This document shows, in pieces, positions 1-64,000 of a stretch of DNA of 64,000 bases. Each line of letters starts with the position of its first letter. Position 1 is the first letter of the stretch. Location of the stretch: NCBI GenBank assembly GCA_963580285.1, contig OY757023.1, forward strand, positions 88,685,108 to 88,749,107, written 5' to 3'. The notes below the pieces were generated by a model. It worked only from the letters and a program-made list of their open reading frames with translations, was not told the DNA's origin and did no database searches. The position numbers were made by a program, and so were the translations under genes. The DNA comes from Lucinisca nassula (Eukaryota > Mollusca > Bivalvia > Lucinida > Lucinidae).

Positions 1-201
1 CTCTCGCGCGCGTGAATACATCCGGAATGAGTGTTCGAGAGCGATTAAATAAGCTTGAAGCTTCCATCGCAATCGAACTGAAATAAATTAGTATAAACTA
101 AACTAAAACGTGGCAGCAATAATAAAGCATGCGACTGGCTTTCGCGAGAAAGACGTTTTGTGTGTCGCTCCATTTTAAGATTAAAAAAAAAACAGTTATT
201 T
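1..201. other. unassigned sequence
   Basis: I see no recognisable gene or repeat here. A short CG-rich start is followed by AT-rich DNA that leads into a repeat element. Confidence 0.4.
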
Positions 202-588
202 TTATGCCCCCGCCATTCGAGGAATAGTGGACGGGCATATAACCTTGTCACTGTCCGTCCGTTCGTTCGTCCGTCCGTCTGAAACTTAAACGCAGTCAAT
301 AAATTTCTTATGTCTGGATGGATTTTGAAATTACTTTGTAGAAATGTTTACCATCATAAGACAATGTGTCACGTGCAAAACCAAGGTCCGTGCCTCAAAG
401 GTTAAGGTCATACTTAGAGGTCAAAGTCAAAACAAGGGTCCGAAACTTAAACATGGTCAATAACTTTCTTATTTCTGGATGGATTTTGAAATTACTTTTT
501 TCTTCTTGTGTCCAGTCAATATCTTTTTTGTTCATTGATGGATTTTTCAGGCGGGGGCATCCGTGTCCTATGGGTGCATTTCTAGTTT
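202..588 (+). repeat. GGTCA-rich tandem-unit element, short copy
   Basis: The copy opens with TATGCCCCCGCC and a GTCC-rich stretch, continues with units starting GTCCGAAACTTAAAC, and closes with GGCGGGGGCATCCGTG. The ends form short inverted repeats (TGCCCCCGCC against GGCGGGGGCA). The same architecture with more units lies at 24,705-25,515. The copies differ in unit number, so the internal units expand and contract. Confidence 0.75.
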
Positions 589-702
589 AACTACGCCCCG
601 TCCGTATCTCTTATGTTAATCAGTCTTATCTATCACTGAATAAGAAAAAGCCTATCATTATTTTTTATCATCTTTTCTGCCATTTCACTTAATCTTATCT
701 AC

Positions 703-989
703 CATGACGAAAACACGCCTATATAATTTTGAGCCCCTTGAACCCCACTTTTATATAGTAAAACTGGGGTTGGCAGGGGTAAAACTTATTTTTTCTTATT
801 TCTGCTCTAAAATATAGATTGTGGGTACTCGTTAGAACCGCCTCGATGATGCGGTTCTAACGAGTACCCACAGTCTATTTTTTGAGCAGAAATAAGAAAA
901 ATATCACCGTAATTTTTCATCTTAAAATCTTCATTTTTTCGGCGATAAAGGTGGCAATGTATTGGTATAGGCGTGGTTTGGTAATGCAT
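703..989 (+). mobile_element. M1 hairpin MITE
   Basis: The ends are imperfect inverted repeats (ACGAAAACACGCCTAT near 707, ATAGGCGTGGTTTGGTAATG near 968). The element is non-coding. Its centre at 821-871 is a palindrome with 20-bp arms (GTGGGTACTCGTTAGAACCG and its complement), bordered by CTTATTTCTGCTC and GAGCAGAAATAAG, which extend the stem. Many copies of the same design recur in this window. Confidence 0.85.
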
Positions 990-1392
990 CGCTCTTTCTG
1001 TGTTCTAAAAGGGAACAGCTAACGAGCCTGAAGACAAAAACAAAAACTAAAGCCAGCAAAAGAAAACCACCAAGGACCGTGGTGGAAGAGTTTACATCAT
1101 ACATTGGAGAACCCATCACTCCTGTTACGAAAAAGACAATCAGCAAAATCCTCAAAACAGCAGAAAATGGCTCACATTCTCAGATGTGAGAAATATAGTT
1201 TGTACGCTTGATCCAACGGTACATGAGTACCACATAAGGTTTAAGCAGCTTTTCACACGTCTTCCTATGAAGCCTTGAAAGTGCTTAACCCTTATCTTGC
1301 TGAATATTCATCTAAGCCACACCCAATTCTGTCTATCAACCAATCAAAATACTTGATGTAATTTATTGCTACAAATTCATAAACTGAATGCC
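990..1392. other. unassigned intergenic sequence
   Basis: No gene, RNA or known repeat is recognised. The small open frames lack family motifs. Confidence 0.4.
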
Positions 1393-1456
1393 AAACAGTG
1401 TAGATCCTGATCAGATGGCTTCTTGAGAAGCCATCTGATCAGGATCTACACTGTTT
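1393..1456. repeat. perfect 64-bp palindrome
   Basis: Two 31-bp arms pair perfectly around a 2-nt loop at 1424-1425. The outer ends read AAACAGTG and CACTGTTT. Looser relatives lie at 5,134-5,201 and 61,320-61,381, so this is a dispersed foldback family. Confidence 0.9.
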
Positions 1457-1849
1457 GCAAAGATAGGAGTTGTCGTGAACAGCAAGATAAGGGTTTAAAA
1501 AAGAACAGTGAACTTGCATTCAGCAGAAATATTCAATAAGTGGTTGAAAGTTTTACAAACAGAAAAATACAAAAAGCTCGCTTCCAACAATGAAAGATGA
1601 TTAATTCCCCAGCACCTCAAAGAGGGGCAGGGCATCTTCAGCCCCATCGTCTCTCACATATTGAACATTATTTCCTGATGATAAATGCTTGTTTTGTGAC
1701 AGGCAGTTAATAAAACTAAATCAAATAAAACACATATTGGTAAAATGCGTTACACAGTATACAGCAAAAGTTTCGATTAAGGCTGCTGCCGAGGCAAAGG
1801 GTGATGAAAGACTGCTCTGTAAAGTGCACGACCAGGGCTTAAGGGGAAT
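1457..1849. other. unassigned intergenic sequence
   Basis: No supported feature is seen. Short open frames have no recognisable motifs. Confidence 0.35.
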
Positions 1850-2030
1850 AAGAATACCTCCAGGGGAGACAACTCCTGCAAAAGTATTTTTGTTTCCCAT
1901 GTCAATAGGGGTCAACTCTTAAAGGAACGGAGCAAATTCTTTCCTTTACTAGTTAACCCCTTTTTCAGTTGGACAGGACTTATAGAAAGCAAACAGGAAG
2001 TCCCGAAAGTTGTCTCCCTTTAAATAATGA
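1850..2030 (+). repeat. dispersed repeat shared with 31,190-31,390
   Basis: Both copies share ACTCTTAAAGGAA, GGAGCAAATTCTT, ACCCCTTTTTCAGTTGGACA and a downstream AAAGTTGT segment in the same order. The family is unidentified; the copies are diverged, so the insertions are old. Confidence 0.6.
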
Positions 2031-2191
2031 CGGAAAATCTGCCAGGTGTTCCCATTCCCCTTACGAGCCAGGTTGGTATCACGAGTGTTTTCGCAAAAAT
2101 TACACACGAAGCAGAACAAGACACAAGTGGGCCATCCCAGTCCCAGTCAGCCCATAATGCTGCATTTCAGTATATAGAGGATCTTACACGA

Positions 2192-2262
2192 GTGGTCATT
2201 TCATATGATATTTATGAAACGAGACTTCGGCGAGTTTCATAAATATTATATGAAATGACCAC
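2192..2262. repeat. hairpin, ~29-bp arms
   Basis: The arms begin GTGGTCATTTCATA and end TATGAAATGACCAC around a GAGACTTCGGCGA loop, with about two mismatches. It lies 47 bp from a second, longer foldback, so both may belong to one MITE. Confidence 0.8.
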
Positions 2263-2308
2263 GAGTGTAAAATTCTGTTTTAAGAAATGAAATTTATTTT
2301 TCTGCAGT

Positions 2309-2412
2309 TCATGGAAGTATGAACGCAGTGGGTGGCGTGCAAAGTAAATGAACCCCGAATGGGGTTCATGTAAACTTTGCTAGCGACCCACTGTCGTTCA
2401 TACTTTCATGAA
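2309..2412. repeat. foldback element with inner hairpin
   Basis: The outer arms TTCATGGAAGTATGAACG and CGTTCATACTTTCATGAA are inverted. An inner stem ATGAACCCC/GGGGTTCAT sits at the centre. A half copy of the outer arm occurs near 16,828-16,847. Confidence 0.8.
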
Positions 2413-3061
2413 AGGCAGATAAATTAAGTTTATTTTTTATACGGACATGAGTCGGCAGGCATCGGCCGATGGACGACATCGGACTCAGGTCCGACTATAG
2501 GTAACGCGTATACGAGCACATGTTGTTGTTGTTGTTGTCAGCGGCATTGCCTATGAAAAAAGTTGAAGTGATTCAATTTTCTCGCGAGACGCGAGAATTC
2601 CGGTGAGGCGCACTGCATGACTGTCACTTTTTTTTTTTATTTATTTTCTGTTTTCGATCTTAAATGCTGTCTACTTATATACGTATGTATTACTTTTTGT
2701 CGTATCTGACCAAATAAAAATTAATAAATAAATAAAAACTGTAAATTGGGATTTTCAAAAACTTCACGATGACTGCTTCTCTATTATTGATCCATGTTGC
2801 AGAGACGCTTATTGCATTTTCATAGACAAACTGTTTGACAGTTGGCGCAAAATAAAAACATCAAGTACCGGTCTTCTATTTACCTTCCGGCCGCGTTTCG
2901 ACAGCAACATCCTAGTTTTCGTTTATTTCCAGTATTTCCATGGTAATTCCGATTCGCTTTATGTCCTATCAAGCATAATGCCTTGGAATTCTTTTCTTTC
3001 TTTTACTGCACCACCCTCTCACAAGGATTACCTGCAGGTGTACATTACATGTACTCCAGGA
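2413..3061. other. unassigned sequence with short simple repeats
   Basis: It contains a short (TTG)n run near 2,521-2,538 and a poly-T run near 2,628. Nothing else is recognised. Confidence 0.4.
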
Positions 3062-3215
3062 CGGCCCCCGCCCATCGGGGCTTGAAGAAATAGCATGATG
3101 CATGATGCTTCCACACAGAGCTGTATCCGACCATGAGAACTGGTTAACCCCTTAGAGGAACTAGGCCTGCCAACGCAAAGCGGTGCAAGTCGGACCCATC
3201 CTATCTATCTATCTA
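3062..3215 (+). repeat. F repeat, partial
   Basis: It matches the first half of the F family: CCCCGCCCATCGGGGCTTG, then a CACAGAGCTG segment and CAAAGCGGTGCAAGTCGGAC. The 3' half with the GTTAAACCTC tail is missing. Confidence 0.7.
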
Positions 3216-3244
3216 CTGATACTGTGTCGGTCACATTTGACCAT

Positions 3245-3545
3245 TACCGCAGGTGTACATTACATACACTCCAGGTTTGCATGATGACAGCCTGCACAGT
3301 AATCATATAATTACGGTAGGGATCTTTAACCTGCACAGGGGATGGTCTTCCCAGCACAGGGGGCCTCTAGTTAACGTCCCGATCTAAAAGACGGTGTACA
3401 TTTTGACATTCATCCCTGCAAATGATGCCAATGCCGTGAATGGAGCGTGTTTGGACATCGAAATTTTATTGCCACTGCTGGGGATCGAACCCGCGACCTC
3501 TAGCATCAGAGGCAAGTGCGCTAACCACTGAGCTACCATACTCTA
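3245..3545 (-). mobile_element. SINE-A, tRNA-derived
   Basis: On the minus strand a tRNA-like head shows box A (TAGCTCAGTGG, 3,525-3,535) and box B (GGTTCGATCCC, near 3,481-3,491). The tRNA-unrelated body runs to about 3,245. A second minus-strand copy follows 145 bp away, and an intact copy is at 11,225-11,564. This is a SINE, not a functional tRNA gene. Confidence 0.85.
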
Positions 3546-3689
3546 CCGTCCTTCTATGCTTATAAATTGGGAGGCAGAGCTTGAGATGTCATTTCATCTC
3601 AATATCGGGTAAGTCCCACAAAATTAGAAGCAACATCTCCAAAATTACCTTTTCAGTGTTGAGGAGGAGGTTAAACCTCAAATCAAACA

Positions 3690-4006
3690 AATACAGTCCA
3701 GGTTTGCAGAATAAAAGCCTACATTGTAATCATGCAATCTGCCTGTAACACTCGAGAGAGGGGTTGGCAGAAAAAAGAGATAGATATTTTTTGTAGGGAT
3801 CTTTTACTTGCACAGGGATGGTTCTCCCTGTACAGGGGGCCTCCGGTTAACGTCCCTATCCAAAGGACAGTGCACCTTGTGGCATTCATGATGACAGTGT
3901 AGCAGTTCAGAAACCACAATTTTCTTACCGCTGCCCGGAATTGAACTGGGGGCCTCTAGCATAAGCATGATAGGCAAGTGCACTAACCACTGAGCTACCA
4001 TGCTCC
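3690..4006 (-). mobile_element. SINE-A, tRNA-derived
   Basis: This is the second minus-strand copy. The box A side reads CCACTGAGCTACCATGC at the right end, and the body shares the GGGGGCCTCCGGTTAACGTC segment with the other copies. The box B region is mutated (GGAATTGAACT). Confidence 0.8.
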
Positions 4007-4229
4007 ATAGGCAAACAGAGTTAATTCATTTTTTTTCTATCCATTTCTGCTGATCGTTTATCTTGTCACTTTCGCATTTCATTGTTTCTCTCACGTTTGT
4101 ATAGGAAGCCAGTCTGTTCTGAAGGTATTGATTTATTCAGGGTTCTGTTAAAGTGTAGCTGTTAATGTGAATTTCTCCAAACGCATCAATACCGAAAAAT
4201 CATATGTACACATATTGTTGAAAATTGTG

Positions 4230-4262
4230 CCCCCCCCCCCCCCCCCCCCACACACACACATC
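4230..4262. repeat. poly-C followed by (CA)n
   Basis: An uninterrupted C run passes into a CA repeat. The same composite occurs at 10,316-10,357. It is followed at 4,262-4,308 by a small F-repeat fragment. Confidence 0.9.
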
Positions 4263-4308
4263 AGGGCTTGAAGAAATAGATGGGCTGCAATGCATGCTTG
4301 ATGCATTT

Positions 4309-4975
4309 GAGTATAATGGATGGCAAATTCGATTGATAGCCTTTCGTACAGCAGACTCATTATCTGGATGAAGAAGAGAGCAGTTAGAGCCTGACTTGGG
4401 ACCAACGGCGATAGATCAGGACACATCCATGAAAGACAATGGTTGCATGTCTTTGTAAACATTGTCAGTTAAAGAAGTGTTTCTTTGACATGCTCTTGTG
4501 TACCATTAAGGCAGCTAATTTGATTTGGATCTGTTCATGGACAACCAGATTGAGACAGATGTTCGTACGACCCTGTAGAGCCCAGCACATGGATGGTAGA
4601 TGACTTGGTTAACAGATAGGGTTGGCTAATCGGAGCTGAGAGTATAATGGATGGCAAATTCGATTGATAGCCTTTCGTACAGCAGACTCATTATCTGGAT
4701 GAAGAAGAGAGCAGTTAGAGCCTGACTTGGGACCAACGGCGATAGATCAGGACACATCCATGAAAGACACTGGTTGCATGTCATTTGTAAACATTGTCAG
4801 TTAAAGAAGTGTTTCTTTGACATGCTCTTGTGTACCCTTAAGGCAGCTAATTTGATTTGGATCTGCTCATGGACAACCAGATTGAGACAGATGTTCGTAC
4901 AACCCTGTAGAGCCCAGCACATGGATGGTAGATGTAGATGACTTGGTTAACAGATACGGTTGGCTAATCGGAGCT
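4309..4975 (+). repeat. tandem duplication, ~331-bp unit
   Basis: The sequence starting GAGTATAATGGATGGC at 4,309 restarts at 4,640 and stays nearly identical to the end (for example GCAGACTCATTATCTGG in both). The few substitutions imply a recent duplication. The unit ends in GGCTAATCGGAGCTGA, which resembles part of blocks A and S. Confidence 0.9.
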
Positions 4976-5530
4976 GAAAGGATGATGGATTATCAGTCCT
5001 GTCACTGTGGTCGATAATCGATTAGTAATCGCTAAGGTTTTTGTCATTATTTTACCTGTCTGGCTTCCTGTCTAAGCATGACTCTTACCATATGTTGGTC
5101 TTTACCATATGTATATTTGAACAGACAGGCCTGAGCAAACAGTGTAGACCAAGATGAGATGCCGCATAATGCAGCATATCATCAGGGTCTGCACTGTTTG
5201 CCACTCATCCAGCTGTTTTAGGCATAACTTCGGGTAGTAATTAAATTGTACCTATCAAGTAATCGATTAAAAGCAAGTCAGAAATGATTATCATTTTTGC
5301 GGAATTTATCGATCGATTATACGATTAGTCGTGTCAGCCTTTTTAACAGACAAATTTACTGCCCATGGGATCTGAACTCATTCTTGTTGCCAGAAAGTAT
5401 TTGCAATTCAGATAAAGAGAAAAGATGGGAAAATGGGGATAATATTTTTTATTATTTGAAAAAGATGTTATGGATACCTGTGAAATGCTATGTTGTGACT
5501 GGTCCAACAAGTACCTACAACATTCCTTTT
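4976..5530. other. ATCGAT-rich spacer
   Basis: It contains a diverged relative of the A/S sequence (CGATAATCGATTAGTAATC near 5,010) and a hairpin annotated separately. No coding feature is supported; the 100-codon frame at 5,297-5,599 shows no family motif. Confidence 0.45.
5134..5201. repeat. imperfect hairpin related to the 1,393 palindrome
   Basis: GCAAACAGTGTAGACC and GGTCTGCACTGTTTGC form the outer arms. The centre is diverged. It belongs to the same foldback family as 1,393-1,456. Confidence 0.7.
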
Positions 5531-6427
5531 AGCTCACCTGTCATCCATGCGTGCTTCTGTAAACAATTCTTCCAACGACATCTCCTCCTAAACCACTGAT
5601 CAGGTTTTGACCAAACTTCACAGGAATGATCCTTAGCTGGACCCCTTTCAAAGTTGTTCAAATGGTTCCAGTCCATTGCACATCTAGGTCACAGGAGCCG
5701 AAAATAGATTTTTTCACTGAAAACTTGAAAAATCGTCTCTGAAACCACAAGGCATGGGCCTTTGATATTTGGTATGAATCTTCATCTAGTGAACCTCTAC
5801 CAAGATTCTTCAAATTAAAGCCATGGGGCCAAAAATGCCCCCCTCCGGGGGCCTTTGGTTTTACAGAAGCTTATACAGGGAAATTTTCTCCGAAACTGCA
5901 AGGACCAGGTCTTTGGTATTTGGCGTGAAGCTTCATCTAGTGAACCTCTATCAAGACTGTTCAAGTTATAGCCCTAGGGCCAAAATATTGCCGCCCCGGG
6001 CCCTTTACCGGTAGTTAAAATATTTAAAATCTACTTCACTGAAACCACAAGGCCCAGGTCATTGCTATTTGGCATGAAGCTACATCTACTGAACCTCTAC
6101 CAAGATTGTTCAAATCATAGCCATTGGGCAAAAAATGCCTCCGCCTGTGGGCCCTTTGGTTTAACATTGACTTATATAGGGAAATTAAAAACAAGTCTTC
6201 TACTCTGAAACCGCAAGGCCCAGATCTTTTATATTTGGTGTGAAGCTTCATCCAGTGGACCTCTATCAAAATTGTTCCAATTATAGCCCTAGGAAATAGA
6301 AGTCAAGTCAAATGCAGAAGGCCAAGGTCTTGGATAATTGACATGAAGCTTTGTCTTATGGATTTCTACCAAGATTGTTCAAATTAAAGCCGTGGGGTCA
6401 AAAATGGCCCGCCCCAGGGACTCCAAG

Positions 6428-6493
<66 letters not shown>

Positions 6494-6541
6494 AAGTACA
6501 TCAATGCCACAGAGTGGGCCCTGTACTTTAAACTGAAGAAG
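5531..6541 (+). repeat. ~165-bp tandem-unit element
   Basis: A lead-in (AGCTCACCTGTCATCCATGC) is followed by repeated units, each holding a GAAACC-CAAGGCC-CAGGTC segment, GAAGCTTCATCTAGTG(A)ACCTCTA and a GGCCAAAAATGCC segment. Related copies occur at 7,230-7,365, 8,024-8,660 and 11,061-11,170. The open frames across it are by-products of the repeat. Confidence 0.75.
6430..6491. repeat. (TA)n microsatellite
   Basis: About 31 uninterrupted TA dinucleotides lie inside the ~165-bp tandem-unit element. Confidence 0.97.
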
Positions 6542-7229
6542 AGGAAAAACCTTTAAAATTTTAATCTTCTTGTCTGAAACCAGACTGCTCCAGTCTTTGT
6601 CTACGCCCATGGGCGTAGACATTATAGAGATTGAGTTTAACACGGAAGTACAGCCATTAGTTACCCACAATGCAGGTTGACCTTTCCATTCTTATGCAAC
6701 ACAACAAGTATAAGCTTTCACAAGTAGAACAGAGCAGCCTATAGCAAGTGTAAGCTTTCACAAAAAAAAAGATGCCGGCGGGCAGAGCTCTGGCACAGAA
6801 TTGCTATTACATTTGTACAAGCCTATATATTTGTACAGGCTAATACAAAAATATACATCTACAAACTCTCGATCACGACGGACCACTGCTTATCCTATAA
6901 GCTACTCAGCAGCCTTCGGCTTTGGTGAGCTAAAAAAAACTTACTTCGCCGTTAGCAAACTTTTAGGTTTAATCTTCAATTAGTCTTCTATAAAGTCCAA
7001 CTTCTTCAACAGTTTTCAAGCATATAATTTGAAAGATGTCACAAGCATACATGTGCCTTTTTAAAGATGAAAAAGTACTTCCTGACAATATTACAGCATT
7101 TTAGACATTATACTTCAGTCGGCAGGATGGCAATTAGAATATTGCCAAAGACAGTTAATTGTATAAAACACGTTTCTTGGTTTCACATTTAATATGTGCT
7201 ATGCGTAGACCTAGCTTTTTGTAAAAGCT
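6542..7229. other. unassigned AT-rich sequence
   Basis: It contains a short duplicated segment (AAGTATAAGCTTTCACAA near 6,708 and AAGTGTAAGCTTTCACAA near 6,748). Nothing else is recognised. Confidence 0.4.
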
Positions 7230-7365
7230 ATACTTGTTGATGTATGAAGCTTCACTTTTTAGACCACTACCAAGATAATTGAAATTATAGCCCGGGGCCA
7301 GTAATGGCTCTCCCAGGGGCTCACTTGTTACCCTATGGATCGGGCCATCATGGCCCTCTTGTTAC
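7230..7365 (+). repeat. ~165-bp element, terminal fragment
   Basis: It matches the unit (GAAGCTTCACTTTTTAGACC, then AATTATAGCCC) and ends with TCGGGCCATCATGGCCCTC, which may be the distal end of the element that starts at 5,531. Confidence 0.55.
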
Positions 7366-7780
7366 TTTTAGAGACAGATAAGACAATTTTAATACTAGTA
7401 TCTCCAATGAACTGTTTCTCCATTGTGAATTTTGCCTTAGATTAAGTCTAATCATTTAGTTCTAAAATTAGGTTAGGAATTTATTTTTAGCACTATGGTG
7501 TACAGGGATACTCTGTGGGGCACAAGACAGCATTTTTAGGTGAGAAAATAAGTTTCGGCAGGGTAATATTTCTCAGTGGGAACTATTTCTCTTTGTGATA
7601 TAATATCGTTTTTCTTTTTCATAGAAAATCCTGTATTTACTTGGTAAAAATTTAATATACATATTTATTTCACAATTTCTGTGACATGCAATACATATAT
7701 ACATACAATAATAACTCATAGGAACGAAAGCTTACATTGTTGATGGGGACATTAACCCATTGTATGCTATTAGACCCTTC
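7366..7780. other. unassigned sequence
   Basis: No gene, hairpin or repeat is recognised in this stretch. Confidence 0.35.
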
Positions 7781-8023
7781 CACTGCCATATATTGGACAA
7801 GTCCATTTGTCATATAAGGGGGTCAGGCCTATTTTTTCTTTTTTTTTCGCTCACCTGTCATGTAATGATGAGGTGAGCTTTTGGGATCACTTTTCGTCCG
7901 CCACTGCCATATATTGGACAAGTCCATTTGTCATATAAGGGGGTCAAGCCTATTTTTTCTTTTTTTTTTCGCTCACCTGTCATGTAATGATGAGGTGAGC
8001 TTTTGGGATCACTTTTCGTCCGC
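7781..8023 (+). repeat. 121-bp tandem duplication
   Basis: CACTGCCATATATTGGACAA at 7,781 recurs at 7,902, and the two units are almost identical, including the TCGCTCACCTGTCATG lead-in of the ~165-bp element. It duplicates the start of that element plus its flank. Confidence 0.92.
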
Positions 8024-8660
8024 CGTGCGTCCATCCTTGCGTAAACAATTTCTTCAAAAGACATCTCATTAACCACTGATCGGATTATGACCAAACTTCA
8101 TAGGAATGATTCGTAGGCGGTTCCCTTTCAGAGTTGTTCAAATGGTTCCAGTCTGCATATCAAGGTCACGGGAGCCAACAACAGATTTTTTTTTAATGAA
8201 AACTTAATCTGAAACCAGGCCTTCGATAGATGGTGTGTAGCTTCAGTCTAGTGGACCTCTGCCAAGATTGTTCAAATTATAGTCCTGGGGCCAAAAATGC
8301 CCCTGCCTCGGGGCCCATTGGTTTAACATAGTCTTACATAGGAAAAAGCTTTAAAAATCTTCTTGTATGAAACCAGAAGGCTCAGGTGTTTGATCAGAAG
8401 CCTCTGTGGTGTAGGGGTTACGCTACTCGCCTTGTAAACCAGGGATCGCAGGATCAATCCCGGGCTTCTCCAGACTTTAGGATGAGTCTTTAAACCGAGG
8501 TCCTGTCTCCGTATGACCTTCGCTGTTGGTGGGACGTAAAACCCAAACACTCACTCACTCAGGTGTTTGATATTTGGTATGAAGCTTCGTCTTGTGGACC
8601 TCTATCAAGATTGTTCAAATTATAGCTCTGGTGCCCCTTGGTTTTACATTGACTTATGTA
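8024..8660 (+). repeat. ~165-bp tandem-unit element, second copy
   Basis: It starts with the CTCACCTGTCATG lead-in and TGACCAAACTTCATAGGAATG, then runs through the same unit as 5,531-6,541. A SINE interrupts it at 8,395-8,557. Confidence 0.75.
8395..8557 (+). mobile_element. SINE-B, tRNA-derived, with target-site duplication
   Basis: A short tRNA-like head has box B-like GGATCAATCCC at 8,451-8,461 and is followed by a GGGACGTAAAACCCAAACAC tail and CACT repeats. It is flanked by a perfect 14-bp direct repeat, CTCAGGTGTTTGAT, at 8,381-8,394 and 8,558-8,571. The duplication proves insertion into the ~165-bp element and fixes both ends. Confidence 0.9.
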
Positions 8661-8866
8661 GGAAAAATCTAAAATCAAAGCACTGAGAGTGCTGATGGAG
8701 CGTAGCTTTGATAATTTGATTTTGCGTCTGATTGGTACTTTAATTCAGGCTCACATTGATCCAATGAACATAGCCGTTTGAAGCTATTCTGGGCCAGAAG
8801 TCGTGTTAAAGCAACAAGACCTATACTGAAATTAACTCACGCTAAGGTGTAGACCCCGCAACAACC

Positions 8867-9046
8867 ATCACGAGAACACGCCTGTACAAATACATTTTCA
8901 ATTTTTCGGCAAAAAAATGGAAATTTTAAGATACAAAATTGTGATATTTTCTTATCTCTGCTCAAAACATTGATTGCGGGGACTTGATAGAACCGCCTTG
9001 ACGAGGCAGTTTTATCAAGTACCAACAATCAATGTTTTTGAGCAAT
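8867..9046 (+). mobile_element. M1 MITE, truncated
   Basis: It begins CATCACGAGAACACGCC and carries the left half and the central palindrome (ACTTGATAGAACCGCCTTGA and its partner). The right half is missing after TTTTTGAGCA. Confidence 0.75.
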
Positions 9047-9109
9047 ACAGCAACCATGCAGTTCTACAGTTTACTTGAAGATTTCTGCTGAGCTATAGTT
9101 CGTGCAATA

Positions 9110-10084
9110 AATGCGGCTTGCGCAATTGTTTGGCGGCTTTAAAGTTATTTTATGTAATCAGTTTTTGAAAAATTACCTTGGGGAGGTTATTTATCTTGCA
9201 TTAGACATTCTCGTTGGTTACGCCTTGATGATGTTTATCTTCATGTGAAAAATTATCATGATTTTCCCAGCAGTTTATAAGTTATACATCCGTAACCAGG
9301 CTTTAAAAATTGCCTCGGTGAGGTTGTTTATAAAGCTATCTGGCATTAGACAATATCAATTGCTTGATCTTGTCAGTTTACATCTGCATGAAAAACATTA
9401 TAAAAATGTACCCGTCGGTTTGGAAGTTATACGATCCTTTCAGTGGGTGAATTTTTACCTTGCCGAGGCTAAAATAAAGAAATTGGGCATTCAGGAATCG
9501 CGTTGGTTAGATCTGTACATTATCTATCTGTATGCTAACAGTTGTCAAAAATATTCCAAGTAGACTAGAAGTTACACTTCGAAATAATTTTTCAGTTTGC
9601 CTAGGCGAGGCCGTTTGTAAAGTAATTTGGCATAAGGCAATTTGCGGGTTATGTATTGTCAATATCAACCTGTATGCCGAAAATGATCACAGCCGGGTTT
9701 AGCTGTTATACTCCGTATTCATTTTTTTTTATTTTGCCTCGGCGATGCCATTCATAAAGTAATCTTCCATAAAACAGCCTCATGGGTTAGGTATTGTCAA
9801 TATCAATCCGAATGCCAAAAATGATTGGAATATTCAGAGAGGTTTGAACATTATGCTCTGTTAACATTTTTCTAAACATATATTGCATCAGTGAGGCCAT
9901 TTATGAAGTGATCTTGCTAACGATAGTTTCTTGGGTTAGTTATTGTCAATATCAATCCATAGGAATATTTGAAGAGGTTTAGACATTATAGTCCGTTATT
10001 ATTATATAAAAATAAATTGCCTCGACGAGGCCATTTATGAATATCTGGCATTAAGGCAATTTCTTTGGTCAGGTATTGTCAATA
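9110..10084 (+). repeat. degenerate tandem array, ~150-bp units
   Basis: Units share TTGCCTCGxCGAGGCCATTTAT, GGCATTAxxCAAT and TTAGxTATTGTCAATATCAATCC segments. Most units open with a small GCCTCGxCGAGGC palindrome. Six or seven units are recognisable, with spacing of roughly 140-160 bp. Open frames inside have no motifs. Confidence 0.75.
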
Positions 10085-10235
10085 CAGCACAGTGCGCATG
10101 TCTTTTACCGGAAACCAACAACTGCCCTTCTTTAATCAGCGAAAGGGATAGAACCACCGTTGAACAGAATTCACGATCAATCTCCTGGAAAGAATGTTGC
10201 CGAACCCGGCAGGTATCGAACTTGCGTCTGAGCTG
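10085..10235 (-). mobile_element. SINE-D fragment
   Basis: It shares ACAACTGCCCTTCTT, AATCAGCG and GAATGTTGCCGA segments with the better copies at 30,745-31,030 and 38,485-38,752, in the same order. The tRNA-like head is degraded (GCAGGTATCGAACTTGCG). Confidence 0.65.
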
Positions 10236-10315
10236 ATAATTTGCTTTATTTATGGTCACATGCCTAGGACGCAGACATGTCGCTTTGACATGTCGCTTTA
10301 AAAAAGTAACATTGT

Positions 10316-10357
10316 CCCCCCCCCTCCCCCCCCCCCCCCCAAACACACACACACACA
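10316..10357. repeat. poly-C followed by (CA)n
   Basis: A C-rich run interrupted once by T passes into CA dinucleotides, as at 4,230. Confidence 0.9.
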
Positions 10358-11060
10358 TTAACCCATACTCTGAGTATATGTCTAGCAGCCTTTTTTGGGG
10401 ACAAACATAGCAGACCCAGATCAGTCGCTACAACGAGTGATGTCTCATCTATGCCTAAACTGCAAAATTTACTGCTTACAATATAAGCATTGACGTGCAC
10501 CTGTCCAAACTCATTCCAACTGTCTTATTTTGGTAATACATTATCGACCCACACTGCGTACTTTTAACCCATTTTAAACGAATGGAATCCTCAACACCTT
10601 TTTTTCAGTATGGAATGAGTTCATTTTAAAATCAGGGATGTCAGGTTGTGGCGTCCACGAAATATTTGGCAAAAATGGCTGAACCTTTTGTAAGTATGCA
10701 GTGAAGGTCATTATGAGACTCCGCGTTCTGTGGTATCTGATCTGGATTTGTCCTGTTTGCAAGTTGCCAGGTTTGGGATTGTATGGTACAAATGGACTGT
10801 AAACTGGGTTATATGAACTGAACTATAAAAAGATTAGACTGCTACACAGTTCATCTATTAAAAACATTCATCTATTCCGTTTGAAATATGTGGTCTTTGA
10901 AGCAGTCTATAAGATACCGCATGGCGTAATAATCTACTATGTTAACACGGGGTACTATGTTCTCACTGGTGATTGGGTCATTTGCATTAACACCGAAAGT
11001 AGTGCCGAAATCAATTCTCATTTCACTGGAGCTACGCTGCAACAGCTACGCTCCAAAAAT
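10358..11060. other. unassigned sequence
   Basis: No supported gene or repeat is seen. Small open frames have no recognisable features. Confidence 0.35.
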
Positions 11061-11170
11061 CTTCTCTGAACCACAAGGCCCAGGTCCTTGAAATTTGTGT
11101 GTAGCTTCATCTATTGGACCTCTCTACCAAGATTGTTCAAATTATGGCCATGGGGCCAAAAATGCCCCCG
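11061..11170 (+). repeat. ~165-bp element fragment
   Basis: It contains ACCACAAGGCCCAGGTCC, TAGCTTCATCTATTGGACC and GGGGCCAAAAATGCCCCCG, about one unit of the family seen at 5,531-6,541. Confidence 0.7.
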
Positions 11171-11224
11171 CCACATTGAACTTCATCTGCCGATCGGCCT
11201 CCCACTCTGCAAGTTGATCCAGGT

Positions 11225-11564
11225 GAGCGTGATAGCTCAGTGGTTAGTGCACTTGCCTCTGATGCTAGAGGTCCCGGGTTCGATCCCCGGCAGCGGTGTG
11301 AAAATTTCGGTGTCCGAACACGCTCCACTGGCAATATTTGCAGGAATGAATGTCATAAAGTGCACCGTCCTTCGGATCGGGACGTTAACTGGAGGCCCCC
11401 TGTGCAGGGAGAACCATCCCTGTGCAGGTTAAAGAACCCTACCGTAATTACATGATTACTGTGTAGGCTTTCATCCTGCAACACTGAGTGTACATGTATG
11501 AGATATACACCGTCTGTGTCCCCTACCGGGGTTAAGGCGAAACCGGAAGAAAGAAGAAAGAAAG
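11225..11564 (+). mobile_element. SINE-A, full-length tRNA-derived copy
   Basis: This is the best SINE-A copy. Box A TAGCTCAGTGG is at 11,233-11,243 and box B GGTTCGATCCC at 11,277-11,287, both near the pol III consensus. The body includes GGGACGTTAACTGGAGGCC and GTGCAGGTTAAAG, and the 3' end is a GAAAGAAGAAAG-type tail. SINEs are transcribed from such an internal promoter and depend on a partner LINE; the partner is not identifiable here. Confidence 0.9.
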
Positions 11565-11940
11565 GTCATCTTGTAAAATAAGACAGTCAGACGGAGAATA
11601 TATACAGGACACATCATCAGCAAACAAACTGACTGATGTCCTGATATTAACAGTCAGATCATTGATGAAAACCAAGAAGACTGGTCCAAAGGACTGAACC
11701 TTGGGGGACTCCAGATAAAAACAGGGACTGATCAGGTGCTTGGCCATCAAGTACAACTTTTTGTGAGCACCCCAGAGAGCCATGAGCTTATCCACCTATG
11801 TGTGGATTCACTTATCCCATAGTAGTCACTTTATATATAGCCCTCTGTGAGGTACCTTCAACCTTGTCAAAGGCCTTGGCGAAGTCCATGATGATCAAGT
11901 CAGTCAACTTAGTCAAGTGACCACGATTTATGACCCAAAC
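11565..11940 (-). pseudogene. decayed LINE reverse transcriptase fragment
   Basis: On the minus strand a stretch near 11,870-11,935 encodes LIIMDFAKAFDKVEG, the RT motif holding the first catalytic Asp. Downstream, near 11,590-11,720, comes a GPVFLVFINDL stretch and then SLFADD, the YxDD-type catalytic loop. The spacing is broken by frameshifts, and no endonuclease or C-terminal part is recognisable. It is a relic of a Jockey/CR1-like non-LTR element, not close to the intact LINE at 25,957-29,679 at the residues I compared. It is non-functional. Confidence 0.75.
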
Positions 11941-11969
11941 CAGATTCCCACAATGTCATGGTAAAATTG

Positions 11970-12306
11970 AACTACCTTATTCGACCTATTTACCGCACAT
12001 GCTCCTATAAGCGCACACCCAAGCTTTTTCTGGAAAAAAATACACAAGCGCTCACTTTACAGTAACCTCCCAACTAATTCATATTGAGTTTTGCTGCATC
12101 TTTAACCCGAGGAAATCATATGTATATGTGGTGAACCCCTATGCTGAAATTCAATTCTATAAAATAATCATATCGGAAGCTTTTTTTTTTCGTATTTTTT
12201 TCGTATTGAGTGTGCGCTTATCAGGTAGATTTTTCACCACAATATTTTCATACATTTTTGAAAAAACTAAGCGCACGGTGCGGCAAATAGGTCGAATACG
12301 GTAGTT
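11970..12306. mobile_element. MITE with ~29-bp terminal inverted repeats
   Basis: The left end reads AACTACCTTATTCGACC and the right end complements it (GGTCGAATACGGTAGTT). The match runs about 29 bp with two mismatches. The interior is non-coding and has GTGCGCTTATCAGG and related GCGCAC segments. Without a coding region the superfamily cannot be assigned. Confidence 0.85.
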
Positions 12307-12752
12307 GCATTTTGCAATACTTTGACTTCAGAAACCATCTTGACCTTGTGAAGGATTGTCTTTGGACGTGTCACCAGTAAACATTTCTGATTCTGACAGT
12401 CAGCAAGAATGCCCAGAAATGCTATTCAGTCAGCAAGAATGCTCTCAAGTAACGGTTACCCTAAAGTGCGAAAAGGAGTCCCTTGCATTGAAAAAGTCTT
12501 TCATTTAGTGAAAAGTAGCTTGAATTTTCGCCCTGCCACGTCAGCCAGAGGATAAAAGTATAGCCTCTGTTTCCAGACGGCACCGCACAGTTCTTTTTAT
12601 TAGTCTGTGACACGTGGAGGTGTGGCTATAGGACTTGTCATCCACAAAACAAGACAATCGTTTCGTAGCAACCATTAGCCAGCCATGTTGTTTTTGTTAT
12701 TTATTTTATATTATATTGTTGTTGTTGTTGTTTTTGACAAATATAAATATGT

Positions 12753-12757
<5 letters not shown>
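12307..12757. other. unassigned sequence
   Basis: It includes at 12,450-12,485 an inverted copy of the motif of the 16.2-kb array (GTTACCCTAAAGTGCG, AAAAGGAGTCCC). The rest is not recognised. Confidence 0.4.

Positions 12758-12822
<65 letters not shown>
12758..12822. repeat. (CT)n microsatellite
   Basis: About 32 CT dinucleotides. The serine/leucine open frames across it are artefacts. Confidence 0.97.
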
Positions 12823-12826
<4 letters not shown>

Positions 12827-13230
12827 ATAACTTTTCTACTCTCCTGTTGAATCTGACATCTTTCAGATACAAGTTTTTTCCCTTATTATCAATAACAACT
12901 AATTATTTGATCGAAGTCGTAACATAACTAAATACTGAGCGTTAACGGGTTTCTGTTAGATGTCAACAGGAGAGCAGTCAGGTCCTGTACATGCGTTGAG
13001 ACTCGGCAAGCGAATACGTAGCTGATGGAATTCTGGTAGAAAAAAATAGCAATCTGCTTATTTTGACAAGAATCATACCCAGCGGACAGATGACGTTTAA
13101 GCAACGTCATTTCAACGTAATGACGTTTCACTGACATTGATTCGATGTTACATACATGTTGTGTTCCCACAGGGAAAGTTCTTGCATTGCAGGCGCATGT
13201 CTGGAACATGAAAAGCAAAATACATGTAAT
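12823..13230. other. unassigned sequence
   Basis: No supported feature is seen between the CT repeat and a T-rich tract. Confidence 0.35.
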
Positions 13231-13297
13231 GTTTTTTTGTTGTTTTTTTTTTTTTTTTTGTTTTTTGTTTTTTTTTTTTGTTTTGTTTTTTGTTTTC
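13231..13297. repeat. T-rich low-complexity tract
   Basis: Runs of T are broken only by single G or C bases. Confidence 0.95.
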
Positions 13298-13871
13298 AGT
13301 CGGACTTCAATAGGTCGAACCCTTTAGGGACAATGAAATTTGTTTGAGAGAAGGGTAGTTCGCCCCCACTGAGGGTTACTAATAGTGCCACACAGAAAGC
13401 ATAATGTAGATAATTTTGGCAATCTTTTCAGTGTCCTGTAATATCCATCAACCTATCCATCACTATATCGAAGCTGAAGGAATTCCACAGGGACTAAAAT
13501 ATGTTTCGACTGACACATGGTAAATGAGCCATCTGAATTCTAGCCATAGAAGTTTTGCTGTATTTTGGAGTTTAATGGACGCGTCATAACTGGCCATAGA
13601 AGTTTTGCTGTGTTTTGGAGTACGGCACGTGTCATCAAAATTGTATTAGATCTAATAAAGCTGTTGACATTAATGACTGTCTTACTTTAACCGCCGCCTA
13701 TGCAATATCGCAATATAATGACACGCGTATGGTTTCTTTCTGGTATGCATTCTTCTATAAGTTTTTTTACCTGTAAAAACGGATTATTGCATTCGGCACA
13801 CGTGTGTCATCACAATTGTATAAATAAAGCTGTATCTTACTTTAACCGCCGCCTATGCAATATAATTCTAT
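13298..13871. other. spacer with short internal duplications
   Basis: GCCATAGAAGTTTTGCTGT occurs twice about 54 bp apart (near 13,543 and 13,593). A second pair (CTTACTTTAACCGCCGCC) occurs near 13,681 and 13,835. No gene is recognised. Confidence 0.5.
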
Positions 13872-14056
13872 TTTAATATAAGAAATCATTTTGAAAAATT
13901 GTGATTTTTTTTCTTATTTCTGCTCAAAGAGCAGAAATAAGAAAAATAAGGTTTACCTCTGTAACCCCAACTCTACTATATAAAAGTGGATTTAAAGGGG
14001 CGGGTGTGTGTGTGTGGGGGGGGGATCAAAATTATTTAGGTGTGTTTTCGTGATGA
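13872..14056 (+). mobile_element. M1 MITE lacking its central palindrome
   Basis: Flanks CTTATTTCTGCTC and GAGCAGAAATAAG, normally separated by the ~75-bp central hairpin, meet directly as CTGCTCAAAGAGCAG. The right end is normal and closes with GTGTTTTCGTGATG. The deletion is symmetric about the dyad. Confidence 0.85.
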
Positions 14057-14104
14057 AGAGAAAGAAAAAAGAAACCATAACAAAACAAAAAGGTAAACTG
14101 TTCT

Positions 14105-14147
<43 letters not shown>
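14105..14147. repeat. (CAGA)n microsatellite
   Basis: About ten CAGA units. Confidence 0.95.
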
Positions 14148-14148
<1 letters not shown>

Positions 14149-14187
14149 TAGATATGTATGCATTATTTTTCTTCTTATCCAAGCTGT

Positions 14188-14262
14188 TGTGTGTACTCGC
14201 TCGGGCCCATCAATACTGTATTGATGGGTCCGAGGTACTCGTTAAAACGGCTCAATATTTTT
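14188..14262. repeat. hairpin, variant of the M1 centre
   Basis: GGGCCCATCAATACTG and its inverted partner CAGTATTGATGGGTCC overlap at the centre, followed by GGTACTCGTTAAAACGG, an M1 centre-like arm. Confidence 0.65.
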
Positions 14263-14300
14263 TCTAAGCCCAAATAGGCGGGGGCGAGACAGATAGTAAC

Positions 14301-14303
<3 letters not shown>

Positions 14304-14380
<77 letters not shown>
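14304..14380. repeat. (GA)n microsatellite
   Basis: About 38 GA dinucleotides. Confidence 0.97.
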
Positions 14381-14383
<3 letters not shown>

Positions 14384-14449
14384 AACGACTGAAATACGAG
14401 GACAGGACAGAGAGAGACTAGCTTCTCGAAATTTATAATTCGCGAAGTT

Positions 14450-14620
14450 AAGGGTACTCGTTAGAACCGCCTTAATTAGTGAATTCTAAAGAGCACTTAC
14501 ATCGCGAAACACGCCTTTATAATTTTGAAACTTTTATATGGTAAAAATGAGGTTTAAGGGTATACATTGTTTTTATTTATTTCTGTTAAAAAAATAGACT
14601 GTGGGTACTCGTTAGAACAA
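14450..14620 (+). mobile_element. M1 MITE fragments
   Basis: A piece of the central arm (GGTACTCGTTAGAACCGCCT, 14,453) precedes a left-half copy that starts CATCGCGAAACACGCC near 14,502 and stops in the central arm (GTGGGTACTCGTTAGAAC). Confidence 0.7.
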
Positions 14621-14992
14621 ACTGAACATATGTCTGTTTTCGCCATTGTGAAATGAACGAATGCAAGAACTCAATGGAAAATATGCTTTTAAAGGCAGTT
14701 TCAATTTTAATTAAAATTGCTCATTTATCTTTTGAAGACAAGGGAGAGCGGTATATACCTTTAAGTTGTGTTTCTTTGAAGGTCTTTCTTTTTCAATTAT
14801 AAGAACTTAACTACATCGTTAATCCAATTAAGTAGCGATGTCCATCGGATTATAATCTACCTGTACGCAGTTTGTCTGCGAAGGTAGTTCTTTTGATATT
14901 CAATCAAAAGGCCGAGAGAGACGGAAAGACAGTCACAGAGAGAGAGAGGGGTAAACACGAAGGAAGGAAGATACCGATAGTCTTTTCAACAT
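14621..14992. other. unassigned sequence
   Basis: No supported feature is seen. A short GA-rich run lies near 14,935-14,950. Confidence 0.35.
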
Positions 14993-15172
14993 AAAAATAT
15001 AGATTGTGGGTTCTCATTAGAACTGTCTCGAGGCGGTTTTAACAAGTACCCACAATCAAAATTTTAGAGCAGAAATAAGAAAAATAAGGTATATCCCTGT
15101 AAACATCGGTTTGACTATATAAAAGTGGGGTTCAAGGGGGTCAAAATTATATAGGCATGTTTTCGTGATGAT
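14993..15172 (+). mobile_element. M1 MITE, right half plus centre
   Basis: The central hairpin (GTGGGTTCTCATTAGAACTG against its partner) is followed by the complete right half ending AGGCATGTTTTCGTGATG. The left half is missing. Confidence 0.8.
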
Positions 15173-15205
15173 TTATTTATTTTACGAATATTTAATATCT
15201 CATTA

Positions 15206-15508
15206 CGCTACAGCCCCCGCCCATCGGGGCTTGAAGAAATAGATGGGCTGCATGATGCTTTCACGCAGAGCTGAAACCGACCCGCACACGGGTACTGGTA
15301 AACAGCTTAGAGGATCTAAGCCTGCCCAGGCAAAGCGGTGCGAGTCGGCCCGTCCATGCTTATAAACCCTATTGGTTTCATTGGGTGGCAGGGCTTGAGA
15401 TGTCATTTCATCTCAATGTCGGGTAAAGTTCCACAAAATAGGAAGCAGCATCTCCAAAATGACCTTTACAGTGTTGATGGGGACGTTAAACCTCAAATCA
15501 AACTCATT
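15206..15508 (+). mobile_element. F repeat, near full length
   Basis: It runs from CAGCCCCCGCCCATCGGGG through CAGAGCTGAAACCGACCCGC, TAAGCCTGCCCAGGCAAAG and GGCAGGGCTTGAGATGTCA to the tail GACGTTAAACCTCAAATCAA. The ACGTTAAACC tail resembles those of molluscan SINEs, but I see no clear tRNA head, so SINE status is inferred. Confidence 0.8.
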
Positions 15509-15515
15509 ACGCTAA

Positions 15516-15735
15516 CACACCCGTGCGACATAGTGCATTTTTCACATCTCCAAAATGGCTACTTTTCTGATGAAAATGCGTGGTATTTTTCTTTACTGCT
15601 ATCATAGGTCGTGGGTGCTCGTTAGAACGCGTACCCACAACATATGTCTTGGAGCAGAAATAAGAAAAAATATTGAATACCCCCGTAAATCCTGTTTTCT
15701 CTATATAAAGTGGGGTCTACGATAACACGTCCGTG
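15516..15735 (+). mobile_element. M2 hairpin MITE
   Basis: M2 is the sister of M1. The left end is CACCCGTGCGACATAGTGCA, the centre GTGGGTGCTCGTTAGAACGC with a shortened partner, then GAGCAGAAATAAG. It abuts or overlaps a second M2 copy. Confidence 0.7.
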
Positions 15736-15975
15736 CGACATAGTGCATTTTCGATATCTCCGAAATGGCTACTTTTCTGATGAAAATGCGTGATATTTTC
15801 TTATTTTTACTGCAATCTAACTGCAATTTTACTGCGTTCTAACGAGTACCCACAACCTAATTCTTGGAACAAAAATAAGAAAAATATTGAATACCCCGTA
15901 TACCCCCATTTTTGTCTATATAAAGTGGGGATTAGGGTGTTCATTTCACGGACTAGTTCACTTGATGACGTTTTG
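15726..15975 (+). mobile_element. M2 hairpin MITE
   Basis: It starts ACACGTCCGTGCGACATAG, has a reduced centre (TGCGTTCTAACGAGTACCC) and ends with TTCATTTCACGGACTAGTTCAC, close to the M2 right end. Confidence 0.7.
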
Positions 15976-16149
15976 ACCGGTTGAAAATCAATACGCTTAT
16001 TAATTAAATCACCAAAATATTGTTGACGGGGCAGTTAAACCCCAAATCGATCCAAATGCAAGGAACATTATCAAAATCACATTAAAAAGTATTCATTTTA
16101 ATGAAAGAGATTACTACAAGAACTTCCGTGTCCAATCTCGTCCGCAACA

Positions 16150-16509
16150 AAAGTATAGAGCAGTCCTTTTCGCTAACAGTAATTGTCCTTTTCGTATAAA
16201 AAAAAGTCCTTTTCGTATTTTAGGGTAAGTCCTTTTCGCGAAAAGGACTCCTTTTTGCGAAAAGGACTCCTTTTCGCATTTTAGGGTAACCCCTCAAGTA
16301 AAGCTATACAGAACCAAAAACGCTGTCTGTTTTAACAAGGGGCGTAAGATAACGCTTATCTGTATATTGGTAAAATGGTTTGCGAAAAGGACTCCTTTTC
16401 GCATTTTAGGGTAACCCCTCAAGTAAAGCTATACAGAACCAAAAACGCTGTCTTTTTAACAAGGGGCGTAAGATAACGCTTATCTGTATATTGGTAAAAT
16501 GGTTTGCTG
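16150..16509 (+). repeat. array of GCGAAAAGGA palindromes and a 119-bp tandem duplication
   Basis: Several AGTCCTTTTCG motifs in both orientations precede GCGAAAAGGACTCCTTTTCGC, a near-perfect palindrome. A 119-bp unit (palindrome, TTTTAGGGTAACCCCTCAAG and AACGCTTATCTGTATATTGG) then occurs twice, near 16,258 and 16,381. Confidence 0.85.
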
Positions 16510-17959
16510 TCACCATTTATTCACTTCCCCTCTAGTGTTCGAACTTCAGGTGGGTTAAAACACTAGCATCTTTGCTTTTAAACATTAACTGACTGGTAAT
16601 GCTCATGTCCGTATCTAGGCTGTGCCTAAGTTCATATTATTTACGTTATTTGCCCCTCATCACTTTGCGAAAAAATGCTTGTAGGGCAAACTTTTAAAGC
16701 TGAAAAACATTTACACGCTGTTTTTCTACAAAGAACGGAACAGCGTTGACGTCATCAACGCCCGTAGAGAACAATGGTTTAGAATGACGTCACTTAACGT
16801 CACTAAAAATCATGTGATTCGATGCGTTCATGGAAGTATGAACGCAATTATTTTCATTAGACTTTACACTGGAAATGTAAATATTATCATATGACCACAT
16901 TAATTTGGATTTTATCGCCTTTTAGTTTGACAATTCCCACGAAAAATGCATTGTTGACATGGGCGTCGTCATGACGTTACTTAATCCCGCCAAAGTGTTA
17001 TTACACGTGTGATCATACGATTTTTTACACGACGTTATTCACTGCTTATCAACGACGTCATATGATAAAAAACAGTTATGAAGACGAGCTGGTGGCAACG
17101 CAAAAAGATATCTATAATCAGAGAGATATTTAACTTCACTTTTAGATAAGCACCCAAAGTTTAACAATAAAAATTATCATACTCACAAATAAAGACAGAC
17201 TTTGTAAACATTTCGGAAAGAAACGGATATTCTGGCAGCCACTTAAGAAAATGGGAATTAGTAAATTCAGCTGATATTGAAGGAGGGAGAATGCTGAGGC
17301 CGCATTTGAATTAGCCGCTTTTAATTAAAGACGTTTTATTGGATTGCAACGAGTATAAGGCGCCATATTTATGAAGGCAGATTAGGGAGTAAACCAATGC
17401 CGTGGCCCCCATCTGCAGCATGGTTGTTTTCAGGTGAGAGACAGCCTCTTGAGATTTTAATGACATTCCTTATCTATCTTATAATTAAGGCGTAACTATA
17501 CCAAATTTAGTGACACAGAGGCCTTTCTGATATTTAATCTTCATCAGTGTGTCTCAACCCCAAAGTTTTGAAACCGAAACGGATGACGGACAAGACCCGA
17601 CAAACACAGCACATCCCCCTCCGAGTAAACACCGAGCGATGTAGCTCATGAGACTGGTCAACTAGAGGCATCAGGCAAGAGACGACTATCCGCGAACTTA
17701 TAGGCGTACCTACCGAGCCAACATCAGCAAATATGCCCCACACTCCACGGAAGTCCCGGTCATCAGAAAGGAGATGTCCAAAGTAGCGAGACTTGCAAAA
17801 AAATGATTATAACTGGGGAAGTGGCCAAGCTTGAAGTCCTAGCGTTATGTACAATTGTTTGCTGAAAACCTTTGCTACGCGGTCACCAGCATTTTTACTG
17901 ACCGTTCCAAGTCTGTGCTTTTGCTGTGGTTCCTTCATGTTTTGTGTTGGTGGCTCTGA
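16510..17959. other. unassigned 1.45-kb stretch
   Basis: It holds a half copy of the 2,309 foldback near 16,828, several CGTCA/TGACGT motifs between 16,740 and 17,060 (CRE/ATF-like by sequence only), and no recognisable gene. Small open frames carry no motifs. Confidence 0.45.
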
Positions 17960-18155
17960 TGCTTTCCCTGATCATATATAAGATCATGCACGATTCGACA
18001 TTGAATAAAACCATATCAGTCATAACAGTGTGGGGCTTTCCGCTAGTGATGTTTCCATTAGGGTCTATTTGTTAAATGTTTGTGTTTCTGTCCCTTGGTG
18101 TCTCTGATGGGAGCTGTGGTTTAATTGTATCTATTCCTGATCATTGCCTTTACTT
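17960..18155 (+). mobile_element. Naiad 3'-end fragment
   Basis: GGCTTTCCGCTAGTGATG, TTTCCATTAGGGTCT and CCTTGGTGTCTCTGATGGG followed by TTGTATCTATTCCTGATCA match the conserved end of the Naiad 3' region seen at 24,180-24,320. No coding sequence is present. Confidence 0.6.
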
Positions 18156-18339
18156 ATATTGTGGAGGGCTGTTTTTAGGGGGGTGGGGGCGGGGGGAGGA
18201 GGGAAAGGAGATAGAAAAAAACGATCAATTAAAAAACACATTTAACATTCAATCAAATTGCTAGTTGTTAGTGGCAATCTTTACAATGAACATAGTAGTT
18301 ACCGATAACATAACCTTGCCGCAGGTTATACATGTATAA

Positions 18340-18796
18340 GGGAGCTTTCCACTAAATGTTTTCCATAGGCGACAACAGTAACCTTTTACCTGCTCCCACA
18401 AAAAACTGCACATACAAAACTTTACAAACCTTACTGGTTTATAGAGCCATCCTGGCCCAACAAGTTAATGAGAAAAAATCTACATGTTGATCGGCTCATT
18501 TTCAAGTTACAGTCAACCATGTTTGTTTACCTGCTAGAACGGAGTAAATAAAACCAACATTTTTAAAGGAGGGGTGACCATATAAAATAAGCAAAAAAAA
18601 AAAATCTTTGAGCTTGCAGATATAGTTATAAAACATGCATCATTTTAGTTCTTTATACCTATCATTTTCTCACATTGAAATAAAACATGGGATATATATC
18701 CAATGGAAGCAAGTCTGGTATTTAGAACGCAACTAAAACACTCTGTCCCAAAGTGATAAAACCCCGGTACCTCCCAGTATTTAGTGTAATGATACC
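18340..18796 (+). repeat. ~455-bp direct repeat, left copy
   Basis: It starts GGGAGCTTTCCACTAAATG and ends CAGTATTTAGTGTAATG. The right copy is at 19,712-20,161, about 97% alike by eye. The repeat has no LTR-like TG/CA ends. Confidence 0.9.
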
Positions 18797-19711
18797 TATT
18801 ATACCAAACCCTTATTTTCTTTATGTTGCATCAAAAGAATTGCCAAATAGAAGTTTAGGTCATATGTAATAATTTAGTCATGCATAATAAAAGTTCAGTC
18901 ACACAGAATCTTTCAAGTTTGCGAAAAAATTATCGCTTTCAGATTCAACAATGAAAGCCTAACAAACCATAGTTTTTGAAAAGCGCAGTTTATCTCTTTC
19001 TGGAATGGAACCCAGACACCGGCTTTCATCAGTTGTTCTTCTTCAATGTCTTTGGAAGAATTCAATCCTAAAATGCACAGAATTATGCCAAAATGGCACC
19101 AATACTCATTTTTATGGCTATTTTCACACCTACACCCCCTATTTAAAGTAAAAATGGCATTTTGAGGATATTTTGAGGGCAAAAATGCCAAGAAAATGTT
19201 AATAAATGCCTTAATGCCATGAGGAATAGCTGAATATATCTGTCCACATCCTTTAACATGAATACAATGAAATAGAACTTATAACGGATGTGAAAACTTA
19301 TCCGGATATTGCAGCGGGCTGTTCGGAGAGACAATTTGAAGTTTTGCTTTGGTTTGAGACATAGTCCTAGTGCCATGAAACCTTACACTTATATTCCAGA
19401 TGGATTTGATTCTTTCATGTGTTTGTGCAAATACAATTACTGCAAGCAAGTCTCCTTTCCAAACACATCAATAAAAACTGATTCACATGGCTTCAAAGTA
19501 CCCCCCTCCCAAGAACATAGGTCAGAGGCAAAAATTCATCAAATACATCCAGTTAGACCTAAATTAGCATTACCATCACATTTTTACAGTATCTATGGCA
19601 AAATACATGCCATGAGGATACATTTTATGAAACAGAATTGGACAGAACCTACAAATATGTGGAAATAGTATGTAATGACTGAAAACAGGATAGTGGTCTA
19701 CTTTTGCTATA
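18797..19711. other. sequence between the two ~455-bp direct repeats
   Basis: No retroelement motif, tRNA primer site or other signature is visible. A 119-codon open frame at 19,309-19,668 lacks recognisable features and is not called. Confidence 0.45.
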
Positions 19712-20161
19712 GGGAGCTTTCCACTAAATGTTTTCCATAGGCGACAATAGTAACCTTTTACATGCTCCCCCAAAAACTACACATACAAAACTTTTCAAAC
19801 CTTACTGGTTTATAGAGCCATCCTAGCCCAACAAGTTAATGAGAAAAAATCCACATGTTGATCGGCTCATTTTCAAGTTACAGTCAACCATGTTTGTTTA
19901 CCTGCTAGAACGGAGTAAATAAAACCAACATTTTTAAACGAGGGGTGACCATATAAAATCAGCAAAAAATTCTTTGAGCTTGCAGATATTTTTATAAAAC
20001 ATGCATCATTTTAGTCCCTTATACCTTTCATTTTCTCACATTGAAATAAAACATGGGATATATATCCAATGGAAGCAAGTCTGGTATTTAGAACGCAACT
20101 GAAAGCTCTGTCCCAAAGTGAAAAAAACCCGGTACCTCCCAGTATTTAGTGTAATGCTACC
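19712..20161 (+). repeat. ~455-bp direct repeat, right copy
   Basis: Partner of 18,340-18,796 in the same orientation, with small A-run length differences and a few substitutions. Confidence 0.9.
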
Positions 20162-20459
20162 ATTACTTGGAAGTAACTTGTGACTACCGCAAAACGGTAT
20201 CGTTAGACAATTGAAGATTATTGCTGCCACTTTGGACAAACTTAGAGAATATTTTGCTGATTTTTATTTTCGCGGATCAAGACCGACCGCGAAATTCCGC
20301 GAACATTGGGCGACGCGGAAATTTTCCAGAATACGGTATGTTGTTACGTTGATGATTATGATTCTTCCCCCTTTTTGGTTGATCACTTTTAGTTACGTTT
20401 CTCGTTCCTGTTTAAAGTGTGTCATGTTGGTGATTCTGGTTATTTACCCCTCTTTTAGT
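20162..20459. other. unassigned sequence
   Basis: A CG-rich TTTTCGCGGATC patch near 20,267 and a GAATACGGTATG near 20,331 resemble the end of the 11,970 MITE. Nothing else is recognised. Confidence 0.35.
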
Positions 20460-20627
20460 TAGGTTCCCTTTGGTGTCTCTGGTTGGAGCCGCGGCTAATT
20501 GTATCGATTCCTGATCATTGCCTTCACTTCTGTTTTGGATATTCTTAGTCACCACCTGTTTGTGAAAGAGCTGCTGACTCGGTTTACCCGATGTCCGTTT
20601 TGTTTACTGTCGTCACTTCATGCCTTC
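20460..20627 (+). mobile_element. Naiad 3'-end fragment
   Basis: TTCCCTTTGGTGTCTCTGG and TTGTATCGATTCCTGATCA mark the Naiad 3' end, in the same orientation as the copy that follows. The tail GTCACCACCTGTTTGTGAAA recurs inverted near 23,160. It directly precedes the truncated Naiad at 20,628. Confidence 0.65.
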
Positions 20628-21396
20628 AGACCTCATTTTGTCGCTTTCCATTGATAACCAATCTGATATTATTGAAGCTTTTAGCTCTACTTCTAGATAT
20701 TTAGATGATTTATTAAATATTGATAATACCTATTTTGATGGTTTGATCAGTCAGATTTACCCCCTAGAACTTCAGTTAAATAAAGCAAATTCTTCTGATA
20801 CCGAGGCCCCGTTTTTGGATTTACATGTATCTATTGTAGATGGATTTGTTTCGTGCAAAATTTATGATAAACGCGATGACTTTGATTTTGAGATTGTAAA
20901 TTTTCCTTTTTTGGATGGTGATGTTCCTCGTGCGCCATCCTATGGCGTTTATATTTCGCAATTAATTCGATTTGCTAGAGTGTGTAGTCATTTAACTGAC
21001 TTCAACACGCGTAATAAATTATTAACGGCTAAACTCCTTAATCAGGGTGATCGGTACCATAAACTACGCAAAGCCTTTTCAAAATTTTATAGACGCCATT
21101 CTGATTTAATTTCAAAATTCAATATGTGACTTAAATCTCTTCTGTAACAAGGTCTATCGGAACCCGAATTTTATGGTGACTTAGTATATAAATTCAGAAA
21201 AATATATAACCGCAATGACTTCAGCACCCAATTTCGTAAAATCATTCTTCGATATAAAAAGATTGGGTACAACATGGATATTATACGACATACTGCATGC
21301 ATGGTAGTTAACCCAATCACGGTTGGCAACTTTGCTTCCCTCTTTAATTGCACGCCGGTGGGTCAGGCCTCAGATTCTATGACGGCTCCAACGTAA
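20628..21396 (+). pseudogene. Naiad reverse transcriptase C-terminal part, broken
   Basis: The frame carries SRYLDDLLNI, the YxDD catalytic loop, near 20,695, then LEAPFLDL-type and SQLIRFARVCSHLTDFNTRN segments, all matching the full-length protein. A TGA at 21,127 replaces Gly of FNIGLK and a TAA soon after replaces Gln of LLQQG, so these are decay mutations and unlike the four TGAs of the intact copy. The original stop TAA is at 21,394. It is non-functional; the endonuclease, linker and first RT half are absent. Confidence 0.88.
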
Positions 21397-21963
21397 AGGC
21401 TTATTGAGAATTAGAGAGATAATGTTGGTTGGTGCCTGATGCTCTGTCTCTGGTCGAGCTCATCGGAGTCTAACTGTTGGTTTTCTTTTGCTCCAGCATT
21501 TCAGTGGTTTCTTGCTGTCGAGTCCTCACCGTTGTCTCACCTCTGTGGTTCTTTGATTTTTGTGTTCACGGAGATGTTGCACTGATGAGTTGGGGGCCTT
21601 CATGCGGGCTGTGCGGATTGTTTGTCTGAATCGCGACGGAGGTGGGGGCGGGGATTGTGGCCACTTGGGGTCGATTTGGGCCCCCCAGTGGAGGTCTTCC
21701 ACTGACCGTTCCAGGGCGGCTCTTCTGAGGCGATTTATTTGTGTTTTTGTTTGTTGCTTGCTGTGTGTGTCGCTTGTGTCTTTTGATTTTGGATGGCCAT
21801 ATGGCCATTTTGTGGGAAAGTAACTGTCCTTGTGGCCTTCCTTTGTTTGGGTTTCCATTGTGGTCTGGTCGCTTAATGTTTGTATTTCTTTCCCTTTGGT
21901 GTCTTTTATGGGTGGAGTAAGTTAATTGTATCAATTCCTGATCTTTGTTTTACTTCTACTTTG
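20628..21963 (+). mobile_element. 5'-truncated Naiad Penelope-like element
   Basis: It matches the 3' third of the full-length Naiad (rc of 47,314-48,66x). It begins just before the RT segment LILSLSIDNQSDII and ends at the family 3' terminus TGTTTTACTTCTACTTT. It keeps the 3' region with CCCCCCAGTGGAGGTCTTCC, a conserved small hairpin. The copy is truncated and has stops. Confidence 0.9.
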
Positions 21964-21989
21964 ACTTCTTTCCCTAATGAATTTGGGAT

Positions 21990-22271
21990 CCATCACGAAA
22001 ACACGCCTTAATAATTTTGACCCCCTTGAACCCCACATTTATATAGTAAAACTGGGGTTTACAGGGGTAAACCTTATTTTTCTTATTTCTGCTCTAAAAT
22101 ATAGATAGTGGGTACTTGTTAGAACCGCCTCGATGAGGCGGTTCTAACGAGTGCCCACAATATATATTTTGAGCAGAAATAAGAAAAATGTCACAATTTT
22201 TTCATCTTAAATTTTTCATTTTTTCGGCGTTAAAGGTGGTAATGTATTTGTATAGGCGTGTTTGCGTAATG
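21990..22271 (+). mobile_element. M1 hairpin MITE, complete
   Basis: Complete copy from CATCACGAAAACACGCC to GGCGTGTTTGCGTAATG. The centre (near 22,108-22,159) is an almost perfect palindrome: ACTTGTTAGAACCGCCTCGA against TCGAGGCGG-type arms around GATG. Confidence 0.88.
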
Positions 22272-22652
22272 TAATTGTAATAGTTCCTGATCGTTTCTCT
22301 TTTAAATTCTGTTACCTCGTCACAGTCTTAATGTTAATTTTATCTCTTGTAGGATTGCCATGTAATATATATCTGTGATATTCTTCTTAATATCTGTGAT
22401 CTTTGTTATAACTTTATACTTGTATAGTCTTAATATGTGTTTGTCGACAAAATAGCCCTAGGCTAATGTTAAATTGTTGTAAATCATGAATGTCGACTTT
22501 AAATAAAGCTTCTTGTATCTTGTATCTTGTCAGGTTTACTCAGAAATATCCCCCCGAGATAATAATGCAGTCATTCTCTTGTGCTATGACAAGTTTGATC
22601 TGGACGAGGATACAGCATCAGGGACTGGAACTACCCGTTCCACACAATGAAT
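22272..22652. other. unassigned sequence
   Basis: AT-rich with a short CTTGTATCTTGTATCTTGT repeat near 22,511. No gene is recognised. Confidence 0.4.
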
Positions 22653-22822
22653 CGACGGGCCTCCGTGGCGTATGGGTAAGAGGGCAGACTCTTTATTATT
22701 AGGTCTCTCATCGCTGTGCTTTGAGCCTGGCTCGGGTCATTTGTTAGACACCAAGGTCAGGTGGATTTTCCCCGGCTACTCCGGTTTTCGCCCACCTCGG
22801 GCCGTTTAAAAAAAAAAAACAA
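22653..22822 (+). mobile_element. SINE-C, tRNA-like
   Basis: GGGCCTCCGTGGCGTATGGG begins a tRNA-like head, followed by GGTCTCTCATCGCTGT, a GGATTTTCCCCGGCTACTCC segment and an A-rich tail. Copies in reverse lie at 30,427-30,580, 39,651-39,754 and 40,271-40,432. Confidence 0.7.
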
Positions 22823-23224
22823 GAAAAAGTTGACATGCAGTTACATGTTATACAGAGGCATTGCTAAACTTAAGGATTGATTCTATATCTCAAAAACAAG
22901 CTTTTTTTAGTTGATAATCAGTGATCTTTTCGTATCTTAAGTTTAAACATTGATTGTGGGTTCTAAAGTGTATCTACAATCTATGTTCATCAGCAATAAA
23001 GAATCTACCGTATAACGATGTAAACATTAGAGAAATGATCAGGAACTGATACAATCAGATCCCAAATTCTTCCCACAATATCACTAGGGAAAGAAGTCGA
23101 AACATGGAGTGACGACAGTAAAACGGACAACAGGTTAACCGAGTCAGTGACTCTTTCCAAAACAGGTGGTGACTCAGAATATCCAAACCTTACTAAAAAG
23201 AAGCAATATACAGAATGGGGGAAA
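22823..23224. other. spacer with an inverted Naiad-like end fragment
   Basis: ATGATCAGGAACTGATACAATC near 23,036 and GAGTCAGTGACTC with AAACAGGTGGTGACT near 23,142-23,176 are reverse complements of the Naiad end at 20,500-20,610. A M1-like arm (TTGATTGTGGGTTCT) lies near 22,952. Confidence 0.5.
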
Positions 23225-23502
23225 CATCACGTGAACAAGTCCGTGAAATAAACACCCCCTTACACCCCACTTTGTATAGAGAAAACTGGGGTTTACGGGG
23301 GTAAACATTAAATTTCTTATTTTTACTCCAAGACATAGGTTGTGGGTACTCGTTAGAACCGCCTCAATGAGGCGGTTCTAACGAGCACCCACAACCTATG
23401 TTTGCAGTATAAATAAGGAAAATATCACGGATTTTCACCAGAAAAAGTAGCCATTTTTGACATGTTAAGAATGCACTATGTCGCAAGGGTGTGTTATCGT
23501 CA
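23225..23502 (+). mobile_element. M2 hairpin MITE, complete
   Basis: From CATCACGTGAACAAGTCCG to GTGTGTTATCGTCAT. The central palindrome at about 23,339-23,392 has perfect arms (TGTGGGTACTCGTTAGAACC against its complement, with one C/A difference) around CAATG. Confidence 0.88.
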
Positions 23503-23529
23503 TAGAATCAAAATCACCAACATGACAAA

Positions 23530-23757
23530 CATGAAACTGCTGGGCACTGTTAAATCGCTGGAGGATCTGAGCTAGGCTTTCTAGGTAACAGGGTGCGAGT
23601 CCAACCCTACAATAAATAAACCCTTTTGGTTTGTTTAGCCGGCAGGGCTTGAGATGCCAGTTCACCCCAGTGTCGATATAAGCCCCATAAAATTGGAATT
23701 AAAGTCTACAAAACGACCTTGATAGTGTTGATAATGACGCAAAACCTCAATTCAAAC
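23530..23757 (+). mobile_element. F repeat, diverged
   Basis: Contains GGTGCGAGTCCAACC, GGCAGGGCTTGAGATGCCA and CCCCATAAAATTGGAA in F order, with a degraded tail AAACCTCAATTCAAAC. Confidence 0.7.
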
Positions 23758-23885
23758 ACATATAAAGTACAAGTTGACTGCTTTCAAAAAGCATCCAATA
23801 GGTTTAGTCTTGTCAGTCTACATTCTGATTTGAGCCAGCTGATATCATTATCCAACTTAATGCATTTTATGAATGAAAATAATAA

Positions 23886-24328
23886 ACTTTAAACGCTCCA
23901 AGGCGGTTCTTCTGTCGCGGTATATTTTGTTATGGTTTGTCTGAAGTTTGGAGGCCTTCATGCGGACTGAGCAAATTATTTGTCTAACTTGCGACGGAAG
24001 TAAGGGCGAGGATTGTGGCCACGTAAAATCGATTAAAGCCCGCCAGTGGAATTCGTTTCCGCTGACCGTTCCAAGGCGGTTCTTCCGTCGCGGTTTGTTT
24101 TTGTTATGGTTTGTCTTTGGACGTTTGTGCCGCTTATGTTATTTTATTTTGGATAGCCTATTGGCCATTTTATTGGACAGTAACTGTCCTTTTGGCTTTC
24201 CGCTGTTGGTGTTTCCATTAGAGTCTGTTGTTTCATGTTTGTGTGTCTTTCCCTTTGGTGTCTCTGATGGGAGCTGTGGGTTGATTGTAACGATTCCTGA
24301 TCATTGCCTCCACTTCTATTTTTAATAC
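23886..24328 (+). mobile_element. Naiad 3'-region fragment, diverged subfamily
   Basis: It carries the conserved 3' non-coding segment: GGCCTTCATGCGGACTGA, AGGATTGTGGCCACGTAAAA, the hairpin GCCAGTGGAA/TTCCGCTG (one T-G pair replaces T-A relative to the intact copy) and CCGTTCCAAGGCGG. It ends near ATTCCTGATCATTGCC. GGCGGTTCTTC-GTCGCGG occurs twice, so it has an internal duplication. Confidence 0.75.
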
Positions 24329-24704
24329 AAAACGTGCATATAAAATTTCGAGGTCTGTGACCTTGGTATCAGGAGGGGTAGGTAGTGATGAGTATTCTGT
24401 GGTAAATTGTTTAACGCCATGCATGGCAAGTATAAAATAAATGTTACTTACATATGGTTTACACATGTATAGCACAAAACTTAACCAAACGAAAATGTAA
24501 ACCGAATTTTTCAAAGGTCATAACTCTGTTAATATTTGGTGGACAGTAATTCTCGAAACTTAAGGCACATCTACACATCTTAGCCTTACTACATACACAT
24601 TTTAGGCTTGATCGGATGAAAAGTGTATAGTAGGAGTTATACGGAAACAAAAAAAAGTTTACGAACGGACGGACACCAACCCCATAACTTAATACGACCG
24701 TTTT
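24329..24704. other. unassigned sequence
   Basis: ATAACTCTGTTAATATTTGG, AATTCTCGAAACTTAAGGC and a GAACGGACGGACACC near 24,663 look like the end of another GTCC-type repeat. No gene is recognised. Confidence 0.4.
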
Positions 24705-25515
24705 TTATGCCCCCTCCATTCGAAGAATGGTGGAAAGGGCATATAGCGTTGCCCCTGTCCGTCCTTCCGTCCGTCAGAACGGACGTCCGTCCGTGCGTCC
24801 GAAACTTAAACGCAGTCAATAACTTCCTTATTTATTGATGGATTTTAAAATTACATGGCAGAAATGTTAACCATCATAAGACGACGTGTCATGTGCAAAA
24901 CCCAGGTCCGTACCTCCAAGGTCAAGGTCATACTTAGAGGTCAAAGGTAAAAAAAAGGTCCGAAACTTAAACGCAGTCAATAACTTTCTTATTTCTGGAT
25001 GGATTTTGTAATTACTTTGTAGAAATGTTAACCATCATGAGACGATGTGTCACGTGAAAAACCCAGGTCCGTACCTCCAAGGTCAAGGTCATACTTAGAG
25101 GTCAAAGGTCAAAAAAGGGTCCGAAACTTAAAACGCAGTCAATAACTTACTTATTTCTGTATGCATTTATAAAATTACTTTGAAGAAATGTTAACCCTCA
25201 TAAGACGATGTGTCACGTGTAAACCCAGATCCGTACCTCCAAGGTCAAGGTCATACTTAGAGGTCAAAGGTAAAAAGAATGGTCCGAAACTTAAACACAG
25301 TCAATAACTTTACTTGGCAGAAATGTTGGCCATCAATAGACAATCTGCCTCACACAAAACCAAGGTCCTTACCTCCAAGGTCAAGGTCATACTTAGAGGT
25401 CAAATGTGATAAAAGGGTCCAAAACTTAAACACGATCAATAATTTTCTATGGATGAATTCGAACATAGACATATTTTCAGGCGGGGGCATCCGTGTCCTA
25501 TGGACGCATTTCTAG
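24705..25515 (+). repeat. GGTCA-rich tandem-unit element, long copy
   Basis: It opens TATGCCCCCTCCATTCG with a GTCCGTCC block and closes GGCGGGGGCATCCGTGTCC. Inside are five units starting near 24,797, 24,958, 25,119, 25,282 and 25,417 (about 160 bp, the last shorter). Each holds TCAAGGTCAT and GAGGTCAAAGG-type motifs that match nuclear-receptor half-sites; 25,099-25,111 is a perfect DR1 (AGGTCAAAGGTCA). Whether any protein binds is unknown. Confidence 0.85.
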
Positions 25516-25619
25516 CTTTTTTTTTTGTTGTTGTTGTTGTTTTACAAACAGGTATATAAAAAGATTTTTCCTAAGTCATCAGGCCTTCTATAGGGCCTTG
25601 GTTATCTATTTCATGTGTT

Positions 25620-25942
25620 GTTAACGTCCCTGTTCACTGTATGAATTTTTTTTAGACATTGCTTCCAATCTGTGGCCCAATGAAACTAAATGGTTGAAAT
25701 GCATGAACGGTCCGACTCGAGCCACTTTTCCTGGGCAGGCTAAGAACTTCTAGGCGATTTAACACTACTCATGTGCGGCCGGAATCAGCTCTGTGTGGAA
25801 GCATTATGCAGCCCAATCTATTTCTTCAATCCCCGATGGACGGGGGCCGATCAGACCTTGGGGCAATATATTGGACTGCATGAGACGAAACCGACCGAAC
25901 TTTGAAGTATTGCTGAACCGCCTGCCCAGACAAAGTGCTGCG
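25620..25942 (-). mobile_element. F repeat pieces, interrupted by the LINE
   Basis: A minus-strand F copy covers about 25,620-25,850 (GTCCCTGTTCACTG, CCTGGGCAGGCTAAG, CAGCTCTGTGTGGAAGC). A plus-strand F piece then runs to CTGCCCAGACAAAGTGCTGC just before the LINE insertion. Its continuation may resume after 29,693. Confidence 0.65.
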
Positions 25943-25956
25943 AATCAGACTGTATC
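25943..25956. repeat. LINE target-site duplication, 5' copy
   Basis: AATCAGACTGTATC, repeated exactly at 29,680-29,693 on the other side of the LINE. Confidence 0.9.
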
Positions 25957-28900
25957 GACGTGACCGTATTGGTGACAACCATGGGGGTGTATGCGTCTAT
26001 GTACGCGATGATTTATTTTCCAAACGCAGACAAGATCTTGAATTCCTTGACTTAGAATGTGTCTGGGTAGAAATTTGTATTAATAATAGAAAATTATTAA
26101 TTGGAACTTTCTATAGACCACCAAACTCATCACATGCAACATTTCAGGCAATCGAAGATTCTATAGGGCTAGCCACAGACACAAACCCCCATGAATTACT
26201 GGTTATGGGAGATTTTAATATAGACATGGCTGACAACAGAAGTAGTAGGAAAATTTCTGATCTCTGTCAAGAAAACGGTCTGGACCAACTAATCACTGGC
26301 TACACTCATTTTACGGAAACTTCACAATCCACTATTGACCTTATTTTGTCTAACAACAGCAAAGACATCTTAATCTGTGGGGTGGGAGAACCTTTCCTGA
26401 ACCAAAACATTCGCTATCACTGTCCTGTATTCTGTGTCCTCAACTTTGATAAACAAAAAACTCATGTATTCAAAAGACATATTTGGCTATTTGATCAAGG
26501 TGACTATCAGTCGCTCTCTGATGTCATGCGAAATACAAATTGGGATAATTTTAAAGACCCAAACATCAACAAATATGTTAAAAATTTAACTGATTACCTA
26601 ACCCAATGTTCGTCTAAGTATATTCCTAATAAAATAGTAAGTGTAAGACCATCCGATCCAAATTGGTTGACAACTAATATAAAAAGACTCATTCGGAAAA
26701 GGAAACGTTACTACAGCAGATACAAGAAAACACAATCCATCACTAATTTTGAAGCCTATAAACAAATTCGCAATCACGTTAATAACGAAATAAGAAATTC
26801 AAAACAAAAAATGAATGAAAAACTGGCTGATAAACTAAACAATGGTTCACTAGGTCCAAAAGACTGGTGGAAAACACTTAAACATGTAATAAAACCAACA
26901 CGAACAAGCAATATCCCTCCCTTAAACACACAAGGAAATATATATTCTGACGAAATGGACAAAGCGGAAGTGTTAAATACTTTCTTCTCCTCACAAACTA
27001 TTATAGACGAAACTAATGCACACTTGCCTGAAAGCAATCCAAATAACATTCAAAATGAAACCCTCCATTCTGTTCGCCTGTCACCGTCGGAAGTTGAAAC
27101 CTGTCTGAAGTCCCTTCAGACTGGCAAAGCTGTAGGACCCGATGCGATTAACAACAGACTCCTGAAAGAACTATCTAATTCAATTTCTATCCCTCTTTGT
27201 GATCTCTTCAACTTTTCGCTATCATCAGGCCAATTTCCTGAGTCATGGAAACTAGCGAACATCACTCCAATTCACAAGAAAAACGAACCCTCTGACCCAG
27301 CTAACTACCGCCCTATATCTCTCTTAAGTGCAGTGGGAAAAGTTCTTGAGAAACTTGTTCATAAATATATTTTCAACTTTTTTCGGGACAACGGAGTTAT
27401 CACATCACTTCAATCTGGTTTTGTACCAGGCGATTCTACTGTTAACCAACTTATTGATATATACAACTCTTTCTGCAAAGCTCTTGACGTAGGCAAAGAA
27501 GTAAGAGCCGTCTTTTGTGATGTAAGCAAAGCCTTCGATCGTGTATGGCATAAAGGACTTCTTCACAAGTTGAATAGCGTTGGCATAACTGGTTCTCTTC
27601 TCTCATGGTTTAACAGTTACTTAAGCGATAGATTACAAAGAGTCGTTCTTCCTGGGACCACGTCCAGTTGGCAACCAATTAAAGCTGGTGTCCCACAAGG
27701 CTCTATCCTTGGTCCTCTCTTGTTTCTAGTATACATTAATGATATTGTTGAAGATATCCATTGCACGATACGTCTGTTTGCAGACGACACGAGTCTTTAC
27801 ATAATTGTTGAAAACCCGGTTGAAGCTGCTCACCTCTTAAATGATGATCTAGAAAGGATACAGCAATGGGCAAAAAAGTGGCTAGTCAGCTTCAACCCTA
27901 CAAAGTCTGAATCTCTCTTGCTCTCTCGTAAAATCAATAAACCTTACCACCCACCAATTTTCATGGACACTCAAGAAATATCTGAGGTCAGTACTCATAA
28001 ACACCTAGGCCTTATATTTTCTAGTGATTGCACGTGGCATGAACACCTAGCCGAAATCAAATCAAAAGCATGGAATCGGATTAATATCATGCGTAAACTA
28101 AAATTTCTACTTGATAGAAAATCACTTCAGACTATTTATTGTTCGTTCATTAGACCTCTTCTAGAATATGCCGACGTGGTATGGGACAATTGCACCCAGT
28201 ATGAAGCATATGAACTTGAAAAAATACAGATTGAGGCAGCACGTATAGTTACTGGGGCAACCAGACTGGTTTCTCTAAATCTTCTTTACTCTGAAACTGG
28301 ATGGGATACGTTGGCCTCACGAAGAAATAAACATAAAATTGCTATGCTTTACAAAATGTATCATGGCATTTCTCCAGCATATCTATCTTCACTCTTACCA
28401 GCTACAGTGGGAGAAAATGTTTCGTATAGCCTTCGTAATTCTACCAACATTCAAACTATTCACAGTCACTCACAGCTCTACTTTAATTCATTTCTTCCAA
28501 GTGCGATAAGAACTTGGAACTCTCTGTCTGAGGAGATCAGAAACAGCTCCAGTTTAGCATCACTTAAACGTCAACTCAATACTAACTTAATCCCTACGCC
28601 TCGTCATTTCAACGCAGGGAAACGTCTCGGACAAATTTATCACAGCCGGCTTAGAACCAAATGCAGCTCCTTAAAAGAACACCTCTTCTCAAGAAACATT
28701 GTCCCAAGTGCTTTATGTGTATGTGGTCTCGTCGAAGACACCGAACATTTTCTTCTTCACTGTCCACGATATGCGAACTTTAGAGAAGAAATGTTAAGAT
28801 CAGTTTATCAGTTTTGTCAACCAACTCTCGATACTCTACTTTATGGTGACCAAACACTAAATTACAACGAGAACAAACAAATCGTCCTCCTTGTCCATAA

Positions 28901-29679
28901 CTTTATTTTAAAAACTAAAAGATTCCAAACCAACCATAATTAGGCGATGAATGCACGTATCATTTCCTACCGTATTAGACACACTTTCACTTCTCTTTTT
29001 TTTTTCCTTTTTTGATGTTAGTCCGAGAACAGAGTGTGGGGCTAGAATATGTCTTTTTTAAATCTATGGCAAGTTTACTTGTCTAACCAGGCTCTTTTCT
29101 GTGATAATCTCCCGAACCGGTAATTCTCCAACAAATACACCTAAATATTTTGGTTTGTTACTCTTATTTTGTTTTTAGAGAACTACCTCGCAAAGTTAAC
29201 CATACGACCTTAACCTAAGTTATATCCAACCTTCAGAACGACAAACCTATACGTTCCGCCTTTGAAGAAATAGTTTTATTGGTACTTGATAAAACACCTT
29301 TGATTTGAATGTCTCAGACCTTTTACATGAGAGCGGCAGAAGCTGTATTGTTTTTTCTTTGTTATTTTTTACCCTGATGGATTCCCCGTGGAGCCCCACC
29401 CCCCCCCCCCCTCCCTCCAACGCTACCTTCACCTTAACCAATTTTAGTATGTAAAAATGCTACAAAATAGCTTTGAACATAGTCGCTAATTCTGTACTTA
29501 CAATAGTTACTGTTTTGCATCGACAATTATATAGATTTAATTCAATGGTATTATCGCAAATGTTTAGGGAAACAGATTCAAATAAGTCTCTGACTTTCTT
29601 CTGAATCCCTTTTTGTATGATTTCAGTCATATTTGCTTTGTATTGTACTTGTAGAATACGAATAAAATATGTTTAAACC
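25957..29679 (+). mobile_element. 5'-truncated Jockey/CR1-like non-LTR retrotransposon
   Basis: The body is bounded by the perfect 14-bp direct repeat AATCAGACTGTATC. It begins inside the endonuclease coding region, so it is truncated, as is usual for target-primed reverse transcription. After the ORF stop at 28,943 come about 735 bp of 3' UTR with a C-rich run (29,398-29,411) and a terminal GAATAAAATATGTTTAAACC. The intact ORF and perfect duplication point to a young insertion. Confidence 0.93.
25959..28943 (+). CDS. LINE ORF2: partial endonuclease plus reverse transcriptase
   Basis: The open frame runs from 25,935, but its first eight codons are flanking DNA and the element starts at 25,957. 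Residues are numbered from 25,935. The C-terminal half of an EEP (APE-type) endonuclease is present: GGVCVYVRDD near 16-25 and the catalytic GDFN at 92-95. The N-terminal catalytic residues are lost. RT follows, with NYRPISLLS, VFCDVSKAFDRVWH (first catalytic Asp), a GVPQGSILGPLLF stretch and FADD at 615-618. The C-terminal region has a CVCG...HFLLHC cluster (C928, C930, H942, C943), a common zinc-knuckle-like end of Jockey/CR1-group proteins. No stop interrupts it. It nicks target DNA and copies its RNA in the family, but this copy cannot nick. The exact clade is unsettled. Confidence 0.92.
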   Translation, partial: RDRIGDNHGGVCVYVRDDLFSKRRQDLEFLDLECVWVEICINNRKLLIGTFYRPPNSSHATFQAIEDSIGLATDTNPHELLVMGDFNIDMADNRSSRKISDLCQENGLDQLITGYTHFTETSQSTIDLILSNNSKDILICGVGEPFLNQNIRYHCPVFCVLNFDKQKTHVFKRHIWLFDQGDYQSLSDVMRNTNWDNFKDPNINKYVKNLTDYLTQCSSKYIPNKIVSVRPSDPNWLTTNIKRLIRKRKRYYSRYKKTQSITNFEAYKQIRNHVNNEIRNSKQKMNEKLADKLNNGSLGPKDWWKTLKHVIKPTRTSNIPPLNTQGNIYSDEMDKAEVLNTFFSSQTIIDETNAHLPESNPNNIQNETLHSVRLSPSEVETCLKSLQTGKAVGPDAINNRLLKELSNSISIPLCDLFNFSLSSGQFPESWKLANITPIHKKNEPSDPANYRPISLLSAVGKVLEKLVHKYIFNFFRDNGVITSLQSGFVPGDSTVNQLIDIYNSFCKALDVGKEVRAVFCDVSKAFDRVWHKGLLHKLNSVGITGSLLSWFNSYLSDRLQRVVLPGTTSSWQPIKAGVPQGSILGPLLFLVYINDIVEDIHCTIRLFADDTSLYIIVENPVEAAHLLNDDLERIQQWAKKWLVSFNPTKSESLLLSRKINKPYHPPIFMDTQEISEVSTHKHLGLIFSSDCTWHEHLAEIKSKAWNRINIMRKLKFLLDRKSLQTIYCSFIRPLLEYADVVWDNCTQYEAYELEKIQIEAARIVTGATRLVSLNLLYSETGWDTLASRRNKHKIAMLYKMYHGISPAYLSSLLPATVGENVSYSLRNSTNIQTIHSHSQLYFNSFLPSAIRTWNSLSEEIRNSSSLASLKRQLNTNLIPTPRHFNAGKRLGQIYHSRLRTKCSSLKEHLFSRNIVPSALCVCGLVEDTEHFLLHCPRYANFREEMLRSVYQFCQPTLDTLLYGDQTLNYNENKQIVLLVHNFILKTKRFQTNHN

Positions 29680-29693
29680 AATCAGACTGTATC
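29680..29693. repeat. LINE target-site duplication, 3' copy
   Basis: AATCAGACTGTATC, identical to 25,943-25,956. Confidence 0.9.
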
Positions 29694-30030
29694 TTAAACC
29701 TCGGCAGTTTCTTTGAGCGGTACCTCCGCAAAAAACCTGATTTGCAATCCTTTTGTATATCTTTCTGGATCACAATTTAATTGTAAAAGAAACTGATTAG
29801 TAAAACGTCAAGTATTGAGTGGAAATAAAGAACACCACTCTCGGCTTATCAGATACAATAGCTCCCATCGAATGCGCCAAAAAGTCTTTTAACAACTCAG
29901 TCTGTAACTGATGGCAGGTCACTTAGAAGTCATGAAGTTTGTGAACAGAAACTATTGCTATCTGTGCTGGGCTCAAGAACAATAAACAACGATCAACGTT
30001 ATGACTTTGTTTCGCTCCCTAAATATTTTA
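29694..30030. other. unassigned sequence downstream of the LINE
   Basis: The first ~35 bp may be the displaced rest of an F repeat (TTAAACCTCGGCAG). No other feature is recognised. Confidence 0.4.
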
Positions 30031-30275
30031 TATATGAGCCCCGCCAAGCGAATTTGGGTCTTCGAGCATTCCGTCATGACAAGTTTTAACTGCGCATGCC
30101 CAGCCATTCAGAGGGGCCCGGGATATGGCTTTTTGTCTGAAGGTTCCTCTTGATTCACTGTTTGTATGAGCGAGCAGCGAAGGTTCTGGCGAGACTGCGC
30201 GGATGCGCAGGCTCGCCTGAACCTTCGCTGCTCGCATAGGCGATAAGTACCAAAATCGCTTGACGGGGCCCATAT
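30031..30275. mobile_element. MITE with terminal inverted repeats and GC-rich inner hairpin
   Basis: The ends ATATGAGCCCCGCCAAGCG and CGCTTGACGGGGCCCATAT are inverted over about 26 bp. An inner hairpin at 30,165-30,237 has ~34-bp arms (GCGAGCAGCGAAGGTTC and GAACCTTCGCTGCTCGC). It is non-coding and the superfamily is unknown. Confidence 0.85.
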
Positions 30276-30426
30276 TTGGAAGAGTTAGAACCTTCGACCT
30301 TGGCACTGACGTTAATTCTAGTAGCAAAGACATGAAAATGTTTTACACACCCAGCGATCTTTTTTATGTTTGGTTTTACGATCCTTTCAATATTATTTCA
30401 CTCACATCAAGCCGATCGTTAATCAG

Positions 30427-30580
30427 AGGTGAGCGAAAACTGGAGTACCCGATGAAAAACCTCCTGACCTTCCGTTGCAGAACTTCTCATTATGTGACCT
30501 GAGCCATGCTCAAACCTACAGCGTTGAGAGACCTAATGATTAAGAGTCAGCACTCTTATCCACCAGGCCACGGAGGCCCG
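30427..30580 (-). mobile_element. SINE-C
   Basis: Minus-strand copy ending (head) in GGCCACGGAGGCCCG, with AGAGACCTAATGATTAAGAG in the body, complementary to 22,653-22,822. Confidence 0.7.
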
Positions 30581-30744
30581 TTACACCCAGCGATCTTTAT
30601 AAATGAGGAAAAATAACGTTCTCTGTCTTTCCAACATTTACATATACGTATTATTAGAGCTATCAGCGTACCGAAAGATGTTCAGAATATATAAATATGT
30701 TCCTATCTGTGTGAAGTAAACTTTGCAAGTTTTGTTTATTTGTA

Positions 30745-31030
30745 TTAAACGGCCCAGTCAACACTGATTTGGGTCATGTTTGGGCCTGTCAGTACATATC
30801 CACGCTTTTCCTGAGCAGGCTTATCCGCAAGCGGTTTACCAGTCCAGTGCACATTCTGTCGCCAAAAACTGACCCCTTCCCTTCCTGAATCAGCGGAAGG
30901 GAGAGAATGACCAAAGAAAAGATTTCATAATCAATCTACACGAACGAATGTTGCCGACCCCGGTAGGTATCGAACCCGAGTCTTCCATTTCACCAGTCAG
31001 ACTGTATCCGACTGAGCTACCGCAGCCACC
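30745..31030 (-). mobile_element. SINE-D, tRNA-derived
   Basis: On the minus strand the head GGTGGCTGCGGTAGCTCAGTC contains box A, and GGGTTCGATACCTACC contains box B (near 30,961-30,980). The body has CCGCTGATTCAGGAAGGG and TTGGCGACAGAATG. Other copies are at 10,085 and 38,485. Confidence 0.8.
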
Positions 31031-31189
31031 CACACTTTGTGAGAAGTAGTAGTTATGTTCTGATTTTTTTTTCGTTTCGATGGCCCCATGGACTTACTCC
31101 ATAATGGCATTGCAAGAAGTAAAAATTGCGAAAATGACTGCGGCTGTTATAAGTTCCCAATAAGGGAAATAGATATGCCTTAAGGTGGT

Positions 31190-31390
31190 GGGACAACTCC
31201 TTCAAAAGTAGTTTCTCTTTGGATATGTCTAAGGGGTATACTCTTAAAGGAAAGAATTTGCTCCTGGGGAGCAAATTCTTCCCTTTTAGAGTAGACCCCT
31301 TGAGGAGCAAATTCTTCCCCTTTTAGAGTAGACCCCTTTTTCAGTTGGACACAGCCAACAGAGTAGCAACCATAAGGTCCTTAAAGTTGT
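31190..31390 (+). repeat. dispersed repeat shared with 1,850-2,030
   Basis: Contains ACTCTTAAAGGAAAGAA, then GGAGCAAATTCTTCCC twice with TTTTAGAGTAGACCCCTT, a 49-bp internal duplication, and TTTTTCAGTTGGACA. Confidence 0.65.
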
Positions 31391-31433
31391 ATTTCCATCA
31401 CGAAATCATGCCTATAGAATTGTGATCCCCTTT

Positions 31434-31620
31434 AATATGTTCTATAAAAGGGTTATCCTTTGGAAGCAAGGAATACAACACAGAGCTGAAAAAATATGGT
31501 GTGCACATGTTTTCTGGGCCAGACTAGCTAGTTTCGGCCAATTAGGCCTCATCAGTGACCCTAAGATATTATCAAAATTTCACAATTGAATCAATGATCC
31601 CAAAGGACAAGAATATATAA
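31434..31620 (-). mobile_element. hammerhead-containing element, inserted in M1
   Basis: The insert carries a hammerhead ribozyme followed (minus strand) by CAGAAAACATGTGCACACC, a TTGTATTCCTTGCTTCC segment and GATAACCCTTTTATAGAAC. The part from the ribozyme onward is shared with 40,458-40,592. It is non-coding. It could be a Penelope-like pLTR piece, a retrozyme or a SINE-like element. Confidence 0.75.
31516..31561 (-). ncRNA. type I hammerhead ribozyme
   Basis: On the minus strand: stem I GGGTCA/TGGCCC, core CTGATGA, stem II GGCC-TAATT-GGCC, core GAAA, a 3-bp stem III closed by AGCT, and the cleavage triplet GTC. All 46 bases equal the copy at 40,464-40,509. All invariant core bases are present, so self-cleavage is expected. 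The short stem III is typical of ribozymes in Penelope-like and other animal retroelements. Confidence 0.93.
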
Positions 31621-31842
31621 TCTTCACTTATATATAGTAAAGCTCGGGTTTGCAGGGGTATACATTAATTTCCGTATTCATGCTCTGAGACACTTGAAGA
31701 GAATCGCCTCATCGAGGCGTTTCTGTCGACTCCCCGCAATTTATGTCTTGAGCCAAAAAGGCAAATATTCCAATTTTTCTTTTTAAAATTTCTTTTTCTT
31801 TGGCCAAAAAATGACATTGTATTTGTACAGGTGTGTTTCGAA

Positions 31843-32369
31843 ATACGGTAAAAATGGTAGACTAACTGCCACACCTGCCAGGTGTATCCATGAAACGCTT
31901 GCAACAAAAGGACTACAAAAGCTCGTCTTGTACTATAGACCAGCTACCGGTAACAACCCATTTTTTTTTTTTTTTTTGTTTCGCGGAGAAACCGACTAAC
32001 GCGAAATCGGCTATTTTCTCCGCAAAACCGCGAGAAAAAATAAAATTAGCTGAAATTTCTCCCGGTTTCTCGGCGAAAATTCGCGGAGATTCTCGGCGAA
32101 AATTTGACCGTTTGCTTTCATTAAAAATGAAATTACCCGCGTTTCGCGGAGAAAAAAAGAAACAACTGGGCTTACGTGATAGTAAATGTCAAATTTTCGG
32201 TTCATTATTATTTCTTCGTTTGTTTGGCGTTGTTTTTGTAATCGAAGGTAAATGATAGTCATTGTTAAATCATAATCAAATATTCTTTCATGTTACACAA
32301 TTTCAGTTTAGTAATTTATTTCTCCATTGTTTAATCCCTTTTTAAAAGTCTCATGACAACTTTTATTCA
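31843..32369. other. unassigned sequence with TCGCGGAGA repeats
   Basis: Multiple TTCTC(G/C)GCGAAAATT and TTTCGCGGAGAAA motifs in both orientations between 31,980 and 32,160 form short inverted repeats. No gene is recognised. Confidence 0.45.
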
Positions 32370-32633
32370 CATCACGTAAACACGCCTATTTATTTGTTAC
32401 CCGCTTAGCTAGTGATCCCACTTTTAACTGGGGTTTACATGGGTATACATTATTTAACTAATTTCAGCTCACATAGATTGTGGGTACTCGTTAGAAACCG
32501 CCTCGCCGAGTCGTTTAAAGAGTACCCAAAATCTTGAGCAGAAATATGAAAAAATGTCAGAATTTTCATCCGAAAACTTTCCGTTTTTAGTGGTTAATTT
32601 TCAATATATTTGAATAGGCAAGTTTTCAAAATC
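32370..32633 (+). mobile_element. M1 hairpin MITE, diverged
   Basis: Starts CATCACGTAAACACGCC and ends GAATAGGCAAGTTTTC. The centre GTGGGTACTCGTTAGAAACC has a partner shortened to TCGTTTAAAGAGTACCC, so the palindrome has begun to decay. Confidence 0.8.
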
Positions 32634-32689
32634 AGTCGTACATGTAGGTTATTAACACCATAATGATGTGTGGCATTTACCAAAAGCTC

Positions 32690-32972
32690 AGCTTGATGAA
32701 ATAGATGGGCTGCATGATGCTTCCACGCAGAGCTGAAACCGACCCGCATGCGAGTGCTGGTAAACCGCTTACAGGATCTAAGCCTGCCCAGGCAAAGTGG
32801 TAAGAGCCGGACCATCAATGCTTCTAAATCATGTTTGTTTCATTGGGTGGCAAGGCTTGAGATGTCATTTCATCTCAACGTCGAGTAAAAGTCCCACAAA
32901 ATTGGAAGCGACGTCTCCAAAATGACCTTTGCAGTGTTGACGGGGACGTAAAACCTCAAATCAAACAAACAA
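32690..32972 (+). mobile_element. F repeat, near full length
   Basis: From GATGAAATAGATGGGCTGC via CAGAGCTGAAACCGACCCGC and GGCAAGGCTTGAGATGTCA to the tail CGTAAAACCTCAAATCAAAC. Confidence 0.8.
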
Positions 32973-33299
32973 AACCAAAAAGCTCAGATTCGCCCCAATT
33001 ATTTATGATTACAAACTGTCAAATTGGTACAGCAAGCGGTGCTTTGAATGCAAAGTGAGTGACCAGTTAACGAGGCACACATGAATTCCACCGCAGGCTA
33101 GGTCTATGTCACGGACGAAAAAACAGATTCCTATATCGCGCCATGCTTCATGCAGGCGCGTGAAAAAGGACATGCTACTTTGCATTCGCACGCATTATTA
33201 GCGCTACCAAGTCTCCTTCTCCGACCCCTCACCCACCCCTAACTAATAAATACTCCCAATTGGAGCAAACAGGTGGTGCATCAACATGTTAATAAACCC
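32973..33299. other. unassigned sequence
   Basis: No gene or repeat is recognised. Confidence 0.35.
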
Positions 33300-33562
33300 C
33301 ATGTAATGAACGACCCACTATTCCCCATTTTACATGCACACGTATAGAGAGAACTGGAGTTTACAAGGTATACATTTTTCCTTAATCTGTTCCTAGACGT
33401 CCAATGTAGGATGTGGGTACTCGTTACCAACTACCTCAGTGAGACGATTCTAATGAGAACCCGCAAGTTACTTAAGGAGTAAAATAGGAAAATTATCACA
33501 TATTTTCATCAGGAAATAACCGTTTTAGGTATGAATGATTGCATACGGGTGTGTTATCGTGA
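33300..33562 (+). mobile_element. M2 hairpin MITE, diverged
   Basis: Has GTGGGTACTCGTTACCAAC against GATTCTAATGAGAACCCGC at the centre (several mismatches) and ends ACGGGTGTGTTATCGTGATG, the M2 right end. Confidence 0.75.
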
Positions 33563-33654
33563 TGTGTACTGAAAATATTTCGTATTAAAATGATATAAAC
33601 AGTAAACATACAAAGAAGAAAATAACGCCGTTCTTCTACCTATAGTGGAGATTG

Positions 33655-33764
33655 ATCATGAAATATTTTCTACAGTCATTCTCTCCCATCCGCTGATTCA
33701 AGAAGGGCAGTTGTCAGTTTCTGGCGAAAGAATGTGCACTGTACTGGTTAACCGCTTACGTATA
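33655..33764 (+). mobile_element. SINE-D fragment
   Basis: CATTCTCTCCCATCCGCTGA, AGAAGGGCAGTTGTCAGTTT and TGTGCACTGTACTGGTTAACC are the reverse complement of the SINE-D body at 38,560-38,660. The tRNA head is missing; it abuts the Naiad end. Confidence 0.7.
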
Positions 33765-36756
33765 AAAAGTAGAAGTAAAACAAAGATCAGGAATCGATAC
33801 AATTAACTTACTCCACCAATCAAAGACACCAAAGGGAAAGAAACACAAACATGAAGCGACCAGACCATAATGGAAACCTAAACAAAGGAAGGCCATAAGG
33901 ACAGTTACTTTCCCATTAAATGGCCAAATGGCCATCCAAAATAAAAGACACAAGTGATACACACAGTAAGTAACAAACAACAACACAAATAAACCTTCAC
34001 AGAAGAACCGCCTTGGTACGGTCAGTGGAAAGAATTCATCTGGGGGGCTTAAATCGATTTTACATGGCCATAATCCTCGCCCTTACCTCTGTCGCGGTAT
34101 ACACTAATTTTGTTTAGTCCGCATGGAGGCTTCCTAACTCATCAGTGTAACATCTCCGAGAACATACAAATAAAAAAACTACAGAGATGAAACACGGTTG
34201 AGGACTTGCCAGCATACAACAACAGAATTGCTGGAGCAAAAGAAAACCAACAGTTAGACTCCGAGGGGCTCGACCAAAGACGGAGCACAAGGCGCCAACC
34301 AACACAAAGACTACTACAATAAAATAAAATTCCATTTATGCTTTTACGTTGGAACCGTCATATAATCTTAAGCCCGACCCACCTGTGTGCAATCAAAGAG
34401 GGAAGCAAAGTTGCCAACCGCGACTGGGCCAACCACCATGCATGCAGTCTGTTTTATAACATTTATGTTGTACCCAATCTTTATATATCGACGAACGATT
34501 TTACGAAATTGGGTACTAAAGTCATTACAGGCACGTATTTTTCTAAATTTATACACCAAGTCACCACAGAACTCGGGTTACGACGGGCCATTCTGCAGAA
34601 GCGTTTTAAGTCCAACACCGAACCCTGAAACCAAACCAGAACGACGTCAATAAAACTTAGAAAAGGCTTTACGTAGTTTATGAAACCGACACCCCCGACC
34701 AAGAAGTTTAGCGGTTAATAATTTATTACGAGTGTTGAAGTCGGACACATGACAAGACACTCCAGCGAATCGAATTAACTGCGAAATATAAACCCCGCAC
34801 GATGTCGCACGAGGAACATCACCGTCCAAAAAAAAGGAAAATTTAAAATCTCGAAATCAAAATCATCACGTTTATCATAAACTTTGCAAGAAACAAATCC
34901 ATCTACAATAGATAAATATAAATCCAAAAAGGGGGCCTTGGTATCAGAGGAATTTGCCTTGTTTAACTGAAGTTCTAGGGGATAAATCCGACTGATCAAA
35001 CCATCAAAGTAAATATTGTCAATATTTAATAAATGATCTAAATATCTGGAAGTAGAACTAAATGTTTCAATTATTTCAGACTGGATACCAATTGAAAGCG
35101 ACAACATGAAGTCTCCCCTAAAACAACACAAGAGGCGTGCAACACGCACCCACCGGAACACCCACAGTCCGTCCAAATAACTTAGTACCGAATCTAATAC
35201 AAACATTGTCAAGTAGAAAGGTGAGAGCATCATACACTTTCTGACATGACCAAAGTGCATAATTCTTATGCTCTTTAGAAGTGAAAAATGCATTTCTGAC
35301 ATTACATGCAAGATAGAGAGAATCTTCTCTGTGAAAAGCCCATCCAACCAAACCACCAAGTCCTCCTTTTATAAGATTATGAAGAGGAAGTGTAGTGCAG
35401 AGAGTGGAAAAATCGTAAGTAGACAGACTTGAAGCACGAAAACGTCTGGATTTCAATTTATTTAAAACCTCATTCGAATTTTTAATAGACCAAAACAGAT
35501 TTCTTCCTGATCTTTATCACAATATTTAATCACATGCGTTTTAATAGCAGTAAGACAGGAAGTTAATAATTTAGAAAGTTCAGTGGTAGTGCAAGAGCTA
35601 GAATTTGCATTAAACTGTGCTTTGTAAGGTCTTTTATGAAACTTTGGTAACCAGTATAGCGTAGGAAGCTTATCTTGGCCTTCTGTAACACACACAGCAA
35701 ACTTGGTGGCTGAATGACAAATATGTTCATCTGCTATACCTTTCTCTTCAGCTAAAGGCTGAAGTTCACAGGCCTTAGTACCACCAAGCTCCTGCTTAAG
35801 TGCGTTAACATAGTGGAGCCGTCACACAACGACGACGTTGTTAGCGGCCTTGTATGCAGGGGCCAATACAAACTTATTATGAAATTCTTGAATACCTAGT
35901 TTAAGATTACGTAAAGACGTCTTAGGCTTAGGAGGTAATAAGTTAGTGTATTGAGAATAGAAAGAAATGCGTTTATTCACTAGTTTTAAAATGCTAAGTT
36001 TCCAGTCCTTAAGGGCTTTATGCTCAACATACTCTCGCTTACACCATCGATTACCGAATTCATTTAAGGCAGCAGCGATTTCATCTCTACATTAACTGAA
36101 ATCAATTTTAGAAGGAAACCGATATTTCGGTCCTTTAGAAATTATATTCCTTATCCTAGAATCAGGAATAATTTTCAAATTGCCAGTAATTACATGACCA
36201 TCAGCAGGATAGCAATGCACTGAGTTTTTACAATCACAAGAATCAGGAGTATTAGTATCAATATCAAGATCTGAAACAAGTTTATTGAAATTAAAATTGA
36301 TAGATCTAACAGGTTTGTTATATTTATAGCAAATTATAGGTGTTTCAGTATTTTGAAAATAAGCAGGAATGGAAGAAAGTACCGAGCTCTCAAGAAAAAT
36401 ACTGGGCAAATCTATAAAATCCATACCCTTATTAATGAAGGATATTTTGAAGAAATGGCGTTTATGATTAATTTCAGAATCAATGTAAGGACGGAGAGTA
36501 TGCTGAGTATAGCCTCTCGTTAAGAGAGCCGCATCATATAACTGATTAGAACTATCGTAGAATTTATTCGCCTCGGTGTCCAGAAGACGTAAAACAGAAG
36601 CGGGCAATGAACTTAGAAATGAAAGCAAAGTGTGGCGTCCATCATTTAATAATATAACTGACAGTCACTTCAGTCTGGTATTGTTTCGTTTAAAAGAACG
36701 TAATTTACGTTTATAGTTACCATTTTTCCTGGTGCCGTGAGATCTAGTCTGTCCAG
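33765..36756 (-). mobile_element. diverged, 5'-truncated Naiad Penelope-like element
   Basis: It is collinear with 47,314-50,32x of the full-length copy over about 3 kb, with scattered substitutions and small indels. The 3' end is the same AAGTAGAAGTAAAAC terminus. It stops in the C-terminal tail of the endonuclease (RSHGTRKNGN). There is no tandem partner. Confidence 0.92.
34344..36756 (-). pseudogene. Naiad linker and reverse transcriptase, broken
   Basis: Reading the minus strand, it has the end of the endonuclease, the linker with its CDC motif (near 36,230), the RT start (LPTLYWLPKFHKRPYKAQF) and later RT segments. The YxDD loop region reads SRYLDHLLNI, so the second Asp is His. Deletions (for example about 10 bp near 35,512) and a TAA at 36,092 break the frame. 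Two TGAs, at 36,665 and 35,822, sit at the same places as TGAs three and four of the intact copy, so those codons predate the split. It is non-functional. Confidence 0.88.
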
Positions 36757-36965
36757 GAAAAGTGTGGATAGGTAAATTGTCCTGCTCAAAATGACCTAAA
36801 TTAGTTTTGACTGTGCCGTAAAAATCCAAAATAAACAAACAAAACAAATCTTGTACCTATATAGTAAAGAGTCACGAGCGAATCCCGAATACTTACATGT
36901 ACAAGTGCTCCAATGTGAGCGCCGTTTGACCCTTTGGGTCCGCCAAAATAAAATGTGGAAACCTT

Positions 36966-37165
36966 CATTTGTTTGTTTGATTCGAGGACTAATGTCCCCT
37001 TCGACACTATTTAGGTCATTTTAGAGACATTGCCTCCAATTGTTTGGGACTCTAACCCGACACTTAGCTGAAGTGACATCTCAAGCCCTGCCTGCCAATG
37101 GACCCAACATAATTTATATGCATGGACGGTCCAACTCGCACCACTTTGCCTGGGCAGGCATAGAC
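36966..37165 (-). mobile_element. F repeat
   Basis: Minus-strand copy: TTTGTTTGATTCGAGG, GACATCTCAAGCCCTGCC and TGCCTGGGCAGGC in reverse F order. It lacks the 5' third. Confidence 0.78.
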
Positions 37166-37174
37166 CTCCTGATT

Positions 37175-37391
37175 GAAATCTGTGATATTTTTCTTATTTT
37201 TACTGCCAAAATACATGTAGGTTGTGGGTGCTCGTTAGAACTTCCTCTTTGAGGCAGTTCTAACGAGTGCCCACAAACTATGACTTGGAGCAGAAATAAG
37301 AAAAATAATATTTACCCCCGCACACCCCAGTTTTCTATATATATAGTGGGCTTTAGGGGGTTGTTCATTTCACGGATTTATTCACGTGATG
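37175..37391 (+). mobile_element. M2 MITE, left-truncated
   Basis: Centre TGTGGGTGCTCGTTAGAAC with partner GTTCTAACGAGTGCCCACA and loop TTCCTCTTTGAGGCA. The right end is TTCATTTCACGGATTTATTC and ACGTGATGAATAG. Confidence 0.82.
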
Positions 37392-37919
37392 AATAGACAA
37401 CATTTAGAGATGATTTTTTTCTCGTCGCGTCACTTTTTTATATTGGAGTTCTTTTCAGCTTTATTGTGTCAACACTTTTTTTTTGAGAACAGTGGAGGCC
37501 CTGATCATATGCCGCGTTCTGCTTTGTCTAGTCTGGGGTTTCACTACTAGCCAGAATCCAGTTTTCGGGAATTTTTCTCTAGAGAGCAAAGAGTGACAGT
37601 AAACTATTTTTTTTCATATTTGAGTTTTTAGAGTTTGACTGTACTTTTTAATCGTAAAACTAACCTTACACATACTATTTGCCTTATTTTTACTAAAAAC
37701 ATAGATTGTGGGTACACGTGAAAAGCACCTCACTAAGGCGGTTCTGTTCAGCATCTATAAATCTATATTTGGGTGATATAATGGAAAGAGGCCATGGTTG
37801 ACTCGAATGTAGGAAAAAGAATCAGGAAAAAAAGTATCAGGAAAAAAAATATCAGCAATAAAGTATCAGTTTCATTTAAAAAGGATATATAAACGGCTAT
37901 GTAATGTCATCCTAATAAA
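37392..37919. other. unassigned sequence with a decayed M1/M2 centre
   Basis: CATAGATTGTGGGTACACG near 37,700 and CACCTCACTAAGGCGGTTCT mark a decayed hairpin. AAAGTATCAG-type short repeats lie near 37,826-37,870. No gene is recognised. Confidence 0.5.
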
Positions 37920-38280
37920 TAACATCTCAAGCCCTGTCGCCAAATGAAATCAGATAGGGTGTATGAGCAAGGGGGTCCGACTCGCAACGCTTTTGTTTTG
38001 ATTGGAGGTTTAACGTCCCCGTCTACACTATATAGGTCATTTTGGAAACGTTGTTCCCAAGATTTGGGACTTTTACCAGACATTGAGATGAAGGACTTTT
38101 ACTCGACATTGAGATGAAATGACATCTCAATCCCTGCCACCCAATGAAACCATATAGGAAATATGAGCATGGAGGTCCGACTCGCACCACTATTGTTGTT
38201 TAATTGATGGTTTAATGTCCCCATCAACATAATATAGATCATTTTGGAGACGTTGTCTCCAATTTGTGGTACTTCAATAA
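37920..38280 (-). mobile_element. F repeat, two partial minus-strand copies
   Basis: GAGGTTTAACGTCCCCGTC near 38,005 and a second GATGGTTTAATGTCCCCATC near 38,203 are the reversed F tails. Each is followed by the AATTTGGGAC-like and GACATCTCAA segments. Confidence 0.7.
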
Positions 38281-38484
38281 TTTTTCACGCATATTGAATC
38301 GTTCGTGCCGCACTGAGGTGAGGTGCGCAAGATAACATGGAGTAAATCACTTGACCACCCGTTAGTTTTACCACATGTAAACTGAGCGAGGCGTATCCCC
38401 GCCCCGGGGCTCGAATGAATACAAGTAGATTCGGCAGCAGGGTGCTTCCATGCAGAGCCAACCCCACAGGATTTGTTTGTATTC

Positions 38485-38752
38485 GATTTTTACAGCCCAG
38501 GCAACACTATTTAGGTCATGTTTGAGCCGGTAAGTTAACCGTGGACTGGCTTATACGTAAGCGGGTGACATGCAGAGTGCACATTCTTTCACCAGAAACT
38601 GACAACTGCCCTTCTCGAATCAGCGGAAGGGAGAGAATGACCAGAGGAAAGATTTCATGATCAATTTCCACGAAAGAATGTTGCTGACCCCGGCTGTTAC
38701 CAAACCCGTTGCCTCCTGTTCACCAGTAAGGCGCACATCCGACATAACCGCA
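38485..38752 (-). mobile_element. SINE-D
   Basis: Shares AGTGCACATTCTTTCACCAG, CTGACAACTGCCCTTC, GAATCAGCGGAAGGGAGAG and GAATGTTGCTGACCCCGG with other copies. The tRNA head at the right is degraded. Confidence 0.78.
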
Positions 38753-38942
38753 CATGAGTACTGATAAACCGCTTAGAAAGTATTCCTGCCCAGGCACAGT
38801 GGTGCCCCTGCATACAAACCTTGTTTGTTTCGATCGGCCGCAGGGCTTGAGATGTCAACGGGTCAAACCCCCACAATATAGGAAGCAACGTCGTCAACAT
38901 TACATAAATAGTCTTGACGTTAAACCTCAAATCAAACAACTT
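38753..38942 (+). mobile_element. F repeat, internally deleted
   Basis: From GAGTACTGATAAACCGC through GGGCTTGAGATGTCAACGGG to GACGTTAAACCTCAAATCAA. Confidence 0.72.
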
Positions 38943-39067
38943 GAGCGAGGCCTGAACCCCAGAGGAAGGACTAACTAGCGGTACTCCTCGGCTTACAATA
39001 TTGATTCAGGAGTGTTGCATGTTATCTCATCTCAGTTCCTTAATCTTGGAGGCTATTGAGGCACTAT

Positions 39068-39214
39068 AAGAATCTTATATGGGTGTGAGGGGTGGATTGA
39101 AAAATCCGTCTCGAGGGACACTGTCCGGCATCACGAGGCTTGCCGAGTGATGCCGGACAGTGATCCCGAGGGACGGATTTTTCTATCCATCCCTGACACC
39201 CATATTGGATTCTT
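39068..39214. mobile_element. 147-bp foldback element
   Basis: The arms cover almost the whole element: AAGAATC..ATATGGGTGT at the left and ACACCCATATTGGATTCTT at the right. Inner matches include AAAAATCCGTC and CACTGTCCGGCATCAC around a GAGGCTTGCC loop. A few mismatches are scattered. It is non-coding. Confidence 0.88.
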
Positions 39215-39650
39215 TTTCTTGCATACCTTCAATTTCTATTGTGAATTTTTAATGCTGCTGTCACTTCGGTTACGGACGCCCGCCATTTTGTTATGACACA
39301 ACAGGAATGTTTAGTGACGTCACGCATGACGACGCCGCGCATGAGGTTGTAATCAACCAGTGCATTTATAAAACACGCGATTATATTCGATTTGGGGTCG
39401 GAACACCAGGGTCAGAACATAAATTTCTATCCCAGGGTCAAATCACGGATTTCCTTGTCTGGTGTGCAAGAAAATAACATCTCTCCTTCTGTCTGCCCCG
39501 CTGCCCCAAGAGAGTCATGAAACACCGTCCATTCCTTGATGATGCTCTCTTTGCATTCCATCTTCCATCATCGTCGTATTGTTCCTCGGTTTGATTGGTG
39601 ATTTGATTTTACAGTCCTTTCAAAATACTCTAATTACAAGCTGATCGTTA
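39215..39650. other. unassigned sequence
   Basis: TGACGTCACGCATGACGACG near 39,315 contains a full CRE palindrome (TGACGTCA) by sequence only. No gene is recognised. Confidence 0.4.
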
Positions 39651-39754
39651 ATAAGAGGTGGGCTAAAACCTGCGAAAGTGTTTCAGGTGCATACTGCGGT
39701 GAGAGGTTAATGATTAAGTGTCCGCGTTCTTACCCATTAAAACACAGATGCCCG
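39651..39754 (-). mobile_element. SINE-C, partial
   Basis: GGTGGGCTAAAACCTGCG, then GAGAGGTTAATGATTAAG and a degraded CACAGATGCCCG head. Confidence 0.62.
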
Positions 39755-39788
39755 TTATCTTCGAGATGTATACTGGATTTATGGCCCG

Positions 39789-40071
39789 TCATTATGAAAA
39801 CACGCCTATACAAATACAGTGTGAACTTAACCGCCGAAGTAAATGAAATTTTAAGATGAAAAATTATAATATTTTTTTTTCTTATTTCTGCTCAAAATAT
39901 AGATTGAGGGTGCTCGTTAGAACCGCCTCGTCGAGGCGGTTCTAACGACCCCCACAATATTCTTTTTAGATCAGAAATAAGAAAAATAAGGTTTGCTTCT
40001 GTAAACCCCAGTTTTACTGTATAAAAGTGGGGTTCAAGGGGGTCAAAATATATAGGCGTGTTTTCATGATG
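39789..40071 (+). mobile_element. M1 hairpin MITE, complete
   Basis: Ends TCATTATGAAAACACGCC and GGCGTGTTTTCATGATG are inverted repeats. The central palindrome (TGCTCGTTAGAACCGCCTCG, TCG, and complement) lies at about 39,909-39,947. It is one of the best copies for defining the family ends. Confidence 0.9.
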
Positions 40072-40270
40072 TCAGGGCAAATTCATTTTTTTCGAGCCGA
40101 CCGCGCTCAGCTTTCAGCGTTGCAGAACTTGAACCGAACGAGGTGGAACCAAAGCGGTGAGAGTCCTAATGAGTGTCAGCACTTTTTCCCAGTAGGACAA
40201 GGATGCCCGTTATCCTCGGGGTGTTTAGTGGATCCACGGCACTTTCAAGATAATTTCACTTATTTCGAGC

Positions 40271-40432
40271 GGACCGCTAATCAGAGTTGAGCTGAAACCG
40301 GAGTAAGACCACCTTCTGTTGCACATCTTGGCGTCTCATATGTGGCCCGTGGGGGGGGGGACCACAGCGGAGAGACCTATGACCCGATGATTAAGAGTCA
40401 GCGCTCTTACCCATTAGGACACGGGGGCCAGT
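40271..40432 (-). mobile_element. SINE-C
   Basis: TGAGCTGAAACCGGAGTAAG, a G run, AGAGACCTATGACC and ATTAAGAGTCAGCGCTCTTA lead to a GGACACGGGGGCC head. A further fragment lies near 40,140-40,212. Confidence 0.68.
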
Positions 40433-40457
40433 TACCTTCGGGGTGTACAGTAGACTT

Positions 40458-40592
40458 ATCTGAGGGTCACTGATGAGGCCTAATTGGCCGAAACTAGCTA
40501 GTCTGGCCCAGAAAACATGTACACTCCATATTTTTAGTTCTGTGGTGTATTCCTTGCTTCCAAAGGATAACCCTTTTATAGAACATATTTAA
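40458..40592 (+). mobile_element. hammerhead-containing element
   Basis: It begins within a few bases of the ribozyme's 5' stem. It continues with CAGAAAACATGTACACTCC, GTGTATTCCTTGCTTCC and GATAACCCTTTTATAGAAC. The same order is found on the minus strand at 31,434-31,561. No open frame is present. Confidence 0.8.
40464..40509 (+). ncRNA. type I hammerhead ribozyme
   Basis: Stem I is 40,464-40,469 with 40,504-40,509 (six pairs, one G-U). The core CTGATGA is 40,470-40,476. Stem II is GGCC/GGCC around TAATT (40,477-40,489). GAAA is 40,490-40,493. Stem III is three pairs with loop AGCT, and cleavage is expected after C40,503. Every invariant base is present. It defines the RNA strand as +. Confidence 0.94.
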
Positions 40593-40621
40593 CAAGATAC
40601 CCAGGTTGCATGTCTGTGCAC

Positions 40622-40950
40622 CGGCCCCGATAGCTCAGTTGGTAGAGTGTCCGCTCCGGGGAACGGGAGGTCTCGGATTCGATCCCGGGCCGCGACATAC
40701 CAAAGTCGTTAAAAATGGTACCAGCTGCTCCTCGCTTGGCACTCAGATTTACGGGGTAGAGCTAGGACTGGTCGATCCAGTGTTAGGATAATGTGACTGG
40801 GTGTGGTATCATGTAATGTGTCTGGGACATGATACTTCAGTGAGGCAGCACTATAAACGTGAGCATTGAGCTCCCTGTCGCAACCAGACACCGTCGTGAT
40901 ATGACTGAAAAATTGTTGAAAGCGACGTTAAACCCGAATTCACACACACG
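40622..40950 (+). mobile_element. SINE-E, tRNA-derived with conserved molluscan 3' domain
   Basis: The head GGCCCCGATAGCTCAGTTGG holds box A (40,631-40,642) and GGATTCGATCCCGGG holds box B (about 40,675-40,689). The body ends ACTGAAAAATTGTTGAAAG, CGACGTTAAACCC and a CACA tail. This 3' domain resembles the conserved central/3' domain of molluscan SINEs (Nin-DC type); the assignment is from memory of the family. Confidence 0.82.
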
Positions 40951-41550
40951 CTTGCTGCGCATTTCCCCCATATTAATGTACATGTATGAGCAAAATTGAA
41001 TTTTAAAGCCAAGAAACACAAGCGGGCCTCAGTGGCCTACTCTTAAACATTAGATCTCTCACTCGGGCCACGTGTGAGCTTAAGTGTAAGCATCAGTGAT
41101 GTTAAATTACACGCAGTGTAAGAAAAATGTAGAGTGAGATCAGCGCCCACACATACATGTACAAGCAGGATCCCCGTTGTTATATACACTGAGTTTGATT
41201 TTTCTAAAGTATTTACTTGAGAAAAAAATTAAGGTAATCCCAAGATGGTGAAACGTTGGAATATCAACAGTTTTCAATTTATGAGGCGTTTACAAAACAG
41301 TTAAAAAAGGAACACAGACAACATTCATCATGTTCATACTGCGTTATAAAGTGCATAAGATGCAAATCATTATGATTTCAACCGGAGCAAAATCATACTT
41401 TACGATCGCTAGAGTTGTCGCTTTTTGTACAAAGAACATGCATTTTGTCATATGCTTCAAACTTTTACCGGATGTGACACCACCAGTGCAATTGTTAAAG
41501 CTTGTGGAGAAAATCACAAAATCATAAAATGTGACGTATGTTACACAAAA
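40951..41550. other. left flank of the inverted duplication
   Basis: GCGGGCCTCAGTGGCC near 41,023 is a SINE-C head fragment. The rest is unassigned. The inverted repeat starts sharply at 41,551. Confidence 0.45.
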
Positions 41551-41836
41551 TAATATGAAATAGGCGCGACCTAACTGCAACCAACCGTTTTGATGCTTAC
41601 AAACCTCCCATTTTGTGCATTCAGTATTAGGTGGGTCTTTTTGAAATGAAAAGGTTTTCTAAATGGACATTTGCAGAAGTACCACAAAATTCCTATATTA
41701 AGACCTCCTTTTGGACTGTTCTAAAGTTTAACAGTCTCAAAGGTGGTCGACAGCAACAAAGTTAAACTTGAACTGTGCAGTAGATAGTTGACCGAAAAAA
41801 AAAAATAAGATCAGCAGTCGATGGTATACCATCGCA

Positions 41837-43074
41837 AATACCCGCGTTTTCTATGAGTAACACAAATGACTATGTATTAGCAAGCCAAAACTGTATGTAA
41901 GTTAAAAAAAAAAGTTGTAAAGAACATTCTAACTGATAAGCAAAAATTCAGAAGTGTAACTCTTATAGTTTAGAAGATATGGCAAAGTCATACTTTTTGA
42001 CCTTTAACCTTGGGGTTATGTTGAGGTCCACCTAAAGTATCCCAATTTATTCTATATTCCAACAGCCATCAAATAACCAAGTTTCAGAAGTGTAACTCTA
42101 ATAGTTAGGAAGATATAGCAAAGTCATACTTTTTTACCTTTGACCTTGGGTCGAGGTCACACCAAAAGTAGCCGAAAATATTCTATATTCCAAGGACCAT
42201 CCGATAAGCAAAGTTTCAGAAGTGTAACTCCAATAGTTTAGGAGATATGGCAAATCATAATTTTTGAACTTTGACCTTGGGGTCATGTTGAGGTGAAGGT
42301 CACACCAAAAGTGTCCAAATTTATTCTATCTTCCAAGGGCCATCCAATGACTAAAGTTACAGAAGTGTAACTCTAATAGTTTAGAAGATATGGCAAAATC
42401 ATACTTTTTGACCTTTGACCTTGGGGTCAAGGTCACACCAAAAGTAGCCCGACATATTCTGTATTCCAAGGACCATCCAATAAGCAAAGTTTCAGAAGTG
42501 TAACTCCAATAGTTTAGGAGATATGGCAAATCATAATTTTTTTACCTTTGCCCTTGGGGTCATGTGCAGGTCAAGGTCACACAAAAAGTATCCAGATTTA
42601 TTCTATATTCCAAGGGCCATCCAATAACCAAAGTTTCAGAAGTGTACCTCTAATAGTTTAGAAGATACGGCTAAATCATACATTTTGACCTTTGACCTTG
42701 GGGTCAAGGTCACACCAAAAGTAGTCCAACATATTCTATATTCCAAAGACCATCCAATAAGCAAAGTTTCAGAAGTATATCTCCAATAGTTAAGGAGATG
42801 ACAGATATGACAAATTATGATTTGCCATATTTTTTTACCTTTGACCTTGGGGTCATGTTGAGGTCAAGGTCACCAAAAAGTTGCCCACTGCCATCTACAT
42901 TCCACGTAGGGTCTATCCACATGCAAAGTTTCAAAAGTGTAACTTCAGTAGTTGCAGAGGAGATCCATTTACAAGAAACGTGACGGACAGACAGACCGAC
43001 GGACAGACGGACGCCGGACTCAACTGTGATACGAAAACAATATACCCGATTTTTCCTCGAAAAAGCGGGTATAA
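41837..43074 (+). repeat. TIR-bounded element of ~135-bp tandem units
   Basis: ATACCCGCGTTTTC at the left is inverted at the right (GAAAAAGCGGGTAT). Inside, eight units share TTTCAGAAGTGTAAC at roughly 135-bp spacing. Two unit types alternate: one with GGGGTCATGTTGAGGTCAAG and one with GGGGTCAAGGTCAC, giving a ~270-bp higher-order repeat. It ends with a GACGGACAGACGGACG block. The mirror copy is at 58,141-59,378. Confidence 0.85.
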
Positions 43075-43249
43075 AAAACCACTCCTTCCAGAGAATGGTA
43101 TCGGTATTTAGTAGAACCAGTATTATTTTTGAAAACTGCAGTTGCATCCATACTTTAGGGTAGGGAAGAGTTATTATCTCTGTTCAAGAGATAGAAATGT
43201 CAGAATTCTATCCACCATATTTGCACTATTTGCTGCCACTTTGCCAATA

Positions 43250-43322
43250 TTGGAAAAACAGGTAACCAGACCCTCCCCACTGACCTTGAAGGTCAGGGTG
43301 TTCTGGTTACCTGTTTTTCCAA
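43250..43322. repeat. hairpin, ~33-bp arms
   Basis: TTGGAAAAACAGGTAACCAGA and its inverted partner, with CTGACCTTGAAGGTCAG at the centre. It is mirrored at about 57,893-57,965. Confidence 0.88.
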
Positions 43323-43394
43323 CTTTGATAACCTTCAGACTAGGAACCAGCAGATAATGCAAATAAGGTGAATCTTCCCCCCCCCCCCCCCTCC

Positions 43395-43682
43395 ACCATT
43401 GGGACTTGAAGGAATAAATAGGCTGCATGATGCTTACACGCAAAGCTGAAACCGACCCGCACACAAGTACTGGTAAACTGCTTTGAGGATCTAAGCCTGC
43501 CCAGGCAAAGCAGTGCGAGTCAGACCGTCCATGCTTATAAACCCTATTGGTTTCATTGCGCGGCAGGGCTTGATATGTCATTTTATTTCGATGTTGGGTA
43601 AAAGTCCCACAAAATTGGAAGCAGAGTCACCAAAATGACCTTTACAGTGTTGACGGGGACTTTAAACCTCAAACCAAACATG
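43395..43682 (+). mobile_element. F repeat, near full length
   Basis: Preceded by a poly-C tract (43,378-43,391). Contains CAAAGCTGAAACCGACCCGC, CTAAGCCTGCCCAGGCAAAG and a tail with TTTAAACCTCAAACCAAAC. Confidence 0.82.
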
Positions 43683-43717
43683 CAAAACCTATCCATCTCC
43701 CCAAGGGGCCCCCCATG

Positions 43718-44022
43718 CACCGCCCCACTCCATCGGGGCTTTAAAAAATAGAATGGCTGCATGATGCTTCCACGCAGAGCTGAAACCGACAGCACAGGAG
43801 TACTGCCTGGTTAACGGCTTAGAGGATCTATGCCTGCCTAGGGAAAGCGGTGCAAGTCGGACCGTCCATGCTTATAAACCATATTGGTTTATGGGATACA
43901 AGGCTTTAGATGTCATTTCATCTCAATGTCGAGTAAAAGTAGCACAAAATTGGAAGCAACATTATCAAAATGTCCTATACAGTGTTGATGGGGATGTTAA
44001 ACATCAAATCAAACAAACAAAA
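43718..44022 (+). mobile_element. F repeat, near full length
   Basis: From CACCGCCCCACTCCATCGGGG to GTTAAACATCAAATCAAAC, in tandem with the preceding F copy. Confidence 0.82.
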
Positions 44023-44103
44023 CTCTCAATGGGAATGGAAAATGGTTCTAGAAGACGATCCTTCAGGAATCATGATTCTTCTAGCACACAAGTTACAAGT
44101 ATG

Positions 44104-44190
44104 TCACATTAGGTGTACATTATTACATACACTCAAAAGCCTACACAGTAATTCTGTAATTACGGCATCTCTAACCTGCGCAGGCACAGG
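44104..44190 (-). mobile_element. SINE-A 3' fragment
   Basis: GTGTACATTATTACATACACTC, GCCTACACAGTAATTCTGTA and CTAACCTGCGCAGG match the SINE-A 3' body in reverse. Confidence 0.65.
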
Positions 44191-44787
44191 AAATTCTATA
44201 TCAGAATATAGATAAGACCAATTCAATATCACAGAGTTTGTAGTTGGCCTGTTGATTTGCCCAGTAAACTTACCGAATGTGTAAAAAGTCAAAATACGGG
44301 TCAAAAATAGATCTACGATGCAGTCCAGTAAGATTGCGTACATTGAGTTTTGTTCTTAGTTCTTATATGTGACTTTGTCAAAGCCACCACCACAAACATT
44401 GCAACACTTTCCCTACCAACTATGTGCAATGAAAATTGGTCTCTGAATTTTTAACAAACAGGACAAAGAATTCTTTGAAAAGGGATACCCCCTTGAAATG
44501 GAACTACCAATTTTTCCCCCCAACACGGCACTAAAAAGTTTTAAGCTACTTGAACATGGGGCTTGACTTGAATAAGTTGTTGATTAGTTATTCTGCAATG
44601 TTGTTAGATGCAGTGAGTTTAGATATAAAATATTTGTGCCTTTTTTGAGAAAAATTAAAGTTCTGCGAAACTGGCACAGCTGCAAGTACAAGCTCGTGTT
44701 TTCAAGCCTTTACAAAACTTAATGCTGACGCATGATAATAGTGAAACTGACAATGAGGGATACAGTTTAATACTGAAAATATGCAAG
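44191..44787. other. unassigned part of block A
   Basis: No gene or repeat family is recognised; it is duplicated as part of the arm. Confidence 0.4.
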
Positions 44788-44960
44788 TGTCGGACCCTCC
44801 ATGCTTATATTAAAGCCCTATTGGTTTCATTGGCCAGCAGGGCTTGAGATGTCATTTCAACTCAGTGTCGGATAAAAGTCCAACAAAATTGGAAGCAATG
44901 TCTCCAAAATGACCTTTACGGTGTTGATGGGGATGTTAAACCTCAAATCAAACAAATATT
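44788..44960 (+). mobile_element. F repeat, 3' half
   Basis: From GTCGGACCCTCCATGCTTAT to GTTAAACCTCAAATCAAAC. Confidence 0.8.
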
Positions 44961-45204
44961 TCTATTATTATTTACATAGTAAAGCTACTGCAACATACTG
45001 AAAACAGAAATCCATTTTATAATCAATGAGCTAAAAACATGGATTTTTATGACTTTGGTGGCAGATTTTCAACTACCAGGGTAGACCATTCGGACCAGCC
45101 AGCCACTGATCTCACGCGACCTGACCTGGTCCAGCTTTTCACCAGACAAAATCGGTTGGTCTTGGGTTGGTGTTGATGGGGACTTTACACCTCAAATCAA
45201 CAAA

Positions 45205-45400
45205 CAAAACACTCCTGGTGTACATTACATATACATGTATATACACTCCAGGTTTCGCAGGATGGAGCTGCCTACATAGTTAACAGGCTGTTGTTGTTGA
45301 TGTAATTATGTTAGGGATCTTTAACCTGCACGGGGGATGGTTCTCCCTGCACAGGGGGCCTCCAGTTAACGTCTGGATCCAAAGGATTGTGCCAAAGGCT
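45205..45400 (-). mobile_element. SINE-A fragment
   Basis: GTGTACATTACATATACATG, CTTTAACCTGCACGGGGGATGG and GGGGGCCTCCAGTTAACGTC match the SINE-A body in reverse. The tRNA head is missing. A short F tail precedes it (near 45,170-45,203). Confidence 0.7.
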
Positions 45401-45579
45401 GGTAAAAATGGAAATATTTATTAATTTCTTACAATTTTATTGGTTAAAGAAATTCTTTTTTGCCCTGATGATAGATAAATTTGATAGTTTTTATCATGTG
45501 TACATAGAAAATAAAATAAACATATCAAAATCACCTTTAAGTAAATGATCTTATTTCTTATTTTCTAATGCTTTCTATT

Positions 45580-45849
45580 CATCACGTGAACAAGTCCGTG
45601 AAATGAACACCCCCTAAACCCCACTTTTTATAGAGAAAACTGGGGTTTAAGGGGGTAAACAATATTTTTAATCCAAGACATAGGTTGTGGGTACTCGTTA
45701 GAACCGCCTCGATGAGGCGGTTCTAACGAGCACCCACAACCTATGTTTGTAGTATTTATAAGAAAAATATCGCATATTTTAATCAGAAAAGTAGCCATTT
45801 TGGAGATGTGAAAAAATGCACTATGCCATACGGGCGTGTTATCGTAATG
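45580..45849 (+). mobile_element. M2 hairpin MITE, complete
   Basis: Ends CATCACGTGAACAAGTCCG and GGGCGTGTTATCGTAATG. The centre is a perfect palindrome: GTTGTGGGT(A/G)CTCGTTAG arms around TCGATGA. The mirror copy is 55,369-55,638. Confidence 0.88.
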
Positions 45850-45912
45850 TTTAGATTAACTTTACTAAAGGAAATGACCGAAATGTACCAAAAAGGTAAA
45901 AAAACGTATTAT

Positions 45913-46036
45913 TACTGCTAGCTGGAATTAAAGAAATATAAAAATTGATTGTTATATTTGCTAACATGTATGTGTGTATTAAAATGATAAAGAAAAAATG
46001 TTATTTTTTACTTTTCTTTAATTCCAGCTAGCAGTA
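45913..46036 (+). mobile_element. 124-bp MITE with 24-bp terminal inverted repeats
   Basis: TACTGCTAGCTGGAATTAAA at the left and its complement at the right; AT-rich interior. A second copy at 46,687-46,810 arose with the 774-bp tandem duplication, not by transposition. Mirror copies lie in the other arm. Confidence 0.88.
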
Positions 46037-47133
46037 AACAAAATTTTCTTCCATTTCGGTCCTTTTCCGTCGTTTTCTTTAATTAAGTCAAACTAAAAAT
46101 AGAAACAATTAAAAAGTAAGAAAATTGATCATTTAAGGTAGTCTCATATGTTTGTTATATTTTTCTATGGAGAAGTGATGACAATAATCAAATTCAAATA
46201 TTTTCAGTACAAAAAGAAGTACTTTAAACTGTAGATTTGCAAGGATTTAAGAAATATAATCATTTTTTCCGGCCCTGGCTTTTATACCCTGGATTTCGGA
46301 AAACGGTTATTTCAAGAAAAGAGAGATAAACCTTCGTGCAGTTATCAAATATGTTATTTATAATAATTTGATACCCAATTGACCTAGATCTATATCTTAA
46401 TTAGAACAATAGACAAAATATAAAATCTTTGGATCAGCATTTTTTGGCCCGGCCTTGGCTTTTATACCCGACCGTAAAATTATGACTAAATCTTCAGTGA
46501 TTACTAATTGATTATCGATCGCAATGACAGGAATGATAATTGATTATCTTTTCAGCTTTGATTAGCCAGCCCTACTGCCAGGCTACTGGGAGGGTCTTCT
46601 GATGTTCAAAGAGAACATAACCCTGGGTTTACGCCCTGGGGTGGGGCTAGGGTCAAATTCGAGAGTACCTTTGTAAAGTTTTTTATTACTGCTAGCTGGA
46701 ATTAAAGAAATATAAAAATTGATTGTTATATTTGCTAACATGTATGTGTGTATTAAAATGATAAAGAAAAAATGTTATTTTTTACTTTTCTTTAATTCCA
46801 GCTAGCAGTAAACAAAAGTTTCTTCCATTTCGGTCCTTTTCCGTCGTTTTCTTTAATTAAGTCAAACTAAAAATAGAAACAATTGAAAAGTAAGAAAATT
46901 GATCATTTAAGGTAGTCTCATATGTTTGTTATATTTTTCTATGGAGAAGTGATGACAATAATCAAATTCAAATATTTTCAGTACAAAAAGTACTTTAAAC
47001 TGTAGATTTGCAAGGATTTAAGAAATATAATCATTTTTTCCGGCCCTGGCTTTTATACCCTGGATTTCGGAAAACGGTTATTTCAAGAAAAGAGAGATAA
47101 ACCTTCGTGCAGTTATCAAATATGTTATTTATA
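45913..47133 (+). repeat. 774-bp tandem duplication, second unit cut off
   Basis: The unit starting TACTGCTAGCTGG at 45,913 restarts at 46,687. The second unit stops at 47,133 where the inverted S begins. In the other arm (minus strand from about 55,305) the second unit runs on through S, showing which junction is original. Confidence 0.88.
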
Positions 47134-47313
47134 GCAACCAACCAACGAGTTGTTTGCCGCCGAAGGCGGCAAACAACGAGAGTTGGTTGCTTAACGGTAA
47201 CACGTGTATTTATTTATGAACATACCCCACCCATTCAAACCTCAAAAGCCAACAGGACTAAGGCCAAAAATTTCTTCGTACTTCCGGTTTTACAGCTTCC
47301 TGTTGCCGGAAGT
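47131..47313 (+). repeat. block S, left piece
   Basis: The reverse complement is 60,692-60,877. It starts with a 59-bp hairpin and ends at the Naiad insertion. Confidence 0.92.
47133..47191. repeat. 59-bp hairpin at the duplication breakpoint
   Basis: AGCAACCAAC and GTTGGTTGCT form the base, and TTGTTTGCCGCC/GGCGGCAAACAA the upper stem around GAA. The inverted-duplication junction lies at its base. The mirror copy is 60,817-60,875. Confidence 0.92.
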
Positions 47314-47892
47314 AAAGTAGAAGTAAAACAAAGATCAGGAATTGATACAATTAACTTACTCCACCCATAAAAGACACCAAAGGGAAAGAAATACAAACAT
47401 TAAGCGACCAGACCATAATGGAAACCTAAACAAAGGAAGGCCATAAGGACAGTTACTTTCCCACAAAATGGCCATATGGCCATCCAAAATTAAAAGACAC
47501 AAGTGATACACACACTAAGTAACAAACAACAACATAAATAAATCGCCACAGAAGAGCCGCCTTGGAACGGTCAGTGGAAGATTTCCACTGGGGGGCTTAA
47601 ATCGATTTTACGTGGCCACAATCCTCGCCCTTACTTCCGTCGCGATTTAGACAAATAATTTGTTCAGTCCGCATGAAGGCCTCCTAACTCATCAATGCAA
47701 CATCTCCGTGAACACAAAAATCAAAGAACCACAGAGGTGAGACAACGGTGAGGACTCGACAGCAAGAAACCACTGAAATGCTGGAGCAAAAGAAAACCAA
47801 CAGTTAGACTCCGATGGGCCCGACCAGAGACAGAGCATCAGGCACCAACCAACATTACCTTGAATTAGATCTCTCTAATTCTCAATAAGCCT

Positions 47893-50800
47893 TTACGTTG
47901 GAGCCGTCATAGAATCTGAGGCCTGACCCACCAGCGTGCAATTTAAGAGGGAAGCAAAGTTGCCAACCGTGATTGGGTTAACTACCATGCATGCAGTCTG
48001 TCGTATAATATCCATGTTGTACCCAATCTTTTTATATCGAAGAATGATTTTACGAAATTGGGTGCTGAAGTCCTTGCGGTTATATATTTTTCTGAATTTA
48101 TATACTAAGTCACCATAAAATTCGGGTTCCGATAGACCTTGTTGCAGAAGAGCTTTAAGTCCAATATTGAATTTTGAAATTAAATCAGAATGGCGTCTAT
48201 AAAATTTTGAAAAGGCTTTGCGTAGTTTATGGTACCGATAACCCTGATTGAGGAGTTTAGCCGTTAATAATTTATTACGAGTGTTGAAGTCAGTTACATG
48301 ACTACACACTCTAGCAAATCGAATTAATTGCGAAATATAAACGCCATAGGATGGCGCACGAGGAACATCACCATCCAAAAAAGGAAAATTTACAATCTCA
48401 AAATCAAAGTCATCGCGTTTATCATAAATTTTGCACGAAACAAATCCATCTACAATAGATAGATGTAAATCCAAAAACGGGGCCTCAGTATCAGAAGAAT
48501 TTGCTTTATTTAACTGAAGTTCTAGGGGGTAAATCTGACTGATCAAACCATCAAAATAGGTATTATCAATATTTAATAAATCATCTAAATATCTAGAAGT
48601 GCAGCTAAAAGCTTCAATAATTTCAGATTGGTTATCAATGGAAAGCGACAAAATGAAGTCTCTTTCATAACAATACAAGAACAGATCAGCCACAAGAGGT
48701 GCGCAATTAGTACCCATCGGAATACCCACAATTTGTCTAAATAACTTAGTACCGAATCTAATATAAATATTGTCAAGTAGAAAGGTGAGGGCATCACACA
48801 CTTTCTGACATGACCAAAGTGTATAATTCTTATGCTCTTTAGAAGTGAAAAATGCATTTCTGACATTACATGCAAGATAGAGAGAATCTTCTCTGTGAAA
48901 AGCCCATTCAATTAAATCATTAAGCTTTTCTTTTATAAGATTATGAGGAAGTGTAGTGTAAAGAGTGGAAAAATCGTAAGTAGACAGACTAGAAGCACGA
49001 AAATGTCTGGATTTCAATTTATTTAAAACCTCATTCGAATTTTTTATAGACCAAAACAGATTTCTTCCTGATCTTTCAAAGACTTTATCACAATATTTAA
49101 ATACATGCGTTTTAATAGCAGTAAGACAGGAAGTTAATAATTTAGAAAGTTCAGTGGTAGTGCAAGAGCTAGAATTTGCAATAAACCGTGCTTTGTAAGG
49201 TCTTTTATGAAGTTTTGGTAACCAGTATAGCGTAGGAAGCTTGTCTTGGCCTTCGTTAACACACACAGCAAACTTGGTGGCTGAAAGACAAACATGTTTA
49301 TCTACTATAGCTCTCTCTTCAGCTAAAGGCTGAAGTTCATAGGCCTTAGTACCACCAAGCTCCTGCTTAAGCGTGTTAACATAGTGGAGCCGTCACACAA
49401 CGACGACGTTGTTAGCGGCCTTGTCTGCAGGGGCCAAAACAAACTTCTTATGAAATTCTTGAATACCTAGTTTAAGATGACGTAAAGACGTCTTGGGCTT
49501 AGGAGGTAATAAGTTAGTATTTTGAGAATAGAAAGAAATGCGTTTATTCACTAGTTTTAAAATGCTAAGTTTCCAGTCCTTAAGGGCTTTATGCTCAACA
49601 TACTCTCGCTTACACCATCGATTACCGAATTCATTCAAGGAAGCAGCGATTTCATCTCTACATTTACTGAAATCAATTTTAGAAGGAAACCGATATTTCG
49701 GTCCTTTAGAAATTATATTCCTTATCCTAGAATCAGGAATAATTTTCAAATTGCCAGTAATTACATGACCAGCAGCAGGATAGCAATACTTTGAGTTTTT
49801 ACAATCACATGAATCAGGAGTATTAGTATCAATATCAAGATCTGAAACAAGTTTATTGAAATTAAAAATGATAGATCTAACAGGTTTGTTATATTTATAG
49901 CAAATTATAGGTGTTTCAGTATTTTGAAAATAAGCAGGAATGGAAGAAAGCACCGATCTCTCACGGAAGATACTGGGCAAATCTATAAAATCCATACCCT
50001 TATTAATGAAGGATATTTTGAAGAAATGGCGTTTATGATTAATTTCAGAATCAATGTAAGGACGGAGAGTATGCTGAGTATAGCCTCTAGTTAAGAGAGC
50101 CGCATCATATAACTGATGATAACTATCGTAGAATTTATTCGCCTCGGTGTCCAGAAGACGTAAAACAGAAACGGGTAATGAACTTAAAAATGAAAGCATA
50201 GAGTGGCGTCCATGATTTAATAATATAATTGACAGTCACTTCAGTCTAGTATTGTTTCGTTTAAACGCACGTGATTTACGTTTAAAGTTACCATTTTTCC
50301 TGGTGCCGTGAGATCTAGTTCTGCGTTTTCGACATTCCAGGAGTGAAAAAATATCAAAGTCCGGCATTCTGGAAATATTACCCTCATGATAAATGTTGTC
50401 ATTAAATCCCAGTGGAAAAGGGGTCTGTAAAAATTTAATCCATTTTAGTTCAGCTTCATGTCTTTTGATTATTTTGAATCTAGATGTAGAATTTGCATCG
50501 TAATAAAGTTTTTCCACTGGTTGTATAACAATGTTATTTACAGAATGACCTGTACGTCGAAAGTGACGGTACAAGAAAGTGTCAGTTTTCTTAGGCTTAC
50601 TCATTCTACGATAATGCTCGTTCAATCTAGTTTTAAGCATGCGGTTAGTTTGACCGACGTACTGCATATTACAGTTTGCAGCACGTCAAGTAATTAGATA
50701 AATTAAATCTGTAGACTGTCATGTCAAATCAGACATGTTAACTACAGAGAAGCGTCTACCGTTTACAGATGAAGTAACAGTAGACGCGGTGCTTAAATGC

Positions 50801-51117
50801 GAACAACATCTGCACCTCTTGGCATTGCACTTAGAAATACTAGGATACATTCCACTTCTTTTCCACGGATTAGTATATTTTCGAAGGATGGGCGATTTTA
50901 GAGGAGATAGTCTTATACGAAGACTACTCCCAAAAACATTGGTATTGCCTGCTCCTTTGAGATTAACTGAAGTTACAGAAGACAAATTTAAGGGTCTAAC
51001 CAATACCGAAGGCAACATAGTATTAAAGTTCTTAATAGAATGGGGAATCCGTACAGAAGAAGCAGAGTGTAACCTAAGGGGTGATATAGATATTTTAAAT
51101 GTATTTGTGATACTCAT
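47893..51117 (-). CDS. Naiad polyprotein: GIY-YIG endonuclease, CxC linker, reverse transcriptase; candidate selenoprotein
   Basis: Start taken at ATG 51,117; an upstream GTG at 51,234 also stays open, so the start is uncertain. That gives 1,074 residues if four TGAs (133, 144, 294, 575) are read through. A Cys-rich segment (KCNAKRCRCC) precedes the endonuclease, whose YVGQT lies at 153-157, with RTGH and ELKWI motifs after it. The linker has CDC at 437-439 and GHVITGNL. The RT shows LPTLYWLPK near 628, DFSTLY at 715-720, GIPMGTNCAP at 798-807 and the catalytic YLDD at 843-846. Domain order is the reverse of canonical Penelope and defines Naiad. There are no frameshifts, TAA or TAG before 47,893. 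Readthrough as selenocysteine fits known clam Naiads; no SECIS was confidently found by eye. Confidence 0.92.
49393..49395 (-). other. in-frame TGA 4 (residue 575), candidate selenocysteine
   Basis: Context NNVVVV-TGA-RLHYVNTL at the start of RT, where NNVVVVC-type sequence is common in related elements. The diverged copy has TGA at 35,822-35,824. Confidence 0.82.
50236..50238 (-). other. in-frame TGA 3 (residue 294), candidate selenocysteine
   Basis: Context NNTRLK-TGA-LSIILLNHGRH, in the link between endonuclease and CxC domain. The diverged copy keeps this TGA at 36,665-36,667. What residue is usual here is not known to me. Confidence 0.75.
50686..50688 (-). other. in-frame TGA 2 (residue 144), candidate selenocysteine
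   Basis: Context IYLIT-TGA-RAANCNMQYVG. It replaces the first Cys of the CCHH motif that is general in these endonucleases; the second Cys (residue 149) is kept. Confidence 0.85.
50719..50721 (-). other. in-frame TGA 1 (residue 133), candidate selenocysteine
   Basis: Context DLT-TGA-QSTDLIYLIT. GIY-YIG domains of Penelope-like elements usually have LTC-S at this spot, so Cys is expected. Confidence 0.82.
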
Positions 51118-51474
51118 TTGGGTTGATAAGGTTGTGATACCGTCAAAACTAAAGCGATGTTCATACCGGTTATTAAATAAATAAATACTGAAGAAGATTC
51201 CTTCGAATTGAAGGAAGGTACAACAAAAGCCCACAAAACACCCCAGTCTACTTAAAGTACAGGGATGTCAAACAAGCAGTTGTTATACAACGAGGAACGA
51301 ACATCGGTTTAATAATGACCTTCAACAGGTATCTAAAGGATGTCAATTAATGGAACAGTGAAAAGCAATTGCATAAGCAAAACCTGAGGATTGGAAAAAT
51401 AAGAGCATTAAATGCATGTACGGGGAGACCTTTTACAGCCGCCACACGGCACAAACAAAACAGCCCTGATATGC

Positions 51475-53055
51475 AAAGTAGAAGTAAAACAAAGATCAGG
51501 AATTGATACAATTAACTTACTCCACCCATAAAAGACACCAAAGGGAAAGAAATACAAACATTAAGCGACCAGACCATAATGGAAACCTAAACAAAGGAAG
51601 GCCATAAGGACAGTTACTTTCCCACAAAATGGCCATATGGCCATCCAAAATTAAAAGACACAAGTGATACACACACTAAGTAACAAACAACAACATAAAT
51701 AAATCGCCACAGAAGAGCCGCCTTGGAACGGTCAGTGGAAGATTTCCACTGGGGGGCTTAAATCGATTTTACGTGGCCACAATCCTCGCCCTTACTTCCG
51801 TCGCGATTTAGACAAATAATTTGTTCAGTCCGCATGAAGGCCTCCTAACTCATCAATGCAACATCTCCGTGAACACAAAAATCAAAGAACCACAGAGGTG
51901 AGACAACGGTGAGGACTCGACAGCAAGAAACCACTGAAATGCTGGAGCAAAAGAAAACCAACAGTTAGACTCCGATGGGCCCGACCAGAGACAGAGCATC
52001 AGGCACCAACCAACATTACCTTGAATTAGATCTCTCTAATTCTCAATAAGCCTTTACGTTGGAGCCGTCATAGAATCTGAGGCCTGACCCACCGGCGTGC
52101 AATTTAAGAGGGAAGCAAAGTTGCCAACCGTGATTGGGTTAACTACCATGCATGCAGTCTGTCGTATAATATCCATGTTGTACCCAATCTTTTTATATCG
52201 AAGAATGATTTTACGAAATTGGGTGCTGAAGTCCTTGCGGTTATATATTTTTCTGAATTTATATACTAAGTCACCATAAAATTCGGGTTCCGATAGACCT
52301 TGTTGCAGAAGAGCTTTAAGTCCAATATTGAATTTTGAAATTAAATCAGAATGGCGTCTATAAAATTTTGAAAAGGCTTTGCGTAGTTTATGGTACCGAT
52401 AACCCTGATTGAGGAGTTTAGCCGTTAATAATTTATTACGAGTGTTGAAGTCAGTTACATGACTACACACTCTAGCAAATCGAATTAATTGCGAAATATA
52501 AACGCCATAGGATGGCGCACGAGGAACATCACCATCCAAAAAAGGAAAATTTACAATCTCAAAATCAAAGTCATCGCGTTTATCATAAATTTTGCACGAA
52601 ACAAATCCATCTACAATAGATAGATGTAAATCCAAAAACGGGGCCTCAGTATCAGAAGAATTTGCTTTATTTAACTGAAGTTCTAGGGGGTAAATCTGAC
52701 TGATCAAACCATCAAAATAGGTATTATCAATATTTAATAAATCATCTAAATATCTAGAAGTGCAGCTAAAAGCTTCAATAATTTCAGATTGGTTATCAAT
52801 GGAAAGCGACAAAATGAAGTCTCTTTCATAACAATACAAGAACAGATCAGCCACAAGAGGTGCGCAATTAGTACCCATCGGAATACCCACAATTTGTCTA
52901 AATAACTTAGTACCGAATCTAATATAAATATTGTCAAGTAGAAAGGTGAGGGCATCACACACTTTCTGACATGACCAAAGTGTATAATTCTTATGCTCTT
53001 TAGAAGTGAAAAATGCATTTCTGACATTACATGCAAGATAGAGAGAATCTTCTCT
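51475..53055 (-). mobile_element. 5'-truncated Naiad copy in tandem (pseudo-LTR)
   Basis: It is the 3' 1,581 bp of the element, nearly identical to 47,314-48,894 (one visible coding difference, Pro for Leu near the C-terminus). It is cut at residue codons REDSLYL of RT. It abuts the full-length copy head-to-tail on the minus strand. Confidence 0.95.
52054..53055 (-). pseudogene. Naiad reverse transcriptase, 5'-truncated
   Basis: The frame enters from flanking S sequence (the first 11 residues are not Naiad) and continues from REDSLYLACN through GIPMGTNCAP and YLDD to the normal stop. It lacks the endonuclease, linker and first RT motifs, so it cannot act alone. No internal stop is present, which agrees with a recent origin together with the full-length copy. 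Confidence 0.92.
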
Positions 53056-54085
53056 GATTGGATAAAACTTGAACTTCCTTGTTACCATGGACGCACGTTC
53101 ATCTTTTCGAAATAAACAAACTTGGCTGTGCTACATCAACTCACAATACAGCTTTTTCCCGTTTAACAGCTACATCTAATTCAATGATAAAAACGTGTCT
53201 TCTTTACCCTTTCGCTGGTATATTCCACTGCATGAGGTAGTACTACACATACAGTGTCACAGACCGTGTCAAAACTAATAGCCGTTAGATTTGGCGAGAA
53301 GAAGTAAACAAAAGTTTTCCTGCTGTGATGAGTGAATAAAATAATACAGTAGGTACATTTTTCTTGAAACATCTTGCTTAAAAATTGGTGTTTCAGTTCA
53401 ATGTACCTGTTGTTAAAATACAGCCAACAAAGCTCAGTGAGGATTTTTTCCACTGCAGTCGAAGAAAATCAGGGCCGGACTCTAGCTCTTGTCGAAAATA
53501 AGCATGCAGCTACCAGGCTTCTAGCTCGAGATAGTACATGAAAGAAGAAAACTCTGCACACTGATGGCCAGAATCACAGCAATAGGTGAATTGGGATGCA
53601 AACATCTTGTTCAAACTTTGGTGTTTCATTTCAAAGTACCTCTTGTTTAAACAAAGCAGCATTGGAGGTCACAGGAGTGAATTGTCTTGGAATCTCAGAA
53701 GACACTCCCAGGTATCCAAGTTGTAAATAAGAATGCTTTGTGGTGAGTGACTGTTTCAAAAAACTTTACAAAGGTATTCTCGAATTTGACCCTAGCCCCA
53801 CCCCAGGGCGTAAACCCAGGGTTATGTTCTCTTTGAACATCAGAAGACCCTCCCAGTAGCCTGGCAGTAGGGCTGGCTAATCAAAGCTGAAAAGATAATC
53901 AATTATCATTCCTGTCATTGCGATCGATAATCAATTAGTAATCACTGAAGATTTAGTCATAATTTTACGGTCGGGTATAAAAGCCAAGGCCGGGCCAAAA
54001 AATGCTGATCCAAAGATTTTATATTTTGTCTATTGTTCTAATTAAGATATAGATCTAGGTCAATTGGGTATCAAATTATTATAAA
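53056..54085 (+). repeat. block S, right piece
   Basis: The reverse complement is 59,663-60,688. It includes two diverged ~220-bp internal units (AACACCAAAGTTTGAACAAG and AACACCAATTTTTAAGCAAG on the minus strand) and a 90-codon minus-strand frame at 53,181-53,453 that is repeated at 60,291-60,563. That frame has no recognisable domain. Confidence 0.92.
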
Positions 54086-57000
54086 TAACATATTTGATAA
54101 CTGCACGAAGGTTTATCTCTCTTTTCTTGAAATAACCGTTTTCCGAAATCCAGGGTATAAAAGCCAGGGCCGGAAAAAATGATTATATTTCTTAAATCCT
54201 TGCAAATCTACAGTTTAAAGTACTTTTTGTACTGAAAATATTTGAATTTGATTATTGTCATCACTTCTCCACAGAAAAATATAACAAACATATGAGACTA
54301 CCTTAAATGATCAATTTTCTTACTTTTCAATTGTTTCTATTTTTAGTTTGACTTAATTAAAGAAAACGACGGAAAAGGACCGAAATGGAAGAAACTTTTG
54401 TTTACTGCTAGCTGGAATTAAAGAAAAGTAAAAAATAACATTTTTTCTTTATCATTTTAATACACACATACATGTTAGCAAATATAACAATCAATTTTTA
54501 TATTTCTTTAATTCCAGCTAGCAGTAATAAAAAACTTTACAAAGGTATTCTCGAATTTGACCCTAGCCCCACCCCAGGGCGTAAACCCAGGGTTATGTTC
54601 TCTTTGAACATCAGAAGACCCTCCCAGTAGCCTGGCAGTAGGGCTGGCTAATCAAAGCTGAAAAGATAATCAATTATCATTCCTGTCATTGCGATCGATA
54701 ATCAATTAGTAATCACTGAAGATTTAGTCATAATTTTACGGTCGGGTATAAAAGCCAAGGCCGGGCCGGGCCAAAAAATGCTGATCCAAAGATTTTATAT
54801 TTTGTCTATTGTTCTAATTAAGATATAGATCTAGGTCAATTGGGTATCAAATTATTATAAATAACATATTTGATAACTGCACGAAGGTTTATCTCTCTTT
54901 TCTTGAAATAACCGTTTTCCGAAATCCAGGGTATAAAAGCCAGGGCCGGAAAAAATGATTATATTTCTTAAATCCTTGCAAATCTACAGTTTAAAGTACT
55001 TCTTTTTGTACTGAAAATATTTGAATTTGATTATTGTCATCACTTCTCCATAGAAAAATATAACAAACATATGAGACTACCTTAAATGATCAATTTTCTT
55101 ACTTTTTAATTGTTTCTATTTTTAGTTTGACTTAATTAAAGAAAACGACGGAAAAGGACCGAAATGGAAGAAAATTTTGTTTACTGCTAGCTGGAATTAA
55201 AGAAAAGTAAAAAATAACATTTTTTCTTTATCATTTTAATACACACATACATGTTAGCAAATATAACAATCAATTTTTATATTTCTTTAATTCCAGCTAG
55301 CAGTAATAATACGTTTTTTTACCTTTTTGGTACATTTCGGTCATTTCCTTTAGTAAAGTTAATCTAAACATTACGATAACACGCCCGTATGGCATAGTGC
55401 ATTTTTTCACATCTCCAAAATGGCTACTTTTCTGATTAAAATATGCGATATTTTTCTTATAAATACTACAAACATAGGTTGTGGGTGCTCGTTAGAACCG
55501 CCTCATCGAGGCGGTTCTAACGAGTACCCACAACCTATGTCTTGGATTAAAAATATTGTTTACCCCCTTAAACCCCAGTTTTCTCTATAAAAAGTGGGGT
55601 TTAGGGGGTGTTCATTTCACGGACTTGTTCACGTGATGAATAGAAAGCATTAGAAAATAAGAAATAAGATCATTTACTTAAAGGTGATTTTGATATGTTT
55701 ATTTTATTTTCTATGTACACATGATAAAAACTATCAAATTTATCTATCATCAGGGCAAAAAAGAATTTCTTTAACCAATAAAATTGTAAGAAATTAATAA
55801 ATATTTCCATTTTTACCAGCCTTTGGCACAATCCTTTGGATCCAGACGTTAACTGGAGGCCCCCTGTGCAGGGAGAACCATCCCCCGTGCAGGTTAAAGA
55901 TCCCTAACATAATTACATCAACAACAACAGCCTGTTAACTATGTAGGCAGCTCCATCCTGCGAAACCTGGAGTGTATATACATGTATATGTAATGTACAC
56001 CAGGAGTGTTTTGTTTGTTGATTTGAGGTGTAAAGTCCCCATCAACACCAACCCAAGACCAACCGATTTTGTCTGGTGAAAAGCTGGACCAGGTCAGGTC
56101 GCGTGAGATCAGTGGCTGGCTGGTCCGAATGGTCTACCCTGGTAGTTGAAAATCTGCCACCAAAGTCATAAAAATCCATGTTTTTAGCTCATTGATTATA
56201 AAATGGATTTCTGTTTTCAGTATGTTGCAGTAGCTTTACTATGTAAATAATAATAGAAATATTTGTTTGATTTGAGGTTTAACATCCCCATCAACACCGT
56301 AAAGGTCATTTTGGAGACATTGCTTCCAATTTTGTTGGACTTTTATCCGACACTGAGTTGAAATGACATCTCAAGCCCTGCTGGCCAATGAAACCAATAG
56401 GGCTTTAATATAAGCATGGAGGGTCCGACACTTGCATATTTTCAGTATTAAACTGTATCCCTCATTGTCAGTTTCACTATTATCATGCGTCAGCATTAAG
56501 TTTTGTAAAGGCTTGAAAACACGAGCTTGTACTTGCAGCTGTGCCAGTTTCGCAGAACTTTAATTTTTCTCAAAAAAGGCACAAATATTTTATATCTAAA
56601 CTCACTGCATCTAACAACATTGCAGAATAACTAATCAACAACTTATTCAAGTCAAGCCCCATGTTCAAGTAGCTTAAAACTTTTTAGTGCCGTGTTGGGG
56701 GGAAAAATTGGTAGTTCCATTTCAAGGGGGTATCCCTTTTCAAAGAATTCTTTGTCCTGTTTGTTAAAAATTCAGAGACCAATTTTCATTGCACATAGTT
56801 GGTAGGGAAAGTGTTGCAATGTTTGTGGTGGTGGCTTTGACAAAGTCACATATAAGAACTAAGAACAAAACTCAATGTACGCAATCTTACTGGACTGCAT
56901 CGTAGATCTATTTTTGACCCGTATTTTGACTTTTTACACATTCGGTAAGTTTACTGGGCAAATCAACAGGCCAACTACAAACTCTGTGATATTGAATTGG

Positions 57001-59664
57001 TCTTATCTATATTCTGATATAGAATTTCCTGTGCCTGCGCAGGTTAGAGATGCCGTAATTACAGAATTACTGTGTAGGCTTTTGAGTGTATGTAATAATG
57101 TACACCTAATGTGACATACTTGTAACTTGTGTGCTAGAAGAATCATGATTCCTGAAGGATCGTCTTCTAGAACCATTTTCCATTCCCATTGAGAGTTTTG
57201 TTTGTTTGATTTGATGTTTAACATCCCCATCAACACTGTATAGGACATTTTGATAATGTTGCTTCCAATTTTGTGCTACTTTTACTCGACATTGAGATGA
57301 AATGACATCTAAAGCCTTGTATCCCATAAACCAATATGGTTTATAAGCATGGACGGTCCGACTTGCACCGCTTTCCCTAGGCAGGCATAGATCCTCTAAG
57401 CCGTTAACCAGGCAGTACTCCTGTGCTGTCGGTTTCAGCTCTGCGTGGAAGCATCATGCAGCCATTCTATTTTTTAAAGCCCCGATGGAGTGGGGCGGTG
57501 CATGGGGGGCCCCTTGGGGAGATGGATAGATTTTGCATGTTTGGTTTGAGGTTTAAAGTCCCCGTCAACACTGTAAAGGTCATTTTGGTGACTCTGCTTC
57601 CAATTTTGTGGGACTTTTACCCAACATCGAAATAAAATGACATATCAAGCCCTGCCGCGCAATGAAACCAATAGGGTTTATAAGCATGGACGGTCTGACT
57701 CGCACTGCTTTGCCTGGGCAGGCTTAGATCCTCAAAGCAGTTTACCAGTACTTGTGTGCGGGTCGGTTTCAGCTTTGCGTGTAAGCATCATGCAGCCTAT
57801 TTATTCCTTCAAGTCCCAATGGTGGAGGGGGGGGGGGAAGATTCACCTTATTTGCATTATCTGCTGGTTCCTAGTCTGAAGGTTATCAAAGTTGGAAAAA
57901 CAGGTAACCAGAACACCCTGACCTTCAAGGTCAGTGGGGAGGGTCTGGTTACCTGTTTTTCCAATATTGGCAAAGTGGCAGCAAATAGTGCAAATATGGT
58001 GGATAGAATTCTGACATTTCTATCTCTTGAACAGAGATAATAACTCTTCCCTACCCTAAAGTATGGATGCAACTGCAGTTTTCAAAAATAATACTGGTTC
58101 TACTAAATACCGATACCATTCTCTGGAAGGAGTGGTTTTTTATACCCGCTTTTTCGAGGAAAAATCGGGTATATTGTTTTCGTATCACAGTTGAGTCCGG
58201 CGTCCGTCTGTCCGTCGGTCTGTCTGTCCGTCACGTTTCTTGTAAATGGATCTCCTCTGCAACTACTGAAGTTACACTTTTGAAACTTTGCATGTGGATA
58301 GACCCTACGTGGAATGTAGATGGCAGTGGGCAACTTTTTGGTGACCTTGACCTCAACATGACCCCAAGGTCAAAGGTAAAAAAATATGGCAAATCATAAT
58401 TTGTCATATCTGTCATCTCCTTAACTATTGGAGATATACTTCTGAAACTTTGCTTATTGGATGGTCTTTGGAATATAGAATATGTTGGACTACTTTTGGT
58501 GTGACCTTGACCCCAAGGTCAAAGGTCAAAATGTATGATTTAGCCGTATCTTCTAAACTATTAGAGGTACACTTCTGAAACTTTGGTTATTGGATGGCCC
58601 TTGGAATATAGAATAAATCTGGATACTTTTTGTGTGACCTTGACCTGCACATGACCCCAAGGGCAAAGGTAAAAAAATTATGATTTGCCATATCTCCTAA
58701 ACTATTGGAGTTACACTTCTGAAACTTTGCTTATTGGATGGTCCTTGGAATACAGAATATGTCGGGCTACTTTTGGTGTGACCTTGACCCCAAGGTCAAA
58801 GGTCAAAAAGTATGATTTTGCCATATCTTCTAAACTATTAGAGTTACACTTCTGTAACTTTAGTCATTGGATGGCCCTTGGAAGATAGAATAAATTTGGA
58901 CACTTTTGGTGTGACCTTCACCTCAACATGACCCCAAGGTCAAAGTTCAAAAATTATGATTTGCCATATCTCCTAAACTATTGGAGTTACACTTCTGAAA
59001 CTTTGCTTATCGGATGGTCCTTGGAATATAGAATATTTTCGGCTACTTTTGGTGTGACCTCGACCCAAGGTCAAAGGTAAAAAAGTATGACTTTGCTATA
59101 TCTTCCTAACTATTAGAGTTACACTTCTGAAACTTGGTTATTTGATGGCTGTTGGAATATAGAATAAATTGGGATACTTTAGGTGGACCTCAACATAACC
59201 CCAAGGTTAAAGGTCAAAAAGTATGACTTTGCCATATCTTCTAAACTATAAGAGTTACACTTCTGAATTTTTGCTTATCAGTTAGAATGTTCTTTACAAC
59301 TTTTTTTTTTAACTTACATACAGTTTTGGCTTGCTAATACATAGTCATTTGTGTTACTCATAGAAAACGCGGGTATTTGCGATGGTATACCATCGACTGC
59401 TGATCTTATTTTTTTTTTTTCGGTCAACTATCTACTGCACAGTTCAAGTTTAACTTTGTTGCTGTCGACCACCTTTGAGACTGTTAAACTTTAGAACAGT
59501 CCAAAAGGAGGTCTTAATATAGGAATTTTGTGGTACTTCTGCAAATGTCCATTTAGAAAACCTTTTCATTTCAAAAAGACCCACCTAATACTGAATGCAC
59601 AAAATGGGAGGTTTGTAAGCATCAAAACGGTTGGTTGCAGTTAGGTCGCGCCTATTTCATATTA
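54080..59664 (-). repeat. block A, right arm (inverted)
   Basis: Inverted copy of 41,551-47,133. It mirrors the M2 MITE (55,369-55,638), F repeats (about 56,255-56,430, 57,195-57,500, 57,535-57,822), the ~135-bp unit element (58,141-59,378) and two copies each of the 124-bp MITE. Differences from the left arm include GGGCCGGGCC near 54,762 and a shorter G run near 57,825. Confidence 0.95.
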
Positions 59665-60877
59665 ATAATTTGATACCCAATTGACCTAGATCTATATCTT
59701 AATTAGAACAATAGACAAAATATAAAATCTTTGGATCAGCATTTTTTGGCCCGGCCTTGGCTTTTATACCCGACCGTAAAATTATGACTAAATCTTCAGT
59801 GATTACTAATTGATTATCGATCGCAATGACAGGAATGATAATTGATTATCTTTTCAGCTTTGATTAGCCAGCCCTACTGCCAGGCTACTGGGAGGGTCTT
59901 CTGATGTTCAAAGAGAACATAACCCTGGGTTTACGCCCTGGGGTGGGGCTAGGGTCAAATTCGAGAATACCTTTGTAAAGTTTTTTGAAACAGTCACTCA
60001 CCACAAAGCATTCTTATTTACAACTTGGATACCTGGGAGTGTCTTCTGAGATTCCAAGACAATTCACTCCTGTGACCTCCAATGCTGCTTTGTTTAAACA
60101 AGAGGTACTTTGAAATGAAACACCAAAGTTTGAACAAGATGTTTGCATCCCAATTCACCTATTGCTGTGATTCTGGCCATCAGTGTGCAGAGTTTTCTTC
60201 TTTCATGTACTATCTCGAGCTAGAAGCCTGGTAGCTGCATGCTTATTTTCGACAAGAGCTAGAGTCCGGCCCTGATTTTCTTCGACTGCAGTGGAAAAAA
60301 TCCTCACTGAGCTTTGTTGGCTGTATTTTAACAACAGGTACATTGAACTGAAACACCAATTTTTAAGCAAGATGTTTCAAGAAAAATGTACCTACTGTAT
60401 TATTTTATTCACTCATCACAGCAGGAAAACTTTTGTTTACTTCTTCTCGCCAAATCTAACGGCTATTAGTTTTGACACGGTCTGTGACACTGTATGTGTA
60501 GTACTACCTCATGCAGTGGAATATACCAGCGAAAGGGTAAAGAAGACACGTTTTTATCATTGAATTAGATGTAGCTGTTAAACGGGAAAAAGCTGTATTG
60601 TGAGTTGATGTAGCACAGCCAAGTTTGTTTATTTCGAAAAGATGAACGTGCGTCCATGGTAACAAGGAAGTTCAAGTTTTATCCAATCAGGTTTACTTCC
60701 GGCAACAGGAAGCTGTAAAACCGGAAGTACGAAGAAATTTTTGGCCTTAGTCCTGTTGGCTTTTGAGGTTTGAATGGGTGGGGTATGTTCATAAATAAAT
60801 ACACGTGTTACCGTTAAGCAACCAACTCTCGTTGTTTGCCGCCTTCGGCGGCAAACAACTCGTTGGTTGGTTGCTAT
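59665..60877 (-). repeat. block S, inverted copy without Naiad
   Basis: This 1.2-kb block is the reverse complement of S (47,131-47,313 joined to 53,056-54,079). It is uninterrupted at 60,688-60,692, so it records S before Naiad insertion. The right end leads into unique sequence. Confidence 0.94.
60817..60875. repeat. 59-bp hairpin, second copy
   Basis: Inverted copy of 47,133-47,191, intact to its base. Here it joins unique sequence (ATTAAACGTCC), probably the original context. Confidence 0.9.
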
Positions 60878-61319
60878 TAAACGTCCTTAACAATAATTCT
60901 AACAGTAAATTTCTGCAGCTCTTTTACAGCTGTATTGAATAAAGAGTCAAATCAGAAATGTAGAAGTGTCTTTTACACGTTTTTGGTATTTAGGTCATTT
61001 ACATAGGTTGTTAGTTTTTGACGGGTAGCATAAGTAACAGTACACGGTTGTTAATTTTGACGGGTAACATAAGTAAGAGTACAAGGTAACGCCCCAAAGA
61101 CCACAGGGCTTAATGCTGCAAAATTCTTGCATCAGGCTTTTAAGAAAAATATGGGGTAAACCAAATCGAGCCAACGGCTAACATCATATGTTGTGGTTTC
61201 TACGCTCATGGTCATTTCGTATGAAAATTATTAAACAAGCTTCCATAAATTTCATGAGTGTATGATTTTGATTTTATCCCATTGTATGCGGTAAACTCCT
61301 AAATGGGGTACCTTGGAAA
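60878..61319. other. right flank of the inverted duplication
   Basis: A short repeat, TTTTGACGGGTA(G/A)CATAAGTAA, occurs twice (near 61,017 and 61,056). No gene is recognised. Confidence 0.45.
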
Positions 61320-61381
61320 ACAGTGCAGGCTCAGATTAGACGCCGCAAAACGCGGCGTCTGATCAGGGCCTCCACGGTTTA
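61320..61381. repeat. hairpin related to the 1,393 palindrome family
   Basis: AGACGCCGC and GCGGCGTCT form a perfect upper stem around AAAAC. Outer parts (CAGTGCAGGCTCAGAT and ATCAGGGCCTCCACGG) pair with mismatches. Confidence 0.8.
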
Positions 61382-62123
61382 CTAAACATTCAGCCATTTC
61401 CAAATAAATTTTGTTGAAGAAAACACAACCTGTCTGCCCGAAATTTTGTCATGAACTCCTGCTATAAATAAGGAGGAATATTCAATTTGGTACAAAAACA
61501 CACGGGGTATTCGACTACTTGGAACGCAGACGGATACCAAAAACGCCGACTGTTTACCTTGGATTTGAAAGAGGGTGAGTCGGTAAAATCATGTTTTTTG
61601 CGACCCTATTAAAAAATCAGTTTTGATTTTTTGCTGTATTCTTCTGGAACTGTCACAGCTGTTTCGTAATGGTGCTTTTAGCTTCGATAGATTACATGAA
61701 AGCGTCTTTACAGACAACTAAAATGCAAAACATGCACAATTTCTAAAAGAATTAGTGTAAGTACCAGGAATTAAACCGATTTATCCAAAGATGTCATTGT
61801 AGCTTGAAAGAGAAATAGTTCTTGTTCAAAAATAAACTCCTATATGCTTGTGCCATACATTGGTCGGGCAGCAATAAGCATGGACTTGAGTGCACCATGC
61901 TAAAAGAAGATAATATTTACGACAGACGGATTTCTTTGATGTTACCATGAAACGCAGACGATGGATACCAATGACGGATTTACAATTAATGGCTAAATCA
62001 ATGCCTACTTCCATATCTCCTTAATTTTGAGGTCCAAAAAGCACGGTTATGAACAGTGTTGAATATTTCCCATGCCGTATATAAACAACGATGGTGAAAA
62101 TAGCGTAAGACGAGTAAATGGTT
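61382..62123. other. unassigned sequence
   Basis: ACGCAGACG(G)ATACCAA occurs twice (near 61,526 and 61,952). No coding feature is supported. Confidence 0.4.
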
Positions 62124-62124
62124 A

Positions 62125-62216
<92 letters not shown>
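62124..62216. repeat. (CT)n microsatellite
   Basis: About 45 CT dinucleotides with one TT interruption. The Arg-Glu open frame across it is an artefact. Confidence 0.97.
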
Positions 62217-62220
<4 letters not shown>

Positions 62221-62519
62221 GTGTCTGGTATAGGGATTATGAATTTCAACGACTTCCATTTCAGGAAATGTTTGGATAGTTCATGTTTCCTATACTTACA
62301 TAAGTTTCTTCAGAAGATAACTAATGAAGAGGAACAGTCGTAGAGCCTTTTTCTTGGTTCTAATATTTTTTTACGATAATAGTTCCACATTTTATTGAAT
62401 AAAATAATAAAAATTAGCCATCGAAGAGATGGCAAATCCCCACCAAAAGCCAATATGGCCTTCAGAAGATTGTTCACCAATAGAAAGTGCACCAGAATTA
62501 AACCAACAATACATCACAA
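62217..62519. other. unassigned sequence
   Basis: No gene or repeat is recognised between the microsatellite and the following tandem array. Confidence 0.35.
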
Positions 62520-63818
62520 AAGTTACTGCAGTTATGGCATTCACAAAATTATACTTTCAGGTGAGATAACTAAAAAAACAGGGCACTCAGAATTGTGGTT
62601 CTTGCGCATGACATGCCTGCTTAAGCTCATGTATTTCTGTACAAAGTACCATCAATATATCTCAAAGGGTATTTGAGATATGATGATCAGAACATGGTCA
62701 TACTGTTATATTGGAAAGGTAGGTAACTCAAATATCACAGCACCAACAGTTGTGTTTCTTGCACATGACACCCCTTCTGTACCTTGTATACAAGTGCGCC
62801 AAGTTCCTTGACTATATCTCAAAGGGGGTTGGAGCTATGGTCATCACAAGGTTATATTGGCAGGGGAGAATACTCAAAAGCCAGAGCACCCAGAGTTGTA
62901 ATTCTTGAGCATGACACACTTGCTTAACCTCATGTACATCTGCATCAAGTACCACCAATATATGTCAAATGGTATTGACGGTACGGTGATCACAAGGTAA
63001 TCAGACTGTTATATTGGAAGGGGAGATAACTCAAATATCATAGCACCCAGAGTTGTGGTTCTTAGGCATGAAGCGCCGTCTCAACCTTGCATACAAGTGT
63101 GCCAAGTAGTAACAATATATCTCAAAGGGTATTGGAGTTATGGCCATCACAAGGTTATATTGTCAGGGGAGATAATTAAAAAACCAGGGCACCCAGAGCT
63201 GTGGTTCTGGCACGTGACACACCTGCTTAAACTCATTTATAACTGTACCAAGTACCATCAATATGTGGCCATCACAAGGTAGTGATTCTATATTATTGGA
63301 AGGGGAGATAACTCAAAAACCATGGCACCCAGAGTTGTGGTTCTTATGCATGACACACCGTCTTGGCCTTGTGAACAACTGTGCCAGGTATCATTAATAT
63401 ATCTTAAAGGGTATTGGAGTTATGGCCTTCACAAGGTATTCACTCTATTTTATTGGAAAGGGAGATAACTCAAAAACCACGGCAACCAGAGTTGTGGTTC
63501 TTGTGCATGACACGCTGTCTCAGCCTTGTGAACAGCTGTGCCAGGTGTCATCAATATATCTCAAAGGTTATTGGAGTGATGGCCACCACAAAGTATTTTA
63601 TTAAAAAGGGAGATAACTCAAAAAGTATGTCATCCAGAGTTCTGGTTCTTGCGCATGACTCGCCGTCTCAGCCTTGTGAACAATTGTGCCAAGAACCATC
63701 AATAAATCGCAAATGGTATAGGAATTATGGCCATCACAAGGTTGCATCTACGGACGGACAGACGGACGGACGCCAGGCTGATCGCTATATCCCCCGAACC
63801 TATTCGGTCGGGAGATAA
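62520..63818 (+). repeat. tandem array of ~150-bp units
   Basis: Eight units share GAGTTGTGGTTCTTG(C), CATGACACACC, ATCAATATATCTCAAAGGG and GGGGAGATAACTCAAAA, with spacing of about 136-158 bp. It ends with ACGGACGGACAGACGGACGG and a CCCCCGAACCTATTCGGTCGGG hairpin. The layout is like 41,837-43,074 (units, then GACGGACAGACGG, then an end motif), so they may be related element types. Confidence 0.85.
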
Positions 63819-64000
63819 AAAGAGAAATTACAACTCACAGAGGATTTTCCAGATAAATCTTTCATAGAGGATTTTCCAGATAGACCACAAATCGGCTGAT
63901 AAATGTTCGAGGTTTCATGCAAGTATTCGTATGTTTGACGTTTCATTCCGTTATTCTATTTAGAAGTCTATCTCTAGACCCAAGCAAGTTTTTACTTCGG
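63819..64000. other. unassigned sequence at the window end
   Basis: A short direct repeat AGAGGATTTTCCAGATA occurs near 63,838 and 63,866. Nothing else is seen. Confidence 0.4.

Follow-up and report, generated by a model that had tools for sequence, protein, structure and literature searches.

A recently active Naiad-type retroelement in the bivalve Lucinisca nassula, probably translated through four in-frame UGA codons as selenocysteine

The minus strand of the window, the 64,000-nucleotide stretch of Lucinisca nassula DNA analysed here, carries an open reading frame (ORF; 47893..51117) that starts with an ATG at 51117, runs for 1074 codons and ends with a TAA at 47895-47893. Its only internal stops on translation are four TGAs, at residues 133, 144, 294 and 575. 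The first-pass annotation had described exactly this, four breaks at 50719, 50686, 50236 and 49393, all TGA, in a frame otherwise unbroken to the TAA, and retranslation confirms the observation and its coordinates. With TGA read as selenocysteine (Sec), the ORF gives a product of 1074 residues. TGA 1 (residue 133, 50719..50721) and TGA 2 (residue 144, 50686..50688) are followed by TGA 3 (residue 294, 50236..50238), which separates the putative endonuclease region from the remainder of the protein, and by TGA 4 (residue 575, 49393..49395), directly ahead of the reverse transcriptase (RT) region. The base after each of the four is C.

The ORF is part of a minus-strand insertion at 47317..53053, composed head to tail of a complete 4161-bp unit (~47314-51474) and a 5'-truncated second unit (51475-53053). 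These limits come from the spacing of the repeats, 4161 bp within the window, and from an empty site. A large, local inverted duplication is present in the window; on its other arm, at ~60691, the site is unoccupied. Compared with it, the left flank matches to 47316 and the right flank from 53054, and no clear target-site duplication is seen at the insertion. Full-length pairs 4161 bp apart were also found by the genome search on C17, C13 and C4. Comparison within the window reveals two further copies. The second, on the minus strand at 34328..36751, is diverged and decayed, with further stops and gaps, and keeps TGA 3 (at 36.7 kb) and TGA 4 (at 35.8 kb). The third, on the plus strand at 20599..21393, is 5'-truncated and decayed and has a short-loop form of the hairpin described below downstream.

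The whole read-through protein gives no match in a Pfam search, and the domains were placed by sub-threshold matches and by motifs spotted by eye. A GIY-YIG-type endonuclease region probably occupies the N-terminal part (~residues 139-262, 50332..50703, minus strand), on the strength of a sub-threshold match to T5orf172 (residues 139-187, E 0.072) and of IYLIT...QYVGQT, which we take to be the GIY-YIG-type motif. The translation also contains SCDC (residues 436-439, 49801..49812, minus strand), presumably the CxC motif found between endonuclease (EN) and RT in Naiad-type elements. The RT region and C-terminus (47896..49392, minus strand) give a sub-threshold match to RVT_1 (residues 724-848, E 0.081) and contain YDFSTLYTTLPH, GIPMGTNCAPLVADL and RYLDDLL, presumably Penelope-like RT motifs. 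A search of solved structures returned insulin chains only, at E 0.23 and above, and a single-sequence AlphaFold2 model of residues 84-262 was set aside at pLDDT 35. No relative was found in the scanned viral and prokaryote contigs.

This order of domains, an N-terminal GIY-YIG-like region, the SCDC linker and a C-terminal Penelope-like RT, fits together with the tandem units the Naiads, Penelope-like elements with an N-terminal endonuclease, an assignment that depends in part on motifs spotted by eye. The Naiads of spiders and clams reportedly evolved multiple encoded selenocysteines independently (Craig et al. 2021, Mol Biol Evol); the first-pass annotation had also mentioned published selenocysteines in clam and spider Naiads, and the four-UGA element is probably a member of this known kind. 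The selenoprotein Naiads of clams and spiders reportedly have, like the present element, tandem units and several in-frame UGAs, decoded there as Sec, and also the order EN, CxC, RT that is probable here. Canonical EN+ Penelope elements share the Penelope-like RT motifs, the presumed GIY-YIG endonuclease and the head-to-tail partial units. Unlike in these, the putative endonuclease is N-terminal here, the frame contains UGAs, and an Rfam search of 47300-51520 gave no hammerhead ribozyme at E values up to 10.

Aligning further genomic copies, as the first-pass annotation had proposed, shows that the four TGAs recur in nearly all scored full-length copies. The genome (2.93 Gb, 696 contigs) was searched with the read-through protein, and 43 full-length copies were scored among 134,550 first-look candidates. 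Four TGAs are present in 41 of the 43 and three in the other 2, and no other internal stop is listed in any of them; ranking by protein score favours intact copies, so that the codon tally is not a random sample. For 33 of these copies, which we refer to as subfamily A, we determined the codon at each of the four sites. Site 133 is TGA in 32 and TGT in one (L026), site 144 is TGA in all 33, site 294 is TGA in all 33 and also in the diverged copy L004, and site 575 is TGA in 32 and TGG in one (L031). Since the ORFs of the first 30 copies differ on average by only 21.5 of 3225 bases, the family is young.

To offset the bias towards intact copies, 20 of 40 places found with the 111-base 3' end alone, all 99-100% identical there, were inspected. 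Fourteen of the 20 have no alignable piece of residues 125-580. The remaining six have, where readable, TGA in two copies and TGT in one at site 133, TGA in three at site 144, TGA in three and AGA in one at site 294, and TGA in two at site 575; a further piece of L056 has TGA at 575. At L046 and L055, two of the six, the copy runs opposite to the 3' end that led there, and these are other insertions. Stops outside the four sites occur in three of the six alignable copies (two TGA, one TAA). Such scattered stops are what ordinary decay would leave; old copies do decay, and the four shared TGAs are not decay of this sort.

The coding sequence has been under purifying selection on both sides of the TGAs. 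Changes in the 33 copies were counted against the majority sequence, and those shared by at least two copies were taken to represent replicating lineages. All distinct changes comprise 122 synonymous and 79 nonsynonymous ones, and none creates a new stop, against 9.3 expected. Shared changes (49 synonymous, 16 nonsynonymous) stand at 0.13 of the neutral ratio and single-copy changes (73 and 63) at 0.34; sampling by protein score inflates this signal to an unknown extent, presumably more for single than for shared changes. Divided along the ORF, the shared changes number 12 synonymous and none nonsynonymous ahead of TGA 1 (p 2.5e-7), 3 and 3 from TGA 1 to TGA 3 (p 0.22, too few to judge), 8 and 6 from TGA 3 to TGA 4 (p 0.022), and 26 and 7 beyond TGA 4 (p = 2.6e-9). 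Because the shared changes past TGA 3 and TGA 4 are mostly synonymous, the protein encoded there has been used.

A sister subfamily, B, allows the sites to be compared with a relative in the same genome. Its query was a 211-base piece of the diverged L046 fragment, with which 40 matches were scored among 1638 candidates; the other 39 are 93-95% identical to that fragment. The tally covers L046 and the best 20 of the 39, 21 copies picked by likeness to L046 and not at random. Site 133 is TGT (Cys) in 18 of the 21, with TTT, GGT and CGT once each, and is followed by A in all 21. Site 144 is TGA in 21 of 21, and the next base is C in 18 and A in 3. All five copies readable at site 294 have TGA there, and site 575 is TGA in one and TCA in one of the two readable. 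Over 73 codons the majority sequences of A and B differ by 23 synonymous and 9 nonsynonymous changes. Judging from its lower within-family identity, subfamily B is probably the older. A UGA in one family where relatives have Cys is the classic sign of selenocysteine, and the exchange at site 133, with codon and following base TGT-A in B and TGA-C in A, is such a sign.

The exchange with Cys was found at site 133 only; none of the relatives read here has Cys in place of the TGA at 144, 294 or 575. The first-pass annotation had proposed that TGAs 1 and 2 both replace conserved Cys and that TGA 4 stands where Cys is common. The proposal holds for residue 133, through the 18 subfamily B copies and L026, but at residue 144 no relative read here has Cys and the argument depends on the motif, this residue presumably being where the GIY-YIG zinc motif has its first Cys. 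The statement on TGA 4 likewise depends on a motif, as no relative read has Cys at 575.

At the end of the ORF lies a hairpin resembling a selenocysteine insertion sequence (SECIS), at 47829..47920 on the minus strand, which encloses the TAA stop codon. It matches Rfam RF00031 (SECIS_1) with 24.1 bits and E 0.2 over 4227 families, which by our own division by the number of families is equivalent to ~5e-5 for a single family; the gathering score is 35. The 5' arm lies within the last codons and the 3' arm within the 3' UTR. The core consists of ATGA at 47910-47907 and TGAT at 47840-47837, the helix arms are 47905-47897 and 47849-47841, and the unpaired A's are those of the stop codon and the next base (TAAAG). 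The spacing of ATGA, AAA and TGAT is, we presume, that of a canonical SECIS. The first-pass annotation had proposed looking for a SECIS in 47314-47892; there is indeed a SECIS-like match at the ORF end, but it begins within the coding region at 47920, and a search of that stretch alone would lose its 5' arm.

The match is the only one to SECIS_1 in the unit, and its core is the best of the pattern scan on either strand, but an equal core occurs in 38 of 300 shuffles of the unit, and the scan is not significant unit-wide. Six further loci were scored at the ORF end: in five the hairpin has 23.4 to 26.5 bits, and in the sixth, the short-loop copy L018, it has 30.4. No SECIS match reaches the gathering score of 35 in the window element, the six further loci or the diverged copies, and SECIS is absent from the list of a gathering-level Rfam scan of the whole window. 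The own ends of the diverged or decayed copies L037, L057, L058 and L005 (5508) give no SECIS match at E up to 10; two Rfam matches in L005 are its A-type hairpins.

The fold has a z-score of -1.64, with 10 of 200 shuffles equally stable. One pair is compensatory (C-G / U-G / U-A), and this covariation is no better than in shuffled alignments (231 of 500). Across 11 variants, 97.7% of the positions of the inner helix pair, and the whole structure is 94.7% paired in register against 33-44% when slid by 1 to 3 columns. The gap between the conserved arms is 40, 28 or 9 bases in 20 of 27 distinct sequences, the other 7 not fitting the patterns used. The apical loop varies by insertions and deletions and the inner helix stays paired. 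In the 5' arm, L037, L057 and L058 have wobble pairs, U-G and G-U, at the positions of C-G and A-U in the young family, a comparison in which subfamily B is represented by L058 alone, a rearranged locus and the one B-type locus with a 3' end. The other diverged copies differ: of these changes the window copy at 34.3 kb shows the U-G alone and L039 the G alone, and the copy in L005 has U-A. Taken with its place and core, the hairpin may well be a working SECIS.

Each of the four UGAs has C as its next base in every one of the 33 subfamily A copies; the final stop is UAA-A. As a control, 4 of 26 Cys codons are followed by C and 19% of codons begin with it, and the chance of four UGA-C is 0.0013. 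A review (PMC7764779) counts UGA-C in yeast among the signals that allow read-through most efficiently and names UAA-A as the most accurate stop. The context of TGA 4, UGA-CGG, is one of those of a read-through class that PMC4132726 describes as found mostly in animal viruses. The genome also contains two tRNA-Sec genes with anticodon TCA, at 80 and 77.4 bits. The search also lists 29 weaker matches, at 41-50 bits, of which 7 exceed the cut-off of 47; as the tRNA-Sec model gives matches in 14 of 14 control genomes, and in 5 of these genomes above the cut-off, only the two strong genes count.

Our data suggest, with a probability of about 0.92, that this is a recently active Naiad-type Penelope-like element, with one protein translated through four UGAs as selenocysteine and a SECIS across the stop codon recruiting the host machinery. 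The multi-selenocysteine reading of the first-pass annotation is supported, because the TGAs are retained, selection is purifying on both sides of them, the sister subfamily has Cys at 133, the ORF ends in a SECIS-like hairpin on the right strand, C is the base after each UGA, and tRNA-Sec genes are present in the genome. Decoding of UGA as Sec would yield a single protein comprising the GIY-YIG endonuclease, the CxC linker and the reverse transcriptase. The stop-spanning SECIS, with the UAA in its apical loop, would recruit the Sec machinery to UGAs up to ~2.8 kb upstream; these stand in a reportedly leaky context (UGA-C) and the final stop in a reportedly tight one (UAA-A). The residue inserted at the UGAs is probably Sec, and at residue 144 it would presumably stand in for the initial Cys of the endonuclease zinc motif. 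The full-length protein probably drives insertion, as one long enzyme that would nick DNA and prime reverse transcription. Termination at single UGAs would release products of 132, 143, 293 or 574 residues. A stop at TGA 3 would leave a free 293-residue endonuclease, so that selenium status could set the endonuclease:RT ratio.

The UGA-C context at all four sites would also suit ordinary read-through, with Trp, Arg or Cys inserted by near-cognate tRNAs and a hairpin of no consequence. TGG at 575 in one copy agrees with this, as do the hairpin score under the Rfam cut-off, the viral-type context of TGA 4 (PMC4132726) and the efficiency of UGA-C in yeast (PMC7764779). However, four leaky stops in series would leave very little full-length protein, and where site 133 is not TGA, in a whole subfamily and in L026, the alternative codon is that of Cys. 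The SECIS-like hairpin at the ORF end and the tRNA-Sec in the genome also speak against this explanation, and we consider it improbable. It is harder still to believe in a dead family, descended from a source copy with decayed stops that an intact relative amplified in trans. Many copies are indeed truncated or decayed, 14 of the 20 places picked by 3' DNA have no alignable residues 125-580, and the intact-looking copies were selected by protein score. Nevertheless, the shared changes past TGA 4 are strongly synonymous (p 2.6e-9), an internal TAA or TAG is listed in 0 of 43 copies, and two subfamilies with majorities differing at 9 of 73 residues both retain TGA at 144 and 294.

Selenocysteine could instead be real and the SECIS another hairpin of the 3' UTR, the stop-spanning one being a coincidence. 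The score under the cut-off and the 38 shuffles with an equal core leave some room for this, the least improbable of the three alternatives though still unlikely. Against it, the stop-spanning match is without a competitor in the unit and has the best core on either strand; it is placed at the end of the ORF, on the coding strand, ATGA, AAA and TGAT have a presumably canonical spacing, and its inner helix stays paired in 97.7% over the 11 variants while the loop changes length. A protein with selenocysteine at the four UGAs and a SECIS across the stop therefore remains our preferred reading. The two subfamilies may in addition record a stepwise build-up, which we propose tentatively and at slightly less than even odds. 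An older subfamily with three UGAs and Cys133 (TGT-A) would represent the earlier state, and the younger, active one would have a fourth UGA in the TGA-C context, two wobbles of the SECIS helix made Watson-Crick, and the UAA serving as apical AA motif. Retrotransposition and the endonuclease:RT ratio would then be controlled by the supply of selenium.

The SECIS elements of cellular genes reportedly sit in 3' UTRs, and the fowlpox virus glutathione peroxidase has its SECIS inside the coding sequence (PMC8310308). The viral element resembles the present one in that the SECIS extends beyond the confines of the 3' UTR; it differs in that here the hairpin straddles the stop codon, there are four UGAs, and the carrier is a retroelement and not a virus. 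Selenoprotein P likewise has several UGAs per message, but it is a selenium carrier, and here Sec would be distributed along an enzyme of a retroelement.

The element bears on the question of what leads a genomic parasite to adopt costly selenocysteines. With dozens of near-identical four-UGA copies and a sister with Cys in one genome, the stepwise gain of Sec becomes testable. The same holds for whether UGA context and SECIS strength shift as Sec is gained, and for whether selenium limits transposition. With the stop codon inside it, a SECIS would also be informative on the working of such elements once ribosomes arrive at them.

The Naiad-type element is flanked by a large inverted duplication (window 41551-60880), whose arm pairs of 3081, 1596, 1028 and 688 bp were found to be 100% complementary in a repeat comparison within the window. 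The empty site of the element is located in one arm of this duplication. The window also harbors arrays of repeated units at 42148-42835, 58379-59198, 62529-63742 and 5730-6418, with a unit spacing of about 100-170 bp, and one of these arrays contains a gap of 282 bp. In addition, a non-LTR retrotransposon contributes an open frame of 1008 aa at 25917-28943, in which a domain search matched RVT_1 (E 1.1e-33) and Exo_endo_phos (E 9.5e-12).

An Rfam tRNA match at window 11233-11290 scores 35.1 bits, above the gathering score, and covers model positions 8-63 of 71; ARAGORN made no tRNA call there. Elsewhere in the L. nassula genome, weaker matches to the tRNA-Sec model (42-50 bits) are clustered on contigs C9 (~84.0-84.4 Mb), C1 (~147.7 Mb) and C15 (~129-132 Mb), and these clusters are perhaps serine tRNA arrays.

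In five copies of the young four-TGA family (loci L012, L018, L025, L028 and L029), the apical loop of the SECIS-like hairpin is shortened, which suggests that these copies form a sub-lineage of the family.
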